In this document: one piece after another, positions 1 to 64,000 of the stretch
Position numbering within the stretch: position 1 is the first letter of the stretch
Layout of the letters: every line of letters starts with the position of its first letter
Assembly (NCBI GenBank): GCA_903231505.1
Contig: CAFBRK010000133.1
Span: 124,001 to 188,000, forward strand
Direction of reading: 5' to 3'
Length of the DNA: 64,000 nt
Source of the DNA: Olavius algarvensis associated proteobacterium Delta 3
Lineage (GTDB): Bacteria > Desulfobacterota > Desulfobacteria > Desulfobacterales > CAFBRK01
Made by a program: the position numbers and the translations under genes
The notes under the pieces: generated by a model
Databases searched by the model: none
Seen by the model: only the letters and a program-made list of their open reading frames with translations
What the model was told of the DNA's origin: nothing

Positions 1-37
1 TCTTCTGGCATTCGGTTCTGAACCCGCTTCAGAGTAA
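1..37 (+). CDS. Possible C-terminal tail of a TRAP transporter small subunit (DctQ), partial
   Basis: One frame is open from the window edge to a TAA at 35-37 and ends LLAFGSEPASE. It stops 9 bp before the large-subunit gene, where a DctQ gene normally lies. Only 11 codons are visible, so the assignment rests on position rather than homology. Confidence 0.35.
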   Translation, partial: LLAFGSEPASE

Positions 38-46
38 GGAGAAAAA

Positions 47-1348
47 ATGGTAACGCTCGCTATAGGAATACTCATTCTGGTTATATTGATTATCCTGGGC
101 GTGCCGGTGGCCATGGCCTTCGGCGCCATGGCGATCTTTCTGGCCAGTGCGTTTGACGTTCCGACCCGGATGCTGATCCCGACGGCCTTCTATCAGATTA
201 AATCCGTGGTTCTTCTGAGCATCCCGTTCTTCATACTGGTCGGGAGTTTAATGAGTTCCGGCGGTCTGGCGACACGGCTCATCGATTTCGTCAACTCGAT
301 AACGGGCCGTATCCGCGGCGGTCTTGGCGCTGTGACAGTGATCGCCTGCGCCATGTTCGGCTCCATCGGCGGTTCCTGCTCTTCCGCCGTCGCCGCCATC
401 GGCACCATCATGATCCCGCGCATGGAGGAAAACGGCTATACCCGGGGGTACTCCACTGCCCTGGTCGCCGTCTCCTCCATTCTCGGGCAGTTAATTCCCC
501 CCAGCGTCCCGATGATCCTGTTCGCTCTGGTCACCTACCAGTCGATTCCGGGATGCTGGCTGGCCACCATCGGTCCGGGAATTATCACCATCATCATATT
601 TTGTATCTTTAACTTCTTCATGGCCCGAAAAATGCCGGTCAAGGTATTGCCGCCGGCGGGTTTTAACCAACAACTGCGCGAGATGGGCATTGCCACAAAA
701 CGGGCCAGCCTCGCCCTGCTGCTGCCGGTTCTGCTGCTCGGCGCGATTTACGGCGGCATTGCCACCCCCACGGAGGCCGCCTGCGTGTCCGTTTTCTACG
801 TGATTCCGGTGAGCATGTTTGTTTTCAAGACCCTGGACCTGCGGGGGCTGGGACAGTCGATCGTAAGTGGGGCCACGACCACCGGCGTGCTGGTCATCAT
901 GTTCTTCTTCGTGATGATCAATACGCGTATCATGACCATGGAGCAGCTGCCCCAGGAGATGGCTGAATGGATCATGACGGTCTCTCCCAACAAGTATGTC
1001 ACGCTGCTCATGGTCAATATCTTCCTGCTGGGGATCGGCATGATCATGGATGATATCAGCGGCACGATCATCGCCGCCTCTCTGCTCTTCCCGGTCATGG
1101 TAAAGATCGGAATCCACCCGCTGCATTTTGCGGCGATCATGGGGACCAACCTCGGGCTGGGCAACGTGACCCCGCCCACGGCCCCGATCCTATATCTTGC
1201 CGGAAGAATCGGAAATTGCAAGATAGAGAGCTACCTGAAACCGGCCATGATCCTGACCTACTTGGGCATGTTGCCCGTGGTGTTGCTCACCACCTACTGG
1301 CCGGGACTGTCATTGTTCCTGCCCCGGCTGTTCGGGTTCATCAAATAA
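47..1348 (+). CDS. dctM: TRAP transporter large permease subunit (DctM family)
   Basis: Large membrane subunit of a tripartite ATP-independent periplasmic transporter, which imports organic acids or amino-acid-like solutes using an ion gradient and a periplasmic binding protein. The 433 residues are almost entirely hydrophobic helices, with the family-typical N-terminal glycine/proline-rich segment (LGVPVAMAFG), the GSIGGSCSSAVAAIG hairpin near residue 110 and the GNVTPPTAPIL motif near residue 375. Length is normal for DctM. The start has AAGGAG 6 bp upstream. Alanine dehydrogenase begins 12 bp downstream, so the two are probably co-transcribed. The substrate cannot be read from the sequence; pairing with alanine dehydrogenase would fit an amino-acid or taurine-type substrate, but that is only a guess. 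Confidence 0.93.
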   Translation: MVTLAIGILILVILIILGVPVAMAFGAMAIFLASAFDVPTRMLIPTAFYQIKSVVLLSIPFFILVGSLMSSGGLATRLIDFVNSITGRIRGGLGAVTVIACAMFGSIGGSCSSAVAAIGTIMIPRMEENGYTRGYSTALVAVSSILGQLIPPSVPMILFALVTYQSIPGCWLATIGPGIITIIIFCIFNFFMARKMPVKVLPPAGFNQQLREMGIATKRASLALLLPVLLLGAIYGGIATPTEAACVSVFYVIPVSMFVFKTLDLRGLGQSIVSGATTTGVLVIMFFFVMINTRIMTMEQLPQEMAEWIMTVSPNKYVTLLMVNIFLLGIGMIMDDISGTIIAASLLFPVMVKIGIHPLHFAAIMGTNLGLGNVTPPTAPILYLAGRIGNCKIESYLKPAMILTYLGMLPVVLLTTYWPGLSLFLPRLFGFIK

Positions 1349-1360
1349 ATTGGAGGCATC

Positions 1361-2473
1361 ATGATTGTAGGGATTCTAAAAGAAATAAAAATTGACGAGA
1401 ACCGCGTCGCTATCACTCCGGCCGGCGTGGAAGTCATGACAAACGGCGGGCACACGGTCCTTGTGGAGAAGGATGCCGGTACGGTCAGCGGTTTCGAAGA
1501 CTCCCAGTACGCCGAAGCCGGCGCGGAAATTCTCGATAAGGCCAAGGACATCTTCTCCCGTTCCGAAATGATCCTGCGCGTCAAGGAGCCCCAACTCAGC
1601 GAACACGCCTTCCTCCAACCAGGCCAGATCTATTTCTCCTATCTCCACCTGGCGTCGTCCCCTAAGGTTGCCCAGACCCTGCTCAGGGCGGGATCGGTCG
1701 CCATTGCCTACGAGACGATCCAGAGGGATGACGGCTCTCTTCCGCTGCTCAAACCGATGGGAGAAGTGGCGGGGCCCATGGCCATCCAGGAGGGGGCCAA
1801 GTACCTGGAAATGGCACAGAATGGACATGGCGTCCTGTTGGGTGGGGTTCCCGGTGTCGATCCGGCCACGGTCGTCATCCTCGGCGGCGGCACGGTCGGC
1901 ACCCACGCAGCCAAGGTGGCCTGCCGGTTGGGCGCCAAGGTGCACTTGCTCGACGTGAATCTGGAACGGCTCCGATATCTAAGCGATATCATGCCCGAAA
2001 ATTGTTCGGTTCGCATGGCCAGCCCGGCCGTCATTCGGGATTTAATGACCGAAGCCGACCTGGTCGTCGGGGCGGCTCTCGTGCCGGGCGCCAGAACACC
2101 CATTATGATTACCCGCGACAGGCTTTCTTCCATGAAAACGGGAGCGGTCCTGGTAGATGTGGCCATCGATCAGGGTGGCTGTTTCGAAAGCTCCAGGGAA
2201 ACGACCCACTCCGAACCGACTTACGTCCTCGAAGGGGTCGTGCACTATGCGGTGAGCAATATGCCCGGCGCGGTGCCGAGAACGTCGAGCATGGCTCTGA
2301 CCAACGCAACGCTTCCCTATGCACTGGAGATTGCCGAAAAGGGCTGGCAACAGGCCATGCGCGACAACCCGGAAATTAAACGCGGCGCCAACATCGTCGA
2401 CGGCAAGGTGACCCATCAGGAGGTCGCCGATGCCCTTCACGTCGATTACACGCCGCCGGACGGACTAATCTGA
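1361..2473 (+). CDS. ald: Alanine dehydrogenase
   Basis: NAD-dependent oxidative deamination of L-alanine to pyruvate and ammonium in the cytoplasm. The 370-residue length is standard. The N-terminal AlaDH/PNT domain starts MIVGILKEIK, has the NRVAITPAG motif, and places Lys75 (RVKEPQ) and His96 (YLHLA) at the numbering known for catalytic residues of the family. The central Rossmann domain has the ILGGGTVGTHAAK dinucleotide-binding loop near residue 172. The C-terminal VDVAIDQGGCFE and NMPGAVPRTSS motifs are diagnostic. GGAGG precedes the ATG. It sits 12 bp after dctM, which suggests that imported substrate nitrogen passes through alanine. No odd features. Confidence 0.96.
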   Translation: MIVGILKEIKIDENRVAITPAGVEVMTNGGHTVLVEKDAGTVSGFEDSQYAEAGAEILDKAKDIFSRSEMILRVKEPQLSEHAFLQPGQIYFSYLHLASSPKVAQTLLRAGSVAIAYETIQRDDGSLPLLKPMGEVAGPMAIQEGAKYLEMAQNGHGVLLGGVPGVDPATVVILGGGTVGTHAAKVACRLGAKVHLLDVNLERLRYLSDIMPENCSVRMASPAVIRDLMTEADLVVGAALVPGARTPIMITRDRLSSMKTGAVLVDVAIDQGGCFESSRETTHSEPTYVLEGVVHYAVSNMPGAVPRTSSMALTNATLPYALEIAEKGWQQAMRDNPEIKRGANIVDGKVTHQEVADALHVDYTPPDGLI

Positions 2474-2488
2474 GATCATTTTCGATCC

Positions 2489-2554
2489 ATCCGACACGTC
2501 CGCGGACACGTCATGGGGGTCCTGTCAACAGCCCCTGTGACGTCCGTGTCGGAT
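2489..2554. other. Intergenic inverted repeat between ald and the binding-protein gene
   Basis: ATCCGACACG at 2489-2498 is exactly complementary to CGTGTCGGAT at 2545-2554, with further partial pairing inside (GGGG near 2514 with CCCC near 2532). No T-run follows, so this is not a clear intrinsic terminator. It could be a processing or attenuation hairpin. Confidence 0.5.
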
Positions 2555-2573
2555 CCAATTCGAGAGGTACATC

Positions 2574-3827
2574 ATGAAAAGGCTGACCAAATCTGTTTTC
2601 ATTGCGTTGTTGAGCGTGTGCCTGTGTCTTCCGGCGATGGCGCAGGATGTCGTTGTCGGAACCCTGTTCGATCATTCGGGTGCCCTGAAGGACTGGGGCC
2701 CCCGACACCAAAAGGCGGCCGACCTCGTAGCAAAGCAGATGGCCGGCGCCGGATGGACGATGCAGCTCGTCCGCAGGGACAGTCAAACTGCTGCAGAACC
2801 GGCCAAGAAGGCCGCAAAAAAGCTGATCGAAACCGACAGGGTCGTCGCCATTATCGGTTCTGCTTCCAGCGGCGTCATCGTACCGGTCGCCGAATCGGTG
2901 ACCTGTCCAGCCGATATGCTGATGATTTCACCCGGCGCGACCGCCCCCTACATCACGACGCTCAGCCAGGACAAGGGCAAGGATTTCCTGTTTCGCACCG
3001 CTCCGTCGGACAGGCTGCAGGGTGTCGTGCTGGGTAAGCTTGCCGCTACCCTGTACAGCACCGCGTCCGTGATGTACGTCAACAACCCCTACGGACTAGG
3101 ACTGGCAAGGCAGTTTCAGACCTCTTTCGAAAGGCGTGGCGGTCTTGTCACGATGGTGCCCCACGGGGAGGAGGTGAGCGAGTCGTATATCGACGAATTG
3201 CGCAATGCGTTTGCCAGAAAATACGGTACCAAGCCGCTCCTCGGGGGGCATCTCGACGCCCTCGCCGTATTCAGCTATCCGGAGCACGCAAAGATCTACG
3301 TACAAGAAGCCATCTCTGTGTTTGAATGTAAGAACTTCATTTTTTCCGACGGCTCCAAATCCGAGGAACTGGCTGCTGTGGTCGGCCCGAAACACCTGGA
3401 GGGGATGATGGGAACGTCGCCCGGCATCGCGAGCGGGGAATCCTACGTCAAGTTCAAAACCGATTATACCGATGCCTATGGCGAACTGCCGACCAGTCCC
3501 TTCATTCCCAACGCCTACGATGCGGCGGCAGTCATCGGGCTGGCTGCCTACGCCGCCAAGGTAAAGGGGCTGCCGCCGACGTCGGCGAATATCAGAGACC
3601 AGCTCCGGAATGTGGCCAAACCACCGGGTACCTTCATCGGCCCCGGGGATTTCAAAAAGGCATTCACGCTGCTCGATTCCGGCGCTGACATCAACTACGA
3701 AGGCGCCTCCGGAACCGTGGATTTTGACGAAAACGGCGATGTCCTGACGCCCATCGAAGTGTGGCAATACGATGCCGACGGCAAGATCGTCACGTTTCGC
3801 GTGGAGACCCAAATACCGGAGGAATAG
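2574..3827 (+). CDS. ABC-type branched-chain amino-acid-like substrate-binding protein (Peripla_BP_6)
   Basis: Periplasmic type I binding protein of the LivJ/LivK family, which captures amino acids, amides or related ligands. The start is preceded by GAGAGG. Residues 1-23 are a Sec signal peptide ending AMAQ. The mature protein opens with VVVGTLFDHSGALKDWG, the usual first strand and ligand loop, followed by the AIIGSASSGVIVPVAE and FIPNAYDAAAVIGLAAYA segments typical of the fold; 417 residues is slightly long for the family. No Liv permease or ATPase genes are adjacent, so it either serves a transporter elsewhere or has a sensing role. The downstream neighbour is on the opposite strand. Confidence 0.9.
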   Translation: MKRLTKSVFIALLSVCLCLPAMAQDVVVGTLFDHSGALKDWGPRHQKAADLVAKQMAGAGWTMQLVRRDSQTAAEPAKKAAKKLIETDRVVAIIGSASSGVIVPVAESVTCPADMLMISPGATAPYITTLSQDKGKDFLFRTAPSDRLQGVVLGKLAATLYSTASVMYVNNPYGLGLARQFQTSFERRGGLVTMVPHGEEVSESYIDELRNAFARKYGTKPLLGGHLDALAVFSYPEHAKIYVQEAISVFECKNFIFSDGSKSEELAAVVGPKHLEGMMGTSPGIASGESYVKFKTDYTDAYGELPTSPFIPNAYDAAAVIGLAAYAAKVKGLPPTSANIRDQLRNVAKPPGTFIGPGDFKKAFTLLDSGADINYEGASGTVDFDENGDVLTPIEVWQYDADGKIVTFRVETQIPEE

Positions 3828-4065
3828 GCATCCCGGTTTTGGGCGTTTTCATTCCCACGGTGAGTGGGACGCGTGAAACAGGTAAGGATATCCTTTATGG
3901 ATGTTTTTCGACGTTCGTCTGTCATGCCGGTGCCCCGCAGGTGATTGCCGGCACATCGATGTGCTCACCCGGGCCTTTGATCAGCCGGCTCAACTCGATG
4001 AGGATTCCGGCGATCCGGACAAGCGTCCGGCCCAAATTGAGAACATCCAGGATACCCTCCAAATT

Positions 4066-5112
4066 TTAAAACCACATCCGGTGGCTCCAGATTTCTTTTT
4101 CCAGGCTCGTTTTATCCTCTTGAAGCATCATGAGCATGGAGGCGTTTTGGATGGCCAGGCCGCCCTGATGCGCGAGGGCGTTTACCAGCATAATGGTATC
4201 TTCCGGAAAATCTCGCTTGACGCCGCTGTACAATCTCAACACGCCGATAATATCGTCCTTGGACCTGATGGGCACACAGAGCATGGAGACGATGCCTTCC
4301 TCCAAGGTTTCATTCCGGTACTGAATCTCCTTGCTCGTCGCCACATCCTCGATCACCTGGGTTTCGCCTTTCAGTGCATGGGCCAGACATTTCGCCGCCG
4401 ATACCGGACCCTTGTCCAGAAAACTTTCGCTCAGGCCATGGCTCGCCACGAGTTTAAAGATTTCATGTTCTTTATCCAGGAGACGAATGGCTACACCTTT
4501 CATTTCGAGTGACTCGGCCAGGTCGGCCGTCAGCTTGTGCAGGATTTCCTTTATCTCCAAACTGGAGTTGATACTGGCCGCCATATCGAGAAACAGTTTC
4601 GCGTTATGCCGGACCTGATCTATCAGGCGGTTATTTTCAATGGCCATGCCTCCCTGCTCGGCCATGGCCGACATAAACTCGATCTCCTCCTCGGTAAAAT
4701 CCTTTGGTTTGGCCATGTAGAGAGAGAGTATACCGATGGTCCTGTTTCGAACGACCACGGCCACAGACAGGAGGGTCGCAATTCCTTCCGCCTTTTTCGC
4801 CTCGTGGTGTTCCAGACGGGGATCTGTGGTGGCATCGCGAAAGTGGAGAAAGCCTTCTTTTTGGATGGCGGCCACGATGGTTTTTGCTTTTAGAGGATTG
4901 GCGTGCAGGTATTTCTTGGACAATCCCTTCTGGGCTACCGGCACAAATATGTCCTTGCCCTCATCGGCCAGAAACAGACACGCGGCCTTGGCGTCCATGG
5001 TTTCAATGGCGCTGGAGACGATCAGATCGATCAGTTCCTTATTATCCAGGGTCGTCCCGAATGCCTTGCTGACCTTGCAAAATGTTTTAAAATAATCGTT
5101 TTTCTTTTTCAT
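4066..5112 (-). CDS. Tandem GAF-domain protein
   Basis: Cytoplasmic 348-residue protein with two GAF domains (about residues 20-165 and 185-330) and a short C-terminal coiled region, with no output domain. The repeat structure is visible as paired motifs: LLSVAVVVRNRTIGILSLY with MLCVPIRSKDDIIGVLRLY, and MAEQGGMAIENNRL with LAHQGGLAIQNASM. GAF domains bind small molecules or sense redox state; the ligand is unknown. It lies 71 bp downstream of phaC on the same strand and is probably the last gene of the PHA cluster transcript, so it may sense metabolic state linked to PHA. GGAG lies just upstream of the ATG. Confidence 0.85.
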   Translation of the reverse strand: MKKKNDYFKTFCKVSKAFGTTLDNKELIDLIVSSAIETMDAKAACLFLADEGKDIFVPVAQKGLSKKYLHANPLKAKTIVAAIQKEGFLHFRDATTDPRLEHHEAKKAEGIATLLSVAVVVRNRTIGILSLYMAKPKDFTEEEIEFMSAMAEQGGMAIENNRLIDQVRHNAKLFLDMAASINSSLEIKEILHKLTADLAESLEMKGVAIRLLDKEHEIFKLVASHGLSESFLDKGPVSAAKCLAHALKGETQVIEDVATSKEIQYRNETLEEGIVSMLCVPIRSKDDIIGVLRLYSGVKRDFPEDTIMLVNALAHQGGLAIQNASMLMMLQEDKTSLEKEIWSHRMWF

Positions 5113-5183
5113 GGGTGATCTCCTTAATTCACTTCAAAGCGCGGTGTCATGGACTATGGTATGCTGTCGTTGATTCCATCAGG

Positions 5184-6362
5184 TCATTGCGGCGCCGGCC
5201 CTGACCGCCGTTTGCCCCGTTTTTGGGGAGCCGGTGTTGGTTTTGATGATTTTTTCGTAACACGGCGTTTCGGTTTTTCCTTTTCCCTCTCCTTGAGCCA
5301 ACCGGCGATTTTCGGCGCGAACTCTTTTTGAAACCTGGAGCTGACGTAAATTCCGATATGGCCTGTTTTCAAGCAGATGTCCTCGGTGTCTTTGCTGCCC
5401 ACCCTGCTGGTCAGGAGTTCACAGGCGGCCGGTGGGACCAGGTGGTCATACTGACCGTAAAAATTCAGGAGCGGCATGGTGATTTTTTTCAGGTTTACCC
5501 GGCGGCCGCCGAGTTCCATTTTGCTCTGAATCAGCAGGTTCTTCTGATAACAATCCGTTATGAACTGACGAAATGTCTCCCCGGGCACATCCGGGCTGTC
5601 GAAGATCCATTTTTCCATGCGGACAAAGTTTTCCACAAAGCTCTTATTGTCCACGTTTTCCATGAAACCAACGTACTTGTCGATCATCGACCGGGCGGGA
5701 TTCAACAGCAGAAACCCCAGATTCATGATATCGCCGGGCATGTTGCCGAACGTTTCGACCATGCGATCGGCATCCACATTTTTCATCCAGATGTGCAAAA
5801 GTCCCTGATCGGTATCAAAGTTGGTCGGTGTCACGGTGGTCACGAGGTTTTTAATTTTCTCAGGATGCAATGCCGAATACATGACCGAAAAGGCCCCGCC
5901 CATGCAGATGCCCATTAAATTGATTTTTGGCAGATCGTGCTGCCGCCGGATAAAATCGACGATGTCGTCCATGTAGCCGTTGACATGATCATCGATGGTC
6001 AGGAATTTGTCCTTGGGGGTCGGATAGCCCCAGTCGATCATGTAAAGATCGATCCCGTCGTTTAAAAAATTTTCCACGATGCTGCGACCGGGCTGGAGGT
6101 CGAGCATTGTCTCGCGATTGATCAAGGCATACACCACCAGCAGGGGGGTCTTCATCAATTTTTTCTTCGGCAACACCGGATGATAATGCTTTAATTTTAC
6201 CCGGTCTTGCTGGTAAACGACGTCATAGGGTGTCGTGGCAATGGCCGTATCGAGTTCACCCATCAATACATCCGAGGCTTTCCGGGCCCTCTGCTGAGCT
6301 TTTTCGGTATCCTCGGCCAACCTGGACAGGATTAAGTCAATGGGAATTTTTGCGTCAGCCAT
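5184..6362 (-). CDS. phaC: Class III polyhydroxyalkanoate synthase, catalytic subunit PhaC
   Basis: Polymerises (R)-3-hydroxyacyl-CoA into PHA on granule surfaces as a PhaC-PhaE complex. The alpha/beta-hydrolase has the lipase-like box GICMGG with nucleophile Cys153, general base Asp306 (YGQYDHLVP) and His335 (KTGHIGIYVS). These are each exactly four residues beyond the C149/D302/H331 triad of the class III enzyme of Allochromatium vinosum, as I recall that numbering. An N-terminal AlgP-like Lys/Pro/Arg-rich feature is absent, but the C-terminus carries an unusual basic tail of about 35 residues (KPKRRVTKKSSK onward), which may contact DNA or the granule. phaE lies 15 bp upstream with the same orientation, as expected for class III. 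Confidence 0.95.
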   Translation of the reverse strand: MADAKIPIDLILSRLAEDTEKAQQRARKASDVLMGELDTAIATTPYDVVYQQDRVKLKHYHPVLPKKKLMKTPLLVVYALINRETMLDLQPGRSIVENFLNDGIDLYMIDWGYPTPKDKFLTIDDHVNGYMDDIVDFIRRQHDLPKINLMGICMGGAFSVMYSALHPEKIKNLVTTVTPTNFDTDQGLLHIWMKNVDADRMVETFGNMPGDIMNLGFLLLNPARSMIDKYVGFMENVDNKSFVENFVRMEKWIFDSPDVPGETFRQFITDCYQKNLLIQSKMELGGRRVNLKKITMPLLNFYGQYDHLVPPAACELLTSRVGSKDTEDICLKTGHIGIYVSSRFQKEFAPKIAGWLKEREKEKPKRRVTKKSSKPTPAPQKRGKRRSGPAPQ

Positions 6363-6377
6363 GATGTCCTCCTTTAT

Positions 6378-7283
6378 TTACTTATCCTGAGGTCCCTGGT
6401 GGCCGGTTTCCGATGTGTGCTTTTTTTCGAGTTCGCGCATGCGCTTTTTCAAAAGGTAAATTTCCCTGTACAGTTCGTCCATGTCGTCATCGGTTGGTAC
6501 CGGCAAGGCCTGGAGGAGATCTTGCATGAGCTCATTTTTGGATTCTATGAAATTGTGAAACGCATCCAAGGTTTCGCCCATTTTTTCCGTGTACTCGGGT
6601 GACTGTAAAAGGGTCATATAGTGGCCTTCCAGTATTTTAATCCACATCTGATAATATACTTTTGGATTTTCCTGCACCTTATCTTCTTCAGCCATCTTTT
6701 CCTGTATCACGTGTAGTGATTTTTCCACGGGCAAATATAACAGCTGTAGAAACTCACCCATGGCGACGTGTAACAAGTTAAATCTGTCCAAGGCCTTGTT
6801 GGCCCTTTCCTGGTACTGTCGGGTCAGACCCAGTTGGGGCATATACAACAAGCGCTGGAATTCTTCTTTGTATATTTCGCTCCAGGCATTGAGGGCGTCT
6901 GCGTCGAGATTGTCGAATCGGTAGGCCTCGGTGGTGTGGCCGACTTTCAACAGCCGCTCGTACCACTGCCGCTGCAGCGTTAAATAGCCGTTCCAGCCTG
7001 TCTCGGTCATCTTCGTGACGACCTCCGGCATCGCCTGAATCAAACCAAAAATGGATTGCCCGGCTTCCGGTGTACTCATGGCAGAAGACATGGCCTTCCA
7101 GGATTTTAACGCGGACTCCAAATTTTTTTTGGCCCGACTCCCCTCCTGGTTCATCGAGGTTTCTGTTTTTCCTGAAGGGGCGGACCACATCTCTAAAACC
7201 GGCCCCCAGAAATCTGTCGCTGTTTTCAACCAGGCCTCCAGCACCGGCTTTGGATCCACAGATTCTTTCGCATTTTCGTTCAT
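6378..7283 (-). CDS. phaE: Class III PHA synthase regulatory subunit PhaE
   Basis: Non-catalytic partner required for class III PhaC activity. The 301-residue helical protein has the conserved pattern of PhaE: a W-rich N-terminal third (AWLKTATDFWGPVLEMW), a central GYLTLQRQWYERLLKVG segment, and a C-terminal coiled coil (LYREIYLLKKRMRELEKKH, about 268-286). Sequence conservation in this family is low, so the assignment also relies on adjacency to phaC, 15 bp away. A GAGGAG ribosome site lies upstream of the ATG. The gene is the middle member of a minus-strand cluster SDR-phaE-phaC-GAF. Confidence 0.9.
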   Translation of the reverse strand: MNENAKESVDPKPVLEAWLKTATDFWGPVLEMWSAPSGKTETSMNQEGSRAKKNLESALKSWKAMSSAMSTPEAGQSIFGLIQAMPEVVTKMTETGWNGYLTLQRQWYERLLKVGHTTEAYRFDNLDADALNAWSEIYKEEFQRLLYMPQLGLTRQYQERANKALDRFNLLHVAMGEFLQLLYLPVEKSLHVIQEKMAEEDKVQENPKVYYQMWIKILEGHYMTLLQSPEYTEKMGETLDAFHNFIESKNELMQDLLQALPVPTDDDMDELYREIYLLKKRMRELEKKHTSETGHQGPQDK

Positions 7284-7488
7284 GGTTCACTCCTCTTGAA
7301 TCTCTACCCTACGGGTACCTGTTTTACATGCAATGTCAGCAGGGACGGGAGCCTGTCGCCGTCTTTTGTTGCGGTCTCACCGTTTTCTTTTACGAATCCC
7401 CATGGTGTGGCGCGGCCATTCTGGGTCGTACCGAACGGGGCCCGCTGATCATTGATGCCGCAGGATGACCTAACCGATAACGACTGGA

Positions 7489-8274
7489 TCATCCTTTCGA
7501 TCCCAAGCGCAGACCGCCATGGATAAAAAAGACCTCGCCGGCCAGAGCTTCGTTACGATAAATATCACCGACAAGGGCTGCCACTTCTTCAGGTTCGACC
7601 AGCCGACCGATGGGGACCTGGGCCACGATATTGTCCAGCACCTTTTCCGGCATGGCTTTGACCATCGGGGTGCCGACGTATCCCGGCGCCACCGCGACAC
7701 ACCGGATTTGGTTTGCAAGGCCGCGCCGGAAGAATTCGGCCGTGATGACCTTGGGCATGACCGACATGGCCGCCTTGGTCGACGAATAATTGATCTGACC
7801 TGCCGTACCCAGCGATCCGGTGGAAGAGACGAGGCAGATCAACCCCTTGCAGTGGTTGTTGATCATCCGTTCGGCGCATTCACGGATGGTCAGAAAAACA
7901 CCGGTAAGATTGATGTCGATGACCGCCTTGAACTGATCCAGGGCCATTTTCCGGGTGACTTTTCCGGTTTCCCGATCCGTGGACACCATCAGGCCGTCTT
8001 TGATAATCCCCGCAAACGGGGCCACCAGGTTGATCTGGCCGAAAGACGCGATGGCCGCATCGGCCAGCTTGGCGCAATCCTCCTCCTTCGTGACATTGCA
8101 AAGGATCGTCTCGACATCGCCGGTCAGTTCCTTTTTGACATTCTCCAGAGCATCGGCGACCACGTCACCGATAACGACCTTTCCTCCGTTTTCCAACCAA
8201 TACTTTGACAGTGCCAGACCGATGCCGCTGGCGCCGCCGGTGATTACCGCCACTGAATCTTTGATCGCAAGCAT
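7489..8274 (-). CDS. SDR-family oxidoreductase, candidate acetoacetyl-CoA reductase
   Basis: Classical short-chain dehydrogenase/reductase of 261 residues. The NAD(P)-binding TGGASGIG lies at residues 12-19, the catalytic Ser is in LVSSTGS and the YxxxK pair in NYSSTKAA near residue 170. An acidic residue after the second strand (IGDVV) suggests NAD preference. In the PHA context the likely job is to supply (R)-3-hydroxyacyl-CoA (PhaB-like), but a 3-hydroxyacyl-CoA or other alcohol dehydrogenase role is equally compatible. A 205-bp gap separates it from phaE, so an independent promoter for phaEC is possible. Confidence 0.85.
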   Translation of the reverse strand: MLAIKDSVAVITGGASGIGLALSKYWLENGGKVVIGDVVADALENVKKELTGDVETILCNVTKEEDCAKLADAAIASFGQINLVAPFAGIIKDGLMVSTDRETGKVTRKMALDQFKAVIDINLTGVFLTIRECAERMINNHCKGLICLVSSTGSLGTAGQINYSSTKAAMSVMPKVITAEFFRRGLANQIRCVAVAPGYVGTPMVKAMPEKVLDNIVAQVPIGRLVEPEEVAALVGDIYRNEALAGEVFFIHGGLRLGSKG

Positions 8275-8427
8275 TTTCGTCTCCTTTTTTAGTAACCGTT
8301 CATAATATGATTATCACGAATACTCTCACGCACTCGCCATAATGTCCGGGAAATCCATACCGCGCCAAAGGGTTTGCGGGGCACGGTTGTGTGGTACCTG
8401 TACCACGCATGCCCGGATCGAGGCGAG

Positions 8428-11400
8428 TCATTCCCGGCTGCTGACTGCAAACGGCAATCGAACGGAGAAGGTGGTTCCCTGACCCAGCCGCGAGGTCACG
8501 TCGATGGTTCCATCATGCTCTTCAATCAGCTTTCGGGTCACCAGCAAGCCCAGGCCGGTGCCCTGGGTCCCCTTGGTACTGAAAAATGAGGTGAAAAGCT
8601 TCTGTTTTACCGCCTCGCTCATACCGGAGCCGTTGTCCTCGACCTCAAAGCGGATAAACCTGTCTCCCTCGGGAAGCGTTGTCACAGCAATACGGTGCAG
8701 CTTTCCGGGGGTGTCATCCTCCGCACAGGCATCGATGGCGTTGGAAACCAGATTCAAGAGACAGCGGTAGATGGTCCGCTGGTCCATCGGCACCTCACCG
8801 ATGCGGGACGAGAAATTTTTCACCAGCTCCACCTGTTGCTCATGGGCCCGTTCGTTCATAAGCTCGCAGACATCATCGGCTACATCATTGGGGGAGCAGG
8901 GCTGATAGTCGGGTTCTCTTTCCTTGGAATAGGAGAGTAAATCCATCACCAGATCGGACGTGCGGCCGATGTTTCGCTGAACCATTTGCCAGCCGGCTTG
9001 AAGCTTTTCGGCATTATTTTTATCGATACCGATATTGACCATGTAGCTGCCGCCCTTGAGACCATGTAAAATGTTTTTGACGCAATGGGCCATGCCGGCC
9101 ACCGTTTGCCCGATGGCCGCCAGGCGCTCGGCGCTGAGCAGTTCCTTTTCCAGACGCTTGATTTCCCTGAGATCGTGAAAAAAAGCGACAGTACCCATCA
9201 TGCGGTTCTGTTCGTGGAACATGGTGCCTGAGAAACCAACCGGTATGGGTTCATCGGCCTTTGATACAACCGATGCCTCCTGCCACGGTAAGTTCCAGTC
9301 ATTTTCGCCGTTGGCCACCAGACCGGAAAATATATTTGTCATTTCAGGCGGATAAAGGGCTCTTGCGTCCATTTTTCCGATGACCTCTTCCGCGGTGTAG
9401 CCGAAGATCTCTTCAGCGGCGGGATTAAAAATAACGATAATCCAGTTGTCATCGGTCGCCACGATGCCGTCGTTTGAGCTTCCAATCAACCTCCCTTGAA
9501 AATGCGCTCTCCTCCTAACTTCTGCCTGAAGCGTGGCGTTTTCAAGGGCGACCCCGAGTCGGTTTCCAATCAGTTCCAGGGCACGGGTCTCGTCGGGTCC
9601 GAAATGCCCGAGATTTTTGCTTGCCGCTCTGATAACGCCAAAGGCCTTTTTTTCTTTATCGAGGATGGGAATGTAGATCAGCGACCGCAGATCTTCCTGC
9701 TTCAAAAGCGTCATTTCTTCTTCACAGGAATCCGGCACATCCGGGAAAACGGCAATGTCACCCGCCAGCGCCACGCGCGATATCATGCTTTCGTCACCTG
9801 AGACCCTATTTTGGAAACATAACGTGTCGGAGTGGCCATAGGCGTATTGCAAATGGAAAGTACCGTCATTTTGAAGGAGGAATATACAAATGCCGTCGAT
9901 CAGGAATATATTCGCGACCTCTCCGATAGCGGCCCTAATTCTGTCTTCGAGGCTCAGCGCGCTGCTGAGGGTTGCGTATACCGAACAGAACGTGGCCAGT
10001 TCTTTGGTATGCCGCTCCCGTGCATGTTCAGCCTTTTTATCTTCCGTCTTGTCCCAAATCGTCTCGATAGCACCGACCACCTCGCCTTCAGGCGATTTAA
10101 TGGGAGCAGCTGTGAACCAGCACCACTTGCCGCCATCGCCCAGATTCGGAAAAAACACTTCCGCCTCATAGGCCCCCTCGATGAGCAGTGATGCACGCCA
10201 TTTGGTACCGTACAATTTTCCGATTTCGGTCGCCTCGATCTGGTCCAGAATAACATCCGCCATCGAGGAACGTTCTTGATCATAAAACGGTTTCCATTGC
10301 TGGCGTGTTCCGATGACGTCCCGGGCGGAAACGCCTGTCAGCCTTTCCAGAGCGGTGTTCCAGTGCGTCACCGTGTGGTCTTTGTCGATCACAAAGGTGG
10401 GTATGGTGCTGCCTTGAATGATGTGGGCCAGGGCGCGCTCCTTGGCGAGGGACTCTTTCACCCGGAGTGCCAATTCCTTATTTTGGCGCTCGCGTTCTGC
10501 TTCGGCCTCCTTTTCTTCGGTTTTATCCCAAAGCGTTTCGATGGCGCCGCTGATGGAACCGTCCGGAGCGGTAATGGGAGCTGCCGTAAAAAAGAGCCAT
10601 TTGCCGTTCTCGGCCATGTGGGGGAAAAACTCTTCGGCTTCGTACGCACCCTCGATGAGTGCGGATTTCTCCCACTGGGTGCCGTAATACTGCCATAGGT
10701 CTTCTTCAGTGACGCCCTCCAAAATAAAGTCGGCCATGGTGGCGCGTTTTTCAGCCCGGAAGGGCTTCCACTGATGATCCGTTCCGACCATCTCCCGTGC
10801 CGGATACCCGGTGAGTTTTTCACAGGCTGTATTCCAATGGGTCACCCGATGGTGTTTGTCAATGACAAAGGTCGGTATGGTGGTGCCTTGGATGATCTGG
10901 GACATGACCCATTCATTGTCAGCCAGGACCTTTCGGGTGTCATGGAAGTTCCTGTTTCTGTCCTTGTTGATGTTCTGGACAAACTCGTAAAATTCCTCGA
11001 GGAGCTCTGGAAATTCTCTCCCCGTGTCCTTGTGTGTGCGCAGCCTTTCGAGGATTTCTATTTTTTTGCCCTTTATCTTGAAATAATCCAACAGCGGCCG
11101 TGCCTCCTCGTAGTCCACCAGAAGGACCCAGGACGGTTTGCTGTCTTGAATCAACGCTCTGAGGCTGTCATCCCCGGTCAATTCGATGACAAGATGAAGG
11201 TCTTTGCGTGAAAGAAGTTCCCTGAAGTCGTTGGTGGTGTAGATGCCTTTCTTCCTGGCATACATCACGCCCGCCGCCTGCTCGTTCTTGTCGGCCACGC
11301 CAAGAATCGCCGGCTGCTTTTCATCCGGGGTCTGGAGCAACAGGGTTTCTAAAAGCGCCCTGCAGCGGCTGCCGCCCCCGATGATAGCGATGTTGACATC

Positions 11401-11436
11401 TTCGATAAGGTCAATCAGTGGTATCCTGGGTGTCAT
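8428..11436 (-). CDS. Multidomain sensor histidine kinase with Rossmann-like N-terminus, PAS-PAS-GAF-PAS
   Basis: Cytoplasmic sensor kinase of 1003 residues with no transmembrane helix. Domains: a Rossmann-like unit (about 1-130) beginning with NIAIIGGGSRCRALLETLL; two closely similar PAS units (about 175-310 and 330-465) sharing IPTFVIDK, THWNTA and QWKPF; a GAF domain (about 480-635); a third PAS (650-765); a HisKA region with phospho-acceptor His784 in MAHCVKN; and a HATPase domain with NLVSNAIDA, DNGSGM and GTGLGL. The repeated PAS pair points to internal duplication. No response regulator is adjacent. The ATG at 11436 is preferred over the in-frame TTG two codons upstream because a GGAAATTGG stretch lies just ahead of it. 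Confidence 0.92.
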   Translation of the reverse strand: MTPRIPLIDLIEDVNIAIIGGGSRCRALLETLLLQTPDEKQPAILGVADKNEQAAGVMYARKKGIYTTNDFRELLSRKDLHLVIELTGDDSLRALIQDSKPSWVLLVDYEEARPLLDYFKIKGKKIEILERLRTHKDTGREFPELLEEFYEFVQNINKDRNRNFHDTRKVLADNEWVMSQIIQGTTIPTFVIDKHHRVTHWNTACEKLTGYPAREMVGTDHQWKPFRAEKRATMADFILEGVTEEDLWQYYGTQWEKSALIEGAYEAEEFFPHMAENGKWLFFTAAPITAPDGSISGAIETLWDKTEEKEAEAERERQNKELALRVKESLAKERALAHIIQGSTIPTFVIDKDHTVTHWNTALERLTGVSARDVIGTRQQWKPFYDQERSSMADVILDQIEATEIGKLYGTKWRASLLIEGAYEAEVFFPNLGDGGKWCWFTAAPIKSPEGEVVGAIETIWDKTEDKKAEHARERHTKELATFCSVYATLSSALSLEDRIRAAIGEVANIFLIDGICIFLLQNDGTFHLQYAYGHSDTLCFQNRVSGDESMISRVALAGDIAVFPDVPDSCEEEMTLLKQEDLRSLIYIPILDKEKKAFGVIRAASKNLGHFGPDETRALELIGNRLGVALENATLQAEVRRRAHFQGRLIGSSNDGIVATDDNWIIVIFNPAAEEIFGYTAEEVIGKMDARALYPPEMTNIFSGLVANGENDWNLPWQEASVVSKADEPIPVGFSGTMFHEQNRMMGTVAFFHDLREIKRLEKELLSAERLAAIGQTVAGMAHCVKNILHGLKGGSYMVNIGIDKNNAEKLQAGWQMVQRNIGRTSDLVMDLLSYSKEREPDYQPCSPNDVADDVCELMNERAHEQQVELVKNFSSRIGEVPMDQRTIYRCLLNLVSNAIDACAEDDTPGKLHRIAVTTLPEGDRFIRFEVEDNGSGMSEAVKQKLFTSFFSTKGTQGTGLGLLVTRKLIEEHDGTIDVTSRLGQGTTFSVRLPFAVSSRE

Positions 11437-11442
11437 TACCAA

Positions 11443-11782
11443 TTTCCGATAACCGGTGAGAATGTTCCGGGCACAGTGAGATCCTTCGGGGGTCGGAAGA
11501 ACGCTTCACGGGGGCGTCGGGCGGCAGCGGAGAATTTTTTCCGCACATCCAAGAGGGGGCACATTCTCGTACATTTGTGTATCTCCCCCAAGTTGCTGGA
11601 TCATGTTGCGCTTCCGTAGTTTCGTCGGCGCATATCAGGTAATGCCTGACACCGTGCTCCCTCTCAGAAAGCCATAACCGCGCAAAGATTGCAAACAGAA
11701 AGAGATCGAAACGAAGCGCAGAGCGGATATCGTTCCCCATGAAACGGAACGCTCCGCCGGTCAGCCGCCACCAGAACCGATG
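11443..11782. other. Intergenic spacer, no gene recognised
   Basis: About 340 bp between two minus-strand genes. A 109-codon open frame crosses it but overlaps the kinase start, has biased Arg/Ser/Pro content and resembles no family I know. No hairpin with a T-run was found. Confidence 0.5.
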
Positions 11783-13870
11783 TTACAATAGTATTCTGGC
11801 ATCCAGCGCCAAACAACCTTCCCCTTCATGAAATATTCGGAGTGGATTTACATCGAGCTCTTTGATCTCGGGGAAATCCATCAGCAATTGGCTGACCCGG
11901 AGGAGGGTGTCGACGATAGCGTCGATATCGAAACGCTTCTGCCCGCGTGCCCCGAACAGGATCTGAGATCCGCTTAATTCTTCGATCATGGCGCGGGCTT
12001 CGTGCTTTGAAATCGGGGCAATCCGGATGGTTGCCTGTTCGAAAATTTCGACAAAAATGCCACCCAGACCGACCATGACCACGGGCCCAAACTGCCTGTC
12101 CTGTCTCCCGCCGACGATCAGTTCCCTGCCGCCGACCGCCATGGGCTGCACCAGAACTCCATCGACCACACACTCCGGGTACGCTCTATCGACGCAAGAC
12201 GCCATTTCCCGGTAGGCAGCCAGGACGGCGGATCCGTCCCGCAAGTTTAACTGGACGCCCCCGACATCCGATTTGTGAGAAATATGCTCGGAGATCAACT
12301 TCATGGCGACCGGATACCCCAGGGTATCGGCGGCTTTCCGGGCTTCCTCGGCAGTTGTTGCCGTCAGCGAGCGCATGGTCGAGATCCCGTAAGATTCCAG
12401 CACATCCACGGCTTCATCCAACAGAAGATCTCTGTTTTGACGTTGCGCGTTTTTTATGAACTGTTTTACTTTTTGATGATTACCGGCCAACACGGGTGCA
12501 ATCTCATTTCCCTCTGCTTGAGCGACCCTCGCTGAATGTTCGAAGTTCAGTTTCAACGCTCTGAACATTTCAACGATTCGGGTAAAGATCGGGAAATCGG
12601 AATCCCGCCTGATATCGGATATCTCCGCTGAAATCGCAGACAGATACACCGCCACCGGTTTGTTATACTGCCGGCACAGGGCTTCCAGGCGCCGGATCAA
12701 TCGTTTGGTTTCATCGTGCTCCTGCGCGACCGAGGTGTGCAGAAAGACCACCCCGTCAACATTGTCCTGGGGGAGCGTTTCCTGGACGATGCGATGATAT
12801 ACATCCAGGTCGAACAGATCGCCCAGGTCCAGCGGATTGGTCAATTTGATGACGGACGCCCGAAAATGGGTTTCGATTTCGCGGATGAACGCCTCCGGAA
12901 ATTCCGCCAGTTGGAAGCCGGTCAATTCGCATGCGTCGGCGGCCACAATGGCGTGGCCGCCGGAACGGGATATGATGGCCAGGCGTTTGTTCTTCAATGC
13001 GGGTAATCTCAGGGTTTTCATATAGTCGGAAAGCGTTGTCACATCCCGTACGCGAGTAATTCCGCATTGACGAAACGCCGCGTCCACCACCTTGTCATCG
13101 CTGGACAGCGACGCGGTGTGGGAGGCGGCAATATTCCGTCCCAGCTTTCCGATATTTGATTTAAATATGAGAATCGGCTTGGGAGAACGCCTGGCGGCAT
13201 CCATCAACCGCCTGCCATCCCGGATACTCTCAAGATAGACAAAAATGATACGGGTACCCGTGTCTTCGATCAGGTATTCGAGCAGGTCTTCAGAATCGAT
13301 GTTCAGCATATTCCCGGCGGAAACAAATTTATTGAGACCGATGCCGTCCTCTGCCATGTGGTTGATGATGCTCAATCCGACCCCGCCGCTTTGTGAAATA
13401 ATGGAAACATCACCGTCGCGGATAATTGGCGTCAATCGGGGGAAGGGCACACAAAATCCGTTTTCCATGTTAATGACGCCGATACAGTTGGGGCCAATGA
13501 AATTGATGCCGTATTTGGCCGCAATGGCCACGACCCGATCCTCGATTTGCTTGCCGTTCTCGCTGTATTCGCGAAATCCGGCCGTTTCGATGATCGCGGT
13601 TCGGATACCTTTTTGCCCGCAGTCCTCCAGCACGTCGGGGACAAATCTTGCGGGAACCAAAATGACCGCCAAATCCACATGACCCGGGATGTCCAATATC
13701 GATGTATAGATCCTTCTCGTGGCAAATGAGCCGCCCTTGGGACCGACAGCATAAACAACGCCGTCGAACCCGAAATTGACCAGGTTTAAAACGATATTTT
13801 GTCCAAGGTTGTCCCGTTTTGCCGAAACACCGACGACAGCGACGCTTTGGGGATAGAAAACGCTTTGCAT
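11783..13870 (-). CDS. ADP-forming (NDP-forming) acyl-CoA synthetase, fused alpha-beta type
   Basis: Reversible acyl-CoA plus ADP and phosphate to acid plus ATP, used by anaerobes for energy conservation from amino-acid-derived acyl-CoAs or for acid activation. The 695 residues contain, in order, a CoA-binding Rossmann domain (SVAVVGVSAKRDNLG), succinyl-CoA-synthetase-like domains with GPNCIGVIN and ISQSGGVGLSIINHM, and a C-terminal ATP-grasp domain (GYPVAMKLISEHISHKSDVG onward, with VMVGLGGIFVEIF and LDVNPLRI). The fused arrangement is that of acetate/acyl-CoA synthetases and Pat-like proteins lacking the acetyltransferase domain. Substrate is unknown; nearby genes do not fix it. Confidence 0.9.
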   Translation of the reverse strand: MQSVFYPQSVAVVGVSAKRDNLGQNIVLNLVNFGFDGVVYAVGPKGGSFATRRIYTSILDIPGHVDLAVILVPARFVPDVLEDCGQKGIRTAIIETAGFREYSENGKQIEDRVVAIAAKYGINFIGPNCIGVINMENGFCVPFPRLTPIIRDGDVSIISQSGGVGLSIINHMAEDGIGLNKFVSAGNMLNIDSEDLLEYLIEDTGTRIIFVYLESIRDGRRLMDAARRSPKPILIFKSNIGKLGRNIAASHTASLSSDDKVVDAAFRQCGITRVRDVTTLSDYMKTLRLPALKNKRLAIISRSGGHAIVAADACELTGFQLAEFPEAFIREIETHFRASVIKLTNPLDLGDLFDLDVYHRIVQETLPQDNVDGVVFLHTSVAQEHDETKRLIRRLEALCRQYNKPVAVYLSAISAEISDIRRDSDFPIFTRIVEMFRALKLNFEHSARVAQAEGNEIAPVLAGNHQKVKQFIKNAQRQNRDLLLDEAVDVLESYGISTMRSLTATTAEEARKAADTLGYPVAMKLISEHISHKSDVGGVQLNLRDGSAVLAAYREMASCVDRAYPECVVDGVLVQPMAVGGRELIVGGRQDRQFGPVVMVGLGGIFVEIFEQATIRIAPISKHEARAMIEELSGSQILFGARGQKRFDIDAIVDTLLRVSQLLMDFPEIKELDVNPLRIFHEGEGCLALDARILL

Positions 13871-14112
13871 GAGAAACGCCTCTTAATATTGTTCAGGTGA
13901 AATTTGCAGGAAGCACGTCCTGGGATGCTCGTCTTCTGTTGATATGTTATTTGCGAAGGATTAGCAAATCCTGTTGCGTCCTGACCCGCACATGGGATTC
14001 AGAGAAGACTTCCTATGGACTGAAACCCCCTGTGCAAGAACGAGCTGACGAAAGGTTTGTTCATCTATAAAATAGAGGAACATAAAGGACATCCCTATTT
14101 TTAAGGATGGCG

Positions 14113-14336
14113 GTTTAGAGCACCTGTCAGAATTCCGTTCCGATTTGTGGATTGTTGACGCGGTTGAAAGTTCTGGTGTCATCGGTATCGACTTCGAAGT
14201 TGGCCATTCTGTCTCGATTCCGATACCGATAGCGATACCGATACCGAACATGTCCATATCCGGACTCCCCCGAAACGGTATCCGGTTAACAGAAACTCAC
14301 TATGTTCAAACGGAACATATTAACGACAACCACTAT
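14113..14336 (+). repeat. Composite, internally expanded copy of the TATAGC inverted-repeat element
   Basis: The left part (GTCAGAATTCCGTTCCG at 14125-14142) and the right part (CGGAACATATT at 14311-14321 followed by ACGACAACCACTAT) match the two ends of the elements at 24510-24585 and 38113-38196. About 170 bp lie between them instead of about 40. The extra sequence contains a (CGATAC)n-like hexanucleotide run at about 14215-14247. The rest of the 13871-14418 spacer holds no recognisable gene. Confidence 0.55.
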
Positions 14337-14418
14337 GACCGCCCTAAAACATGAACCCTGGCATGTCGGAAAATAAGAGTTACTTTTTTTCATTGTTTAC
14401 CGTTTTAGAGCGGGAAGA

Positions 14419-15465
14419 ATGAACATGCCTCCACACATCAGGCACGGATGGGCGGCGTTGTGCGCCGTCCTTGTGGTTACCATGACAGCACATGCTTACG
14501 AGATCATTGCACCGGCGACCGCCGCGCGGATGGCACAGGCCGCTGAAACCTTTTTACAGGCGCTTTCGCCCGAGCAACGTGACACCTTGTTGTTTTCGTT
14601 TGACGATGGCGACCGCACGGACTGGCATTACGTCCCCAGAAGCCGGTCCGGTCTGGCCCTCAAGGAGATGACCCCGGACCAGCAGGAGCTTGCCATGGGG
14701 TTTTTAAAGAGTGGGTTGAGCCGGAGCGGCTACTGGAAGTCAACCACGATCATGACACTGGAGACGGTGCTGCGTGAGATCGAAACCTTGAACTGGATGG
14801 GTCGGGACCCGGAAAAATACTATTTTTCCTTTTTCGGAACACCGTCTGCGGCCGGCACCTGGGCCTGGCGGGTGGAAGGGCACCATCTGTCGCTCAACGT
14901 TACGATCGTCAAGGGCCGAATGTTCGCCACCGCACCGCGTTTTATGGGGGCCAATCCGGCCAATGTCACATCCGGAGCGCTCAGCGGTCTGCGCACCCTG
15001 GCCGGCGAGGAGGACCTTGCCCGCAAGCTTTTAATGTCGCTGGATCCAAAGCAGCGGCAAAGGGCCGTTTTTCGCGATCAGGCTTATAGCGATATCGTGA
15101 CCGGCAGCGATGAGGCGGTGTCGCCCCTTGACCCGGCGGGTATCCCCGGAGCTGATTTCAATGGCGCGCAGAAGGCGATGCTGGCAAGGCTGATCGACGA
15201 ATACGTGTCGTCCCTGCCGCCTGAAATCGCGCGACAGCGCAGCGATGTCATCGGAAACGGCGGTGTGGATCGGATTCATTTCGGCTGGGCCGGAAGCATC
15301 GAACCGGGCCGTCCCCACTATTATCGGATTCAGGGGGCGACATTTCTGATTGAATACGACAATGTACAAAACGGCGCCAATCATATTCACACAGTATGGC
15401 GCGATTTCGATGGTGACTTCGGCCGGGACCTTCTGCGGGAGCACTACCGGGCAGCGCATCCGTAA
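14419..15465 (+). CDS. DUF3500 family secreted protein
   Basis: Exported protein of 348 residues with an N-terminal signal peptide ending near THAY (residues 1-25). The DUF3500 pattern is clear: FDDGDRTDWHYVPR, a central GPDPEKYYFSFFGTP-like segment (RDPEKYYFSFFGTPSAAGTW), WRVEGHHLSLN, and a C-terminal YRIQGATFLIEYDNVQNGANHIHTVWRDFDGDFG-type block. The biochemical function of the family is unknown; the conserved His residues (EGHHLS, NHIHT) might bind a metal. A GGGAAG site precedes the ATG. A small lipoprotein gene follows after 62 bp and may be co-transcribed. Confidence 0.9.
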   Translation: MNMPPHIRHGWAALCAVLVVTMTAHAYEIIAPATAARMAQAAETFLQALSPEQRDTLLFSFDDGDRTDWHYVPRSRSGLALKEMTPDQQELAMGFLKSGLSRSGYWKSTTIMTLETVLREIETLNWMGRDPEKYYFSFFGTPSAAGTWAWRVEGHHLSLNVTIVKGRMFATAPRFMGANPANVTSGALSGLRTLAGEEDLARKLLMSLDPKQRQRAVFRDQAYSDIVTGSDEAVSPLDPAGIPGADFNGAQKAMLARLIDEYVSSLPPEIARQRSDVIGNGGVDRIHFGWAGSIEPGRPHYYRIQGATFLIEYDNVQNGANHIHTVWRDFDGDFGRDLLREHYRAAHP

Positions 15466-15527
15466 AGTCCCCGGATGAAGTTGGACCATCATACCTTACC
15501 GACAACCCATGGGTCGATAATCTGCCG

Positions 15528-15977
15528 ATGAAACGGACACTCCTGTTATTCAGCGTCATGACATTGTTTCTGTTCAACTGTACGTCGAATGGGAACCTCA
15601 AAATGCCGCCGGGTTTATCTCCCGATGACGTCGTTACCCTATTCAGCGAGGTCTATGGCACGGGTCGCCTGGACGACATCGGACCCTACACAACGGAACG
15701 TTTCAGGCTGGAGAGGCCTGTTTCGGTGTGGGTCGTTCAAGTCTGGCAGGAACTGCAAAAGCTGGAGTTCGAAAAGCTCGAATTTAAGATCGTCGAGTCG
15801 GACACCGATACGGCGAATAATGTCGCAACGGTTGTGGCCCAGGCGACGATACTGACTCAAGCCGGGATTACCCGGCAGCAGGAGGTGTTCATCCTGGTGT
15901 TTGAGCAAGGGAGATGGAAAATCGACGAGCTTTTCGTGACAGAGGAAGACGTCGAAGTTGAGGAACACACCCTGTAA
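15528..15977 (+). CDS. Small predicted lipoprotein with an NTF2/DUF4878-like fold
   Basis: 149 residues with a short hydrophobic signal and a candidate lipidation Cys18 (LFLFNC; Asn at -1 is unusual). The remainder resembles small cystatin/NTF2-like secreted proteins: an SPDDVVTLFSEVYGTGRLDDI helix, then strand pairs ending QGRWKIDELFVTEED. The function is unknown. It lies downstream of the DUF3500 gene in the same orientation. The fold call rests on pattern only. Confidence 0.6.
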   Translation: MKRTLLLFSVMTLFLFNCTSNGNLKMPPGLSPDDVVTLFSEVYGTGRLDDIGPYTTERFRLERPVSVWVVQVWQELQKLEFEKLEFKIVESDTDTANNVATVVAQATILTQAGITRQQEVFILVFEQGRWKIDELFVTEEDVEVEEHTL

Positions 15978-16291
15978 TCCTATTCTGAAAACATCGTGAA
16001 ACCCTGTTGACGTCCACCGGCGTGATCATTTCCGAATTTGTCTCGAAACCATTTCTGAAGGCCATTCGCCCCTCGGCCGCGAGCTTGTCTGCGGGGCTCC
16101 CAGGTCCGTGACCCACGCCCCCTCACGACATCCGCATTTACATCCATGCAGGCGCCGCTTTCGGCCACGCTCTTCCGTTTCTTGCCAAAGAAGCATAATT
16201 TCGGCATACAAAGACCCGGTAACGAATACATCCGGTTAATAACACGCAACCCGCATTTGATGTCCAAAATTTTAACACAGGAGGAGATGCC
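15978..16291. other. Intergenic spacer, no gene recognised
   Basis: About 310 bp. Open frames on either strand are short, low in family-like features and overlap the flanking genes. The last 20 bp carry the ribosome site (ACAGGAGGAG) for the MscS gene. Confidence 0.5.
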
Positions 16292-17152
16292 ATGGAAGAA
16301 CAAGCATTGCCCCTGGATATCCAGCTCAAGTGTATCCAGCGAATTGAAGAAATCATGACCAATCACGGCCAGGAGCTTTTGTTGAGCCTGATTTTTCTTA
16401 TCGGCGGTCTGCTTATCGTCCGCTGGGTAATGAAGCTGGTCCGGCTGGCGCTGGCCAAGCTCGTTAAACATACTGCCACCGCGGTAACCATCGCCAACGT
16501 CATCCATGTGCTTCTGCTGTCGTTTGTGCTCATTATCGCCGCAGCCGAGGCGGGGATTGAAATCCTGCCGGTGTTTCGCCTGTTAATGGCGGTCCTGCTG
16601 GTGGTTGTCGGGCTGCTGGTACTGTTCCGGCCATACATTCCAACACTGCCGTTTAGAGTCGGGCAGACCATAAAGGCCGCCGGCCTCCTGGGCAAGGTCG
16701 AGGGGACCACGTTTCTCAACACGCGGATCCGCACCTTCGACGGCAAGGTGTTCTTCGTTCCGAACACCAACATTCTAAATGACATCGTCATCAACTATCA
16801 TTACACACCGACCCGGCGCATGAAAATCGACATCCCCATCCGCTACGACCAGGATATTTTGAAGGCCAAGCAGGTGCTGGAAGCCGTCATGATCGAGGAT
16901 CCCCGGGTGAAAAAAACCCCGCGCCCGGCGGTCTGGGTGCTCGATGTGACCAAGGGGTGCATCCTGCTTGGCGGCCGTTGCTGGGCGGACAACCTGAAGT
17001 ACTGGGCTACCCGGGTGGATCTTATCGAAAAGGCAAAGCTCCGGTTCGACCAGGAGGGCATCGAGATTTCCTATCCGCACTTCGGCATTCACCATTTCGA
17101 CCGGACACCCGAAGACGCCCGGATGGAAGAGCCTGTTTTCGCCGGCGCTTGA
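16292..17152 (+). CDS. Small-conductance mechanosensitive channel (MscS family)
   Basis: Inner-membrane channel of 286 residues with transmembrane helices at about 27-45, 63-85 and 90-115, followed by a cytoplasmic beta domain. Family signatures are the FRVGQTIKAAGLLGKVEGTT segment, LNTRIRTFDGKVFFVPN and the C-terminal alpha/beta segment ending near HFGIHHFD. It probably relieves osmotic pressure. The third helix (FRLLMAVLLVVVGLLVLFRPYIP) is less Gly/Ala-rich than in E. coli MscS, so gating may differ. A strong ACAGGAGGAG site lies 7 bp before the ATG. Confidence 0.88.
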   Translation: MEEQALPLDIQLKCIQRIEEIMTNHGQELLLSLIFLIGGLLIVRWVMKLVRLALAKLVKHTATAVTIANVIHVLLLSFVLIIAAAEAGIEILPVFRLLMAVLLVVVGLLVLFRPYIPTLPFRVGQTIKAAGLLGKVEGTTFLNTRIRTFDGKVFFVPNTNILNDIVINYHYTPTRRMKIDIPIRYDQDILKAKQVLEAVMIEDPRVKKTPRPAVWVLDVTKGCILLGGRCWADNLKYWATRVDLIEKAKLRFDQEGIEISYPHFGIHHFDRTPEDARMEEPVFAGA

Positions 17153-17462
17153 ATCCTGGGAATGGGCACGGGTGATGATGGTGCTCGCAAGGGTTGAACG
17201 TGAAAGCGGGGATATCGAAAGCGGACGCGGCTTCTTTTGCTGCATCGGAAAAGATATCGAGATCCTGATCAGTCTCGAAATGGTCCGTCCCCGATAACGG
17301 GTGGTTGGGTAGCCCCCCAGGGCGAAATGACCCGGCCGGCTGGATAGAGTATGCATCCGCGATTCTCTACCTTGCGATCGGCCTGGCCGGCAGACCCTGC
17401 CTGGCCCCAGGAGCCCGGCTCGGAGCCCGCCACGAAAACGGCGGTTAAATTGTTCTCCTCAG
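17153..17462. other. Intergenic spacer between the mscS-like and deacetylase genes
   Basis: About 310 bp without a recognisable gene. It includes GC-rich stretches with several short inverted repeats (for example GGCCTGGCC near 17380) and leads into the REP-like repeat at 17463. Confidence 0.45.
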
Positions 17463-17506
17463 GAGCGACATCGTCGCGTTTCATAAAATCGTAGCACGAT
17501 TATATT
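17463..17506 (+). repeat. REP-like repeat (GAGCGAC family), copy 1
   Basis: GAGCGACATCGTCGCGTT followed by ATAAAATCGT and CACGATT. The same arrangement recurs at 45739-45783 in a different context. The GCGACxxxGTCGC core is nearly palindromic. This copy ends directly before the ATG of the deacetylase-like gene and so displaces any ordinary ribosome site. Confidence 0.7.
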
Positions 17507-17507
17507 C

Positions 17508-18419
17508 ATGCACATCTACCGGACCGATAGCTTTCCCATTCCGCTTCCCCGGGGGCACCATTTCCCGGCGGGTAAATACCGGATGCTCGCCAGGCGGCTG
17601 GTGGACGATGGCATCGTTAGCAGCAACGAGATGCGCCTGCCCCGGGAGGCCACCCGGGAGGAATTGCTGCGGGTGCATGCCATCGAATATCTTACACGGC
17701 TGGAACGGGGGGAGATGACCGCCAAGGAAATGCGGCGGATCGGGCTGCCGTGGTCTGTGGAACTGGTCGACCGCGCCCGCCGGTCGGTGGGGGCCACCGT
17801 GGAAAGCTGCGTTGCGGCCATGAACGACGGCTTCGCGGTGTCCCTTTCCGGAGGTACCCATCACGCCTTCCCTGACCGGGGCGAGGGCTTTTGCCTGTTC
17901 AACGACGTCGCGGTGGCGGCACGCGCGATACAGGCCGCAGGACGTGCCGAGCGTATCCTTGTCATCGACGCCGACGTGCACCAGGGGAACGGCACGGCCT
18001 TTATCTTCCGCAGCGATCCGACGGTCTTTACGTTTTCCATCCACGGGAAAAACAATTTCCCGTTTCATAAGCAGGCCGGCGATCTGGACGTGAACCTGGC
18101 GGACGGCACTGGCGATGAAACCTATTTAAAGGCGTTGCGGAGCGGGTTGGAAACGATCGCCGGAGGCTTCACGGCGGAGATGGCCATCTACCTGGCCGGG
18201 GCCGATCCATACCATGACGATCGGTACGGGCGCGTGGCCCTCTCCAAGGAGGGGCTGGCCCTTCGGGATCGGGAGGTGCTGGCCTTTTGCAGAAAACACC
18301 AGCTTCCGGTGGTCGTCACCATGGCCGGAGGCTATGCGCGGAACATCGCCGACACAGTCGATATTCACGTGCAAACGGTCCGCATTTTTCAAAGTGCCGC
18401 TCGTGAATTCGAGAAATAA
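17508..18419 (+). CDS. Histone deacetylase-family amidohydrolase
   Basis: Zn-dependent deacetylase of the bacterial HDAC/acetoin-utilisation/acetylpolyamine group, 303 residues. Visible signatures are PRGHHFPAGKYRML at the start, GGTHHAFPDRGEGFCLFNDVAVAA, DADVHQGNGTAFIF with metal-binding Asp/His, and GADPYHDDRYGRV. The substrate may be an acetylated lysine, polyamine or small amide; an acetylpolyamine or acetyl-amino-acid substrate would suit the amino-acid metabolism elsewhere in the window, but nothing local proves it. The start is fixed by family alignment, although the upstream bases are a repeat with no Shine-Dalgarno sequence. The next gene is convergent. Confidence 0.9.
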   Translation: MHIYRTDSFPIPLPRGHHFPAGKYRMLARRLVDDGIVSSNEMRLPREATREELLRVHAIEYLTRLERGEMTAKEMRRIGLPWSVELVDRARRSVGATVESCVAAMNDGFAVSLSGGTHHAFPDRGEGFCLFNDVAVAARAIQAAGRAERILVIDADVHQGNGTAFIFRSDPTVFTFSIHGKNNFPFHKQAGDLDVNLADGTGDETYLKALRSGLETIAGGFTAEMAIYLAGADPYHDDRYGRVALSKEGLALRDREVLAFCRKHQLPVVVTMAGGYARNIADTVDIHVQTVRIFQSAAREFEK

Positions 18420-18496
18420 GAAAAGCGGGTCAATCCGCGCAACCCGTGTATCGTGGGGCCCGGGAATGAAACACCACTCCTTTACCCCACCATGTC

Positions 18497-18556
18497 GTCT
18501 AACCCGAACATTTCATGAAATTTTTTCATAAAGTGATGGAAAAGAAAACATATCAT
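18497..18556 (+). repeat. Dispersed ~60-bp repeat, copy 1
   Basis: CTAACCCGAACATTTCATGA onward resembles 38464-38521 (TTAGCCCGAACATTGCATGA) over about 58 bp, continuing through TTTTTCA and AAAAGAAA to ATATCA. It abuts the 3' end of the TrkA-type channel gene, between convergent genes. Confidence 0.6.
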
Positions 18557-19555
18557 TCATTTTGAAAGGATACGATCGAACTGTGTGATGCTTCTGGCGC
18601 TGCCCAACACAATCAGGGTGTCGCCGGCCTCCACCCGGTCGTCGGCGTTGGGGTTAAACACAATCCGTCCTTCGGCTTTCTTGACGGCAATAATATTCAC
18701 ATCCGCTTTTTCCGGAGTTCCGGACCCCAGCAGTGTCCCACCAACACATTTCGCCCCCGGTTTGATCCGTATCTCCTCCAAATGGATGTCCGTACTGTCG
18801 TCGGCGAAGGCCTTCTCGAGAAACTCGATGACGGCAGGTCGCAAGACGGCGTGGGCCATACGTCTTGCACCGATATCGTATGGAGAAATCACCTTGTCCG
18901 CACCTGCTGCCAGCAGCGTCTTTTTAGTCGAATTGAGTTCGGCCCTGGCCACCATAAAAATGTCCGGATTCATTTGCTTGGCGGTGAGGACCAAAAACAC
19001 GTTGTCTGCATCTGTGGCTACGGCCGTCACAACGCCCTTGGCTCTGTGGATACCGGCTTTTTCCAGGATGCCCTCATCCGTGGCGTCGCCAATCAGATAC
19101 AAGATTCCGTCACCGTCCATGGTGGATACGCGGTTTGAATTACGCTCGATGATCACGACATCGATATATTTTTGAGTGAGGTAGCGGGTGACCACCCGGC
19201 CGATCCTCCCATATCCACAGATGATGTAATGCCCGTTGAGCCTGTTTATCTGAGTATCCAATTTGCGCCTCCCTAAAACCAGTCGAATCCGTCCCTCCAC
19301 AAGGAACTGGATAATATTGCCCACCACATAGAGAAAATACCCCACACCTAAAACAATCAGCACCAGGGTGAACACTCTTCCCGAAACGCTGATCTCGTGC
19401 ACCTCGCTGTACCCCACGGTGGCAAGGGTAATGATGGTCATGTAAAGCGCATCCATGAACCCCCAGTCTTCGATGAGCATATACCCCAGACAGCCGAAAC
19501 CGATCAGGGCGATGGACAGACATACGGATATCAGGATTTGCTTTTCACGACCCAT
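18557..19555 (-). CDS. Potassium channel with RCK (TrkA-N/TrkA-C) domains
   Basis: Two-helix K+ channel of 332 residues: a first helix at about 8-28, pore helix and filter at residues 46-51, a second helix at about 62-85, then TrkA-N with the GYGRIG nucleotide-binding loop near residue 112 and TrkA-C at about 245-332 (GSARSITQFD at the end). The filter reads TVGYSE rather than the usual TVGYGD/E, so the second filter glycine is replaced by serine. This may lower K+ selectivity. RCK domains gate such channels with nucleotides, Ca2+ or Na+. The gene stands alone between a convergent gene and a long spacer. Confidence 0.92.
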   Translation of the reverse strand: MGREKQILISVCLSIALIGFGCLGYMLIEDWGFMDALYMTIITLATVGYSEVHEISVSGRVFTLVLIVLGVGYFLYVVGNIIQFLVEGRIRLVLGRRKLDTQINRLNGHYIICGYGRIGRVVTRYLTQKYIDVVIIERNSNRVSTMDGDGILYLIGDATDEGILEKAGIHRAKGVVTAVATDADNVFLVLTAKQMNPDIFMVARAELNSTKKTLLAAGADKVISPYDIGARRMAHAVLRPAVIEFLEKAFADDSTDIHLEEIRIKPGAKCVGGTLLGSGTPEKADVNIIAVKKAEGRIVFNPNADDRVEAGDTLIVLGSARSITQFDRILSK

Positions 19556-19995
19556 AATACGGCCTCACTCCCGGATCTTGTCGACGTCTCGCACGTCATC
19601 ATGATAAAAGCGGATTTAAAGCTCCGCGGGAAACAATGCATGCGCAAGGACCCGAAGTTATCTTGACGGAATCGGATGCGCACCGGATTGCGCGATCGGG
19701 TGACCCCTGCCGCCGATGCGTTTGACCGGTGGACGGCGCCGTTTCCCCCTTACCCATTGGATATTTTCTTTCGCAGAATTTTCAACCTGTTTTTCAATGT
19801 TCCGATCGAATTCCGCTGCAACGTGAACGTTTGGGCAGACCGGGACATCCGAATGCATTCGCGCATCCCGAATTTCTCATGATCTCACAACATCCCTTTC
19901 GCGTGAGATGAAAATGCAACAGAACAGCGCCATCCTCTTTTTTGGGCGTCTCCGATCCATCTCTCGGCGACCCCAGTCCGTAACGGACCGGATGA
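19556..19995. other. Intergenic spacer, no gene recognised
   Basis: About 440 bp upstream of the K+ channel gene. Short open frames up to 89 codons occur but show no family motif, plausible start or ribosome site. Confidence 0.45.
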
Positions 19996-20022
19996 TATAG
20001 TGGTTGTCCTAAATATGTTCCG
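19996..20022 (-). repeat. Half copy of the TATAGC inverted-repeat element
   Basis: TATAGTGGTTGTCCTAAATA followed by TGTTCCG matches the right-hand end of the elements at 38113-38196 and 24510-24585. The sequence then runs directly into an 8-bp tandem repeat, so the other half is missing or was replaced. Confidence 0.6.
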
Positions 20023-20228
20023 TTTGTCCGTTTGCCGGTTTGCCCGTTAGCCCGTGGGCCCGTTGGCCGGTTTGCCGTTAGCCGGTTTGCCCGTTTGCCC
20101 GTTTGCCGGTTGGCCGGTTTGCCGGTTAGCCGGTTGGCCCGTTTGCCGGTTGGCCCGTTTGCCCGTTTGCCCGCCTGTCCTGAGCGAGTAAAACGAGTCG
20201 AAGGGTTAGCCCGTTAGCCGGTTGGCCC
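20022..20228 (+). repeat. Degenerate 8-bp tandem repeat (GTTNGCCS) with an inserted CTGAGCGAG motif
   Basis: About twenty units of eight bases, mainly GTTTGCCG, GTTGGCCC, GTTAGCCG and GTTTGCCC, run from 20022 to about 20172 and resume at 20204-20228. Between them lies CCTGTCCTGAGCGAG plus AACGAGTCGAAGG, which resembles a palindromic motif common in bacterial intergenic regions. The variation falls mostly at the fourth and eighth bases of the unit. No coding function is likely. Confidence 0.8.
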
Positions 20229-20232
20229 GTGT

Positions 20233-20374
20233 GTCCTCTGTTCTCTGCCATCCGACCTCCGACATCTGCCCTCTGTCCTCTGTCCTCTGCCCTCTGTCCT
20301 CTGCCATCCGACCTCGGACATCCGACCTCCGACATCTGCCTTCTGTCCTCTGCCTTCTGTCCTCTGCCATCCGA
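20233..20374 (+). repeat. Pyrimidine-rich compound repeat (CTCTGTC / CTCTGCC / ATCCGACCTC)
   Basis: Blocks of CTCTGTCCTCTGCC alternate with ATCCGACCTCCGACATCTGCC-type blocks in a higher-order period of about 35 bp. One frame on the minus strand is open through it and would encode a repetitive Glu-Asp-Arg-Gly-Gln peptide, which is most simply a by-product of the repeat. It ends a few bases before the 3' end of the EamA gene. Confidence 0.8.
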
Positions 20375-20380
20375 CATACG

Positions 20381-21337
20381 TTACCGGACACGATGACCGG
20401 ACACGGCGTCCATCTGCAGCAGCCACACCGCCAACAGGGTGATCGCGATACCCGGCAGCACCACCCATTGGGGAGGTGAAAGCCCCAGTCCCCACTCTAT
20501 GGCCGCAACGGCCGACGGCGTTAAAAATGTGTAGGCGACCACACGGGAGGGGCCCAACCGGGGGGCGGTGTGCTGAAGAATCCAGAACGTGACGGCGGTA
20601 GAAGGCCCTGCCAGATAGGCGATTCCCAGCCAAACACCGGAATCGGGTACCGGCAAGCCGCCGTTTCGCCACACGGCGGCCACCAGCAGCGCCAAAGTGG
20701 CGATCAGGAGACTGTAAAACGTAAAGCAGACCTTGGATTCATCCCGCTGCAATTTTTTCATCGACAGCATGTAGACGGCCAGGCAGCCGGTTCCTAAAAA
20801 AAAGATCCAGTCGCCCCGGGAAATTTTTAATTCGAGCATCCGGTCGATATCACCCCGAAAAATGACCCAGAGGCATGCCGCCATGGACAAGGCCAGAATC
20901 CACAGCTGCCGGAACCGTATCGGTTCACCCACCAGCCTGCCCAGCAGCATCGTCATCAACGGCAGCGTTGTATAGATGGTGCTGGTATTCAAAGGCGACG
21001 TTTCTTTGAGTGACTGGAACATGAGAATGAAAAAGAGCCCATAGCTTCCGCCCACGACACTGTAGCGTCCCAAATCTTTCCATCCTGGCAACCGGACCCC
21101 TTTCACAAAGGGCAGCATCAGCCCAAAGATGACGGTGGCGGTGAAAAACCGCCAAAAGGTCAGCACCGTAGGATCGTGACCGGGCGTGATGGCGGCAACC
21201 ACCGGAAACGATCCGGCGATAATGACCGAGAAGATGACCATCCACAGGTGGGCGTTCCGGTTTGTTTCCGCGCGCAAATGGCTATCGGTCTGTTGGGCCA
21301 TTTGATCAGCCGATTCATGTGTCTTGATGGATGACAT
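20381..21337 (-). CDS. EamA/DMT-family transporter
   Basis: Drug/metabolite transporter superfamily protein with ten predicted helices in two EamA repeats, about 318 residues. Typical features are TFWRFFTATVIFGLMLPF in repeat one, LNTSTIYTTLPLMTMLLGRLVGEPI, and the repeat-two segment AYLAGPSTAVTFWILQHTAPRLGPSRVVAY. Such proteins usually export amino acids or metabolites. The ATG at 21337 is preferred over an in-frame TTG at 21349 because GAGGCG lies at the right distance. The 3' end abuts the compound repeat block. Confidence 0.88.
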   Translation of the reverse strand: MSSIKTHESADQMAQQTDSHLRAETNRNAHLWMVIFSVIIAGSFPVVAAITPGHDPTVLTFWRFFTATVIFGLMLPFVKGVRLPGWKDLGRYSVVGGSYGLFFILMFQSLKETSPLNTSTIYTTLPLMTMLLGRLVGEPIRFRQLWILALSMAACLWVIFRGDIDRMLELKISRGDWIFFLGTGCLAVYMLSMKKLQRDESKVCFTFYSLLIATLALLVAAVWRNGGLPVPDSGVWLGIAYLAGPSTAVTFWILQHTAPRLGPSRVVAYTFLTPSAVAAIEWGLGLSPPQWVVLPGIAITLLAVWLLQMDAVSGHRVR

Positions 21338-21669
21338 GTCGCGCCTCAAGTGCTAAATAACATAAGGGCTTGTCGGGCGTCTTCTGATTTGCGGGGTGTG
21401 CGCACTTTTTTACACATCCGGATTTGCCCATCATGTCCTGATCTGACATTGAAGTTAGTGCATCTGCGACCCGAATCCACCTGTTTTAGCTCCGAATGGA
21501 TATGGCGCCGATGTGTTGTCTGACAGATCGGCGGAATTATGGGTTTCGCTGGTCCGGGCACTTCAGGGGCCGATCCTGGCATCAAGTTTCCCATGAAATT
21601 TTTACCGGGCCCCTTCATTATCGTAAACGCTATTGATTGGATTCTGGCAGCGAAAGGCGGCGGGAGCAA

Positions 21670-21945
21670 ATGAATAAACGGATTAAAAATGCTGTTAAAT
21701 GGACCCTTCCCGGAACGGTTGTCTTGACGTTGGTCTTTGGGTGGGTGTTTCTTCATCTTACGGACTATAACCCCACCCGTGGGAGCCTGGTAAAATTTTT
21801 ACTGGCAATGGTCGTCATTTTTTTCGTGGCCACCATTTATCATGTTCTGGATTACCTGGCGGAAGATCATATCCAAAACAAGGACAAACCGCCAAATGAA
21901 AGAAAATCGATTTGGGAGTTATTAAAGGGTGAGCCAGATAAATAG
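21670..21945 (+). CDS. Small two-helix membrane protein, unknown function
   Basis: 91 residues with hydrophobic segments at about 10-30 (LPGTVVLTLVFGWVFLHL) and 38-60 (LVKFLLAMVVIFFVATIYHVL), then a charged cytoplasmic tail. I do not recognise the family. The ATG at 21670 has CGGGAG upstream; an in-frame ATG at 21637 would add 11 residues without a ribosome site. It stands alone. Confidence 0.6.
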   Translation: MNKRIKNAVKWTLPGTVVLTLVFGWVFLHLTDYNPTRGSLVKFLLAMVVIFFVATIYHVLDYLAEDHIQNKDKPPNERKSIWELLKGEPDK

Positions 21946-22622
21946 GATCGGCATAGACCTGAAAGAATTCGCTCCCCGGCTGAAACACCGACTTCCCGAG
22001 TTTTGCCGGGAACCGATCTTATCTAGAACACTTGGTCGGATCAAGGGATCGCTACTGAAATGGTGTGAGAAAGTTCAAACAAGAGGCTCCGTATCAGACT
22101 AAAGAACCCCCGCGAATCAACGTCCTGATGTAAGGTTTGTTGAACTTGCTTATTCCCTGTAGCTCGCTACAGGGACCCAATTAATTCCTCTCCCCTGGTG
22201 GGAGAGGTAAGGAGAGGGGGCAAGATAGACATTATTCCGCTTTTATACCCCTTAGCTTGTTGCGGGGAGCTTCATTACAGAAATATAAAAAACATGCCCA
22301 TGTTGTCTCTGGTTCAGATTCACCGGGATCGAGCGGACGCCAACAGACGGACCATTATAGAGACCACCCGATATTGTCGGGCGTCCGAGCTGTCCTGCCC
22401 GGCCGGGGCGTGACCCCGGGTGCCGTGGAGATGGCGAGGCACCGGTAAGCAGGTAGACTGCCCAGACCACCTGAACTATCGATTATAGAATATGGGTAAC
22501 CGCATGCCCAGATTGTGTGATCTATTACACAAAATGGTCTGGCCGTGCATCCGCTGGTTTATTCTAACCTTTCGATATTTAATATTAAATTTTTTTATAC
22601 GGGTTGGCACAAAATTTGATTA
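21946..22622. other. Intergenic spacer rich in REP-like hairpins
   Basis: About 680 bp without a recognisable gene. It contains hairpins at 22155-22174 (CCCTGTAGCTCGCTACAGGG, perfect), 22187-22207 (CCTCTCCC and GGGAGAGG arms) and 22248-22267 (CCCCTTAGCTTGTTGCGGGG). The first and third share the pattern CCC..TAGCT.G.T.C.GGG and are probably members of one REP-like family. A 71-codon frame at 22198-22413 shows no family features. Confidence 0.6.
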
Positions 22623-22673
22623 ATGATGAGTAATAAAATATTACCACAACCTGATTATGGCGGGGTATTCGAA

Positions 22674-23348
22674 ATGGTTTCACGAAATTTCTTAGGCAGC
22701 CTTTTACTCGCATTCTTGCTCATCGTTCCCTCAGCTCACGCCGTTCCGATGCTCAGCATCGTAGATAGTCCCGGCACTTTCGGCTCCATTCCAGGAGGCG
22801 CCACCAACGATATCTTGGATGATATTTATGGTAGCGGTGTTACGAGCCGGAGTGGATACTTCGGCAGCAACATCTCCCTGACCGAGGATGCGACGGTGAC
22901 CTTTACCTTCTTAGGCTTTGAGGCCGGGTTTACAAATGATTTTGGATTGAACCTGGCCGGTGTGGGGGACATTTTCACGAACCAAACATCTCCACAGTTT
23001 CCATCGCCCGGAAGCTCGGTATCATATGCGTTGGGATCCGGCGTGCTGCCCTTTTATTTCGATATTGACAGTGACCGTGATACGCTTACAAACGGTTCTA
23101 ATCCGAACGACTTCCAAGGGAACTCCGATATCAATTTCTTTACGAGTTTTGACGGTAATGCGGCTGCTCAACTTGGAACGAGCCTGGTGGTGTTTCTCGA
23201 TGACGGGGGCGCCTCAAATGACGACAATCACGACGACATGGCGGTTCGCGTCAGCGTGGCGCCGGTCCCCGAACCGGCCACCCTTTTCCTGGTCGGCGCA
23301 GGGCTAATCGGTCTTGTCGGTGCCCGGCGAAAGTACAAGAAAGCCTGA
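22674..23348 (+). CDS. PEP-CTERM sorting-signal protein
   Basis: Secreted protein with a signal peptide (MVSRNFLGSLLLAFLLIVPS, cleaved near AHA) and a C-terminal PEP-CTERM tripartite signal: VPEPATLFLVG, a hydrophobic stretch and the basic end ARRKYKKA. Exosortase would cleave it during export to the surface or exopolysaccharide matrix. The body is Asp/Gly/Ser/Asn-rich and beta-like. No exosortase or glycosyltransferase genes are in the window. The ATG at 22674 gives a conventional signal peptide; an in-frame ATG at 22623 would add 17 polar residues. A strong terminator follows. Confidence 0.9.
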   Translation: MVSRNFLGSLLLAFLLIVPSAHAVPMLSIVDSPGTFGSIPGGATNDILDDIYGSGVTSRSGYFGSNISLTEDATVTFTFLGFEAGFTNDFGLNLAGVGDIFTNQTSPQFPSPGSSVSYALGSGVLPFYFDIDSDRDTLTNGSNPNDFQGNSDINFFTSFDGNAAAQLGTSLVVFLDDGGASNDDNHDDMAVRVSVAPVPEPATLFLVGAGLIGLVGARRKYKKA

Positions 23349-23379
23349 TGTCTTAGTCATCTCTGTTTTTTCAAAACTG

Positions 23380-23423
23380 AAAAGCGAGCAGAATATCGAT
23401 TCCGACTTCTGCCCGCTTTTTTT
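23380..23423 (+). terminator. Rho-independent terminator after the PEP-CTERM gene
   Basis: AAAAGCGAGCAGAA (23380-23393) pairs with TTCTGCCCGCTTTT (23407-23420) with a single mismatch, and a run of seven T residues begins at 23417. It lies 32 bp after the stop codon. Confidence 0.9.
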
Positions 23424-23539
23424 GTGGTGATCAACCGGCGTGTCGTTCAAGTGCCGCCTTCGATTCACCCGGCGCAACACGGGGCGGTCGTCGGTTACAC
23501 ACGGCAATTTGCCTGCTAGTGATGCAGGCTCAGATTATA

Positions 23540-24193
23540 TCACCACCGGAAGGTCATCCCAATAACAACATTATGCGTATTGAATGTGGGTTCCAGCGCA
23601 ATTTGGCCTCCTCCACGGGCCTCGCTGGTGAAGGACGGGCTGAAACTCTTGTATCCATATTCGAGAACAATTCCATAGCTTTCCTTTAGCAAAACGGATA
23701 CGCCACCCCTGGCATCAATTCCCATGCTAAAATAGGTGTCCTCCAAAACGGATCCGGAGGGGGGTACCGCTTCTATGAATTCAGACATGCCGCCATAAAA
23801 AAAACCGGGGCCTATTCCGATATAGGGTTGGATTCTTCCTTTTGGATATTTTTCACTGGTGTTTAATTTTAGCCGGGCCATGACCAATGCGGACAGGGAG
23901 CCCACACCGATATCGATCTCGCCAAAATTCAGTTCGGAAAAGCTTACATCCCCTGCCAACCCCAGCCACGACATGCCGTTAAACCAATAACCGATTCTCC
24001 CGCCAAAAATCTGGCCCGAATCAGAGTTGTCGACCGTTGCAACCGGGGTCCCGTTGAACGTGATCTCCATATTGTCCGCCTGGCTGCTGTGCAGACCGAA
24101 GTATACGTCTCCAAACCATTCGCCAGGTGCAGAGGCAGGAATTAAAAGGGTAAATACGACCATAGGAAGCAACAATATCGCTCTCCTGTTCAT
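23540..24193 (-). CDS. Outer-membrane beta-barrel protein (OmpA/OMP_b-brl-like)
   Basis: 217 residues with a signal peptide ending near PASAPG and alternating amphipathic strands typical of an eight-stranded barrel (for example IFGGRIGYWFNG, ALVMARLKLN, YGIVLEYGYKSF). It ends with aromatic IGMTFRW, the outer-membrane insertion signature. The RIQPYIGIGPGFFYGG segment is common in such barrels. The role is unknown. It is single and convergent with the PEP-CTERM gene. Confidence 0.82.
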   Translation of the reverse strand: MNRRAILLLPMVVFTLLIPASAPGEWFGDVYFGLHSSQADNMEITFNGTPVATVDNSDSGQIFGGRIGYWFNGMSWLGLAGDVSFSELNFGEIDIGVGSLSALVMARLKLNTSEKYPKGRIQPYIGIGPGFFYGGMSEFIEAVPPSGSVLEDTYFSMGIDARGGVSVLLKESYGIVLEYGYKSFSPSFTSEARGGGQIALEPTFNTHNVVIGMTFRW

Positions 24194-24509
24194 GTGCCAC
24201 CCTCCTCGATGAGATTTCGTATGTGCTTGATCCGCCGTTATCTGAAAGCAGATGAAAGGGAGCGCAGTGGAAGGTCGTTTGCTTCTTAAGAGATGAGCTC
24301 TATATCGCGTGCAGGTGCCGGATGATTTCCTATACTATTAGACTGAGCAATCAGCAATTGCAATGCTTGTCGAGTATACATGCGGTCATAAGAAATTTAA
24401 AACGGTCAGCCGAAGATTAACTTTCATCTATAGCTTGATATGATGCCTGAGGCTGAACTTGTTGGAACACAGAATCCGATGACACAGTAGTGGACCACCG
24501 ACAGATGAT
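24194..24509. other. Intergenic spacer upstream of the barrel gene
   Basis: About 315 bp; the ribosome site GAGGAGGGTGGC of the barrel gene is at the left edge. No gene or clear hairpin was seen before the inverted-repeat element that begins at 24510. Confidence 0.45.
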
Positions 24510-24585
24510 CTATAGCGATTTTCAGAATTCCGTTCCGGAACCGGACCCTACCTTCAATCGAAACACATTTATGGCAACTGCTATA
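24510..24585 (+). repeat. TATAGC inverted-repeat element, complete copy (76 bp)
   Basis: Begins CTATAGCGATTTTCAGAATT and ends ATTTATGGCAACTGCTATA. The ends are imperfect inverted repeats (TATAGC...GCTATA). It aligns along its whole length with the reverse complement of 38113-38196, apart from a 6-8 bp internal indel. No coding capacity. The TA flanks would fit a TA-targeting transposon such as IS630/mariner. Confidence 0.8.
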
Positions 24586-24685
24586 AAAAGAAATAGAGCA
24601 GTTCAAATTAAGTGGAGGCGAACGCAGGTGCAGCGCAGATTGTAAAACCGGAAGGTCAGCTCGTGTTCATGTGCCTGATACCCAT

Positions 24686-25249
24686 TCACTGCTCGAGCGC
24701 TTTCGCCAAAGGCATGAACGTCTCGGATTTGAGCTCCACCGGAACGGGCTGATCCTTATCATCGGTGTCCCAGCATTGGGTTTCGATCCTGACATAGGTT
24801 TCGGCCAAGTCTTCCGGCTTTAGAATGCCTTCAGGGATTTGATCCTTCGTTTCCGAGGTGCCTTTTTTGGTTGCATAGAACTGCTCCAGATTCGATTTGA
24901 GAAGGCGGACCTTGTACTTTATCTTACACTCCGAAGGGTACCGGGTGGGATCCAAAGCGCTCCAGGTGATCATCGGGGCAAGAGAATTTCCCGAGGCCTG
25001 AATATTTTTTACGTATGGCAGTCTTTCCGCCTTATCCAATCTGTGGGTTTTGGCGATGACTTCGTTTCCTTGGGCGTCCTTGACCTTGATTTCCCATGTT
25101 CCCAGATGTTTCTTTGGATCGAATGGTGGAAACGGGTTGTGTAACAACAGGACGTTCTTGTAGATCGAGCCGATGTTTCGTGAGGCCAGGTTGAGGACCA
25201 GTCCCGTGTCCAGATTGGTTGCGGTGGCATCGACGATGGGCGAATCTGT
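24686..25249 (-). pseudogene. 5'-truncated hypothetical protein (C-terminal fragment)
   Basis: An open minus-strand frame runs from a TGA at 25250-25252 to the stop at 24686. It has no ATG or GTG start in its first 35 codons; the first usable start is a TTG at 25147. The protein reads like the C-terminal part of a secreted beta-sandwich (LGTWEIKVKDAQGNEV, SLAPMITWSALDP, ETYVRIETQCWDTDD). I do not recognise the family. The N-terminus stops where a divergent gene fragment begins, so both were probably cut by one rearrangement near 25245. Confidence 0.55.
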
Positions 25250-26190
25250 TCAGTTATGACGAGACCAATACATGGCGTCTCAAATTTGCCATCGATTCGG
25301 CCGGCGCGGACCTGAAGGACGTCTCCGTCATTTTCGGAGATCTACAGGGCAATGCCGCATGGCAGGAATTTACAAACCGGTTAAATCCCCAGTCCAGGGA
25401 CGACAAGGTGCCCGAGCCGGCATCTCCGCAAAGCCGGAAGAGGGTAGGGATAGCACTTGCGATCGTCTTTGCTGCAGCAATATTGTCTGTCGGAATCTGG
25501 TACTCGCAAACGCGCAAGATCGAGCCTGCCGCAATTCAGAGTGATTCAGAAATAGCCTCCATTGCGATCCTTCCCTTTGCGAATATGAGCGGCGATCCGG
25601 ACCAGGAGTACTTCAGCGACGGGATCACCGATGATCTTATTACCGATATATCAAAAATATCCAATATTTATGTAATATCCCGAAATTCCACTTTCACCTA
25701 CAAGGGAAAAACTGCAAAGGCCCAGCAGATCGGGAAAGATCTCGATGTACGATACATCTTAGAGGGAAGCGTATGCAAAGTGGGTGACAGGATCCGCATC
25801 AACGCCCAGCTCATCGATACCGCCACCGGCCATCACCTGTGGGCGGAGCGCTATGACGGAAATCTGGGCGATATTTTCGAACTGCAGGACAGGATTACGC
25901 AGAAGATCGTAGCCGCGCTATCAATAGAACTGACGGAGACGGACCTGCACCATCTCTCCCGTAGGGAAACGGATAACTTTGAAGCCTACGAAGCCTACCT
26001 GCAAGGATGGGAGCATCAACGCCGCGACACCAAGAGCGATTTGGTCGAGGCGGTGTCCAGCTTCAAAACGGCCATTGAGTTGGACCCGACGTACTCGGAA
26101 GCCCATGCCGCCCTTTCTCTTGCCTACCAACACATTGCCGGAAGGCGTTGGGATGTGGATCTTGGATGGGGCGATGTGCGTTCCTTTTAA
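25240..26190 (+). pseudogene. Fragment of a TolB-like/TPR signalling protein (adenylate-cyclase-family C-terminal part)
   Basis: The frame contains one transmembrane helix (VGIALAIVFAAAILSVGIWY), then the widely conserved TolB-like segment IAILPFANMSGDPDQEYFSD with GITDDLITDISKISNI and VRYILEGSVCKVGDRIRINA, and the first TPR units (YEAYLQGWEHQRR, FKTAIELDPTYSEAHAAL). In family members this follows a cyclase or winged-helix domain and continues with many TPRs. Here the N-terminal domain is absent, the preceding codons are antisense to another fragment, and the TPR region ends abruptly at 26190. Both ends therefore look lost. The nearest start is a TTG at 25219 without support. Confidence 0.7.
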
Positions 26191-26786
26191 GCAGAACTCC
26201 CCAACCTGCGGCAGACACCGACGGCCAGGGCATAGATCACATCCGGGGCAAGATGCGCGGTGATGGTGCGATCATACAGAAGTTTGCATTCGGCCGGAAA
26301 ATCATCATCACCCTGCCAGTACAGGGCGGCCACCGGGATTCTGTCTGTGATCCTGAATCCGTAGGCCGCATCGGCCATTTCGATCGGTTCGCCGCCCAGC
26401 GTTATGCATCGCTGTGAGAATGCATCGATGTCGTTGTTGAACCGATTCGAAACCATGTCGGTGGGAATTCGATGCGGGCCTCTGAAAAAGGTGGCGCCGC
26501 CCGGCACCTCCTTTTCCGAAATCCAGGAGTCGGCGATATTTACAGCTTGAGCTCCCAGCAGGTAGTGGACTGCGAATAAGTGAAAATAGGTATGACGTTC
26601 TTGGCGTTCCCCGCCTGCCGATTCGATTGTCATTGAATGGGGAAAGATGTTCACGTCTTCGTTCCATACAGACACCGTGTACCGGTCTTCCGCCTGATCG
26701 TACCGGCACCCGGCACGCCGGCACACATCGTTCGGGTCTCTTGTGGACAAATCTTGAAAATGAACCGGGTCGATCAGATCCGTCAT
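26187..26786 (-). CDS. DUF3786 domain protein
   Basis: 199-residue cytoplasmic protein of a family found mostly in anaerobes. Signatures include ACRYDQAEDRYTVSVWNED-like text near the start, FHLFAVHYLLGAQ, WISEKEVPGGATFFRGPH and the C-terminal LYDRTITAHLAPDVIYAL. The ATG at 26786 overlaps the stop of the upstream DUF169 gene in an ATGA arrangement, with GGGAGGAAG as ribosome site, so the two are translationally coupled. The function is unknown; some DUF3786 proteins accompany corrinoid or iron-sulfur proteins. Its 3' end overlaps the end of the convergent fragment by 4 bp. Confidence 0.85.
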   Translation of the reverse strand: MTDLIDPVHFQDLSTRDPNDVCRRAGCRYDQAEDRYTVSVWNEDVNIFPHSMTIESAGGERQERHTYFHLFAVHYLLGAQAVNIADSWISEKEVPGGATFFRGPHRIPTDMVSNRFNNDIDAFSQRCITLGGEPIEMADAAYGFRITDRIPVAALYWQGDDDFPAECKLLYDRTITAHLAPDVIYALAVGVCRRLGSSA

Positions 26787-27646
26787 ACTTCCTCCCATTC
26801 CCTCTGTTTCCCATAGCGACCATTGGCTAAACGTGTGTCGACGAGGCCCTGCCATGACGGCGTCTGGAATACAGAGTCGTCTGCCTCCTGTTCCATGCGA
26901 AGGTAAAGGGGCATCGGTAGCGTCAGTGTCAAGACGTCGTCCCGAAATCGCTTGCGCATCACTTCTCTTCCATCGACATCCAGCATACCCATTACAGCCC
27001 TTGGCTCGGCAAGATCCGCCTGGGCATAAGCGAACGCGGCAATCCGGTTACAGTCTGCTCCCTGGGGTACCTGGACCGGATCTGTCCCGGGCATAACCGA
27101 TCCCGCGAGGGTCACCAGACCAGAAAGCTCAACGGGATTTACCGGGAAAATGATGGCCCGGACATTTTCGTCGAAGGCGGTGCGGCTCAAGGGCTTGAAT
27201 AGAACATACTCGAAGGCGATATCGTAGCGTGGCAGCCCACTGCGAATCCATTCTGTGGCGAGTTCGGCGGTGCAGTGCCGTCGTTCGCCATAGCCAAAAA
27301 GAGCTCTCCATCTCCTTGGAGCGGCCTCCATCATCGCCCGGTACGCCTTTTGATTGCCGGTGGATTTGAGGCCTTTGCTGAATACTGCCGCATACCGGTC
27401 AAGTGATTCCTCGGAGGCATCAAAGTCGACTCCCAAGCCCATGGCTGCGCGACCTCCATTGCACGCGATACTCTCTCTATTGCCACCGGCAACTTTTCCG
27501 CGTCGGGCCGCCTCGGCAAAGAGGTATAGGATGCAGCCAAATCTACCTTTTTTAAACTGAAGCGCATCATCGGGAATCGTATTGCTCCAGACGACTGCCA
27601 CCGGCTCAAATTCCGGTTTTAAATGCCTCACGATGGCGCTGTCCAT
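26783..27646 (-). CDS. DUF169 family protein
   Basis: 287 residues. The family motifs are visible: EPVAVVWSNTIPD, the Cys/Gly-rich KGRFGCILYLFAEAARRGKVAG, CNGGRAAMGLG and PQGADCNRIAAFAY. The conserved cysteines (GCILY, ACNGG, DCNR) suggest a cluster or cofactor, but function is unknown. DUF169 proteins are common in anaerobic bacteria and archaea. It is coupled to DUF3786 downstream by an ATGA overlap. Confidence 0.87.
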   Translation of the reverse strand: MDSAIVRHLKPEFEPVAVVWSNTIPDDALQFKKGRFGCILYLFAEAARRGKVAGGNRESIACNGGRAAMGLGVDFDASEESLDRYAAVFSKGLKSTGNQKAYRAMMEAAPRRWRALFGYGERRHCTAELATEWIRSGLPRYDIAFEYVLFKPLSRTAFDENVRAIIFPVNPVELSGLVTLAGSVMPGTDPVQVPQGADCNRIAAFAYAQADLAEPRAVMGMLDVDGREVMRKRFRDDVLTLTLPMPLYLRMEQEADDSVFQTPSWQGLVDTRLANGRYGKQREWEEV

Positions 27647-27870
27647 GTTTCGCCTCCCTGATATATAAATCGGTACTGCGCGATGACTCGTCGGAGTCTT
27701 TGCGTTTCTTTATGGATCTAATTACGTCAACTTCCATGGTTTGGTAAAGTAAGTGTCACGGACGTCCCTCGCCTTGGATTCGGCCCAGTTCGCCAGTCCC
27801 ATTTTGTTGATCAGGCACAGATTGAACACTTTCATATCATCAGCAGTTTGCGGTTTTCGATCCGAACGGC

Positions 27871-27888
27871 ATCCCCCGTTTGGGGGAT
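27871..27888. other. Short perfect hairpin in the DUF169/radical SAM spacer
   Basis: ATCCCCC (27871-27877) and GGGGGAT (27882-27888) flank a GTTT tetraloop. No T-run is adjacent in either direction, so terminator function is uncertain. Confidence 0.5.
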
Positions 27889-27934
27889 CATGAGAAATAA
27901 TCACCTAAAACACGTACCTCATCCCCGGGTACGG

Positions 27935-28729
27935 TTACACATGAATACTTAGATTCAATTGTTTGTCTTTCTGTAAGGAGACCAAATCTTGCCTGAGCTT
28001 TTCCCAATAGGAATGGTCTTTTGAAAAGACCGCCGTTTCGATCTGTTCTTTCATATCGGGAAAATCGCGTTCTAAAATACCTTCGACATTCCGCCAGTTT
28101 TGATCGGATCTATTCAAAATACTGAGTCCGTAAATCCAGATCTTATCCGTATGGGGAGCCAGCGTCTCAATCAACGATGCGGCGTCAGTGACATAGGGAA
28201 TGACCGGGCATATGAGAGCGGATGTCCTGACGCCCGCTTTTTTGAATTCGCGTAACGCCTCGATTCTGGCCTCGGTGTCGATGGTCCGCCATTCAAATTT
28301 CCTGCGGACAGCGTTATCCATAAATGCCACAGAGACGCTGACATTTGCGTCGTTCATGGCCTGAAATAGGTCCAGGTCCCGTAGCACCAGGTTGGATTTG
28401 GTCAGGATGCCGGCCGAAAACCCCATTTCCAGCAGCAGTTCAAGCACCTGCCGCGTCTGGCGAATTTCCGCCTCACAGGGCTGATACGGATCGGTGTGCC
28501 ACCCCATATAAATTCGCTGGGGTGGTATCCCTGAGAGATCTGTCCTTAGCCGGCCCGTAATATCCTCGTGGATCAGAATCTCTTCAGTCCAGTCCGTTTC
28601 AGCCTGCCCCAGGACATAGCAATAATAACAGTAGTGTTCACAGCCGATGTAGGGATCGATCTGATAATCAGAGCTTTCCAGACTGCACGGTTCCAGGACC
28701 GGTCGTTTGGAACAGATCGATGCTTTCAT
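27935..28729 (-). CDS. Radical SAM protein, SPL-like/Rv2578c-type
   Basis: 264 residues. The [4Fe-4S] motif CEHYCYYCY (CxxxCxxC) lies near the N-terminus, preceded by the DPYIGCEH sequence typical of the spore-photoproduct-lyase-like Rv2578c group, and followed by the MGWHTDPYQPCE and VSVAFMDNAVRRKFEWRT blocks. These proteins are annotated as putative DNA-repair or unknown radical enzymes. The ATG at 28729 has GGAAAGGA upstream; the in-frame ATG at 28750 lacks a ribosome site. A methyltransferase gene precedes it by 60 bp on the same strand. Confidence 0.85.
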   Translation of the reverse strand: MKASICSKRPVLEPCSLESSDYQIDPYIGCEHYCYYCYVLGQAETDWTEEILIHEDITGRLRTDLSGIPPQRIYMGWHTDPYQPCEAEIRQTRQVLELLLEMGFSAGILTKSNLVLRDLDLFQAMNDANVSVSVAFMDNAVRRKFEWRTIDTEARIEALREFKKAGVRTSALICPVIPYVTDAASLIETLAPHTDKIWIYGLSILNRSDQNWRNVEGILERDFPDMKEQIETAVFSKDHSYWEKLRQDLVSLQKDKQLNLSIHV

Positions 28730-28788
28730 TTGGCTATCCTTTCCAATCATGTGGCGCCGTTTCAGACTTTCACCGGTACCGGTCGTAT

Positions 28789-29628
28789 TTACGATTTCGT
28801 TGCGATAACGGCGAATTCTGGCGTTTCAGGGTCAAACGGTTTGCCGGCAACATCAGAATAAAACGCGTCTATCTGAAAGCCATTTGCCGATAATTCCCGT
28901 TGTACGGATTCCACACTGAAGTACTGCAGCCAGTTGTATACCGTCCGTGTTCGGTCCGGCTCGACGATGGTGTATTTATCGAGCACCACCTTTTCTTTCT
29001 CATATTTGAACGTGTTCAAGAAACCATAGTACGTGTCGGCCGCCCAGAATCCATTCAGCAGGTCGACTTCATAAATAGCCTGCTCTTCCCGCTCCTCGAA
29101 CGCCTTTAGGGAATAGACATCGAGCAGGACAGACCCGCCGGGCTTCAGCATCTCTGAACAGTTCGCAAGCAACACTGTTCTCTGCTCCGGGCTGAGGACG
29201 CAGAAGTCGCACATGATCATGATGATCAGGTCGAAGCGGCGATCGGTTCTGTAGGCCAGGTAGTTTTGATTCACGTAGTGGATGTCCTGGCCTGCCTCTT
29301 TGGCCGCCTCTTCAGCGTATCGGACCGAGTTTTCGGAAATGTCGATGCCGGTCACGTCAGCCCGTTGTTCTGCCAACCGCAATGCATACAACCCCGGGCC
29401 GCAACCGAGATCAGCGATCCGGGTCCCCGCTCCTACATTGAACCGGGAGACGATCCATGCCACCGAACGGCCAATGAAGGCCGGCTTGCGGGATGAGAGA
29501 TCGACATCGGGATTCAGGTGGTACTTTAACATCTGTTTCGATGTGTGTTCATCATTCCAAAGCTCTTCGATGGTATAGTATTCGAATGGCTTCGGACGTT
29601 CGTTGATGGATTCCAGGGCTTTAAACAT
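28789..29628 (-). CDS. Class I SAM-dependent methyltransferase
   Basis: 279 residues with the SAM-binding motif IADLGCGPGLYALRLAEQ near residue 68, acidic VTGIDISENSV, and a downstream FDLIIMIMCDFCVLSPEQR motif IV. The N-terminal 50 residues carry an aromatic FEYYTIEELWNDEH segment typical of one branch of UbiE-like methyltransferases. The substrate is unknown. It lies just upstream of the radical SAM gene and may form a pair with it. Confidence 0.87.
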   Translation of the reverse strand: MFKALESINERPKPFEYYTIEELWNDEHTSKQMLKYHLNPDVDLSSRKPAFIGRSVAWIVSRFNVGAGTRIADLGCGPGLYALRLAEQRADVTGIDISENSVRYAEEAAKEAGQDIHYVNQNYLAYRTDRRFDLIIMIMCDFCVLSPEQRTVLLANCSEMLKPGGSVLLDVYSLKAFEEREEQAIYEVDLLNGFWAADTYYGFLNTFKYEKEKVVLDKYTIVEPDRTRTVYNWLQYFSVESVQRELSANGFQIDAFYSDVAGKPFDPETPEFAVIATKS

Positions 29629-29728
29629 GGTCTCTCCAATGCAAGCGTATGCCGGCGCAGGGTGTTGTAGCAGCGCATGCCGGATAAACGTAACGGAGGC
29701 ATGCTCACTCCCGATGGGTCAAAATCGA

Positions 29729-32700
29729 TCAGGCTTCTATTTTTCTGCCAATGAACATCACGCTTCGAAACAATTTTCGCATATCCTGCTCTGCCGCATA
29801 CAGGCAGGGCAGCAGAATCAGCGACATCAGGGTACCAAAGAGGATCCCCCAGAACATGGCCATAACCATCGGCGTGATAAACGGGTTGGATCCGGCGATG
29901 CCGTAGGCCGTGGGAAACAGCCCGGCACAGGTCGTTATAGAAGTGATCACGATGGGCCGGAGTCGATCACTGGCGCCATCGGCAATTTCCTGGTTACTCA
30001 GGGGCGCAGCGTGTCGCTGTTCTTCAGTTTTTTTTGCCAGCTTGAGTCTGTTTAGATACGCCACCATGACCAGTGAGTCGTTGACCAGCACACCGATCAG
30101 ACCGAGGACGCCGATCAGTGCCAGCATGCTCATTTCGATGCCCTGCAGACTGAATCCGATGATGATTCCGCTCATCCCGAAAGGGATGACGATCATGATC
30201 AAAAAGGGCTGGGTCAGCGAATTGAACAAAATCACCAGTACGAAGAATATCGTGATAACACAGATCAATAATGCAAATTGGACATTGCCGAGGGCCTCTT
30301 TTTGTTGTTCCAACTCTCCCCCGAACCAGACACGCATTCCCGGGAAACGATGCAAAAGGTTCTCTCGATCGATGAAATCCGCCACATCTGAGTTGATTTT
30401 TTGAACATCGACGACCTTCCTGTCGATGTCTGCGTAAACCGTGATCGTGCGTTGTCCCAGATAGTGTTTGATATTTGCCTGGCCCGGCCGGGCTTCCATT
30501 TCGGCGAAACCGCGGACGGGGATCGCTTTCCCCCTGTCATTGACCAGCACCAGATTTTTCAGCGTCTCGAGCTTGCCCTTCTCCTGGGGGCGAAACTGCA
30601 GCCGGTATCGGATCACTTCATCCACGGTCTGATGTTCATCGACGATCACACCATCGAACGCGATGCGAACCCCTCGGGTCACATCGGCAGTCGTCAGACC
30701 TCGGCTGGACAGGGCGCTGTGGTCGAGCTTGAGTTCAACAATATCTTTTCCTGTCTTGTAGCTGGTCCAGGCTTCCGTCACGCCGGGGTAGTTATTCAAG
30801 AACTCCAGTACAAGGTCCACCAGGTCATAACGGCCGGGATCGTTGCCGATCAGTTCCAATTCCACCGGCTTCCCGGCAACAGGCGTATCTTTCAGCGGTT
30901 CCACCTGAAGGCTTTGAAAACCCTTCGCTGTCTTGAACTTTCGGCGTAAACTGGAAATAATGTCGTTGGAGTTGACCTGGCGCTGTCCCTGGGGAAGCAT
31001 ATACACCGTCAACAGGGCCCATCCCGGATTTCGCCCTTCCGCAGCGCCGTAGAAATCCGTGTTGTGTTGGCCCACCTTGACGGCGATATTGAGAAGTTCG
31101 TTTTCAGGCACGGCGGCCCGGACCACTTTCTCCAGCGCCTTTACTTTTTCGGCTGTATATTCGAACGAGGCCCCCTCCGGCAGCTCCACCTTGATGTTGA
31201 ATGTGTCGATGTCGGTTTCCGGGTAAAGATTAAATTTCAAGGTTAATACCCCGAACAAAACGATCCCTCCAAAACCCAATACAAAAACGGCGATGGTCAG
31301 ATAGCGCCAGCGGATCATCTTTGAAATGTAGCGGTCATAGAAGGTTTGAACGCGCGAAAACCATTGCTTGGGGCGCAGCGGCTTTTTTCCGCCGTGGGCC
31401 AGATGGCTGGGGAGCATAAACTGGCACTCAAATAACGATGCACCCAGCAGCAGGGCGACCATCGCCGGAATGTACCACAGGAATTTTCCTTCCAGCCCCC
31501 CCAGAAATATCATCGGCGCAAACGCCAGGATGGTGGTCAAAGAGCTGACAATCACCGGCCCGGCCACCGCAGCCCGGCCCTCAACGCTGGCGTCAACCGG
31601 AGACATCCCTTTTTCGCGGTGTGCATATATACTCTCCGAGGTGACGATCGCATCGTCTACCAACATGCCGATCATGAGGATCAGCATCGTCAACGTCAAT
31701 GTGTTGATCCCCATGTTGAAGATCGGCATGACTAAAAATGTCAGCAGGATGGAAATGGGCAGCCCCACGCTGACCCAGAAAGCCAGGCGCAGGTTGAAAA
31801 AAATCAGCAGCGCTGTAAACAGGAGGATAAGTCCGATGATGGCGTTGCTGCTCAGCACGTCGAGCATGTCGAAGGTGAATCGAGACAAATCGTTGACGAT
31901 GATGAGTTGGACCCCGGGAGGGGCATCTTTTTGAGCACTGCGAACAAATTCTCTTATCGCAGCAGCTGTTTTCACCCCATCCGCAGACGGCTTTTTCTTG
32001 GGTAGCAGCAGGATAGACTGGGCTCCGTCGATGAGCGAACGCTCCTGCCAGTCTTCAAAATCGAGAACGACATCGGCCACGTCCCGGACGCGCACGTGGT
32101 TGCCCGGAGACTTGCTGCGAACAATGACTTCCTGTACTTCCGCGGGGGTGTCAAACTGTCCTACGGTCAGCACCTTTTTCTCGGCAACAAAGGAATCGAG
32201 GGACCCGCCCGAATCGCGCACATTTCTGCGCTGGATGGCATCTATGATTTCCCGGTAGGAAATCCCCAGGTGCTGCAGCCGGTCCGGATTGACAAAAATT
32301 TTGACCTCTCGATCCCGATGCCCCACCTTGTCCACACCGGAGATGCCTCTTACCTCGCGCAGGCCATCCGCCAGCTGATCGGCTGTTTGCCTCAACAGTA
32401 ACTCCGGTACAGTACCGGTTACGTGAATTTCAACCACGGGAATGGTGCGCGTCGACAGCTCCTGAATCAGGGGCGCCTGGATCAGATCGGTTGGCAGCTT
32501 CACAGACCCGCGGTCTACGGCTTTTTGTATGTCGGCTGAGATTTGTCGCGTATCCTTTGCATCCGGATCCATCCGCACGGTGATGACCGACATGCCTTCC
32601 ATGCTGCTCGAATATATCTTTTCCAGGCCGTCTACTTCCAGAAGCTCTTCCTCCAACGGAACAGTAAGAGACAGTTCCACGTCTTCGGGGCTCGAACCCG

Positions 32701-32857
32701 GACGAAAGGTGGTAATCGTGACGATGCCCAGGTCGATGGTGGGAAACATTTCGTAGGTCTGAAAACGGAGGGCCAATGACCCTGCAATCAGAATGAAAAG
32801 CATGATCAATCGAACCAGAAGCGGTCGGCGAACGAAAAAGGCGGAGAGACGTTTCAT
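29729..32857 (-). CDS. RND-family efflux transporter permease (AcrB/MexB-like)
   Basis: Inner-membrane proton-driven efflux pump of about 1042 residues with the usual twelve helices and two large periplasmic loops. It starts MKRLSAFFVRRPLLVRLIM; helix 4 contains the acidic pair in IGMLVDDAIVTSES, which relays protons. GIRGISGV-type porter motifs (REVRGISGVDKVGHRDREV) and a C-terminal MAMFWGILFGTLMSLILLPCLYA helix are present. The sequence belongs to the hydrophobe/AcrB-like class typical of Desulfobacterota rather than the heavy-metal CusA type, but substrate is not predictable. The start at 32857 is chosen by family length; upstream in-frame codons look non-coding. The adaptor gene lies 95 bp upstream. 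Confidence 0.93.
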   Translation of the reverse strand: MKRLSAFFVRRPLLVRLIMLFILIAGSLALRFQTYEMFPTIDLGIVTITTFRPGSSPEDVELSLTVPLEEELLEVDGLEKIYSSSMEGMSVITVRMDPDAKDTRQISADIQKAVDRGSVKLPTDLIQAPLIQELSTRTIPVVEIHVTGTVPELLLRQTADQLADGLREVRGISGVDKVGHRDREVKIFVNPDRLQHLGISYREIIDAIQRRNVRDSGGSLDSFVAEKKVLTVGQFDTPAEVQEVIVRSKSPGNHVRVRDVADVVLDFEDWQERSLIDGAQSILLLPKKKPSADGVKTAAAIREFVRSAQKDAPPGVQLIIVNDLSRFTFDMLDVLSSNAIIGLILLFTALLIFFNLRLAFWVSVGLPISILLTFLVMPIFNMGINTLTLTMLILMIGMLVDDAIVTSESIYAHREKGMSPVDASVEGRAAVAGPVIVSSLTTILAFAPMIFLGGLEGKFLWYIPAMVALLLGASLFECQFMLPSHLAHGGKKPLRPKQWFSRVQTFYDRYISKMIRWRYLTIAVFVLGFGGIVLFGVLTLKFNLYPETDIDTFNIKVELPEGASFEYTAEKVKALEKVVRAAVPENELLNIAVKVGQHNTDFYGAAEGRNPGWALLTVYMLPQGQRQVNSNDIISSLRRKFKTAKGFQSLQVEPLKDTPVAGKPVELELIGNDPGRYDLVDLVLEFLNNYPGVTEAWTSYKTGKDIVELKLDHSALSSRGLTTADVTRGVRIAFDGVIVDEHQTVDEVIRYRLQFRPQEKGKLETLKNLVLVNDRGKAIPVRGFAEMEARPGQANIKHYLGQRTITVYADIDRKVVDVQKINSDVADFIDRENLLHRFPGMRVWFGGELEQQKEALGNVQFALLICVITIFFVLVILFNSLTQPFLIMIVIPFGMSGIIIGFSLQGIEMSMLALIGVLGLIGVLVNDSLVMVAYLNRLKLAKKTEEQRHAAPLSNQEIADGASDRLRPIVITSITTCAGLFPTAYGIAGSNPFITPMVMAMFWGILFGTLMSLILLPCLYAAEQDMRKLFRSVMFIGRKIEA

Positions 32858-32952
32858 GATGGTGTGCTCTCTGTATGACGGGTTCTTCTGGGATACGGCG
32901 ATCAAAAAAGATTCCAGAGGTGACTGTCAGGTGACGGTCCAGGTGACGCTCA

Positions 32953-34068
32953 TCAGGAAGCGGTGTCCAATGCCGAGTCGGCATCAATCATCCGGACCGG
33001 TGTACCATCGGCGATATTTTCGATCCCCCCCACGATAAGTCGATCTCCGGCCTGAAGACCGGATAGCACATGGACCTGGTCGATGGTGGACAGCGCGACG
33101 ACCGGCTCCACCTGCACCGCAACGCCTTCCACGATTTTAAAGGCGACGCGGCGGCGATTCCGGTCGACCAGAGCATCGTCGGGAATCAGGATCGCGTTCC
33201 GATATGTAAGTCCCTGCAGGCTAACCCGTGCCGTCATGCCGGGTCGCAACAATCCTTCATTGTTCGAAACAGCCAGTTTTATCGCGAATGTTCCGGTATC
33301 CGGATCTGCTTTGGATCCTATGGATTCAATGCGGGCGGTGTACGTCCGACCCGGCACAGCCGGTGCGATAACGGTGGCCTCGCTGCCCAGCCTGAGGTGG
33401 TTAATATCTTTTTCGGTCACATAGGTGATGACCCGCACCGCATCGACAACCTGAAGCACCATCAACGTCGCTCCAGGGCTGACGGTCTCTCCGGCCTCGG
33501 CAGCCCGTTTCACCACTTGACCTGAAGCGGGGCTCGTAATCTTGCGATCTGCCAGTTCCCGCTCTGCCAATTGTACCGCCGCCAGTGCTTCCTCGTAGCG
33601 TGCTCTTGCAGTTTTAAACGCAAGCTGTGTCTGCTCCAGCCTCGATTTTGATATGTTGCGTCCGGCAAACAGGGCTTCTTCTCTTTTCAGGGTCGTTTGC
33701 GCATTGGCCAGCGTCGCCTTGGCCTCTTTGAGTGACGTCCGGTACCGGGCGAGGCGAAGCTGTTGCTTCCTCCGGTCCAACTCAATCAGCAACTGGCCGG
33801 CCTGGATCCGGTCCCCTTCCTCAACGTGAACCTTTTCCACGCGTTCTGAAAAGTCGGTGGTAATCACGATCTCCTTTGCCGCATCGAAGACTCCGAATGC
33901 ACTGATCGTTTCTTTCCAGGTCTGCTCCTGAAGAATCCGGGTCTCTACTCCCGCTATCCTCGGCTCCGGTACCTCCTCCCGGGCCGGCGGCCGGTCTTCA
34001 CATGAGACCACGACTACCATTAGAAATGCTGACGCAAGAGAGAAGCATTTCCCAATCGTATTCTGCAT
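32953..34068 (-). CDS. RND efflux periplasmic adaptor (membrane fusion protein, lipoprotein)
   Basis: 371 residues with a lipoprotein signal (LMVVVVSC, candidate lipidated Cys near residue 23). The usual order follows: barrel-sandwich hybrid start (VEKVHVEEGDRIQAGQLLIELD), alpha hairpin (about 100-170, ETQLAFKTARARYEEALAAV-like), second hybrid half (SPASGQVVKRAAEAGETVSPG), beta-barrel and membrane-proximal domain. It links the RND pump to an outer-membrane channel; no TolC gene is in the window. The ATG at 34068 has AGGAGG upstream, while the in-frame GTG at 34080 lies too close to that site. Confidence 0.9.
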   Translation of the reverse strand: MQNTIGKCFSLASAFLMVVVVSCEDRPPAREEVPEPRIAGVETRILQEQTWKETISAFGVFDAAKEIVITTDFSERVEKVHVEEGDRIQAGQLLIELDRRKQQLRLARYRTSLKEAKATLANAQTTLKREEALFAGRNISKSRLEQTQLAFKTARARYEEALAAVQLAERELADRKITSPASGQVVKRAAEAGETVSPGATLMVLQVVDAVRVITYVTEKDINHLRLGSEATVIAPAVPGRTYTARIESIGSKADPDTGTFAIKLAVSNNEGLLRPGMTARVSLQGLTYRNAILIPDDALVDRNRRRVAFKIVEGVAVQVEPVVALSTIDQVHVLSGLQAGDRLIVGGIENIADGTPVRMIDADSALDTAS

Positions 34069-34150
34069 AGCGTTATACACCTCCTGAGAGAAAGAATGGG
34101 TTTGCCCGGGCGTGCACTGAAAAAGGGCTCCAGCACAAGGGGCTTCTGCC

Positions 34151-35428
34151 CTATAGCCTTTGGATTAAGTAAATATACACCGGCAGTCGACTGTGCTGCT
34201 TAATTTCCAGAAACTGCGGCAGTAACTCACGCTTTTTCGGGCTGTCCTTGATCGGGGACAGGTATATGGCCCCTTTGCCTTTCGGAGGTGTTGGTGCACT
34301 GCCGAGCAACTCCTCCAGGGCTTGATAATGGTCCGGAGAAAGTGTTGTCCCTATCAAAAAATTGCCCGTTATCTCGATGTTCGTGAAGGCGGCGTTGATC
34401 TCGTTCATTTTACAGAACACCTCCCGGACCTTCGGTGCCGACACGGGCTTGCCAATGAACGCCAGGGTACTTGGGTCTGCAGATTCGAAACCGATGTTGA
34501 TGAAGGTATAGAAGGGGAGCTGATTGAGTTTCTCGAAAAGCTGATGTGTTGATCGAAGAAAGGAGTCGACGCTGGCAAAAAAGTACAGCATCGGTGTGGT
34601 GGGGCGGCTATCCGAGAGACGAAACGCGTTGTCGGCTTCGCAGACGGCCCAGTGGATCCGATCAGCACCGGCGGCAAGGGCGTCATGGTTCCCCAGAAAC
34701 AGCGCGTTGTAGTTCTCAAGATTCCGGCCATAAAAATCTTTAAGCCGGCGGATCTGATCCAGGATGTCGGTATCGGAACGGACCCTAAACCGTTGCAGCG
34801 TTTTGACGCAGCAGAAATCACAATGGTAGAGGCATCCGTCGGCGATCATGAGGGGAATGATTTCATAATCGACATGTCGCGTATCCGGCGGCAACACCGA
34901 CACCCGTTCGCCGATGATGGTGTGCAAGTGTTGCGACCGTTCGTGCAGCACCCTGTCATCATGCTCTAAGATCCGGATGATCAGGTCCCGGGCCCTTGGA
35001 TGCTGCCTGTTTTCCTTCGCCCCATAAAGATCTGCGTACAACTGGGACCAGGCTGCGAAACCGTGCATGATGTTCGGATTCGCAACATAATTAACTTCCC
35101 AAACAGGGTTGCTGGGGTAGGGAAGACAAGGCAGATAATATTCGCCCATCCACGAAATAAGGCCATCCTCACCGCTTTGATCGCCCACGGAGTAATACAC
35201 CCAGTCGTTGCCGTCGGTTCGTTTCAGCTGTTCAGCCGGATGCGGCCAGTTCGTATTCAGGCCGCGGATGAATTTAATTTCGCCGCTTAAGTTAAAACGG
35301 AACTCATAATCCGATGTTCTGATCTCTGAGTAGGTGCCGTATCGGAGCGGAAAACTCGCTTTTGTGATGTTTGCCGGATTTTGCTTCTCAACGGTGATTG
35401 AGAAGTTGTTTTGTTGTGGAAATGTCAT
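34151..35428 (-). CDS. Radical SAM protein of unknown function
   Basis: About 425 residues with the cluster motif CLYHCDFC (CxxxCxxC) near residue 200 followed by VKTLQRFRVRS, and a TIM-barrel-like second half (FINIGFESADPSTLAFIGKP, a typical radical SAM 'GxE' strand). The N-terminal 190 residues are an unusual extension with aromatic and Pro-rich sequence (NWPHPAEQ, YYLPCLPYPSNPVWEV) that I do not recognise. I prefer the ATG at 35428; an in-frame ATG at 35506 would add 26 residues but shows no ribosome site. Substrate is unknown. The RND adaptor follows in transcription order about 80 bp away. Confidence 0.8.
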   Translation of the reverse strand: MTFPQQNNFSITVEKQNPANITKASFPLRYGTYSEIRTSDYEFRFNLSGEIKFIRGLNTNWPHPAEQLKRTDGNDWVYYSVGDQSGEDGLISWMGEYYLPCLPYPSNPVWEVNYVANPNIMHGFAAWSQLYADLYGAKENRQHPRARDLIIRILEHDDRVLHERSQHLHTIIGERVSVLPPDTRHVDYEIIPLMIADGCLYHCDFCCVKTLQRFRVRSDTDILDQIRRLKDFYGRNLENYNALFLGNHDALAAGADRIHWAVCEADNAFRLSDSRPTTPMLYFFASVDSFLRSTHQLFEKLNQLPFYTFINIGFESADPSTLAFIGKPVSAPKVREVFCKMNEINAAFTNIEITGNFLIGTTLSPDHYQALEELLGSAPTPPKGKGAIYLSPIKDSPKKRELLPQFLEIKQHSRLPVYIYLIQRL

Positions 35429-35506
35429 TTTCCAGCCCTGTCGGATTACCAACGGATCAATGCAAGTGGTATGCATTACATAAAAGAAAACCTGACGAAG
35501 GTCCAT

Positions 35507-36092
35507 TAATTTATCAGCAGTTATCTTGACAGAGATGTTCTATAGCGATTATCAGAATTCCGTTCCGAAACCTGACTCAAGGTCCAGGGTGTGGATCCTC
35601 CCGAGGCGGATTAATGTTTTCTCTGCAAGATGTGAAAAATTCGCCTCAGCCTTCACGACGGCACCCGTACATCACGTATCGGATGGAGGAAAACGATAGG
35701 CCCTTGGGCCTCTACGGGAAAGCGTCGTGTGCCTTTGCCAAAACCGTTCCAGCGGAGAGGCTCCATGTTCCAATAAACAGTGCCATGCAAGCAATCACCA
35801 ACACCGTGTCATTGCACCGGGTTACCGGATTTACCATCATTATCGCTGCGACCACCATATAAGGATACGAAAAACGCCAACCGATTATCGGGTGGCTAAA
35901 TTGACAACCGCCTGAAAATTCTGTTACACATCATCATACCTCTTTATATTTTTTAATATATATTGATATCAGCTTGTTAGAGCCAATCTGGGGCTGTTCC
36001 GAATAAAGCCGCAGGCGCTGTTACCCACTAAATTAGGAAGGAAACTTCGGATTTAGTTTTAGATACAAGTCTTCTGGGGAGGGGACACTAAA
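35507..36092. other. Intergenic spacer between divergent genes
   Basis: About 586 bp. It begins with a half copy of the TATAGC element (35540-35573). An 82-codon frame at 35614-35862 has an ATG but no ribosome site and no recognised motif, so I do not call it. The right half is AT-rich (TTTATATTTTTTAATATATA near 35945) and presumably holds the promoter of the ECF sigma operon. Confidence 0.5.
35540..35573 (+). repeat. Half copy of the TATAGC inverted-repeat element
   Basis: CTATAGCGATTATCAGAATT followed by CCGTTCCGAAACC matches the left half of the complete element at 24510 almost exactly. No right-hand end was found in the following 300 bp. Confidence 0.7.
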
Positions 36093-36698
36093 ATGGCTCC
36101 TGAATACGAATTCAAAAAAATATATGATGACTATTATCCAAGGATACTACAATATCTGACTAGGATGGCCGGACCGGATGACGCTGAGGATCTGGCCCAG
36201 GAGGTTTTCGGCAAGATAAACACAGGTCTCGATGGATTTTACGGGAAATCCAGCCTTTCAACCTGGATCTATCGTATCGCGACGAACACCGCCATCGACC
36301 GGTCGCGGTCTGCGGCGCACAGACACGCAACGAAACACGTTGCCATCGAAGAAGGTGCGGATTCTGAAACCGAATGTGTTTTGGAGGACCACCAGCCCCG
36401 TTCCACTGACGAGCTTTTGATTCGAAAGGAAATGAGTGATTGCATCCACGAATATATCGATAAACTGCCTTCTGACTACAAGACCGTTATTGTTCTCAGC
36501 GAACTGGAAGGTCTTGCAAACAAAGAAATTGCCGAAATTCTCAACATCACGTTAGACAATGTAAAGATCAGGCTTCACCGTGCCAGAGCCAAACTGAAGG
36601 CAGTCCTTAATGAAGCCTGCGAGTTTTACCACAACGATCAGAACACCCTTGCCTGCGATCGGAAGCAAGTCCGAATTCTATCTAAACCTCCCAAGTAA
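36093..36698 (+). CDS. ECF-type RNA polymerase sigma factor
   Basis: 201 residues. Region 2 is at about 8-80 (YDDYYPRILQYLTRMAGPDD, EDLAQEVFGKI, SSLSTWIYRIATNTAIDRSRS) and region 4 at about 125-180 (LPSDYKTVIVLSELEGLANK, EIAEILNITLDNVKIRLHRARAKLK). The C-terminal 25 residues after region 4 include one Cys and a basic end. No classic anti-sigma gene follows; instead there are a SHOCT membrane protein and Cys-containing small proteins, so control may be redox-based. It heads a plus-strand operon through 38401. Confidence 0.92.
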   Translation: MAPEYEFKKIYDDYYPRILQYLTRMAGPDDAEDLAQEVFGKINTGLDGFYGKSSLSTWIYRIATNTAIDRSRSAAHRHATKHVAIEEGADSETECVLEDHQPRSTDELLIRKEMSDCIHEYIDKLPSDYKTVIVLSELEGLANKEIAEILNITLDNVKIRLHRARAKLKAVLNEACEFYHNDQNTLACDRKQVRILSKPPK

Positions 36699-36894
36699 TT
36701 GTCGGTCGTTTCCCGTCTCAAGGATTCGCCATCCGTTATAGCCAATTGTTAACAATATCTTTTTTTGTCATCCCCCAAAAAAAATCATTGAATGCGTATC
36801 CTTTCCGATGAAGATTTCGTCTATGGGGGCAGAAGAGACAAAGGAGCGTAAAGAGGATGTCACATTTAATGAGGAAGCCAAGGAGGTATTAGAC

Positions 36895-37158
36895 ATGTAT
36901 GGGTCAGAGTTTGCCTGTTCGTCGTTCTGGTGGATTGTCCCGATTTTTATGATGATTCTGTGTTTTTTCATGATGAGAGGGAGGAGGGGTTCCATGATGT
37001 GCGGTTTTGGCCCGAGCAATTTTGGCAGCCCGCAGGACAAACGTTCGAATTCGGCATTGGAGATCTTCGACAAGCGGTATGCTTCCGGCGAGATAGACAA
37101 GGAGGAATACGAAGAACGAAAACGCACCTTAATCGATACCGTTGAAGGTTCAGCTTAA
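36895..37158 (+). CDS. SHOCT-domain small membrane protein
   Basis: 87 residues with one transmembrane helix (SFWWIVPIFMMILCFFMM) and a C-terminal SHOCT motif (ALEIFDKRYASGEIDKEEYE). The ATG at 36895 is preceded by an ideal AAGGAGG at 8 bp, so the longer in-frame ATG at 36808 is rejected. SHOCT domains are short oligomerisation or protein-contact motifs. Position directly after the ECF sigma gene makes it a candidate membrane partner or anti-sigma-like regulator; this is inference. Confidence 0.8.
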   Translation: MYGSEFACSSFWWIVPIFMMILCFFMMRGRRGSMMCGFGPSNFGSPQDKRSNSALEIFDKRYASGEIDKEEYEERKRTLIDTVEGSA

Positions 37159-37225
37159 ATTTAAACCAGCGTTGACAAGGATTATAGGTGATCGTTCTTT
37201 GTAACATGAATAAGAGGAGGTATGA

Positions 37226-37750
37226 ATGCCGGTTTATTTAAAAGACGTAAACGACTTTCCTGAACTGGAGAGCCTCAAATCGGTTTTGATGATTCCCTGC
37301 AGATTCTGCCCGGCGGCCAGTATGGCTGTGAGGAAAAATCGCCCTTATTTCGAGTTCCTGCGGACCTTTTTAAAGACAGCTTCCTATGAAGAACTCATAG
37401 ACACGATTAAATCTAATCTGGAGGAAAAGGGCGTCAAAACCGACGTGTTCAGGAGTTACCTGCCCCACCAGTTTGTCGTATGCATGTGGACGGTCAGGCG
37501 TCGGAAAAAACTGTTAAAGCGTGCAGCCAAATATGATGCGCTGCTCGTACTGGGTTGTGAAGCCGCGCTGGACACGGTCCATGACGCTGTCAAATCGACT
37601 TCCTGCAAGGTGCTCCAGGGTATGAAAAGCGAAGGTATCATGAGTATACAACCCATGTTTCACAGGCCGTGTAACATATCGCTCGAATTAAACCATGTCA
37701 CTCCGCTTGTTCATCAGGCGGAACATTCCGTGCCGTGGATCAAGTTATGA
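37226..37750 (+). CDS. Conserved hypothetical Cys-containing protein
   Basis: 174 residues with no signal peptide. Notable features are PCRFCPAAS near residue 28, ALLVLGCEAALDTV near 110 and MFHRPCNISLEL near the C-terminus, so six or more cysteines could bind a cluster or metal. I do not recognise the family. AGGAGG precedes the ATG. It lies 67 bp after the SHOCT gene and 65 bp before a carboxymuconolactone decarboxylase-like gene, which suggests a redox or metal-response operon under the ECF sigma factor. Confidence 0.75.
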   Translation: MPVYLKDVNDFPELESLKSVLMIPCRFCPAASMAVRKNRPYFEFLRTFLKTASYEELIDTIKSNLEEKGVKTDVFRSYLPHQFVVCMWTVRRRKKLLKRAAKYDALLVLGCEAALDTVHDAVKSTSCKVLQGMKSEGIMSIQPMFHRPCNISLELNHVTPLVHQAEHSVPWIKL

Positions 37751-37815
37751 TCCAGATCGAATCGGGCTATAAGGTAACTATATTTCCAACAAGTCGTAAA
37801 AAGGAGGAAAAGTAT

Positions 37816-38109
37816 ATGAAACCGATTGCAAACAGAGAAGAACTTTCCCTGGAGGAAAAGACGGAGAATCTTATTGCCATAGGCGCAGCCACAGCAGCAA
37901 ATTGTATCCCGTGCTTTGAATACCTTTATGAAAAGGCCATCACGTCCGGTTTGACAGCAGCAGAGATCAAACGGGCTACGGATATTGCCGGGAAGGTAAA
38001 AAAGGGGGCTCATATGGCACTTGCCAACAGCGTTGATGAACTCATTGGGAGCAAGGAACCTTATGATCTGCCGTGCGAGCAGGTGGCGAATCAATCGTGT
38101 TGCAGTTAG
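37816..38109 (+). CDS. Carboxymuconolactone decarboxylase (AhpD-like) family protein
   Basis: 97-residue all-helical protein with the CxxC motif NCIPCFEYLYEKA and the following EIKRATDIAGKVKKGAH helix, characteristic of small AhpD-like CMD proteins that reduce disulfides or peroxides. It ends in SCCS, an extra vicinal Cys pair. The ATG at 37816 has AAGGAGGAAAAG upstream; longer in-frame starts are not supported. It is probably cytoplasmic and belongs to the ECF operon. Confidence 0.87.
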   Translation: MKPIANREELSLEEKTENLIAIGAATAANCIPCFEYLYEKAITSGLTAAEIKRATDIAGKVKKGAHMALANSVDELIGSKEPYDLPCEQVANQSCCS

Positions 38110-38112
38110 TGT

Positions 38113-38196
38113 CTATAGCTGTTGTCATAAATATGTTCCGATTGAAGGTACGGGTCCGGCGTGTGGTTTCGGAACGGAATTCTGACAATCGCTATA
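38113..38196 (-). repeat. TATAGC inverted-repeat element, complete copy (84 bp)
   Basis: Starts CTATAGCTGTTGTCATAAAT and ends GGAATTCTGACAATCGCTATA. It is the reverse complement of the element at 24510-24585 with a 6-8 bp indel in the middle. It is inserted between two genes of the ECF sigma operon, 4 bp after a stop codon, so it is transcribed with them. Confidence 0.8.
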
Positions 38197-38233
38197 ATGC
38201 CACCGGTAACAGATGAATCAGGAGGAAGTTAAC

Positions 38234-38401
38234 ATGAGCAATTGCGAAAATTGTAAATTTCGAGGGACCTACGACAATAACCCTCGGTCAATATTGGGCA
38301 GATTATGGAAATGGCACATCGGATGGTGCCCCGGCTGGAAATCCTTTACGAAATCCCTGCAGGATGATGAGCGCGCGGAATTGATAGAAAAATACACGTA
38401 G
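38234..38401 (+). CDS. Small Cys-containing conserved protein
   Basis: 55 residues: MSNCENCKFRGTYDNNPRS with a CxxC, then a Trp-rich RLWKWHIGWCPGWKSF and an acidic C-terminal helix. The three Cys and several Trp residues suggest a metal- or redox-binding micro-protein. CAGGAGGAAG lies 6 bp before the ATG, which rules out the in-frame ATG at 38213. It is the last gene of the ECF operon, separated from the CMD gene by the inverted-repeat element. The family name is unknown to me. Confidence 0.7.
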   Translation: MSNCENCKFRGTYDNNPRSILGRLWKWHIGWCPGWKSFTKSLQDDERAELIEKYT

Positions 38402-38772
38402 TTCAGCTCCAGGGAATTAAACACCATATTAATAAAATCATCTCCAGATGCTGCTTGGTCTGCCTTAGCCCGAACATTGCATGAAATCTTTTCAGCAAAT
38501 GTCTAAAAAGAAACAATATCAGCGCTTTAACGTAATTGTTACTGCATAGGGTCGCGATGCAATGTGTCACATTAATAAACTGGTCAACGACCTGAAAAGA
38601 TTTCACCCTGCGGGCCAAACGGAGACCTCCATGGTCGGCGTTATTCGAGATTCGCGGTAGTCGGACTACAGCTTCATCTCGAAGTGCCTTGCCCATGAAG
38701 GTCTCCATTTGGTGCAATATCCGGGTTAGGTCCAATCCGGCTCAGGTGCAGGTTCCCCGCAGGTCCTGTCCA
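38402..38772. other. Intergenic spacer with a dispersed repeat
   Basis: About 370 bp. It holds the second copy of the ~60-bp repeat (38464-38521). A minus-strand frame of 110 codons covers most of it but has no ribosome site or recognised domain; it might be a decayed mobile-element gene. No terminator was identified. Confidence 0.45.
38464..38521 (+). repeat. Dispersed ~60-bp repeat, copy 2
   Basis: TTAGCCCGAACATTGCATGA onward aligns with 18497-18556 through AAAAAGAAACAATATCA. Both copies lie downstream of genes. On the minus strand both can be read as a similar short peptide (KRFHAMFG versus KKFHEMFG). Confidence 0.6.
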
Positions 38773-39972
38773 TTAAGCGTCAAATTCGGCCAATGCCGTC
38801 CGCACGAGACGGCCGATGGCCATCTGCCGGGGGCACATGCGTTCGGCCGGTGCAAAGTCCAGGGCAGCGAGTTTCATTCGGCAGTCGGCGGAGATCCGAT
38901 GGATATGACGGGCCGCACGACGATAATCGCCATAGCTCCGCCAGTACATCAGGGCACGCATAATGTCTCCGATGGGTGCCGCACTGTTCAGGGCCGGTTC
39001 GCAGATGCGGGTGCACCCGCTGCAGTAATCCGCCCGGGTTTCGTCGGCGTAACACTGCAGCAGCTGCTTGTCGCCTTTGGAAAGCCGGGTGCGGTTTAGG
39101 GACGCAGACACGTTCTCCATGAGAATGCTCATGTTCGGCATCTCCGAACAGATGCTCGCGATGTTCGGATCTTCCCAGACCGCTTTCAGTTTGGCCTGGC
39201 CCTGGGTGAACCCTTTCTGCAACAACCGTTCAACCAGTCTCCCCTCGGTTTCGGTGGTTGTCTTCAATGCCCCGCCCCCTTGTGTTTTCATAGCCGTAAG
39301 ACCGATTCCGGCGCGTGAACACGCATCCACGGCCCTTTTCATACCATCGGTGTGCATCAAACGAAAATTATACGACATCATGATACCGTCGATCCAGCCG
39401 AGTCTCGCAGCCCCCATCATACAGGCTTCCATGTTCCGGTGGGTGCTGAATCCGAAGAGCCGGAATTTTCCTTCGGCCTTTTTCTTTTCCGACCAGGCTT
39501 TTTTGGCGTTGTCGAGTTCGTCGATGCCGCTGACACTGTGCACCAGGAAAAGATCCACATAGTCGGTCCGCATCCGCTCCAGGGATTCATCGAGATCGGC
39601 CCCCATGCCCCTAAGGGTCCAGGCATGGGATTTGGTCACCAGAAAAAGCTGTTTGCGGTGCTGCGGATACCGCGCCAGGTATTTTCCGATACGGTTTTCG
39701 CTGTCTCCGCCCATATAGGAATTTGCCGTGTCCCAATACGTCGCGCCCCATTTGAATGCCTGACCCAGCATAATCTGCGGCATGCTCACACTGCCGCCGA
39801 AAGACAGGATGGGTACCTCGACCCCGGTGTTGCCGAACGGGCGGGTGGGCATTGAGCCCGCTTCAAGGGGTGTGTCGGCCCTGCTGTCAAAAGCGGTCAT
39901 GAGGGTTGCGGCAGCTGTGGCGCCGGCTGCCTTGAAAAAATTCCGGCGTGAAAACGTGCTTTTCTGTGTCAT
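38773..39972 (-). CDS. Tat-exported aldo/keto reductase with C-terminal Cys motif
   Basis: 399 residues. A twin-arginine signal (FSRRNFFKAAGATAAATLM) directs a folded protein to the periplasm. The AKR barrel has the tetrad in WDTANSYMGG (Asp, Tyr), LVTKSH (Lys) and LFLVHSV (His). The C-terminal 70 residues contain CYADETRADYCSGCTRICEP, a CxxC-type motif that in related proteins is part of a ferredoxin-like domain. Export of an AKR is unusual, because NAD(P)H is not available in the periplasm, so another donor is likely. The ATG at 39972 has GGGAGACGACG upstream. It is divergent from lrp. Confidence 0.88.
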   Translation of the reverse strand: MTQKSTFSRRNFFKAAGATAAATLMTAFDSRADTPLEAGSMPTRPFGNTGVEVPILSFGGSVSMPQIMLGQAFKWGATYWDTANSYMGGDSENRIGKYLARYPQHRKQLFLVTKSHAWTLRGMGADLDESLERMRTDYVDLFLVHSVSGIDELDNAKKAWSEKKKAEGKFRLFGFSTHRNMEACMMGAARLGWIDGIMMSYNFRLMHTDGMKRAVDACSRAGIGLTAMKTQGGGALKTTTETEGRLVERLLQKGFTQGQAKLKAVWEDPNIASICSEMPNMSILMENVSASLNRTRLSKGDKQLLQCYADETRADYCSGCTRICEPALNSAAPIGDIMRALMYWRSYGDYRRAARHIHRISADCRMKLAALDFAPAERMCPRQMAIGRLVRTALAEFDA

Positions 39973-40296
39973 CGTCGTCTCCCGGTGAGATCTCAAAAGG
40001 GTTGCCGTGCTGTGACCGGCAGATACCTTCCAATCGGTATGGTGTGTATGAGCGCAGAGGTACGACGGACATTCGATGGCAACGGCGTCGTGCAGCGGCC
40101 CTGTGTCGGGGGTTTTGATTCCCGTCTGCCCGTCTTTCCGTGCACCTCCGTCAATACCAAGTAACGTTGGGGACGTCCATGGCTTTATCCATTGGCACGA
40201 AATATTCTAAATAGAAAATTTTTTATTGACATATTTTCTTTATAGATACTACAACAGGTACCAATCTATCTGTATAGAAATTTTCCCGATAGGAGG
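39973..40296. other. Divergent promoter region between the AKR and lrp genes
   Basis: About 320 bp. The right end is strongly AT-rich with TTGACA at 40226-40231 followed by TATAGATACT at 40241-40250, a possible but non-ideal promoter for lrp (short spacing). No gene was seen. Confidence 0.4.
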
Positions 40297-40320
40297 ATGT
40301 GAGAAATCGATCTTGACGCT

Positions 40321-40773
40321 TTGGATAATGACATCATTCGTCTGCTAACCGAGGATGGGCGAATGCCAATCGGTGAAATGGCAAAAAAACTCGATGTGAC
40401 TGCGCCTACCGTTCGAAAACGGATAAAAGTTCTGGAGGAAAAAGGCATATTCAAAATTTCAGGGCTGATCGATCCGCGTCGACATCGAGAAATGATCACC
40501 GCATTGGTTGCCATGAGCGTCCGGTCGGAGGGGAAACTAAATCAGCTATTGGATAAAATCGCCCAGCTGCCGAATGTGGCCTGGGCAGGGGTGGTTACCG
40601 GGCGTTACGATATCATTGCTGAGGTAATCTGTGTGGAAGGGAAGGACGAATTATACCGATTCACGACCGAGACGATTCTGAAGATGGGCAATATCGTAAA
40701 AAGTGAAACATTCATCCTCATGAGATCCCGTAACAACTGGTTGCGATTGCCCAAAGGTGCGGCGGAAATTTAA
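40321..40773 (+). CDS. Lrp/AsnC-family transcriptional regulator
   Basis: About 150-155 residues: an N-terminal winged helix (DGRMPIGEMAKKLDVTAPTV, RKRIKVLEEKGIF) and a C-terminal RAM effector domain (VAMSVRSEGKLNQLLDKIAQ, GRYDIIAEVICVEGKDELYRF). These regulators bind amino acids. The start is uncertain. The family N-terminus (IDLDALDNDII) is present in frame upstream of the TTG at 40321, but the only ATG (40297) is followed at once by TGA. AGGAGG at 40291-40296 is correctly placed for a rare ATC start at 40306. It may control the amino-acid importer downstream. Confidence 0.85.
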   Translation: MDNDIIRLLTEDGRMPIGEMAKKLDVTAPTVRKRIKVLEEKGIFKISGLIDPRRHREMITALVAMSVRSEGKLNQLLDKIAQLPNVAWAGVVTGRYDIIAEVICVEGKDELYRFTTETILKMGNIVKSETFILMRSRNNWLRLPKGAAEI

Positions 40774-40861
40774 TCGATAGAACCATCAGACCATTCTAGT
40801 GTTTGATGACGCTGCATCTTGAATCAGCGAGCGGTATTCAATTTCCGTAGAGGATCAAACG

Positions 40862-41668
40862 ATGAGAAAATTCATTGCCTCAATCCAATTCATCGTGTTC
40901 ATCGGGGTTACCCTGGGGTTCGTTTTGAGCGTTTATGCCGAAGAACCTAAGAAAAGGATCAAAAACAGCTTAGGAATGGAATTTGTTTGGATAACGCCCG
41001 GTAACTTTCTGATGGGAAGCCCTGTAGATGAGCCTGGACGGTATACCGGAGAAATTTTACACACAGTCAATTTGACAAATCCTTTCTATATGCAGACCAC
41101 CGAGGTCACCCAGGCACAATGGCAGGCATTGATGGACAGCAATCCTTCCAGTCACAAACGCTGTGGGGATAACTGTCCGGTGGAACAGGTCTCATGGGAA
41201 GATGCGCAGCGATTCATCCGGAAACTCAATCAGAAGGAAGGCACCGACACGTACAGGCTTCCTACCGAGGCCGAATGGGAATATGCTTGCCGGGCGGGCA
41301 GCACCACCGCTTTTCCCAGCGGCAATATCACAACGCTCCAGTGTGATGTTGACGACAACCTGAATGCCATTAGCTGGTATTGCGGGAACTCGCAAAACCG
41401 GGTGCATCCGGTGGCGGGGAAAAAACCCAACGCATGGGGGCTCTATGACATGCCCGGTAATGTCCAGGAGTGGTGCCAGGACTGGTTTGGGGGTTATCCG
41501 GACGATGAAGTGGTCAATCCGACAGGGCCAGAGAAGGGCTCCTACCGGGTGATGAGAGGCGGCGTCTGGTACAGCCCGGCCCGTGATGTCCGGTGTGCGA
41601 GCCGCTTTGGGAGTCCCCCGCGCTATAGATTTCAGCATATTGGCGTTCGTCTTTGTAGGACACCTTGA
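40862..41668 (+). CDS. Formylglycine-generating-enzyme (SUMF1)-like exported protein
   Basis: 268 residues with a signal peptide ending VYAEE and a single FGE-sulfatase domain: GMEFVWITPGNFLMGSP, MQTTEVTQAQWQALM, CPVEQVSWEDAQRFI, YRLPTEAEWEYACRAG, GLYDMPGNVQEWCQDW and the C-terminal RGGVWYSPARDVRCASR. The catalytic Cys pair of true FGE is not evident, so it is more likely a non-catalytic or differently specific member. It lies 88 bp after lrp and 104 bp before the ABC importer operon. Confidence 0.9.
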   Translation: MRKFIASIQFIVFIGVTLGFVLSVYAEEPKKRIKNSLGMEFVWITPGNFLMGSPVDEPGRYTGEILHTVNLTNPFYMQTTEVTQAQWQALMDSNPSSHKRCGDNCPVEQVSWEDAQRFIRKLNQKEGTDTYRLPTEAEWEYACRAGSTTAFPSGNITTLQCDVDDNLNAISWYCGNSQNRVHPVAGKKPNAWGLYDMPGNVQEWCQDWFGGYPDDEVVNPTGPEKGSYRVMRGGVWYSPARDVRCASRFGSPPRYRFQHIGVRLCRTP

Positions 41669-41772
41669 GTTTAAGCATTCATCCAAATCAAGAACGGGGG
41701 ATTCAGTAAAAGAAGAAGATTGACGAATAATGGTCAAAACACAATTAACAACAGGCAAAAGGGAGGAAGAGA

Positions 41773-42567
41773 ATGAAAGCCGCTAAATTACTTTCGGGCA
41801 TTGTTGCACTGGCTGTTTTTTTCGGTCTTTCGGGGATCGCCTCAGCGGGAACACTCGATGAGATTTTAAAACGGGGCGAGCTCCGTATCGCCTGTCAGAC
41901 CCAGGGTGCGCCGTTCAGTTTCGTAGACAGAAACGGCAATCGGACCGGCAGCTCCGTAGAGCTTTGTGAACTGATCGCCAAAGAGATGGGGGTCAAGGTC
42001 AAGTTCCTCAACTATGACTGGGACGGTCTGATCCCGGCCCTGCTCTCCAAGAAGGCCGACATGCTTGCCGCCGATATGACCCCGACCCTGAAACGGGCCA
42101 TGAAAATCGCTTTTACCGACCCCTATATGTACACCGGCAGCGTGGTGTTCGTGAAGCAGAACAGCCCGATAAAGACGCTGGAAGACATTACCGCCGGGAC
42201 CAAGATGGCCGTTCTGTTGGGCTCGACCGGTGAAAGCGATGCCAAAAAGGTCTTTCCGAACGCTCAATATAAGACATACAAGGGCGGCGGCCCGCTGCTG
42301 ATCAACGCCGTTCTTGCCGGGCACGTCCAGGCCGGGGTGAACGACGGCTCTGCGGTAAGGGGCCAGGTCGCCAGCTTTCCACCCAACAGCGTCCGTATCC
42401 TGGAAGGCCAGTTGTCCCGTTCCCCCCTGGCCTTTGCCGTGCGCTATGATTCTCCGGATCTTCAGAGTTGGCTCAACCTGTTTTTCCTGCACACCACGCT
42501 GGACGGCCGCCTGGGTAAAAACCTGGATTACTGGGTCAATTCACTGGATTGGAAGGAAGACCATTAA
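41773..42567 (+). CDS. Polar amino-acid ABC transporter substrate-binding protein (SBP_bac_3)
   Basis: 264 residues with a signal peptide ending IASAG. The type II periplasmic fold is seen in LDEILKRGELRIACQTQGAP, GSSVELCELIAKEMGVKVKF, DMLAADMTPTLKRAMKIAFT (the Arg that binds the alpha-carboxylate is in TPTLKRA) and AGVNDGSAVRGQVA. AAGGGAGGAAGAG precedes the ATG. Two permeases and an ATPase follow, a complete polar amino-acid importer. The same fold provides the ligand core of the GluR0-like channels nearby. Confidence 0.93.
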   Translation: MKAAKLLSGIVALAVFFGLSGIASAGTLDEILKRGELRIACQTQGAPFSFVDRNGNRTGSSVELCELIAKEMGVKVKFLNYDWDGLIPALLSKKADMLAADMTPTLKRAMKIAFTDPYMYTGSVVFVKQNSPIKTLEDITAGTKMAVLLGSTGESDAKKVFPNAQYKTYKGGGPLLINAVLAGHVQAGVNDGSAVRGQVASFPPNSVRILEGQLSRSPLAFAVRYDSPDLQSWLNLFFLHTTLDGRLGKNLDYWVNSLDWKEDH

Positions 42568-42606
42568 ACGACCTTTGACCTCTCTGTGGCGGGTCACCTG
42601 TTGCCG

Positions 42607-42635
42607 GGTGTGAGCCGGGGGCTCCGGCTCACACC
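42607..42635 (+). other. Perfect intercistronic hairpin after the binding-protein gene
   Basis: GGTGTGAGCCGG (42607-42618) and CCGGCTCACACC (42624-42635) are exact complements around a five-base loop. No T-run follows. Hairpins here in ABC operons often protect the binding-protein mRNA and keep it more abundant than the permease mRNA; that function is inferred. Confidence 0.75.
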
Positions 42636-42678
42636 TCGCTGAATAGAACCCCTGACAAGAAACTTACGGGTATACGAT

Positions 42679-43347
42679 ATGCTTGAAGCCTTCAATTTTA
42701 GAGTCATCTTGGAATATATGCCGCTCTATGGGAAGTGCTTCCTGGCCACCCTTTGGCTGTCTGCCTTGTCGCTGTTTGGAGCGATTCTGGTGGGGATCAT
42801 CGCCTGTGCCATGCGACTGAGTCAATCACGATTCTTGTCCCGCGCAGCCGGTGTTTATATCGAAAGCATCCGCTCCACGCCCTTGCTGGCTCAGCTCTAT
42901 TTCTTCTATTTCGGCCTGCCGACCCTTGGGATCATGCTACCGGAATGGGTGACCGGTGTCTTGGCCCTGACCTTGAACAGCGGGGCCTATTATGCGGAGA
43001 TCATCCGGTCGGGTATCCAGGCCATTCACTTCGGGCAGATAGAAGCCGGAATTGCCTCCGGTTTGAGCTATTTTCAGCGCATGCGCCATATTATCCTGCC
43101 GCAAGCGCTCGGAATGACGATCCGGCCCATGCTGGGGCAGGCCATCGTGCTGGTAAAAGACTCTTCCCTGCTCTCATTGATTTCAATTATGGAGCTGACG
43201 CGGGCCGGCCAGTTGTTGACATCGGAACGATTCATGCCGACGGAAGGATTTCTGACGACAGCCGCCTTTTATCTGATTATCTACTACATGCTCAAAGCCT
43301 TTTCCAACTGGTCGGAAAAACGGCTGATCTTCCAGGAAGCTTATTGA
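42679..43347 (+). CDS. Amino-acid ABC transporter permease 1 (HisM/GlnP-like)
   Basis: 222 residues, about five helices. The EAA loop typical of the HisMQ family is visible as EAGIASGLSYFQRMRHIILPQA, and YIESIRSTPLLAQLYFFYFG is the usual segment after the second helix. It pairs with permease 2, 17 bp downstream. Confidence 0.93.
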   Translation: MLEAFNFRVILEYMPLYGKCFLATLWLSALSLFGAILVGIIACAMRLSQSRFLSRAAGVYIESIRSTPLLAQLYFFYFGLPTLGIMLPEWVTGVLALTLNSGAYYAEIIRSGIQAIHFGQIEAGIASGLSYFQRMRHIILPQALGMTIRPMLGQAIVLVKDSSLLSLISIMELTRAGQLLTSERFMPTEGFLTTAAFYLIIYYMLKAFSNWSEKRLIFQEAY

Positions 43348-43364
43348 ACTGCGAGGAATAAACC

Positions 43365-44033
43365 ATGTGGGGTTTCTATTTTGACGAACTGATGCACAGT
43401 CTTCCCTTTTTTCTCAAGGGCGTCTGGATGACCGTCGCGGTATCCGGATTGAGCTTGATCGCAGGGACGATTGTCGGCTTCATTTGCGGGATCCTGAGGG
43501 CCGGCAGGAACAAAATTCTCCGAGCCGTCATCGGCGCCTGGGTGGACGTCATTCGCGGAACGCCCTTTCTGGTGCAGGTTTTTATCATCTTTTTTATTCT
43601 GCCCAGTGCCGGCATCGAGCTGGAAGCCTTCCCGGCAGCGGTTATTGCACTGAGCAATTTAACAGCCAGTTTCATCTGTGAGATCGTCGCCGGCGGTATC
43701 CTCGCCGTGCCCAAAGGCCAAAGAGAAGCCGCGACCGCCTCCGGGCTCTCTCAATACCAGCAACTCCGATTTATCGTGTTGCCCCAGGCCATGCGAACCA
43801 TTATGCCGCCGCTGGTGGGCCAGTATGTTCTTTTAATAAAAGATTCATCGGTGGTCTCGGCCATTGGCGTGGTCGATATCACCAGGGTCGGGTGGCTGAC
43901 AGTGCAACGCATCCCGGAAGGCCTCATGGTATTCGGCCTTGTGGGGATTTTGTACTTTGCCATCTGTTATCCGTTAATCAATCTGTCGGCTTACATGGAA
44001 AGGCGCATGACGGTCGTGTCCACCAGGCTCTAA
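43365..44033 (+). CDS. Amino-acid ABC transporter permease 2
   Basis: 222 residues, with WVDVIRGTPFLVQVFIIFFI and the EAA loop EAATASGLSYQ-like (REAATASGLSQYQQLRFIVL). It is paralogous to permease 1 and would form the heterodimeric membrane channel with it. The ATPase gene begins 57 bp downstream. Confidence 0.93.
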   Translation: MWGFYFDELMHSLPFFLKGVWMTVAVSGLSLIAGTIVGFICGILRAGRNKILRAVIGAWVDVIRGTPFLVQVFIIFFILPSAGIELEAFPAAVIALSNLTASFICEIVAGGILAVPKGQREAATASGLSQYQQLRFIVLPQAMRTIMPPLVGQYVLLIKDSSVVSAIGVVDITRVGWLTVQRIPEGLMVFGLVGILYFAICYPLINLSAYMERRMTVVSTRL

Positions 44034-44090
44034 AGCGGGGCATGCAACGGCAGTTGCAGGAAACAGTACAACCTTAAGGGGAACAACTAA

Positions 44091-44819
44091 ATGATATCTT
44101 TTAAGAATGTAAACAAATGGTACGGAGACCTTCACGTCCTGAATGATATCGATCTGGAGATTGCCCCGGGGGAGGTGGTGGTGGTCTGCGGTCCGAGTGG
44201 ATCGGGAAAAAGCACCCTGATTCGCTGTATCAACCGCTTGGAGCCTATCCAGAAAGGCGAGCTCGTCGTTGATAACATGGCAGTGCATGACAAAAAGATC
44301 AATATGACCAAGATTCGGGCGGATATCGGGTTTGTTTTTCAATCCTTCAACCTCTATCCGCACATGACGGCGCTCCAGAACACCACCATCGCACCCCTCA
44401 AAGTCAGAAAAATGAAGAATGAAGAGGCCGAGAAACTCGGCCGCGAGGTGCTCACCCGGGTGGGTTTGGAAGATCGGATCGATCACTATCCAGCCCAACT
44501 CTCAGGAGGTCAGCAGCAGCGTGTTGCCATCGCCAGGGGTCTGTGCATGCGCCCCAAAATTATGCTCTTTGACGAACCGACTTCCGCCCTGGACCCCGAG
44601 ATGATCGGAGAAGTGCTGGATGTCATGAAAACGCTTGCCAGAGAGGGAATGACCATGATGGTGGTAACCCACGAGATGGGATTCGCCCGGGAGGTCGCCA
44701 ATCGGGTCGTATTTATGGATGAGGGAAAGATCGTCGAGGTGGCGCCGCCCAACGATTTTTTTACAAATCCGCAAACGGAGAGGGGCAAATACTTTTTAAG
44801 TTCAATCCTATCACATTGA
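44091..44819 (+). CDS. Amino-acid ABC transporter ATPase (GlnQ/HisP-like)
   Basis: 242 residues with all ATPase motifs: Walker [11 protein letters not shown]-loop [13 protein letters not shown], signature [15 protein letters not shown], Walker [15 protein letters not shown] and H-loop [11 protein letters not shown]. It energises import of a polar amino acid by the preceding permeases. It is the final gene of the importer; the deleted GluR0-like gene starts 63 bp later. Confidence 0.96.
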
Positions 44820-44882
44820 TCCATTCCGAGAGACCCGCAAAACGATAATGTAAAGCAAATTCTTTTCACCTTGCTTCGTCTC

Positions 44883-45679
44883 ATGAAACTGGACCGAAAG
44901 AGACTCGAATACAACAGGTCCTCTCCTGCAAGGATACCTTTGTGGTTATTCATATCCATACTTCTGGTTCTACATGGTCCAATCGAGGTAAAATCTCAGG
45001 AAAAATCATTAACGGTTGCCATTAAGGTCCTGGCACCCTTTTCCTGTTTATCATCATTTGCGGAAATGCGGTCTGGTGTGTGGAAAGAGGGAGTCACATC
45101 ATAAGTAACAAATACTTCCCGGGCATATTCGAAGCCGTTTGGTATGTCATGGTCACCATGACCACTGTTGGCTATGGGGACGTGGTTCCCCGCAAGTGGT
45201 TTGGGCGGTTGATTGCCCTTTTCATTATGTTGATTGGAATCGGCTTCTTCGGATGGGCCATCGCTCAATTTTCGTCGGCCATCACGGTGCGGAAGCTTCA
45301 CGCCGATATCGTAAGGCCCGCGGATCTTCGCAACAGAGTTGTTGCAACTGTAGAATTTACCCCGGGTGTTCCCACATTGAATGATCTCGGGGCCATAGTT
45401 TTACCAGTCGCAAAAATTGATGACGCTTATGAATTGCTATTAAATGAAAAAGTGGATGCGGTGGTCTTTGACTCCCCTTCCATCCTCTATTACGAACGCC
45501 ATAAAGGGGCTGGAAAAGTCAAGACCGTCGGTCCGCTCTTTGACATTCAATACTACGGCTTCATGTTCCCCGCAGGGAGCGAACTCCGTGAGGCGGTCAA
45601 TCGCACCCTTCTCGAATTGAAGGAAAACGGCACCTATGAGCTAATTTATGACAAATGGTTCGGGAAAATGGGCCGATAG
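44883..45679 (+). pseudogene. Deleted copy of a GluR0-like glutamate-receptor K+ channel
   Basis: The first part (ATG at 44883) encodes a signal-like helix and SLTVAIKVLAPF, matching the start of the intact channel at 48612. At about 45038 the sequence jumps to LFIIICGNAVWCVERGSHIIS in another frame, equivalent to the first membrane helix of the intact copy. About 105 residues, nearly all of ligand lobe S1, are missing together with frame. The rest is intact: filter TMTTVGYGDVVPRK, second helix, and lobe S2 (AVVFDSPSILYYERHKGAGK) to KWFGKMGR. A frame starting at 45080 could still give a 199-residue pore-plus-S2 protein. Confidence 0.85.
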
Positions 45680-45738
45680 ACCGGGGGAAGTAAATCGCCG
45701 GCTGCGTTGTCGGCACTCGAGTCTCGAAGAGATGCGTG

Positions 45739-45783
45739 GAGCGACGATGTCGCGTTCTATAAAATCGTCCCACGATTTTATTA
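45739..45783 (+). repeat. REP-like repeat (GAGCGAC family), copy 2
   Basis: GAGCGACGATGTCGCGTT followed by a perfect palindrome: ATAAAATCGT (45759-45768), CCC, ACGATTTTAT (45772-45781). It corresponds to 17463-17506. Located between the deleted channel gene and the opine dehydrogenase gene; it could act as a terminator-like hairpin or operator. Confidence 0.7.
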
Positions 45784-45816
45784 TCACTCACCCAAAGAAA
45801 TCGGGAGGATAACAGT

Positions 45817-46899
45817 ATGAACATCGCTGTATTGGGCTCGGGAAACGGAGGCTGTGCGGTTGCATTCGACTGTGCGGTCCACGGCCATCAGGTCCGTCTA
45901 TTTGATTTTGAACAATTCCCGGATACCATCAAGGCTGTCCAAAAGAACGGAGGTATCCACTGCGAGGGTGAGCTCGACGGATTTCAGCCGGTGGACTATG
46001 CCGGACACGACATTGAAAAAGCGCTGGATGGGGCGGACATCATCTATGCCGTCGGCCCGGCGTACAGCACCAGACCTTTTGCAGAGGCCTGCAAGCCGCA
46101 CCTCAAAAAAGGGCAGATCGTGATCGTGTGCCCGAGTTCCTGCGGGGGCGCTATCGAGTTTAAAAACGGCGCGGGACTGGTGCTTCGGGATGAAGACATT
46201 GTCGTGGCAGAGACGTCGACGCTGCCGTATGCCGTGCGATTGCTTGAGCCGGGCAAGATCCGGATTTTCAACAAGCTCAAAGGGGGATTGTTTCTGGCGG
46301 CGCTTCCAGCGAAAAACACCAAGCATGTGTTGGAGCAGGTGCGCGATGTCTATCCGGCGATGAGCGCGGCAAAAAATATCCTGCAGACCAGCTTGCAGAA
46401 CGGCAACCCGGTCATCCATCCCACGATTACGCTCATGAATGTCGCGAGAATCGAACGCACCAAGGGCGATTTCGATTTTTATCATGATGGCGTCAGTGCT
46501 GCGGTCGGCAGGCTGATCGAAGGGGTGGACAAAGAGCGGGTAGCCATCGGCAAAAAATTGGGCGTGGAGGTCATTCCCGATCCGGAACTGGGCGTCATTC
46601 AGGGCTATATGACAGAAGCCACGTATGACACCGGTTTTGTCACCTCGCCGGGATTCGCGGGGGTCAAAGCCCAGCCCAGCCTCGACTACCGGTATTTCAA
46701 TGAGGATGTGGGGTACGGTCTGGTGTTCCTCCAGGAACTTGGAAAACAGGTCGGGGTGGCCACACCGATTATGTCGGCTGTGATCACACTGGTATCGCTG
46801 TTGATGGAGCGGGATTATGTGGGTGAAGCCCGGCGCACGATGGAAACGTTAGGGCTTTCAAAGCACACGGCGGAAGAATTGGAGACGCTGTTGGCGTAA
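45817..46899 (+). CDS. NAD(P)-dependent octopine/nopaline dehydrogenase-family enzyme
   Basis: 360 residues. The N-terminal Rossmann domain (MNIAVLGSGNGGCAVAFDCA, GSGNGG at 7-12) is followed by the all-helical opine dehydrogenase domain from about residue 180, with NGNPVIHPTITLMNVARIE holding the conserved His. Opine dehydrogenases join or split an amino acid and a 2-oxo acid. Here an importer and amino-acid-gated channel genes flank the gene, so a catabolic role releasing an amino acid from an imported opine is attractive, but direction and substrate are unproven. GGGAGG precedes the ATG. Confidence 0.9.
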   Translation: MNIAVLGSGNGGCAVAFDCAVHGHQVRLFDFEQFPDTIKAVQKNGGIHCEGELDGFQPVDYAGHDIEKALDGADIIYAVGPAYSTRPFAEACKPHLKKGQIVIVCPSSCGGAIEFKNGAGLVLRDEDIVVAETSTLPYAVRLLEPGKIRIFNKLKGGLFLAALPAKNTKHVLEQVRDVYPAMSAAKNILQTSLQNGNPVIHPTITLMNVARIERTKGDFDFYHDGVSAAVGRLIEGVDKERVAIGKKLGVEVIPDPELGVIQGYMTEATYDTGFVTSPGFAGVKAQPSLDYRYFNEDVGYGLVFLQELGKQVGVATPIMSAVITLVSLLMERDYVGEARRTMETLGLSKHTAEELETLLA

Positions 46900-47008
46900 A
46901 GAAAAGGTTCATCTCCCGATTCGTAGATGAAAAATGGTATGAAACCGTAGATGGTCTATCGCTGAGCCAATCATTCCAAAGGGTTCAAGGGTTCAAGGTT
47001 TACCCGAA

Positions 47009-47053
47009 CGCCATAGGTTTATCCGCCATTGGCGGACGCATAAACCTATGGCG
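47009..47053. other. Long inverted repeat between the opine and saccharopine dehydrogenase genes
   Basis: CGCCATAGGTTTAT (47009-47022) is exactly complementary to ATAAACCTATGGCG (47040-47053), and CCGCCA/TGGCGG adds an inner stem with a four-base bulge. Just before it, GGGTTCAAGGGTTCAAGG is a short direct repeat. No T-run follows. Confidence 0.7.
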
Positions 47054-47197
47054 GCGCCGGAGGCGACCAGGGATTCGAGGATTCAAGCAAAATATGATAA
47101 AATTTCTGTTCTCTAGGTAGGGCGCCTAAAATTATTGCCTGAGCCTCGATAATAACGTTTATTCTAGACAGGACAAACTTTTTGGAGTTTAAATGCA

Positions 47198-48370
47198 ATG
47201 AAAGCCCTCGTTTTAGGCGGCTGTGGAATTCAAGGAAGAGCCGCGCTTTATGATTTGTCACGAAATTCAACATTTGACCGGATTACCTGCGCTGATATTC
47301 ATCCTGATCTGATTCATTCCTTTGACTTCCTGGACACGACCAAAATACAGTCTGTCGGGTTGGATGCCGACGACCCCAAAGCGTTGGCGTCCCTAATGGA
47401 CAATGCATTTGATGTCGTTCTTGATTTTTTGCCCCCACAATTTGTTCGGACTGTCACAGAGACAGCGATTCACATTGGGGTTCATCTTGTCAACACCAAC
47501 TACGCATACGACATTCTGGATCTGGATCACGCAGCCAAAGAAAGGGGCATCGCCATCATCCCCGAGTGCGGTCTCGATCCAGGGATCGACCTGATACTGT
47601 ACAATTATAGTCTAAAATATTTCGATACAGTGTTTAAGCTCAATTCCTATTGCGGAGGGATTCCTGAAAAGGCGGCGTGTAACAATCCGCTTAAATACAA
47701 AATCAGCTGGAATATTAAAGCCTTACTAAACAGCCAGAAAAGAGATGCCACGCTTATCGCGGACTCGGAATGTATTTACATTCCAGCGGAAGAGCAGCAT
47801 GAGAATGGGTTTATTCACCATATTGCATTTCCGGGCCTTGGAACACTGGAGGCCATTCCAAACGGCAATGCGGTGCATTATATCGATTTGTTGAAAATGG
47901 GTCATCACCTTTCTGAAACCGGGAGGTATGCACTCCGTTGGCCGGGTTGGTGTTCATTTTGGAATCCGCTGAAGAAACTAGGCTTTTTAGGTGACGAACC
48001 GATCAACGGATTGTCTGAGAAGGTGTCACCTATTGAAATGGTTGCCAAACTGCTTGAGCCGCAACTGCAGTATAATGAAAGCGAAAAAGATTTATGTGTA
48101 ATGGTAAACAAGGCTGAGGGAGTGCGGAAGGGAAACCACCAGACATTAACGTGTTCCCTTTTGATTGAAAGAGATCTGGAAACGGGTTTACTGGCCATGA
48201 GCATGGGCGTGGCGTTTCCTGCCTGTATTGTTGCCGAGATGATCGTGAAAGGAAAAATCGCCAAAATAGGCGTCCTTTCACCGGCTACTGACGTGCCTTG
48301 CGATGTGGTCTTGGACCAGCTGAAAAAGAGAAAAATCCTCATAACCGAAACGATCGAACAGCCAGTATAG
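47198..48370 (+). CDS. Saccharopine dehydrogenase-family protein
   Basis: 390 residues. Rossmann start MKALVLGGCGIQGRAALYDL, then ECGLDPGIDLILYNY, NSYCGGIPEKAACNNPLKYK and a C-terminal TCSLLIERDLETGLLAM, all typical of saccharopine/carboxynorspermidine dehydrogenase relatives. It probably oxidises or forms a secondary-amine (opine-like) bond between amino acids. It is a distant paralog of the enzyme at 58902. Upstream bases show only a weak ribosome site (TTGGAG). Its place beside an opine dehydrogenase and receptor channels suggests processing of an opine or saccharopine-like compound. Confidence 0.88.
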   Translation: MKALVLGGCGIQGRAALYDLSRNSTFDRITCADIHPDLIHSFDFLDTTKIQSVGLDADDPKALASLMDNAFDVVLDFLPPQFVRTVTETAIHIGVHLVNTNYAYDILDLDHAAKERGIAIIPECGLDPGIDLILYNYSLKYFDTVFKLNSYCGGIPEKAACNNPLKYKISWNIKALLNSQKRDATLIADSECIYIPAEEQHENGFIHHIAFPGLGTLEAIPNGNAVHYIDLLKMGHHLSETGRYALRWPGWCSFWNPLKKLGFLGDEPINGLSEKVSPIEMVAKLLEPQLQYNESEKDLCVMVNKAEGVRKGNHQTLTCSLLIERDLETGLLAMSMGVAFPACIVAEMIVKGKIAKIGVLSPATDVPCDVVLDQLKKRKILITETIEQPV

Positions 48371-48611
48371 ATAACCCGTGAACTGCATATTGCTTCGGCT
48401 GATCTTTCTGAATACGTCCTTTACCAAAGAGCCTGTTGCCCGGGCGATTCGGAAAAATGATCCGGATTTTTTCAACTGGTTGAACGAATTTTTAAAAGAA
48501 ATCAAGCAAGGGCAGCTGTTGATGCTCGGTTCTGACAGCACCGGTGATCCGGTTTAAGACCTTCAGGTCGGATAATTTGTTCACGGCTTCGATGATCATT
48601 CGATATGAAAA

Positions 48612-49697
48612 ATGGAAAACCGTAGAAGAAAATGGAAAATCTATCGATTTCTTTTGATCGTACCTTTTGTTCTGGTTTTTGGTTTGCCGAATGAGGTGCC
48701 ATCCGCAGAGAAGATGTTGACCGTGGCCGTTGAGATAACTGCGCCGTGTGTCATGCATTCCGGTAATACGTATACCGGCTTTGACATCGAGCTTTGGGAG
48801 GAAATCGCTCGAGAACTGGACGTTGCGTTTACTTATAAAGAGACCGATTTGAAGGGTCTTTTTAATCATATGGTCGAACGCAAGGCAGATGTGGCTTTTT
48901 CATGCATTACCGTGACCGAAGAACGGGAAAAGATGATCGACTTTTCCCACCACTATTTTGATTCCGGCCTGCGCATCATGGTTCTAAATGAAACCACATT
49001 CAGCCTGACCGAATCGGCGAAATCCGTTTTCTCTCCAATCGTAGTGAAATCAATAACCTACATTGGATTGTTTATCATTATATGCGGGCACATATTCTGG
49101 TGGATTGAAAGAGGTCACAAATATATCAGCCGAAACTATTTACCGGGGATATTCCAAGCCTTTTGGTATGTTCTGGTGACCATGACCACTGTCGGCTACG
49201 GAGACATTGTGCCGCGCAAATGGGTCGGGCGACTGATGGCCTTTCTTGTAATGCTTATCGGCATCGGGTTTTTTGGATGGGCGATTGCTCAGCTGTCTTC
49301 GGCAATCACTTTACAAAAACTCCATCCCGATATCACCGGCCATCGGGATCTTCGCAATCGATTGGTTGCAACGGTCAAGGGAACGACGAGTGTTCCTGCG
49401 TTGGAAAAACTCGGGGCAATCGTCGTTCCTGGGAAATCAATTGATCACGCTTACGAGAAGCTTTTAAATGATGAGGTGGATGCGTTGGTTTTTGATTCGC
49501 CGACGATTCTATACTATGCGCGTAACAAGGGTGCCGGGCGAGTTTCGGTTGTCGGTACGCTCTTTGACATTCAATACTACGGATTCTTGTTCCCGCAAGG
49601 AAGTAAGCTGCGTGAACCGGTGAATCGAGCCCTTTTGAAACTAAGAAAAAAAGGCATATACGACAGAATTTACAGTAAATGGTTCGGATCAAACTAG
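48612..49697 (+). CDS. GluR0-like ionotropic glutamate receptor K+ channel
   Basis: 361 residues with the layout of prokaryotic glutamate receptors: signal peptide (to about 32); ligand lobe S1 (LTVAVEITAPCVMHSG, YTGFDIELWEEIARELD, Arg105 in TVTEEREKMIDFS, the usual alpha-carboxylate ligand); membrane helix M1 (about 145-163); pore loop with K+ filter TVGYGD at 193-198; helix M2 (GRLMAFLVMLIGIGFFGWAI); lobe S2 with Asp295 in ALVFDSPTILYYARNKG. Four subunits would form an amino-acid-gated K+ channel in the inner membrane with the ligand site in the periplasm. The deleted paralog at 44883 shares the pore and S2. The ATG at 48612 is preceded by an out-of-frame ATG at 48605. Confidence 0.92.
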   Translation: MENRRRKWKIYRFLLIVPFVLVFGLPNEVPSAEKMLTVAVEITAPCVMHSGNTYTGFDIELWEEIARELDVAFTYKETDLKGLFNHMVERKADVAFSCITVTEEREKMIDFSHHYFDSGLRIMVLNETTFSLTESAKSVFSPIVVKSITYIGLFIIICGHIFWWIERGHKYISRNYLPGIFQAFWYVLVTMTTVGYGDIVPRKWVGRLMAFLVMLIGIGFFGWAIAQLSSAITLQKLHPDITGHRDLRNRLVATVKGTTSVPALEKLGAIVVPGKSIDHAYEKLLNDEVDALVFDSPTILYYARNKGAGRVSVVGTLFDIQYYGFLFPQGSKLREPVNRALLKLRKKGIYDRIYSKWFGSN

Positions 49698-49759
49698 ATG
49701 CACGGTACGATAATGGTATCTTCAAGATATGAAATGGCTGACAGGCAAGGATGATCGCC

Positions 49760-50470
49760 ATGAATCTTTTTTTATGGAGATCGTTTCAAGCGAAGAATAG
49801 ATCCATCGCAATTAAACAACGTGTGTTCCCTCTGATTTCATTTTTCTTCATTCTTTATTGCGCCCATCTTCAGCAGTTGTATGCCAACGATGACATTCCG
49901 CTTTCAGCGCCTCAAAATGATGATATGTTGGAAGCGATAGTCAATCCTTTTGACTCTACTTGCTATGACTGGAGAGGAAGTGTCGTTCCATGTGATTTCA
50001 AACGGCCGTATGCCGAACTGATGTTTGACAAATCCATCCCTGATTCCCGTTTTACGGATAACAAAGATGGGACGGTGACCGACCATCTGACCCAGCTAGT
50101 TTGGCTTAAGAATATGAATTGTTTCGGGATTCAGGATTGGCAAAGTGCGCTACTGGCAGCAAAAAGCCTTAAATCGGGAGACTGCGGACCAAATCCCGAA
50201 CATATTCTTTCCGATGGATCTTCTGCCGGTGATTGGCGACTGCCGACAATGAAAGAACTGTGCACATTAATCGATTTCAGAAACAGAGATCCAGCCTTGC
50301 CGGACGGTCATATGTTTTCAGATGCTCCCTCGGGCTACCATTGGTCGTCAACGAGATTTGATTATCATCCGGATATGGCATGGATTGTATACTTCGAATC
50401 CGGCACCACGTGCTACGAAAATATAAAAAACCGATCCGGTTATGTTTTGCCGGTCCGCAGCCTAAAGTAA
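49760..50470 (+). CDS. DUF1566 (Lcl C-terminal domain) exported protein
   Basis: 236 residues with a signal sequence ending near LYANDD and one DUF1566 domain: RFTDNKDGTVTDHLTQLVWLKN, WQSALLAAKSL, GDWRLPTMKELCTLID, YHWSSTRFDYHPDMAWIVYF and RSGYVLPVRSLK. The fold is related to FGE and C-type-lectin-like domains, often surface-exposed. It lies 62 bp after the glutamate-receptor gene and 67 bp before the pLGIC gene, so the three may be one transcript. AAGGATG lies upstream of the preferred ATG at 49760. Confidence 0.85.
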   Translation: MNLFLWRSFQAKNRSIAIKQRVFPLISFFFILYCAHLQQLYANDDIPLSAPQNDDMLEAIVNPFDSTCYDWRGSVVPCDFKRPYAELMFDKSIPDSRFTDNKDGTVTDHLTQLVWLKNMNCFGIQDWQSALLAAKSLKSGDCGPNPEHILSDGSSAGDWRLPTMKELCTLIDFRNRDPALPDGHMFSDAPSGYHWSSTRFDYHPDMAWIVYFESGTTCYENIKNRSGYVLPVRSLK

Positions 50471-50537
50471 TAAGTAGTCGGTTTGCATAGGTAAATCGGT
50501 CCTCGATGACCAAAGGGTAAGGAAATGACTTCGTTTG

Positions 50538-52793
50538 ATGGGTGATATATTGACATATGGCTCAAAGATATCATGCATTTTCAGGGTGTTATCCGCTGTC
50601 ATGGCAGTAACTCTGATGCTTTCAATGAGTGCATGTGGGGACGGCAACACATTCCAGATAGCGGTCATCGGCCCCTTGTCCGGGAAAGACCGTGCCGGCG
50701 GCCAGGCTATGCTGGATGGGGTGAATCTATGTGTGGCAGAGATCAATGAACGCGGAGGGATTGCCGGTAGAAAACTGGAGGTGCTTGCTTACGATGATCA
50801 AAATAACAAAAACATGGCTCGAATAAAGGCCTTGGAGATTGCCCGCGACAGCAACGCGTTGGCCGTAATTGGTCATTATTACAGTTCGACTTCTGTTGAG
50901 GGGGGAAAGATCTACGAAAAATTTGGCCTTCCGGCAGTGACCGCAAGCGCAACCGCTTCGGAGGTCACTGAAGGAAACGATTGGTTCTTTCGCGTTGTTC
51001 CCGATACCAATCTTCAAGGAAAATGGACAGCCATTTACACCAAGGAGATACTCCGGCAGGACAGAGCTTACATTGTATATGAACGAGACACTTATGGCTC
51101 CGCGCTGCAACGTTCTTTCAAGCGCACTGCCGGCGATCTTGGGCTTCAAATACAAAACGTATGGGGGATTGATTCAGAAACCGGTGATCTGGACAAATTA
51201 CTCAAGAAGATCACGCGTGACTTGCAGGATGACCCGAGTCCCGGAGCCTTGTTTGTAGCGCTCCAAGATCACGAAGCCGCCAAAATAGTGCGTCTGATTC
51301 GAGACGAAGAAATTGACCTTACGATCATCGGCGGAGATGCCACCGGGTCGGAATCATTTGCGAGAAAATTTGAAGATGTTCCCTTAAGAAGGAGAGGCTA
51401 CGGTCATTACACCGATGGCATTTACGCAACCACATTTTTCATACGCGACATCGGCGACTTTAAGGCACAGCAATTCAACCATTCTTTTAAAACGCACTTT
51501 GGCAGAAATCCCGATGATGTAGCTGCTACGAGTTATGATGCGGCTGCGATAGTCGTCGAGGCCATCAAGCGGGCAAGACCAGGGGGCGATCTGGCAAAAA
51601 GCCGTGAAGGTATCCGCAGGCAGTTGACGGCTTTCAACCACATCGAAACTGCCCACAAAGGTGTTACCGGTCGCATCTATTTTAATGAACACGGCAACGT
51701 CGTGAAACCTTTTCCTTTCGGTGTCTACTTGCAGGGCAAGCTGATCTCAGCACCTGTTCAGCTCAAACCGATCGTAAACCCCGAAGCGGTCGTCGATTTA
51801 CGCGAAAAGTTGGAAGAGGGAAAAATTCTCGCTGTCGATGATCACTTCATGTACAAGACAACCGTGGTTTACACGGGAATAGACATCAATGAAATCAGCA
51901 ATATTGACCCCAGAAATGGAGCTTTCCATGCGGATTTCTACATTTGGTTCAGACACAGGGGCCCCCTCGATTACAGCAAAATAGAGTTCCTCAATGCAGC
52001 CAAGGACATCCATCTCATCGATCCCATTATGAAAATGGCAATTGATGATACTTCATACAGCGCCTATGGAATCAAAGGTGATTTTAAGGAAGAATTTACT
52101 TTTCGCGATTATCCGTTCGACTCACAAACATTGAATATCCGTTTTCGTCATAAACGACTCGACAGCAATGGCCTTTTGTTCGTGGCCGACGATATCGGGA
52201 TGCAACGTGATGGGGGCCTACCACAGGTGGAGAGTTCTAGGGAACATTCCATCCTCGACCCGGTCGGAGAATGGCATCTGCAGAAGGTGATGGTTTTTTC
52301 GGACATCAGCGCCACCGATTCTACCCTCGGCAATCCGCGCATGTTCAATGCCACAGCGGATACCGATATAAACTACTCCCGGTTCAATGTCGTCACCGAG
52401 ATAAAAAGGAATGCGAAAAACTACATACTCAACAATCTGATCCCACTGTTTATTATCATTTTACTCGGCTATGCCATGCTCTACATATCCCCCCAAGGGC
52501 CGCCATTCGTGGCACGGATGAACCTCGGTGTCACAGCGCTGTTGACAGCCATCATATTAAGCGTCAAAGCCTCCAGCCAGCTGCCGAATATAGGCTATCT
52601 CGTAGCGCTGGACTTTATTTATTTTGCCACCTATGCTCTCATCCTCTCGGGAATTATCATCTCTGTCGCAGAGCTCATCGCGTTCCTCAAGAGAAAGAAT
52701 ATACTGGCAAAACGGCTCGAAATGTTCGGTCGTGTGTTTCAACCGTTATTTTTTCTGACGGCAATCGGGATTTTTGTTTATCTGTATAGCTAG
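50538..52793 (+). CDS. Periplasmic-binding-protein/pentameric ligand-gated ion channel fusion (pro-loop receptor)
   Basis: 751 residues. Residues 1-33 are a signal with a lipobox-like end (LSMSAC). About 35-405 is a LIVBP-type binding domain (FQIAVIGPLSGKDRAGGQAM, GLPAVTASATASEVT, DDVAATSYDAAAIVVEA). About 430-625 is a Cys-loop-receptor ligand domain: Trp470 in DFYIWFRH, pro-loop FRDYPFDSQTLNI with Pro526 and no disulfide cysteines, and Trp579 in GEWHLQ. The pore domain has M1 with Pro636 (NNLIPLFIIILLG), M2 661-682 with Arg660 at 0', Thr at 6' and Leu669 at 9' (ARMNLGVTALLTAI), LPNIGY in the M2-M3 loop, M3 690-712 and M4 733-751. The cytoplasmic M3-M4 loop is short, as in prokaryotes. The ligand is probably amino-acid-like. 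Confidence 0.93.
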   Translation: MGDILTYGSKISCIFRVLSAVMAVTLMLSMSACGDGNTFQIAVIGPLSGKDRAGGQAMLDGVNLCVAEINERGGIAGRKLEVLAYDDQNNKNMARIKALEIARDSNALAVIGHYYSSTSVEGGKIYEKFGLPAVTASATASEVTEGNDWFFRVVPDTNLQGKWTAIYTKEILRQDRAYIVYERDTYGSALQRSFKRTAGDLGLQIQNVWGIDSETGDLDKLLKKITRDLQDDPSPGALFVALQDHEAAKIVRLIRDEEIDLTIIGGDATGSESFARKFEDVPLRRRGYGHYTDGIYATTFFIRDIGDFKAQQFNHSFKTHFGRNPDDVAATSYDAAAIVVEAIKRARPGGDLAKSREGIRRQLTAFNHIETAHKGVTGRIYFNEHGNVVKPFPFGVYLQGKLISAPVQLKPIVNPEAVVDLREKLEEGKILAVDDHFMYKTTVVYTGIDINEISNIDPRNGAFHADFYIWFRHRGPLDYSKIEFLNAAKDIHLIDPIMKMAIDDTSYSAYGIKGDFKEEFTFRDYPFDSQTLNIRFRHKRLDSNGLLFVADDIGMQRDGGLPQVESSREHSILDPVGEWHLQKVMVFSDISATDSTLGNPRMFNATADTDINYSRFNVVTEIKRNAKNYILNNLIPLFIIILLGYAMLYISPQGPPFVARMNLGVTALLTAIILSVKASSQLPNIGYLVALDFIYFATYALILSGIIISVAELIAFLKRKNILAKRLEMFGRVFQPLFFLTAIGIFVYLYS

Positions 52794-52924
52794 ATCGGAA
52801 ACGATTAGGTATATCTGAGATATTGTGACACCGGCTCGGAACCCGGCGGAATACAGAGAAAATAAATATCCGCATATAGCCCGGGTAGGTCCCGGTCTGC
52901 TCGACGGAACATTGATTTGTATAA

Positions 52925-53203
52925 TACGAATACGGAATGCCTATGGCGACATCTTTGGGAATGGGAAACAAAAAACTGACCGATCTACTGGGATTTGCTC
53001 CCAAAGTCAGTCCCGAAAACTGCGCTTTAATCGCAATAAGAAGCATAGACCATCTTGAAAAGGCGAACATCAGGAGTGTCAATCTTCCTGTTTATACAAT
53101 GAGCGATATCGACAGAAGAGGAGCTTACAGCGTTATTGACCAGGTCCTCCATTCTTTGAAAGAAAGAGTCGATCACATTCACGATGGAATACAAACTCCC
53201 TGA
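52925..53203 (+). pseudogene. Arginase/agmatinase-family gene remnant
   Basis: The 93-codon frame reads GMPMATSLGMGNKKLTDLLG, then PENCALIAIRSIDHLEKANI, YTMSDIDRRGAYSVIDQVLH and ERVDHIHDGIQTP. This is the central part of an arginase: the HGMPLA-type loop, the 'IGIRSLDPGE' strand and the 'FTMxxIDxxG' helix. In intact arginases the segment after VDGIH continues into the SFDxDxxDP metal motif; here it breaks off. The N-terminal manganese motifs are also absent and a TAA precedes. The product cannot be active. It lies just upstream of ornithine-degradation genes, where arginase (arginine to ornithine) would fit. Confidence 0.75.
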
Positions 53204-53312
53204 AGAATAAGACAAATGGTTACTCGTTTTCAATGAATCTAACGTTTGTATTCTAATAGTTTTTGGTACTTGGTTATTGTTTGGGGCAGGGTATATTTTG
53301 ACGACATGGCAG

Positions 53313-53329
53313 CGCCGCCCTTCGCGGCG
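53313..53329 (+). other. GC-rich hairpin upstream of ord
   Basis: CGCCGC (53313-53318) and GCGGCG (53324-53329) surround CCTTC. It lies about 40 bp before the ord start codon in the leader of the ornithine operon; a terminator or attenuator role is possible, but no T-run is present. Confidence 0.5.
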
Positions 53330-53371
53330 GCGAATGCGTTACAAGGTCGATTGAATTAAGGAGGGAGTCAC

Positions 53372-54430
53372 ATGCGAGATAAACTAAACGTAGCGGTTCT
53401 CGGTACCGGCCAGATGGGATCCGGAATTGTCAGACTGTTGATGCGAAAACAAGGAGTGGCAATTGTGGGGGTATACGGTCGGCGGGCGGATCGGGCCGGG
53501 GTCGATGTGGGAGAGGCCATCGGACTCGACGAGAAAATGGGGGTCGCACTCACCGCCGATCTTCCCGGCATGCTGTCATCGGCAAAACCGGATGTCGTTA
53601 TCCAGGCGACCTGCTCGAAGGTCGAACAGGCCGCCGATGAGATCAAAACCGCCGTGCAAGGCGGAGCGAATGTCATCTCCATTGCCGAGGAAATGGCGTA
53701 TCCGTCATACGAGGCGCCCGGGCTTTCCGAGGAGATTCATACGCTTGCCATGGAGAACGAGGTCACGGTCGTCGGAACGGGCATCAATCCCGGTTTTGTC
53801 CTGGATCTTCTGGTGATTTCCCTGACGGGCGTATGCTACGGGGTGGAATCGATCACCGCACGGCGGATCAACGACCTGTCGCCCTACGGCCCGTCCGTCC
53901 TGCAAACCCAGGGCGTGGGCATCACCCCCGAAGCGTTTAAAAAAGGCGTCGAGGACGGATCGGTGGTCGGCCACTTCGGGTTTCCGGAATCCATCAGCAT
54001 GATCGCCGCGGCACTCGGCTGGAAGATCGAAAAGATCGAACAAACCCGTGATCCGATCATTTCCAATGTCCACCGGGAAACCGAGTTTGTGAACATCGAA
54101 CCCGGCCTGACCGCGGGCTGCACGCACACGGCCAAGGGTTACATGGATGGCAAACCGGTCATTCACCTGATTCACCCCCAGCAGGTCCATCCGCACCTGG
54201 AGGACGTGCAGACCGGTGACTATATCGACATCAAGGGTGAGCCGGACATTAGTTTTTCCAGCGGTCCCGAGATCCCCGGCGGCATCGGCACGATTGCCCT
54301 GGCGGTCAACATGATTCCCCAGGTGGTCACCAGTCTTCCGGGACTGAAAACCATGGCGGACCTGCCGGCGCCGGCGGCCATCATGGGGGATGTGCGGCAA
54401 CTGATCGAGTCCCGGAAATACGGAGAGTAG
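53372..54430 (+). CDS. ord: 2,4-diaminopentanoate dehydrogenase
   Basis: Oxidatively deaminates (2R,4S)-2,4-diaminopentanoate, formed from D-ornithine by OraSE, to 2-amino-4-oxopentanoate with NAD(P). 352 residues: Rossmann motif VLGTGQMGSG (G11, G13, G16), the DVVIQATCSKVEQAADEI helix, GTGINPGFVLDLLV, and the C-terminal IPGGIGTIALAVNMIPQVV. The family resembles DAPDH/dihydrodipicolinate-reductase folds. An ideal AAGGAGGGAG precedes the ATG. It is the first gene of the ornithine operon; ortA follows after 156 bp. Confidence 0.94.
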   Translation: MRDKLNVAVLGTGQMGSGIVRLLMRKQGVAIVGVYGRRADRAGVDVGEAIGLDEKMGVALTADLPGMLSSAKPDVVIQATCSKVEQAADEIKTAVQGGANVISIAEEMAYPSYEAPGLSEEIHTLAMENEVTVVGTGINPGFVLDLLVISLTGVCYGVESITARRINDLSPYGPSVLQTQGVGITPEAFKKGVEDGSVVGHFGFPESISMIAAALGWKIEKIEQTRDPIISNVHRETEFVNIEPGLTAGCTHTAKGYMDGKPVIHLIHPQQVHPHLEDVQTGDYIDIKGEPDISFSSGPEIPGGIGTIALAVNMIPQVVTSLPGLKTMADLPAPAAIMGDVRQLIESRKYGE

Positions 54431-54586
54431 ATCGGTCGTATTCGAATCCGGGAGGCATGGCGTTTTGGAATCCGCCGTATTGGTTCTGCGTCTCTATACG
54501 TCAGCTCTCGATTGCGGTATAATCCTAACTTATCGTCAAAATGACATCCGAATTGGGCCTTGTCCATCTTACGAAAGGGAACGATT

Positions 54587-54898
54587 ATGGAACGCGCGGT
54601 CAAAAACACGTGGGTGGAAATCGGTGCCGTCATTCTTGAAAAAGACCAACGCGCGCCGAACCTGCCCGATGATACAAAACAAGTCCCTTTGGAAATGCGG
54701 GTAAAAGGGTTTCTCCTTCATGACGCGGAAATCGGCGCAGAAGCCGAAATCATCACGCCCTCGGGGCGCACGGTCAGGGGCACGCTTACCGGGATCAACC
54801 CGGAGTATACCCATATGTTCGGCCGCCCGATTCCCGAGCTGTCTCCAATCGCCGGAGAGATCCGGGCGATTCTCCGGGAAAGGAGGAACGCGTCATGA
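54587..54898 (+). CDS. ortA: 2-amino-4-oxopentanoate thiolase, alpha subunit
   Basis: 103 residues. Small subunit of the PLP enzyme that thiolytically splits 2-amino-4-oxopentanoate with CoA into acetyl-CoA and alanine. Recognised by WVEIGAVILEKDQRAPNLPD, the VPLEMRVKGFL segment and GINPEYTHMFGRPIPEL. The ATG at 54587 (GAAAGGGA upstream) is preferred over an upstream TTG. Its stop overlaps the ortB start in an ATGA junction. Confidence 0.94.
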   Translation: MERAVKNTWVEIGAVILEKDQRAPNLPDDTKQVPLEMRVKGFLLHDAEIGAEAEIITPSGRTVRGTLTGINPEYTHMFGRPIPELSPIAGEIRAILRERRNAS

Positions 54899-56316
54899 GT
54901 ACGGATTCCTATAAAACAATAATGGATCAAAAAGCGGACATCATGCGCGCCTCGGTTGGTATCGATTATGAGAAATACACCACCGGCCCGCTTTCTTTCG
55001 ATTACGAGGCCATGCTCAACGACACCGGTTACGACCTGGATGCCATCCGCGATATCCAGAGCCGTTCCGCTGTGGGCGATACACCGCTGGTGGAACTGAA
55101 GAATTTGACCGAACTCGTCCGTACCGTGTCCGACCCGGGCAAGGGCGCGCGGCTTTTCGTCAAGGACGAGGCCGCCAATCCGTCGGGTTCGTTCAAGGAC
55201 CGGCGGGCATCGCTATCGGCCTTCGAGGCGAAGAAAAAAGGGTACCCGGGCATCGCGGCGGCAACCAGCGGCAACTACGGCGCGGCTGTGGCGTCCCAGG
55301 CCGCCAAGGCGGGCCTGGGGTGCATCATCGTGCAGGAAGCCTTTGACAGCCAGGGAATTGCCCAGCCGGAGATCGCCGAAAAGACACGGGCCTGCGAGGC
55401 GTACGGCGCCGAAGTCGCCCGGCTGTCCGTGGGACCTGAACTCTTTTACTATTTTCTCATCGTTTTAGAGGAAACCGGATATTTCAACGCCTCCCTGTAT
55501 ACGCCCTATTCCATCCTGGGCATCGAAACACTGGGTTATGAACTGGCCGTGCAGGTGAATGAGCGGGAGGGGCGGTTTCCGGATCTGGTGATCGCCACCC
55601 ATGCCGGTGGCGGCAATGTGACCGGCACGGCCCGGGGGCTCATCAAGGCCGGGGCGGCCGATACCCTGATGGTGGCTGCCAGCGTGGATCTGTCCGGCCT
55701 TCACATGGCCTCGGACCGGGATTTCAACCGCAAGTCCTTTACCACGGGCCATACCGGCTTTTCCGTGCCGTTCTCCACCTGGCCGGACCGGACGGATGTT
55801 CCGAGAAACGCAGCCCGGTCTCTCCGGTATATGGACCGGTTCGTCACGGTGACCCAGGGTGAGGTGTTCTACATGACCGAAGCCCTCGCGGCCATTGAGG
55901 GCATGGAAAGAGGCCCGGCCGGAAACACGTCCCTTGCCGCGGCGTTTGCCATCGCACGGGAATTGGACCGCGAACAGATCATCGTCGTCCAGGAGACCGA
56001 ATATACCGGCGCGGGCAAGCATCCGCTGGGGCAGTTGAACCTGGCCAAGCAGATGGGGATCGACGTCCGCCGGGGAGATCCCAGGGAAAACCGGCCGGGG
56101 AAGGCTATCGTCATCCCGGAGCATCCATCGCAGATCACGCCGGTCGAAATGGATCTGGATCGCCTCCGGCGCTCCTATTTGCGAAAGGCTCTGGATTCAC
56201 TTCCGGAAGGAGAGACTGTCACCGAGACGGATATCGCGTTTCTGGCCGCCGAAATAAAAACCGGCGAAACCTATGTCAGGGAGGCCATCGAGTCCCATGA
56301 AAGAACGAAAAGATGA
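54895..56316 (+). CDS. ortB: 2-amino-4-oxopentanoate thiolase, beta subunit (PLP)
   Basis: 473 residues of the fold-type II PLP family (threonine synthase-like). The Schiff-base Lys101 lies in NPSGSFKDRRAS; PLP phosphate binding is shown by ATSGNYGAAVASQAAK and HAGGGNVTGTARGL; the C-terminal IIVVQETEYTGAGKHPLGQL is specific for OrtB. With OrtA it makes acetyl-CoA and alanine from the ornithine-derived C5 ketone. Translationally coupled to ortA (ATGA), with AAGGAGG inside the end of ortA. oraS begins 20 bp before its stop. Confidence 0.95.
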   Translation: MSTDSYKTIMDQKADIMRASVGIDYEKYTTGPLSFDYEAMLNDTGYDLDAIRDIQSRSAVGDTPLVELKNLTELVRTVSDPGKGARLFVKDEAANPSGSFKDRRASLSAFEAKKKGYPGIAAATSGNYGAAVASQAAKAGLGCIIVQEAFDSQGIAQPEIAEKTRACEAYGAEVARLSVGPELFYYFLIVLEETGYFNASLYTPYSILGIETLGYELAVQVNEREGRFPDLVIATHAGGGNVTGTARGLIKAGAADTLMVAASVDLSGLHMASDRDFNRKSFTTGHTGFSVPFSTWPDRTDVPRNAARSLRYMDRFVTVTQGEVFYMTEALAAIEGMERGPAGNTSLAAAFAIARELDREQIIVVQETEYTGAGKHPLGQLNLAKQMGIDVRRGDPRENRPGKAIVIPEHPSQITPVEMDLDRLRRSYLRKALDSLPEGETVTETDIAFLAAEIKTGETYVREAIESHERTKR

Positions 56317-56644
56317 TTTCGACTCCCGGAGGGAGCATTTAAAGGACATGTCGGATGCGCAATTGCATGATCATTTCTGGTCCCTGGTGGAGCAGATGGT
56401 CCAACCGCTGGTGGAAGAGGCCCGAACCCACACCTCGCCGTCGATCGAGCGGTCGATCCTGCTTCGCATGGGCTTTTCGAGCCTGGAAACCAAACCGCTG
56501 GTGAACCGGATGCTGGAAAAGGGATTGCTGGGCCATGGTGCCGGAAATCTGATTCTGAAACTGGCCCAAAAAAAAGGCATCACCGTGAGGCAGGCGGGCC
56601 TTGGCTTGATAGAGGGCAAATACTGGGAGGAGTTGTCCGTATGA
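56297..56644 (+). CDS. oraS: D-ornithine 4,5-aminomutase, small (S) subunit
   Basis: 115 residues. It starts MKERKDDFDSRREHLKDMSD at the ATG at 56297 and contains RSILLRMGFSSLETKPLVNR and a C-terminal AGNLILKLAQKKGITVRQAG, the known OraS pattern. The short subunit caps the TIM barrel of OraE. It overlaps ortB by 20 bp and joins oraE by an ATGA junction. A GTG frame start further upstream is not needed. Confidence 0.93.
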   Translation: MKERKDDFDSRREHLKDMSDAQLHDHFWSLVEQMVQPLVEEARTHTSPSIERSILLRMGFSSLETKPLVNRMLEKGLLGHGAGNLILKLAQKKGITVRQAGLGLIEGKYWEELSV

Positions 56645-58839
56645 AACGGTTGAAGCCCAATGAAAAAATCGACGTCCCGGAGATTCTCAAGGACCTGGAT
56701 CAATACCGCCCGAAGCGCAAGGGCTGGACCTGGCGAAAACCCTTGAAACATCAGAGGGTAGGACCGTTCGAGCTGAAGGACACTTCCGAGAACCTGAAGC
56801 ATTCCGTGCCGCTGCCGTCCGCCCATTATTTCGACGACATCGATCCCCAGTGCGATTTCGTCATCACCACGGAAATCGCCTCGGGCCGGTTCGAGGACGA
56901 CATCCGGCGGATGCGCATGGCCGCATGGCACGGGGCCGATCATATCATGGTGATCCGCACCGCCGGCCAGTCCCATTTCGACGGCCTCATCGAGGGCACG
57001 CCCGAAGGTGTCGGCGGCATTCCCATTTCCCGCAAACAGGTCCGCGCGTCGCGCAAGGCGCTGGATTTGATCGAAGCGGAAGTCGGCCGGCCCATCAATT
57101 TTCATTCCTATGTCAGCGGCGTGGCCGGGCCCGAAATCGCGGTGATGTTTTCGGAAGAGGGCGTCAACGGCGCCCACCAGGATCCCCAGTACAACGTGCT
57201 GTACCGGAACATCAACATGCACCGGTCATTCGTGGACGCCGCCGAGGCCAAGACCGTCATGGCGGATGCCGGGATTCTCCAGATCGACGGCGCCCACAAT
57301 GCCAATGCCACGGCCAAGGAGGCCTGGAAGGTCATGCCCGAGCTTCTGGTGCAGCATGCCGTGAACTGCGCGTTTTCCCGCGCCGCCGGCATGCCCGGAG
57401 AAAATATTGCCCTTTCCACGGTGCCCCCCACGGCACCGCCGGCTCCCAAGCTGTGGCTCGACCTGCCCTACGCCATCGCCCTGCGCGACCTGTTTGCAGG
57501 GTATAAATTCAGGGCACAGCAGAACACCCGGTACATGGAAGCCGACATGGCCGAAGCCACCATCACCCACGTTCTGGACACCCTGATTTCCCGCATGACC
57601 TCCGCCGACATCCAGAGCACGATCACGCCGGACGAGGGCCGGAACGTTCCCTGGCATTACAACAATATCCTGGGGGTGAACACGGCGCGTCAGACGCTCA
57701 TGGGATTGGACGGCCTGATGGAGATGATCGATCTGAAACAGGAGGGACACCTGCCCGAAAAGGTCCGGGAACTGAAAGAACGCGCCATCCTGTTTCTCGA
57801 GGAGATCATTGAAAACGGCGGGTATTTCGCAGCCGTGGAGCAGGGCCAGTTCGTGGATTCCGGGTACTTCCCCGAACGAAACGATGACGGCATCGCGCGT
57901 GACCCCGAAGGCGGGGTCTCCGCCGGCAGCATTGTCAAGCGGGAACCCGATTACGGAGCGCCGGTGTGCAGCCACTTCGGCGCCAACACGTATTCGGACA
58001 AGGCATGCGATGCCTATGGTGGATGCACCCTGTGCGATCCATCCAAGATTGCCTACATCGATGAGTTGGATGAATCGGACAACGTTCACAACCGTCTTAA
58101 AATACCCATGGCGGAAAAAGCGGACGGGCGGGTGCGGCCGGAAGTGGAGTGGGCCGGGGACGGCATTGTCTGCGTGACGCTTTTCGTTCCGGAAGAACCG
58201 CGGGTCGCCGAAGCCGCTGCCCTGGAAATGGCCCGGAAGATGGGACTTACGGAACCCGAAGTGATCAGCCGCCGGTTGATCCATCCCGCCGAGGGATCCC
58301 TGTTCGAGATCAAGGGGCTGTTGGATGTTGCCGTGGACAAAACCAAACTGGTGATTCCCGAAGAAGAGACGGTCATGCCGGATGATGAGATCGAAGCCTT
58401 TGTAAGGCCCCGTGGCATTCATGTGGTGGCCGCCACCGTGGGCGAGGATGAGCATTCGGTGGGCATGCGGGAAATCATCGACATCAAGCACGGCGGCCTG
58501 GAAAAATACGCGTTCCACTGCCATTACCTGGGCACGTCCGTGCCGGTATCCAAAGTGCTGGACGCCGTCCAGGAAACCGGTGCCAAAGCCGCATTGATTT
58601 CGACGATCATTTCCCACAACGACATCCACCGGGTCAACATGCGCCGGCTTCACGATCTTGCCGTCGAGCGCGGCATACGCGACGGCCTGATCCTGATCGC
58701 CGGCGGCACGCAGGTCAATGACGCCATGGCCGTCGAGTGCGGGATGGATGCCGGATTCGGCCGGGGCACCAAGGGGGGGCATGCGGCGAGCTTTATCGTG
58801 GGAAAACTGATGGATAAAGAAAGGGGTCAAACCGGATAA
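56641..58839 (+). CDS. oraE: D-ornithine 4,5-aminomutase, large (E) subunit, adenosylcobalamin/PLP
   Basis: 732 residues. Radical B12 and PLP enzyme converting D-ornithine to 2,4-diaminopentanoate. The N-terminal two thirds form the TIM barrel (RFEDDIRRMRMAAWHGADHI, INFHSYVSGVAGPEIAVMF, GAHNANATAKEAWKVMPELL). The B12-binding Rossmann domain has DEHSVG (DxHxxG) with axial-ligand candidate His605, and Lys616 exactly 11 residues later. That spacing equals His618/Lys629 of the Clostridium sticklandii enzyme, where the Lys holds PLP in the resting state. Also present are CHYLGTSVPVSKVLDAV and IAGGTQVNDAMAVECGMDAG. All expected residues are intact. Confidence 0.96.
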   Translation: MKRLKPNEKIDVPEILKDLDQYRPKRKGWTWRKPLKHQRVGPFELKDTSENLKHSVPLPSAHYFDDIDPQCDFVITTEIASGRFEDDIRRMRMAAWHGADHIMVIRTAGQSHFDGLIEGTPEGVGGIPISRKQVRASRKALDLIEAEVGRPINFHSYVSGVAGPEIAVMFSEEGVNGAHQDPQYNVLYRNINMHRSFVDAAEAKTVMADAGILQIDGAHNANATAKEAWKVMPELLVQHAVNCAFSRAAGMPGENIALSTVPPTAPPAPKLWLDLPYAIALRDLFAGYKFRAQQNTRYMEADMAEATITHVLDTLISRMTSADIQSTITPDEGRNVPWHYNNILGVNTARQTLMGLDGLMEMIDLKQEGHLPEKVRELKERAILFLEEIIENGGYFAAVEQGQFVDSGYFPERNDDGIARDPEGGVSAGSIVKREPDYGAPVCSHFGANTYSDKACDAYGGCTLCDPSKIAYIDELDESDNVHNRLKIPMAEKADGRVRPEVEWAGDGIVCVTLFVPEEPRVAEAAALEMARKMGLTEPEVISRRLIHPAEGSLFEIKGLLDVAVDKTKLVIPEEETVMPDDEIEAFVRPRGIHVVAATVGEDEHSVGMREIIDIKHGGLEKYAFHCHYLGTSVPVSKVLDAVQETGAKAALISTIISHNDIHRVNMRRLHDLAVERGIRDGLILIAGGTQVNDAMAVECGMDAGFGRGTKGGHAASFIVGKLMDKERGQTG

Positions 58840-58901
58840 TCAACGAAATGGATTTCCTGCTGAAATTCTGATAGTTTATTTACTGTGTACTCAGGTGCAT
58901 T

Positions 58902-60254
58902 ATGAAACACGTACTGATCCTGGGAGCCGGAGCGGTGGCGCGCCCCGCAGTCAGCTACCTGTTGGAAAAAGAGGGCGTCGCGGTGGCCGTTGCCGATCAG
59001 GACCCGGAAAAGGCCGAAGCCCTTGTCGCCGGGCACCCCGCCGGCCGGGCCGTCGCGTTGGACGCCGGAGACGCCCCGATGCTGGAACGAACCATCGCGG
59101 GTGCCGACATCGTCGTCAGCCTCCTGCCCTGGACCCTGCATCCGGTCATCTCCGAACTGTGCCTGGCCCACGGCAAGCACATGGTGACCGCCTCCTATGT
59201 CAAAGAGGAAATGCAGGCCCTGGATCGTGACGCACAGGCCAAGGGCCTGATCTTTCTCAACGAGGTGGGGGTGGACCCGGGCCTCGATCACATGTCGGCC
59301 ATGCAGATCATCGATGCCGTCCACGCAGGAGGGGGAAGGATCGACAGTTTCTTCTCATACTGCGGCGGCCTTCCTGCCCTGGAGAGCAACAACAACCCCC
59401 TGGGGTACAAGTTCTCCTGGAGTCCGGAAGGGGCCATGCTGGCGGCCACCAACGACGGGCGCTACATGGAACACGGCAAGGTTTATGAAGTACCCGGGGG
59501 CGATCTTTTCAAACACTACTGGCTGAAAAGCGTCCCCGGCGCCGGGGTTTTCGAAGCCTATGTCAACCGGGATGCCCTGCCTTATCTGAAGATTTACGGC
59601 ATCGAGGACGCCACCGGCATCTACCGGGGCACCCTGCGAAACGTCGGCTACTGCGAAACCTGGGACTTCATCAAGCAGCTGGGGCTGCTCAACCGTAAAA
59701 TGAAGTTCGACTTCGATGAGGTCACCCCCCGCGAAGTGCTGGCCAACATCGTGAACTGCCCCGTGACGGACGTGCGGGCAGGCGTGGCCGCATACCTCAA
59801 GATTCCGGAGCACGCCCTGACACTCAAGAAACTGGAGTGGCTGGGATTGCTTTCCGACCGAAAGTGTCCCATCGGTACGGCCTCGGTCTTCGAGATGTTC
59901 TCCCACACCCTTAAGCACCGATTGGTGTACGACGAAGGGGAGATGGACCTTTTGGTGATGCACCACGAATTCGAAGCCGTTTACCCGGGCATGCCCCGTC
60001 AACGCATCCAGTCCACCCTCATCGACCACGGCGATCCCGAAGGCGATAGCTCCATGTCACGAACCGTGGGCTATCCGGTGGGCATAGCGGCCGGCCTGAT
60101 CGCCGAAGGCAGCATCAGCCGGACGGGGGTGCTGCGGCCGGTATCGGCCGAAATCTACATGCCCGTGCTGGCCGAATGCGAGCGCCTGGGCATTCACTTC
60201 AAAGAACGCCGTTCCAATCTGGAGACGGATGAAATCAGTTGTTGGGGAGATTGA
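58902..60254 (+). CDS. Saccharopine dehydrogenase, AASS C-terminal type
   Basis: 450 residues. It follows the saccharopine-reductase half of the animal AASS enzyme closely: KHVLILGAGAVARPAVSYLL, VSLLPWTLHPVISELCLAHG, HMVTASYVKEEMQALD, EVGVDPGLDHMSAMQIIDAV, FSYCGGLPALESNNNPLGYK, FSWSPEGAML, WLGLLSDRKC and the C-terminal RTVGYPVGIAAGLIAEGSIS. The predicted reaction is saccharopine plus NAD(P) to glutamate and 2-aminoadipate 6-semialdehyde. It lies 62 bp after oraE and overlaps the next gene (lysine-ketoglutarate reductase-like) by 26 bp, which would complete the saccharopine pathway. Action on an ornithine analogue cannot be excluded. Confidence 0.9.
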   Translation: MKHVLILGAGAVARPAVSYLLEKEGVAVAVADQDPEKAEALVAGHPAGRAVALDAGDAPMLERTIAGADIVVSLLPWTLHPVISELCLAHGKHMVTASYVKEEMQALDRDAQAKGLIFLNEVGVDPGLDHMSAMQIIDAVHAGGGRIDSFFSYCGGLPALESNNNPLGYKFSWSPEGAMLAATNDGRYMEHGKVYEVPGGDLFKHYWLKSVPGAGVFEAYVNRDALPYLKIYGIEDATGIYRGTLRNVGYCETWDFIKQLGLLNRKMKFDFDEVTPREVLANIVNCPVTDVRAGVAAYLKIPEHALTLKKLEWLGLLSDRKCPIGTASVFEMFSHTLKHRLVYDEGEMDLLVMHHEFEAVYPGMPRQRIQSTLIDHGDPEGDSSMSRTVGYPVGIAAGLIAEGSISRTGVLRPVSAEIYMPVLAECERLGIHFKERRSNLETDEISCWGD

Positions 60255-61596
60255 AACATTGAAAACCCTGCTGATTCGGGCCGAAGATAAAAACCGATGG
60301 GAACGCAGGACACCGCTGGTACCGGCAGATCTGCGGGAAATCATCGCCGAAACCGGTGCCGGCGCCTTCGTGGAGAAATCCGACAAGCGGGTGTTTGCAG
60401 AGGATCACTACGCAGCGGCAGGGGCCGGCCGCTGCGCGGGCATGGCCGATGGGGATGTCATCCTCGGCGTCAAGGAAATTCCGGTCGAAAAAATCCTGGA
60501 CAACAAAACCTATGTCTTTTTTTCCCACACCGTAAAAGGGCAGCAAAGCAACATGCCGCTGCTGCGGCGGATCATCGAAAGCGGCTCCACCCTCATCGAC
60601 TACGAACGGATCACAGACACAGAGGGCCGCCGCCTGATTTATTTCGGCCCCTACGCGGGGCATGCCGGCGCCATCGACATCCTCTCGCTCATGGGCGAGC
60701 ACTGGGCCGCCGCGGGCATCGACACCCCGTTCGCTAAAGTTCGCCGCGCGCACCAGTACGAATCGGTAAATGCGGCCTGCGAACACCTCGGTGACATCGG
60801 CGGCCGCATTCAAAATGACGGGTTGCCCCGGCAGTTGTGCCCCTTTACCATCGGTATTTTAGGGTACGGCAACGTATCCGGCGGCGCCCAGGAGATCCTC
60901 GACTCCCTGCCCACCGAGCGCATCGCGGCCGACGCGATCAACGATCGGGTAGGCCGGGGTGAGGGCGACCGGCATACCGTCTATCTGACCGTGTTCAAAG
61001 AGCAGGACCTGGTGACGCCCAAGGCGGACGGGGCCGTGTTCGACCTGCAGGAATATTACGACCACCCGGAGCGATACGAGAGCCGATTCGACCGGTTCCT
61101 GCCCAGTTTCACCCTGCTGGTCAACGCGGTCTACTGGGAGAAACGCTATCCCCGGTTCGTGACCTGGGCGGGCTTGAAACGGCTGACCGAGAGGGCAACG
61201 CGGCTCAAACTCAGTGGAATCGCAGACATCTCCTGCGACACCCACGGTTCGATCGAGTGCAATGTCAAATCCACGGACAGCGATATGCCGGCCTACCGGG
61301 TCGACCCCGCCACCGGAACGATCAGCGACGGCCACTTGGGAGAAGGGATCGTGTTGCTGGCCGTGGACAACCTGCCCTGCGAACTGCCCATGGATTCCTC
61401 GTCGTTTTTCAGCAAGCAGCTCAGGTCGTATGTCCCCGGACTGCTGGCAGCGGACTACGATGGTTCTCTGGGCACATCGGGCCTGCCGCCCGAGATCCAA
61501 AAAGCGGTCATCGTCTACAACGGCCGGTTGACCCGCGATTACGAATACCTGAATGGTTATTTGAATCCTGAGGGGTTCGACACCACTTTACCGTAA
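60229..61596 (+). CDS. Lysine-ketoglutarate reductase-like enzyme, AASS N-terminal type
   Basis: 455 residues (10 fewer if the TTG at 60259, preceded by GGGGAG, is the start). The AlaDH/PNT-type N-domain has IRAEDKNRWERRTPLVPADL, YVFFSHTVKGQQSNMPLLRR and STLIDYERITDTEGRRLIYF, and the Rossmann domain TIGILGYGNVSGGAQEILDS, each matching the lysine-ketoglutarate reductase half of AASS. The C-terminal third (DISCDTHGSIECNVKSTDSD onward) is also shared with that family. The predicted reaction is condensation of lysine with 2-oxoglutarate to saccharopine. With the preceding gene it forms a split AASS inside an ornithine-degradation operon. Confidence 0.88.
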   Translation: MKSVVGEIETLKTLLIRAEDKNRWERRTPLVPADLREIIAETGAGAFVEKSDKRVFAEDHYAAAGAGRCAGMADGDVILGVKEIPVEKILDNKTYVFFSHTVKGQQSNMPLLRRIIESGSTLIDYERITDTEGRRLIYFGPYAGHAGAIDILSLMGEHWAAAGIDTPFAKVRRAHQYESVNAACEHLGDIGGRIQNDGLPRQLCPFTIGILGYGNVSGGAQEILDSLPTERIAADAINDRVGRGEGDRHTVYLTVFKEQDLVTPKADGAVFDLQEYYDHPERYESRFDRFLPSFTLLVNAVYWEKRYPRFVTWAGLKRLTERATRLKLSGIADISCDTHGSIECNVKSTDSDMPAYRVDPATGTISDGHLGEGIVLLAVDNLPCELPMDSSSFFSKQLRSYVPGLLAADYDGSLGTSGLPPEIQKAVIVYNGRLTRDYEYLNGYLNPEGFDTTLP

Positions 61597-61607
61597 AGGA
61601 GACCAGA

Positions 61608-63437
61608 ATGAACGGATGGATGGGAAAAATGCTCCGTGTCGACCTGACAAGCGGCGTTTGCAGCGCGCGTCCAATGGAGCCCTCCGTGGCAAAAGACTAC
61701 ATCGGCGGTCGGGGGTTGGGGATTCATCTGCTGAACCGGGAGGTCGATCCGACCTGCGATGCCTTGTCTGCAGAAAACCAGCTCATCATGGCCACCGGTC
61801 CGCTGACCGGCACCGGCGCCCCCACCGGCTCACGCTACATGGTGATGACCAAGTCGCCGTTGACCGGGGCCATCACCTGCTCCAACTCCGGGGGCATGTT
61901 TCCGACCGAGTTCAAACGCACGGGCTACGACGCCATTGTTTTTACCGGGAGATCGGAGACGCCGGTTTATCTTTATCTCGATCCTGAAACGGCGGAGTTG
62001 CGGCCCGCGGACCATGTGTGGGGCAAATCCACCCACGAGACCACCGATGCGCTGCTGGCGGAAACCGATGCCAAGGCCAGGGTGGCCTGCATTGGACCGG
62101 CGGGCGAAAACCGGGTGTTGTTTGCCGCCATCATGAATGACAAGCATCGGGCGGCCGGACGATCCGGTGTCGGAGCGGTGATGGGCAGCAAAAATCTCAA
62201 GGCGGTCGTGGTCAAGGGCAAAGGCCGCATCCCCCTGGCCGATCCGGATCGCTTCAAGGCCTTCAACAAACAAAAGCTGGCGTCGTTCAAGAAAGAGATC
62301 CAGGAGACTCCGCTGGGCCTGATGATCAACGGAACGGCCGGCGTGGTCATGGCGACCCAGAACTTCGGTGTGCTGCCGACTAAAAACTGGCAGCAGGGCA
62401 CCTTCGACGGCTGGGAGAAAATTGACGGCGAGGCACTGACCCGGCGCTTTTTGAAGAAAAACTCGCCCTGCTATAGCTGTCCCATCGGCTGCGGCCGCAA
62501 GACCCGGGTGGATGATCCCCGCTTTGCCGGGGAGGGAGAAGGCCCCGAATACGAGACCATTTATGCCATGGGCGCCAACTGCCTGATTGACGACCTGGCG
62601 GCCATCACCAAGGCCAACTACATATGCAATGAGCTGGGGATGGACACGATCACCATGGGGGCCACCATTGCCTGCGCCATGGAACTGGTGGAGCGCGGGT
62701 ACCTGCCGGAGGAAGAGGTGGGCCGGTCGCTCCAGTGGGGCGATGCCGAGGCCCTGGTGGAGCTGACCCGCCTGACCGGCGCCCGTCAAGGTTTCGGGGA
62801 TCAGTTGGCCGAGGGAAGCTTTCGCCTGGCCGAGCGCTACGGCCACCCGGAACTGGCGCCGGTATCCAAAAAGCAGGAATTCCCCGGCTATGAACCCCGT
62901 GGCGCTCAGGCCATGGGACTGGCCTATGCCACCTCACCCATCGGCGGATCTCACATGCGCGGCGATCCCGCCTATTTCGAGCTGTTCGGGGTGCCCGAGT
63001 TCATGGACCCGCACCAGTGGGAGGGGAAAGCCGTGGTCACCAAGGCGTTTCAGGATCTTTCGGCCATCATCGATTCGGCCGGGCTGTGCATTTTCTTTGC
63101 CGTCCGCCACCTGGCGGCCAAGGACCTGGGTGTGGCGCCGGTGGGCATCCTGGAGTATCTGAACGCCGCCACCGGTGCCGACTATACGCTCGAAGAGCTG
63201 ATGCAGGCCGGAGAACGCATCATTCATGCCGAGCGTCTGTTTCTGACCAGAGCCGGCTTTGCGCGCAAGGATGACAGCCTCCCCGAACGACTCACCAAGA
63301 CACCGGCTCCCACAGGTCCGGCCAAAGGCCTGGTATGTCACTTGGATAAGATGCTGGATGAGTATTACCAAATCCGGGGGTGGACGGAAGACGGCATCCC
63401 GACCCAAGAAGTGCTTGATCGGTTCGGGCTGTCCTGA
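61608..63437 (+). CDS. aor: Tungsten-containing aldehyde:ferredoxin oxidoreductase
   Basis: 609 residues. Oxidises aldehydes to acids with ferredoxin as acceptor at a bis-tungstopterin site. [4Fe-4S] ligands are Cys288, Cys291, Cys295 (CYSCPIGC) and distal Cys494 (SAGLCIFF), identical to the numbering I recall for the Pyrococcus furiosus enzyme. Other AOR marks are MTKSPLTGAITCSNSGGMFP, SGVGAVMGSKNLKAVVVKG, GPEYETIYAMGANC and SPIGGSHMRGDPAYFELFG. It starts 12 bp after the LKR-like gene with AAGGAG upstream. In context it is a candidate for removing 2-aminoadipate 6-semialdehyde from the saccharopine pathway, replacing an NAD-dependent dehydrogenase. Confidence 0.95.
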   Translation: MNGWMGKMLRVDLTSGVCSARPMEPSVAKDYIGGRGLGIHLLNREVDPTCDALSAENQLIMATGPLTGTGAPTGSRYMVMTKSPLTGAITCSNSGGMFPTEFKRTGYDAIVFTGRSETPVYLYLDPETAELRPADHVWGKSTHETTDALLAETDAKARVACIGPAGENRVLFAAIMNDKHRAAGRSGVGAVMGSKNLKAVVVKGKGRIPLADPDRFKAFNKQKLASFKKEIQETPLGLMINGTAGVVMATQNFGVLPTKNWQQGTFDGWEKIDGEALTRRFLKKNSPCYSCPIGCGRKTRVDDPRFAGEGEGPEYETIYAMGANCLIDDLAAITKANYICNELGMDTITMGATIACAMELVERGYLPEEEVGRSLQWGDAEALVELTRLTGARQGFGDQLAEGSFRLAERYGHPELAPVSKKQEFPGYEPRGAQAMGLAYATSPIGGSHMRGDPAYFELFGVPEFMDPHQWEGKAVVTKAFQDLSAIIDSAGLCIFFAVRHLAAKDLGVAPVGILEYLNAATGADYTLEELMQAGERIIHAERLFLTRAGFARKDDSLPERLTKTPAPTGPAKGLVCHLDKMLDEYYQIRGWTEDGIPTQEVLDRFGLS

Positions 63438-63450
63438 AAAAAGATGCCGA

Positions 63451-63681
63451 ATGGAAATAGTCGTCAAATTATACGGTGATCTGAAACGTTATGCGCCCGG
63501 TGATCGGCCCCACTTTGCCTTGAGGCTCGAAACCGGAAGTACTCTTGAAAATATATTCCGGATCCTCGCGATTCCCGAAGGCCACCATACCGCCCTGATC
63601 AACGGGCGGAGATCCAGCCCGGATGCAACTGTCGCCAATGGTGATACCCTGGTGATAATGCCGCTCATATCCGGCGGATAA
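63451..63681 (+). CDS. MoaD/ThiS-like ubiquitin-fold sulfur carrier
   Basis: 76 residues with a beta-grasp pattern (MEIVVKLYGDLKRYAPGDRP, LINGRRSSPDATVANGDTLV) and the C-terminal diglycine of sulfur carriers (PLISGG, ending GG). Such genes often follow aldehyde oxidoreductase genes and supply the dithiolene sulfur of the pterin cofactor. It lies 13 bp after aor and is part of the same operon. Confidence 0.9.
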   Translation: MEIVVKLYGDLKRYAPGDRPHFALRLETGSTLENIFRILAIPEGHHTALINGRRSSPDATVANGDTLVIMPLISGG

Positions 63682-63732
63682 TCACCGCAGACCCTGTTAA
63701 CCGAAATAATCATACGAAAACCCGCGACTCGA

Positions 63733-64000
63733 ATGAAGCATGCCGAAATCATTGCCGCTGACATCGGCAGTACCATAACCAAGGTCAGCGCCTTTTCGGG
63801 GCTGGGTTCCGGACGCAATCCCAGTTTCCTGGGCCAGGGGCTGGGGTTGACCACCGTTGCTGAGGGTGACGTGATGCAGGGCCTCGAGGCGGCCCGCAAG
63901 GATTTGGTAACGCGCCTGGGCGTAAACACCCGGGACGCTGTGCTGATGGCTGCGTCATCGGCCGCCGGTGGTTTGCGGATGACCGTACACGGGCTGACCC
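63733..64000 (+). CDS. mutL: MutL/GlmL-type reactivase of cobamide mutases (5' part)
   Basis: The first 89 codons, cut by the window edge. MKHAEIIAADIGSTITKVSA is the ASKHA phosphate-1 loop; FLGQGLGLTTVAEGDVMQGL and AASSAAGGLRMTVHGLT are diagnostic of MutL, the chaperone-like ATPase beside glutamate mutase and ornithine aminomutase genes, which exchanges damaged cobamide. In C. sticklandii and related ornithine clusters mutL follows oraE. Here four genes intervene. The ornithine racemase gene usually found near it is not in the visible part. Confidence 0.9.
   Translation, partial: MKHAEIIAADIGSTITKVSAFSGLGSGRNPSFLGQGLGLTTVAEGDVMQGLEAARKDLVTRLGVNTRDAVLMAASSAAGGLRMTVHGLT

Follow-up and report, generated by a model that had tools for sequence, protein, structure and literature searches.

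Fusions of a type I periplasmic binding (PBP-I) domain to the amino terminus of bacterial Cys-loop-type channels were reported from Magnetospirillum and Bradyrhizobium by Tasneem et al. in 2004, who likened them to NMDA and metabotropic receptors (PMC549065). These proteins of Magnetospirillum magnetotacticum and Bradyrhizobium japonicum, termed ART-LGICs, are stated there to have the order PBP-I, ligand-binding domain and four-helix pore, which is also the order of the protein described below; they belong to the Alphaproteobacteria, a lineage other than that of our genome, and are compared by their published description. The combination of PBP-I with a Pro-loop ligand-gated channel (pLGIC), whose prior description the original prediction for this locus had left open, was therefore already on record, and the architecture seems to have been known from sequence since 2004 and to be functionally uncharacterised. 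According to a 2025 paper, DeCLIC is the only pLGIC with an N-terminal domain that has been partly characterised (PMC12664993). DeCLIC, from Desulfofustis, likewise bears an added periplasmic N-terminal domain (PMC12664993, PMC9897478) and is among the best Foldseek matches of our protein; however, its added domain consists of two jelly-roll lobes, whereas ours is a PBP-I clamshell.

Several further systems share single parts with the window protein. GABA-A and glycine receptors, GLIC and ELIC have in common with it the fold of the ligand domain, the position of the Pro-loop, R0', L9' and the LP-Y linker between M2 and M3, but they lack the PBP-I cap, and the animal members contain the Cys-loop disulfide, which the window protein does not have. 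GluR0-type channels and ionotropic glutamate receptors (iGluRs) share the idea of a channel gated by a clamshell, and animal iGluRs possess a PBP-I amino-terminal layer; however, their pore is unrelated to that of the window protein, and at this locus the GluR0-type channel is encoded by a separate gene next door. The bCNG-type channels of the MscS superfamily, which join an MscS pore to a cNMP domain, share both of these parts with MscS-pore relatives of the window gene.

The window, i.e., the whole 64,000-nucleotide stretch of DNA analysed here, contains a gene (Table 1) in which a single uninterrupted frame had been predicted to encode a complete type I periplasmic binding domain, a Cys-loop-like ligand domain with the motif FRDYPFD, and a four-helix pore with a 9' Leu and the motif LPNIGY. 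The frame is open over 751 codons up to its stop at 52793, and all of these parts were recovered. In Pfam, the binding domain matches Peripla_BP_6 along its full length (1.4e-36, residues 39-393, profile positions 2-334 of 343) as well as ANF_receptor (3.3e-21), the family to which the top domains of class C GPCRs and glutamate receptors belong, in agreement with the likeness to those top layers that had been pointed out. In phmmer searches against the PDB, the first half of the protein matches LIVBP-type binding proteins, and the last 140 residues match chains of GABA-A and glycine receptors, a GLIC chimera and DeCLIC. The Pfam check suggested beforehand gave a divided answer, since Peripla_BP_6 was strong, whereas Neur_chan_memb (5.5e-5) reached 24.0 bits against a curated cut-off of 28.1 and Neur_chan_LBD had no match in the window protein. 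The Neur_chan_LBD scan of the window's own genome was silent throughout, controls included, and is thus uninformative. A relative that is a plain pLGIC (L101) exceeds the Pfam Neur_chan_LBD cut-off and is matched by the ligand-domain profile of the family at 1.2e-20.

A profile of 34 four-helix homologues, covering ligand domain and pore (A2), matched 256 distinct PDB sequences with a best E-value of 1.6e-18; the best 60 of the 256 are all pLGICs, and the alignments to pLGICs run from the Pro-loop to M4. The AlphaFold2 model of residues 418-751 (pLDDT 83.3, pTM 0.72) folds as had been predicted for this half, with a beta-sandwich followed by four helices, and Foldseek aligned it with GABA-A receptors, DeCLIC, GLIC and ELIC at E-values of about 3e-19 to 1e-17 and a probability of 1.0. 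Homology to the extracellular domain of pLGICs is evident from both the structural (E 3e-19) and the profile matches, the four transmembrane helices include the pLGIC-type M2 with R0' and L9' and the M2-M3 linker, and the Pro-loop proline that is invariant in the pLGIC superfamily is present in FRDYPFD. Around this motif, the translation contains no cysteine, whereas two of them bridge the loop in Cys-loop receptors of the strict, animal kind, and Pfam found no PBP-II domain split by a P-loop pore, as in ionotropic glutamate receptors, in the window protein. The protein is thus confirmed as a LIVBP-type domain to which the extracellular domain of a Pro-loop pLGIC and its four-helix pore are joined. 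The equivalents of LIVBP Ser79 and Thr102, the residues that hold the amino-acid carboxylate in LIVBP, are conserved within the family (Ser in 47 and Thr in 40 of 52). Moreover, the hydrophobic N-terminal segment ends in a lipobox-like motif (window 50628-50648) that reads MSAC here, ISAC in the L093 orthologue and FSAC in the L094 orthologue; the protein may therefore be a lipoprotein with its PBP-I cap lipid-anchored at the N terminus.

Table 1. Features of the window and of related loci (positions without a locus prefix are those of the window)
Feature	Position	Strand	Basis or remark
GluR0-type channel: SBP_bac_3 (PBP-II) split by two-helix pore, TVGYGD potassium filter	48612-49697	+	Pfam SBP_bac_3 3.4e-29, Ion_trans_2 6.6e-17
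Lcl_C-domain protein between the two channel genes, window only	49751-50470	+	Pfam Lcl_C 6.6e-24
PBP-I-capped pLGIC gene, 751 aa	50538-52793	+	Single open frame; start ATG 50538 or in-frame TTG 50535
N-terminal hydrophobic signal segment, lipobox-like MSAC (Cys33) at its end	50577-50636	+	Hydropathy and motif scan
LIVBP-type periplasmic binding domain (PBP-I), residues 39-393	50652-51716	+	Pfam Peripla_BP_6; PDB LIVBP alignment
PBP-I Ser and Thr aligned with LIVBP Ser79 and Thr102	50883-50885, 50952-50954	+	PDB LIVBP alignment
Linker, 56-81% identity among orthologues	51717-51812	+	Orthologue comparison
pLGIC-type ligand-binding beta-sandwich, residues 426-623	51813-52406	+	Family profile, AlphaFold2, Foldseek to pLGICs
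Pro-loop FRDYPFD	52101-52121	+	Pro in 34/34 four-helix homologues
M1 helix	52413-52478	+	AlphaFold2
M2 pore helix: Ala-1', Arg0', Leu9', Lys17'	52503-52577	+	AlphaFold2; register against GABA-A/ELIC chimera
M2-M3 linker LPNIGY, directly after M2	52581-52598	+	Motif position
M3 helix	52605-52688	+	AlphaFold2
M4 helix, C-terminal end	52698-52787	+	AlphaFold2
PBP-I, Cys-loop-type ligand domain and MscS pore, often with C-terminal cNMP domain	L041:7598-10996, L080:4878-8324, L095:4933-8352, others		
MscS-pore form, A. brasilense Sp7 megaplasmid	L116:6441-9761		Later start probable
MscS-pore form, Azospirillum sp. B510 megaplasmid, WP_012976639.1	L117:4756-7824		Annotated merely as ABC transporter substrate-binding protein
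Soluble PBP-I plus SBP_bac_5 double binding protein adjoining PBP-I pLGIC genes	L033:11930-14662, L081:1403-4159, 12 further genes		
Unfused PBP-I-type protein and pLGIC, adjacent genes 2 bases apart	L101:201-1226 and 1229-2548	-	
SBP_bac_5 fused to MscS pore, beside PBP-I pLGIC and another MscS gene	L034:4911-7793	-	
PBP-I pLGIC with cadherin domains and Peripla_BP_4 after M4, 1098 aa, open at contig end	L047:5320-8616	-	

With its 350 contigs, the genome of the window is a draft, and an assembly join or a frameshift could in principle have merged two neighbouring genes. Orthologues with the full architecture were, however, found in L093 (G166), L094 (G215), L139 (G093) and L113 (G144), with identities of 75.4, 72.9, 63.0 and 63.8%, respectively, and over 30 genes from many genomes, the single-contig genome G114 among them, have the same architecture, which leaves an artefact exceedingly improbable. 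When the orthologues were compared part by part (PBP-I domain, linker, ligand domain and pore), dN was far lower than dS in every part, with dN/dS of about 0.15-0.18 across the whole gene; no join or frameshift is thus apparent near 51780, where one would have undone the original prediction. The reading of 50538-52793 as an assembly join is ruled out by the orthologues that share the architecture in other genomes, and Pfam, the PDB profiles, AlphaFold2 with Foldseek, and the four orthologues agree on this point. When genome contigs were scanned with the window protein, the sole distant match was an Anaerolineae MAG (L009) of the same architecture.

The pLGIC gene does not stand alone. A GluR0-type gene, which the original prediction for this locus does not mention, lies 0.8 kb upstream of it in the window, and a close orthologue of that gene directly adjoins the PBP-I pLGIC gene in L093 (44-bp gap) and L139 (19-bp overlap), where the Lcl_C gene is missing from the gap between the channel genes. 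Since L093 and L139 each belong to a family other than that of the window genome, the linkage is found in three families. Both channel genes are also present in G215, on different contigs, so that the pLGIC of L094 is not beside the GluR0 gene, and in G327 and G336 the GluR0 gene only was found. The pair is flanked by an amino-acid ABC transporter, an opine dehydrogenase and an ornithine-degradation set (window 41773-46899 and 53372-61596, + strand), the latter comprising 2,4-diaminopentanoate dehydrogenase, OrtB and an ornithine-aminomutase-type protein, and a saccharopine-dehydrogenase-like gene lies around the pair as well. The catabolic neighbours vary between genomes: a class-III aminotransferase is located upstream in L093, an NhaC-type antiporter and an SBP_bac_3 protein are alongside in L113, and an ABC transporter, an opine dehydrogenase and an antiporter occur with the GluR0 gene in L141. 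Scans for promoters and terminators near the gene returned sites no more numerous than in shuffled sequence. The linkage of this lineage to a GluR0-type gene in three families, near genes for basic amino acids and opines, appears to be new; MscS is not mentioned in PMC549065, and the portions of that article used here report no GluR0-type linkage. Near amino-acid catabolism, this lineage keeps side by side a pLGIC topped by a clamshell and a potassium channel of the GluR0 type, which are the bacterial counterparts of two superfamilies of animal receptors. A decayed second GluR0-type copy occurs at window 45080-45679 (+ strand), with pore and second lobe in one frame and a remnant of the first lobe in another frame just upstream; it shares 68% identity with the L093 GluR0 gene. 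Another decayed GluR0-type copy, with five stops, was found in G003:C89.

The pore sequence bears on ion selectivity. In M2, the residues V-2' A-1' R0' M1' N2' (codon of R0' at window 52515) align without gaps with P-2' A-1' R0' of the GABA-A alpha1 pore in chimera 6cdu, whereas the alignment with ELIC shows Glu-1'. Among the 34 four-helix members, R0' is present in 28, and position 17' is Lys in 15 and Arg in six more (Lys/Arg in 21 of 34); there is no acid among the -1' residues listed, which resembles anion-selective animal receptors and is unlike the Glu-1' of ELIC and GLIC. Position 9' is divergent across the family, with Leu in 13 and Ile in 12 of the 34. This pattern would favour anions or weak selectivity, and the channel is probably anion-permeable.

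Taken with the genomic context, the window protein is, in our judgement, probably a subunit of a bacterial Pro-loop ligand-gated channel with its PBP-I clamshell on the periplasmic side, acting beside the GluR0 channel by the following proposed mechanism. The ligand would be an amino acid of the periplasm or a derivative of one, most likely an opine-type conjugate or a basic amino acid, and would bind between the lobes of PBP-I. On closing, PBP-I would reshape the ligand-binding sandwiches that form a ring below it, be it directly or by changing the sandwiches' own affinity for ligand; the Pro-loop would then push on the M2-M3 linker, and the M2 pore would open. Such a pore may pass anions or select poorly. 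It would alter the membrane potential jointly with the GluR0-type potassium channel encoded nearby, which may read the same or a related ligand through its PBP-II clamshell. Domain content, fold, conservation, selection and linkage are established by the present analysis, whereas we infer the pentamer, its channel activity, ligand and selectivity, and the cooperation with the GluR0 channel; from sequence, an amino-acid-gated channel beside a GluR0 potassium channel is likely. For amino-acid sensing, we infer from the neighbouring genes that opines and basic amino acids are the candidate ligands to consider first, a guess that is weak since these catabolic genes vary among genomes. The original prediction had also named opines, an idea with a basis in the neighbouring opine dehydrogenase, ornithine-degradation genes and amino-acid ABC transporter.

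The role of the cap could be a different one. It may form an assembly or modulatory layer, as in the amino-terminal domains of AMPA receptors, or concentrate ligand, with the agonist that opens the pore binding to the pLGIC sandwich. This is a possible but somewhat doubtful arrangement: in L101, a PBP-I-type protein and a pLGIC are encoded by adjacent genes, so a covalent cap is not required, and ligand concentration was put forward by Tasneem et al. (PMC549065), but purifying selection on PBP-I is similar to that on the remainder and the residues of the LIVBP type that contact the amino acid are retained. It is also conceivable, yet rather unlikely, that the receptor conducts weakly or not at all, and that its four-helix bundle mainly anchors a periplasmic sensor or passes the signal on to another protein, for instance a transporter or the GluR0-type channel. 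The tight linkage to the GluR0-type gene and to transport genes, and the variable pore-lining residues of the wider family, would suit such a role; however, M2 of the window lineage retains the GABA-A-like pattern of R0', L9' and LP-Y, and the pore is the best conserved part in the orthologues L094, L139 and L113. A gated channel remains the reading that we prefer for the window protein.

By itself, the fusion adds one more member to the 2004 architecture, and it is an apparent natural swap of pores that raises the interest of the wider family above that of this single gene. A search of the window's order (389 genomes) with a ligand-domain profile (A1) retrieved relatives in 51 genomes; in a phylum-wide sample, ligand-domain relatives occurred in 11 of 395 genomes, the matches beyond the order being mostly weak, and some weak A1 matches are plain or otherwise-fused pLGICs. 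Two classes share PBP-I and the ligand domain: one has the four-helix pore (~700-800 residues), the other an MscS pore (~970-1180 residues) and, in many though not all members, a C-terminal cNMP-binding domain. The MscS-pore class comprises 20 domain-checked genes in the window's order, and its representatives match Peripla_BP_6 (1e-34 to 1e-45), MS_channel_2nd (1e-13 to 1e-20) and cNMP_binding (down to 5e-24) in Pfam. The MS_channel beta-domain is present in the MscS-pore relatives that were scanned with Pfam, and the remaining ones were assigned by the family HMM. In 14 of the 20 proteins, hydropathy indicates that the ligand domain is followed by five helices, which would place the MscS beta-domain and the cNMP domain in the cytoplasm.

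The ligand domains of the two classes are homologous over their entire length, as the profile-profile comparison of A2 with the ligand domains of the MscS-pore set (A3) gave a probability of 100 and an E-value of 1.8e-62. An AlphaFold2 model from MscS-type sequences only (pLDDT 81.6, pTM 0.76) had acetylcholine-binding proteins and nicotinic and GABA-A extracellular domains as its best 50 Foldseek matches (best E 1.6e-9), with a probability of 1.0 and TM-scores of about 0.55-0.6 among the matches listed. The MscS-type ligand-domain profile alone had no match in a PDB sequence search up to E 10; because of this, the Cys-loop-type identity of the domain in the MscS class rests on its homology to the four-helix class and on its fold.

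A maximum-likelihood tree of 52 PBP-I plus ligand-domain sequences contains a single change of pore; the split has a support of 99/99 and was found in all 200 bootstrap trees tested, and an earlier quick tree of 56 rows agrees. With the unfused pair L101 as the root, which sits on a long branch, the MscS class is nested within the four-helix class, and the direction of the swap is thus likely from four-helix to MscS. In known pLGICs, the Pro-loop proline touches the M2-M3 linker. It is present in all 34 four-helix members versus an aligned proline in two of 18 MscS members, a loss that one would expect of a loop whose role is to couple the ligand domain to the four-helix pore. Four-helix pores are pentameric and MscS pores heptameric in known members. 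We think it fairly likely that a single gene fusion transferred the module of PBP-I and Cys-loop-type ligand domain from a four-helix to an MscS pore, and that it would so gate two unrelated pores of different symmetry. Such a transfer would have given rise, in the window's order and in Azospirillum, to natural MscS channels that are gated by ligand and often receive a second, cytoplasmic cNMP input, a class that is undescribed. Among the papers retrieved by searches of the open-licence PMC literature, none described a Cys-loop-type ligand domain on an MscS pore, including bCNG proteins, and its occurrence there together with PBP-I appears to be new.

In the usual account of nerve receptors, a ligand-binding ring is tuned to its own pore. 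In this family, the same two-part sensor stands on two unrelated pores of expected different symmetry, and most of the swapped forms show decay of the coupling loop; the pair of PBP-I and ligand domain can be regarded as a portable sensor because one lineage carries it on an MscS pore. This makes it testable which parts of the ligand domain open any pore and which are specific to the four-helix pore. The MscS-pore form was also detected by tblastn against plasmids, where nine Azospirillum records align at ~31-32% identity with at least 98% of a query made up of ligand domain and pore, and its presence in A. brasilense Sp7, a laboratory strain, opens it to experiment. Since these alphaproteobacterial relatives end in an MscS pore, the four-helix pore of the 2004 examples is best read as a reported one. 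The Pro-loop site of two Azospirillum proteins is mixed when inspected by eye, with PPYG in one and AYG in the other.

Other arrangements occur in the family besides those listed in Table 1. The soluble double receptor of PBP-I and SBP_bac_5 (~915 residues) is found with four-helix genes in nine genomes, where these genes are usually tandem pairs, and its position beside such pairs suggests heteromeric channels with a shared periplasmic partner. In L104, L105, L108 and L109, the pLGIC ligand domain and pore are part of proteins of ~720 residues that begin with a different sensor, which looks Cache-like by eye.
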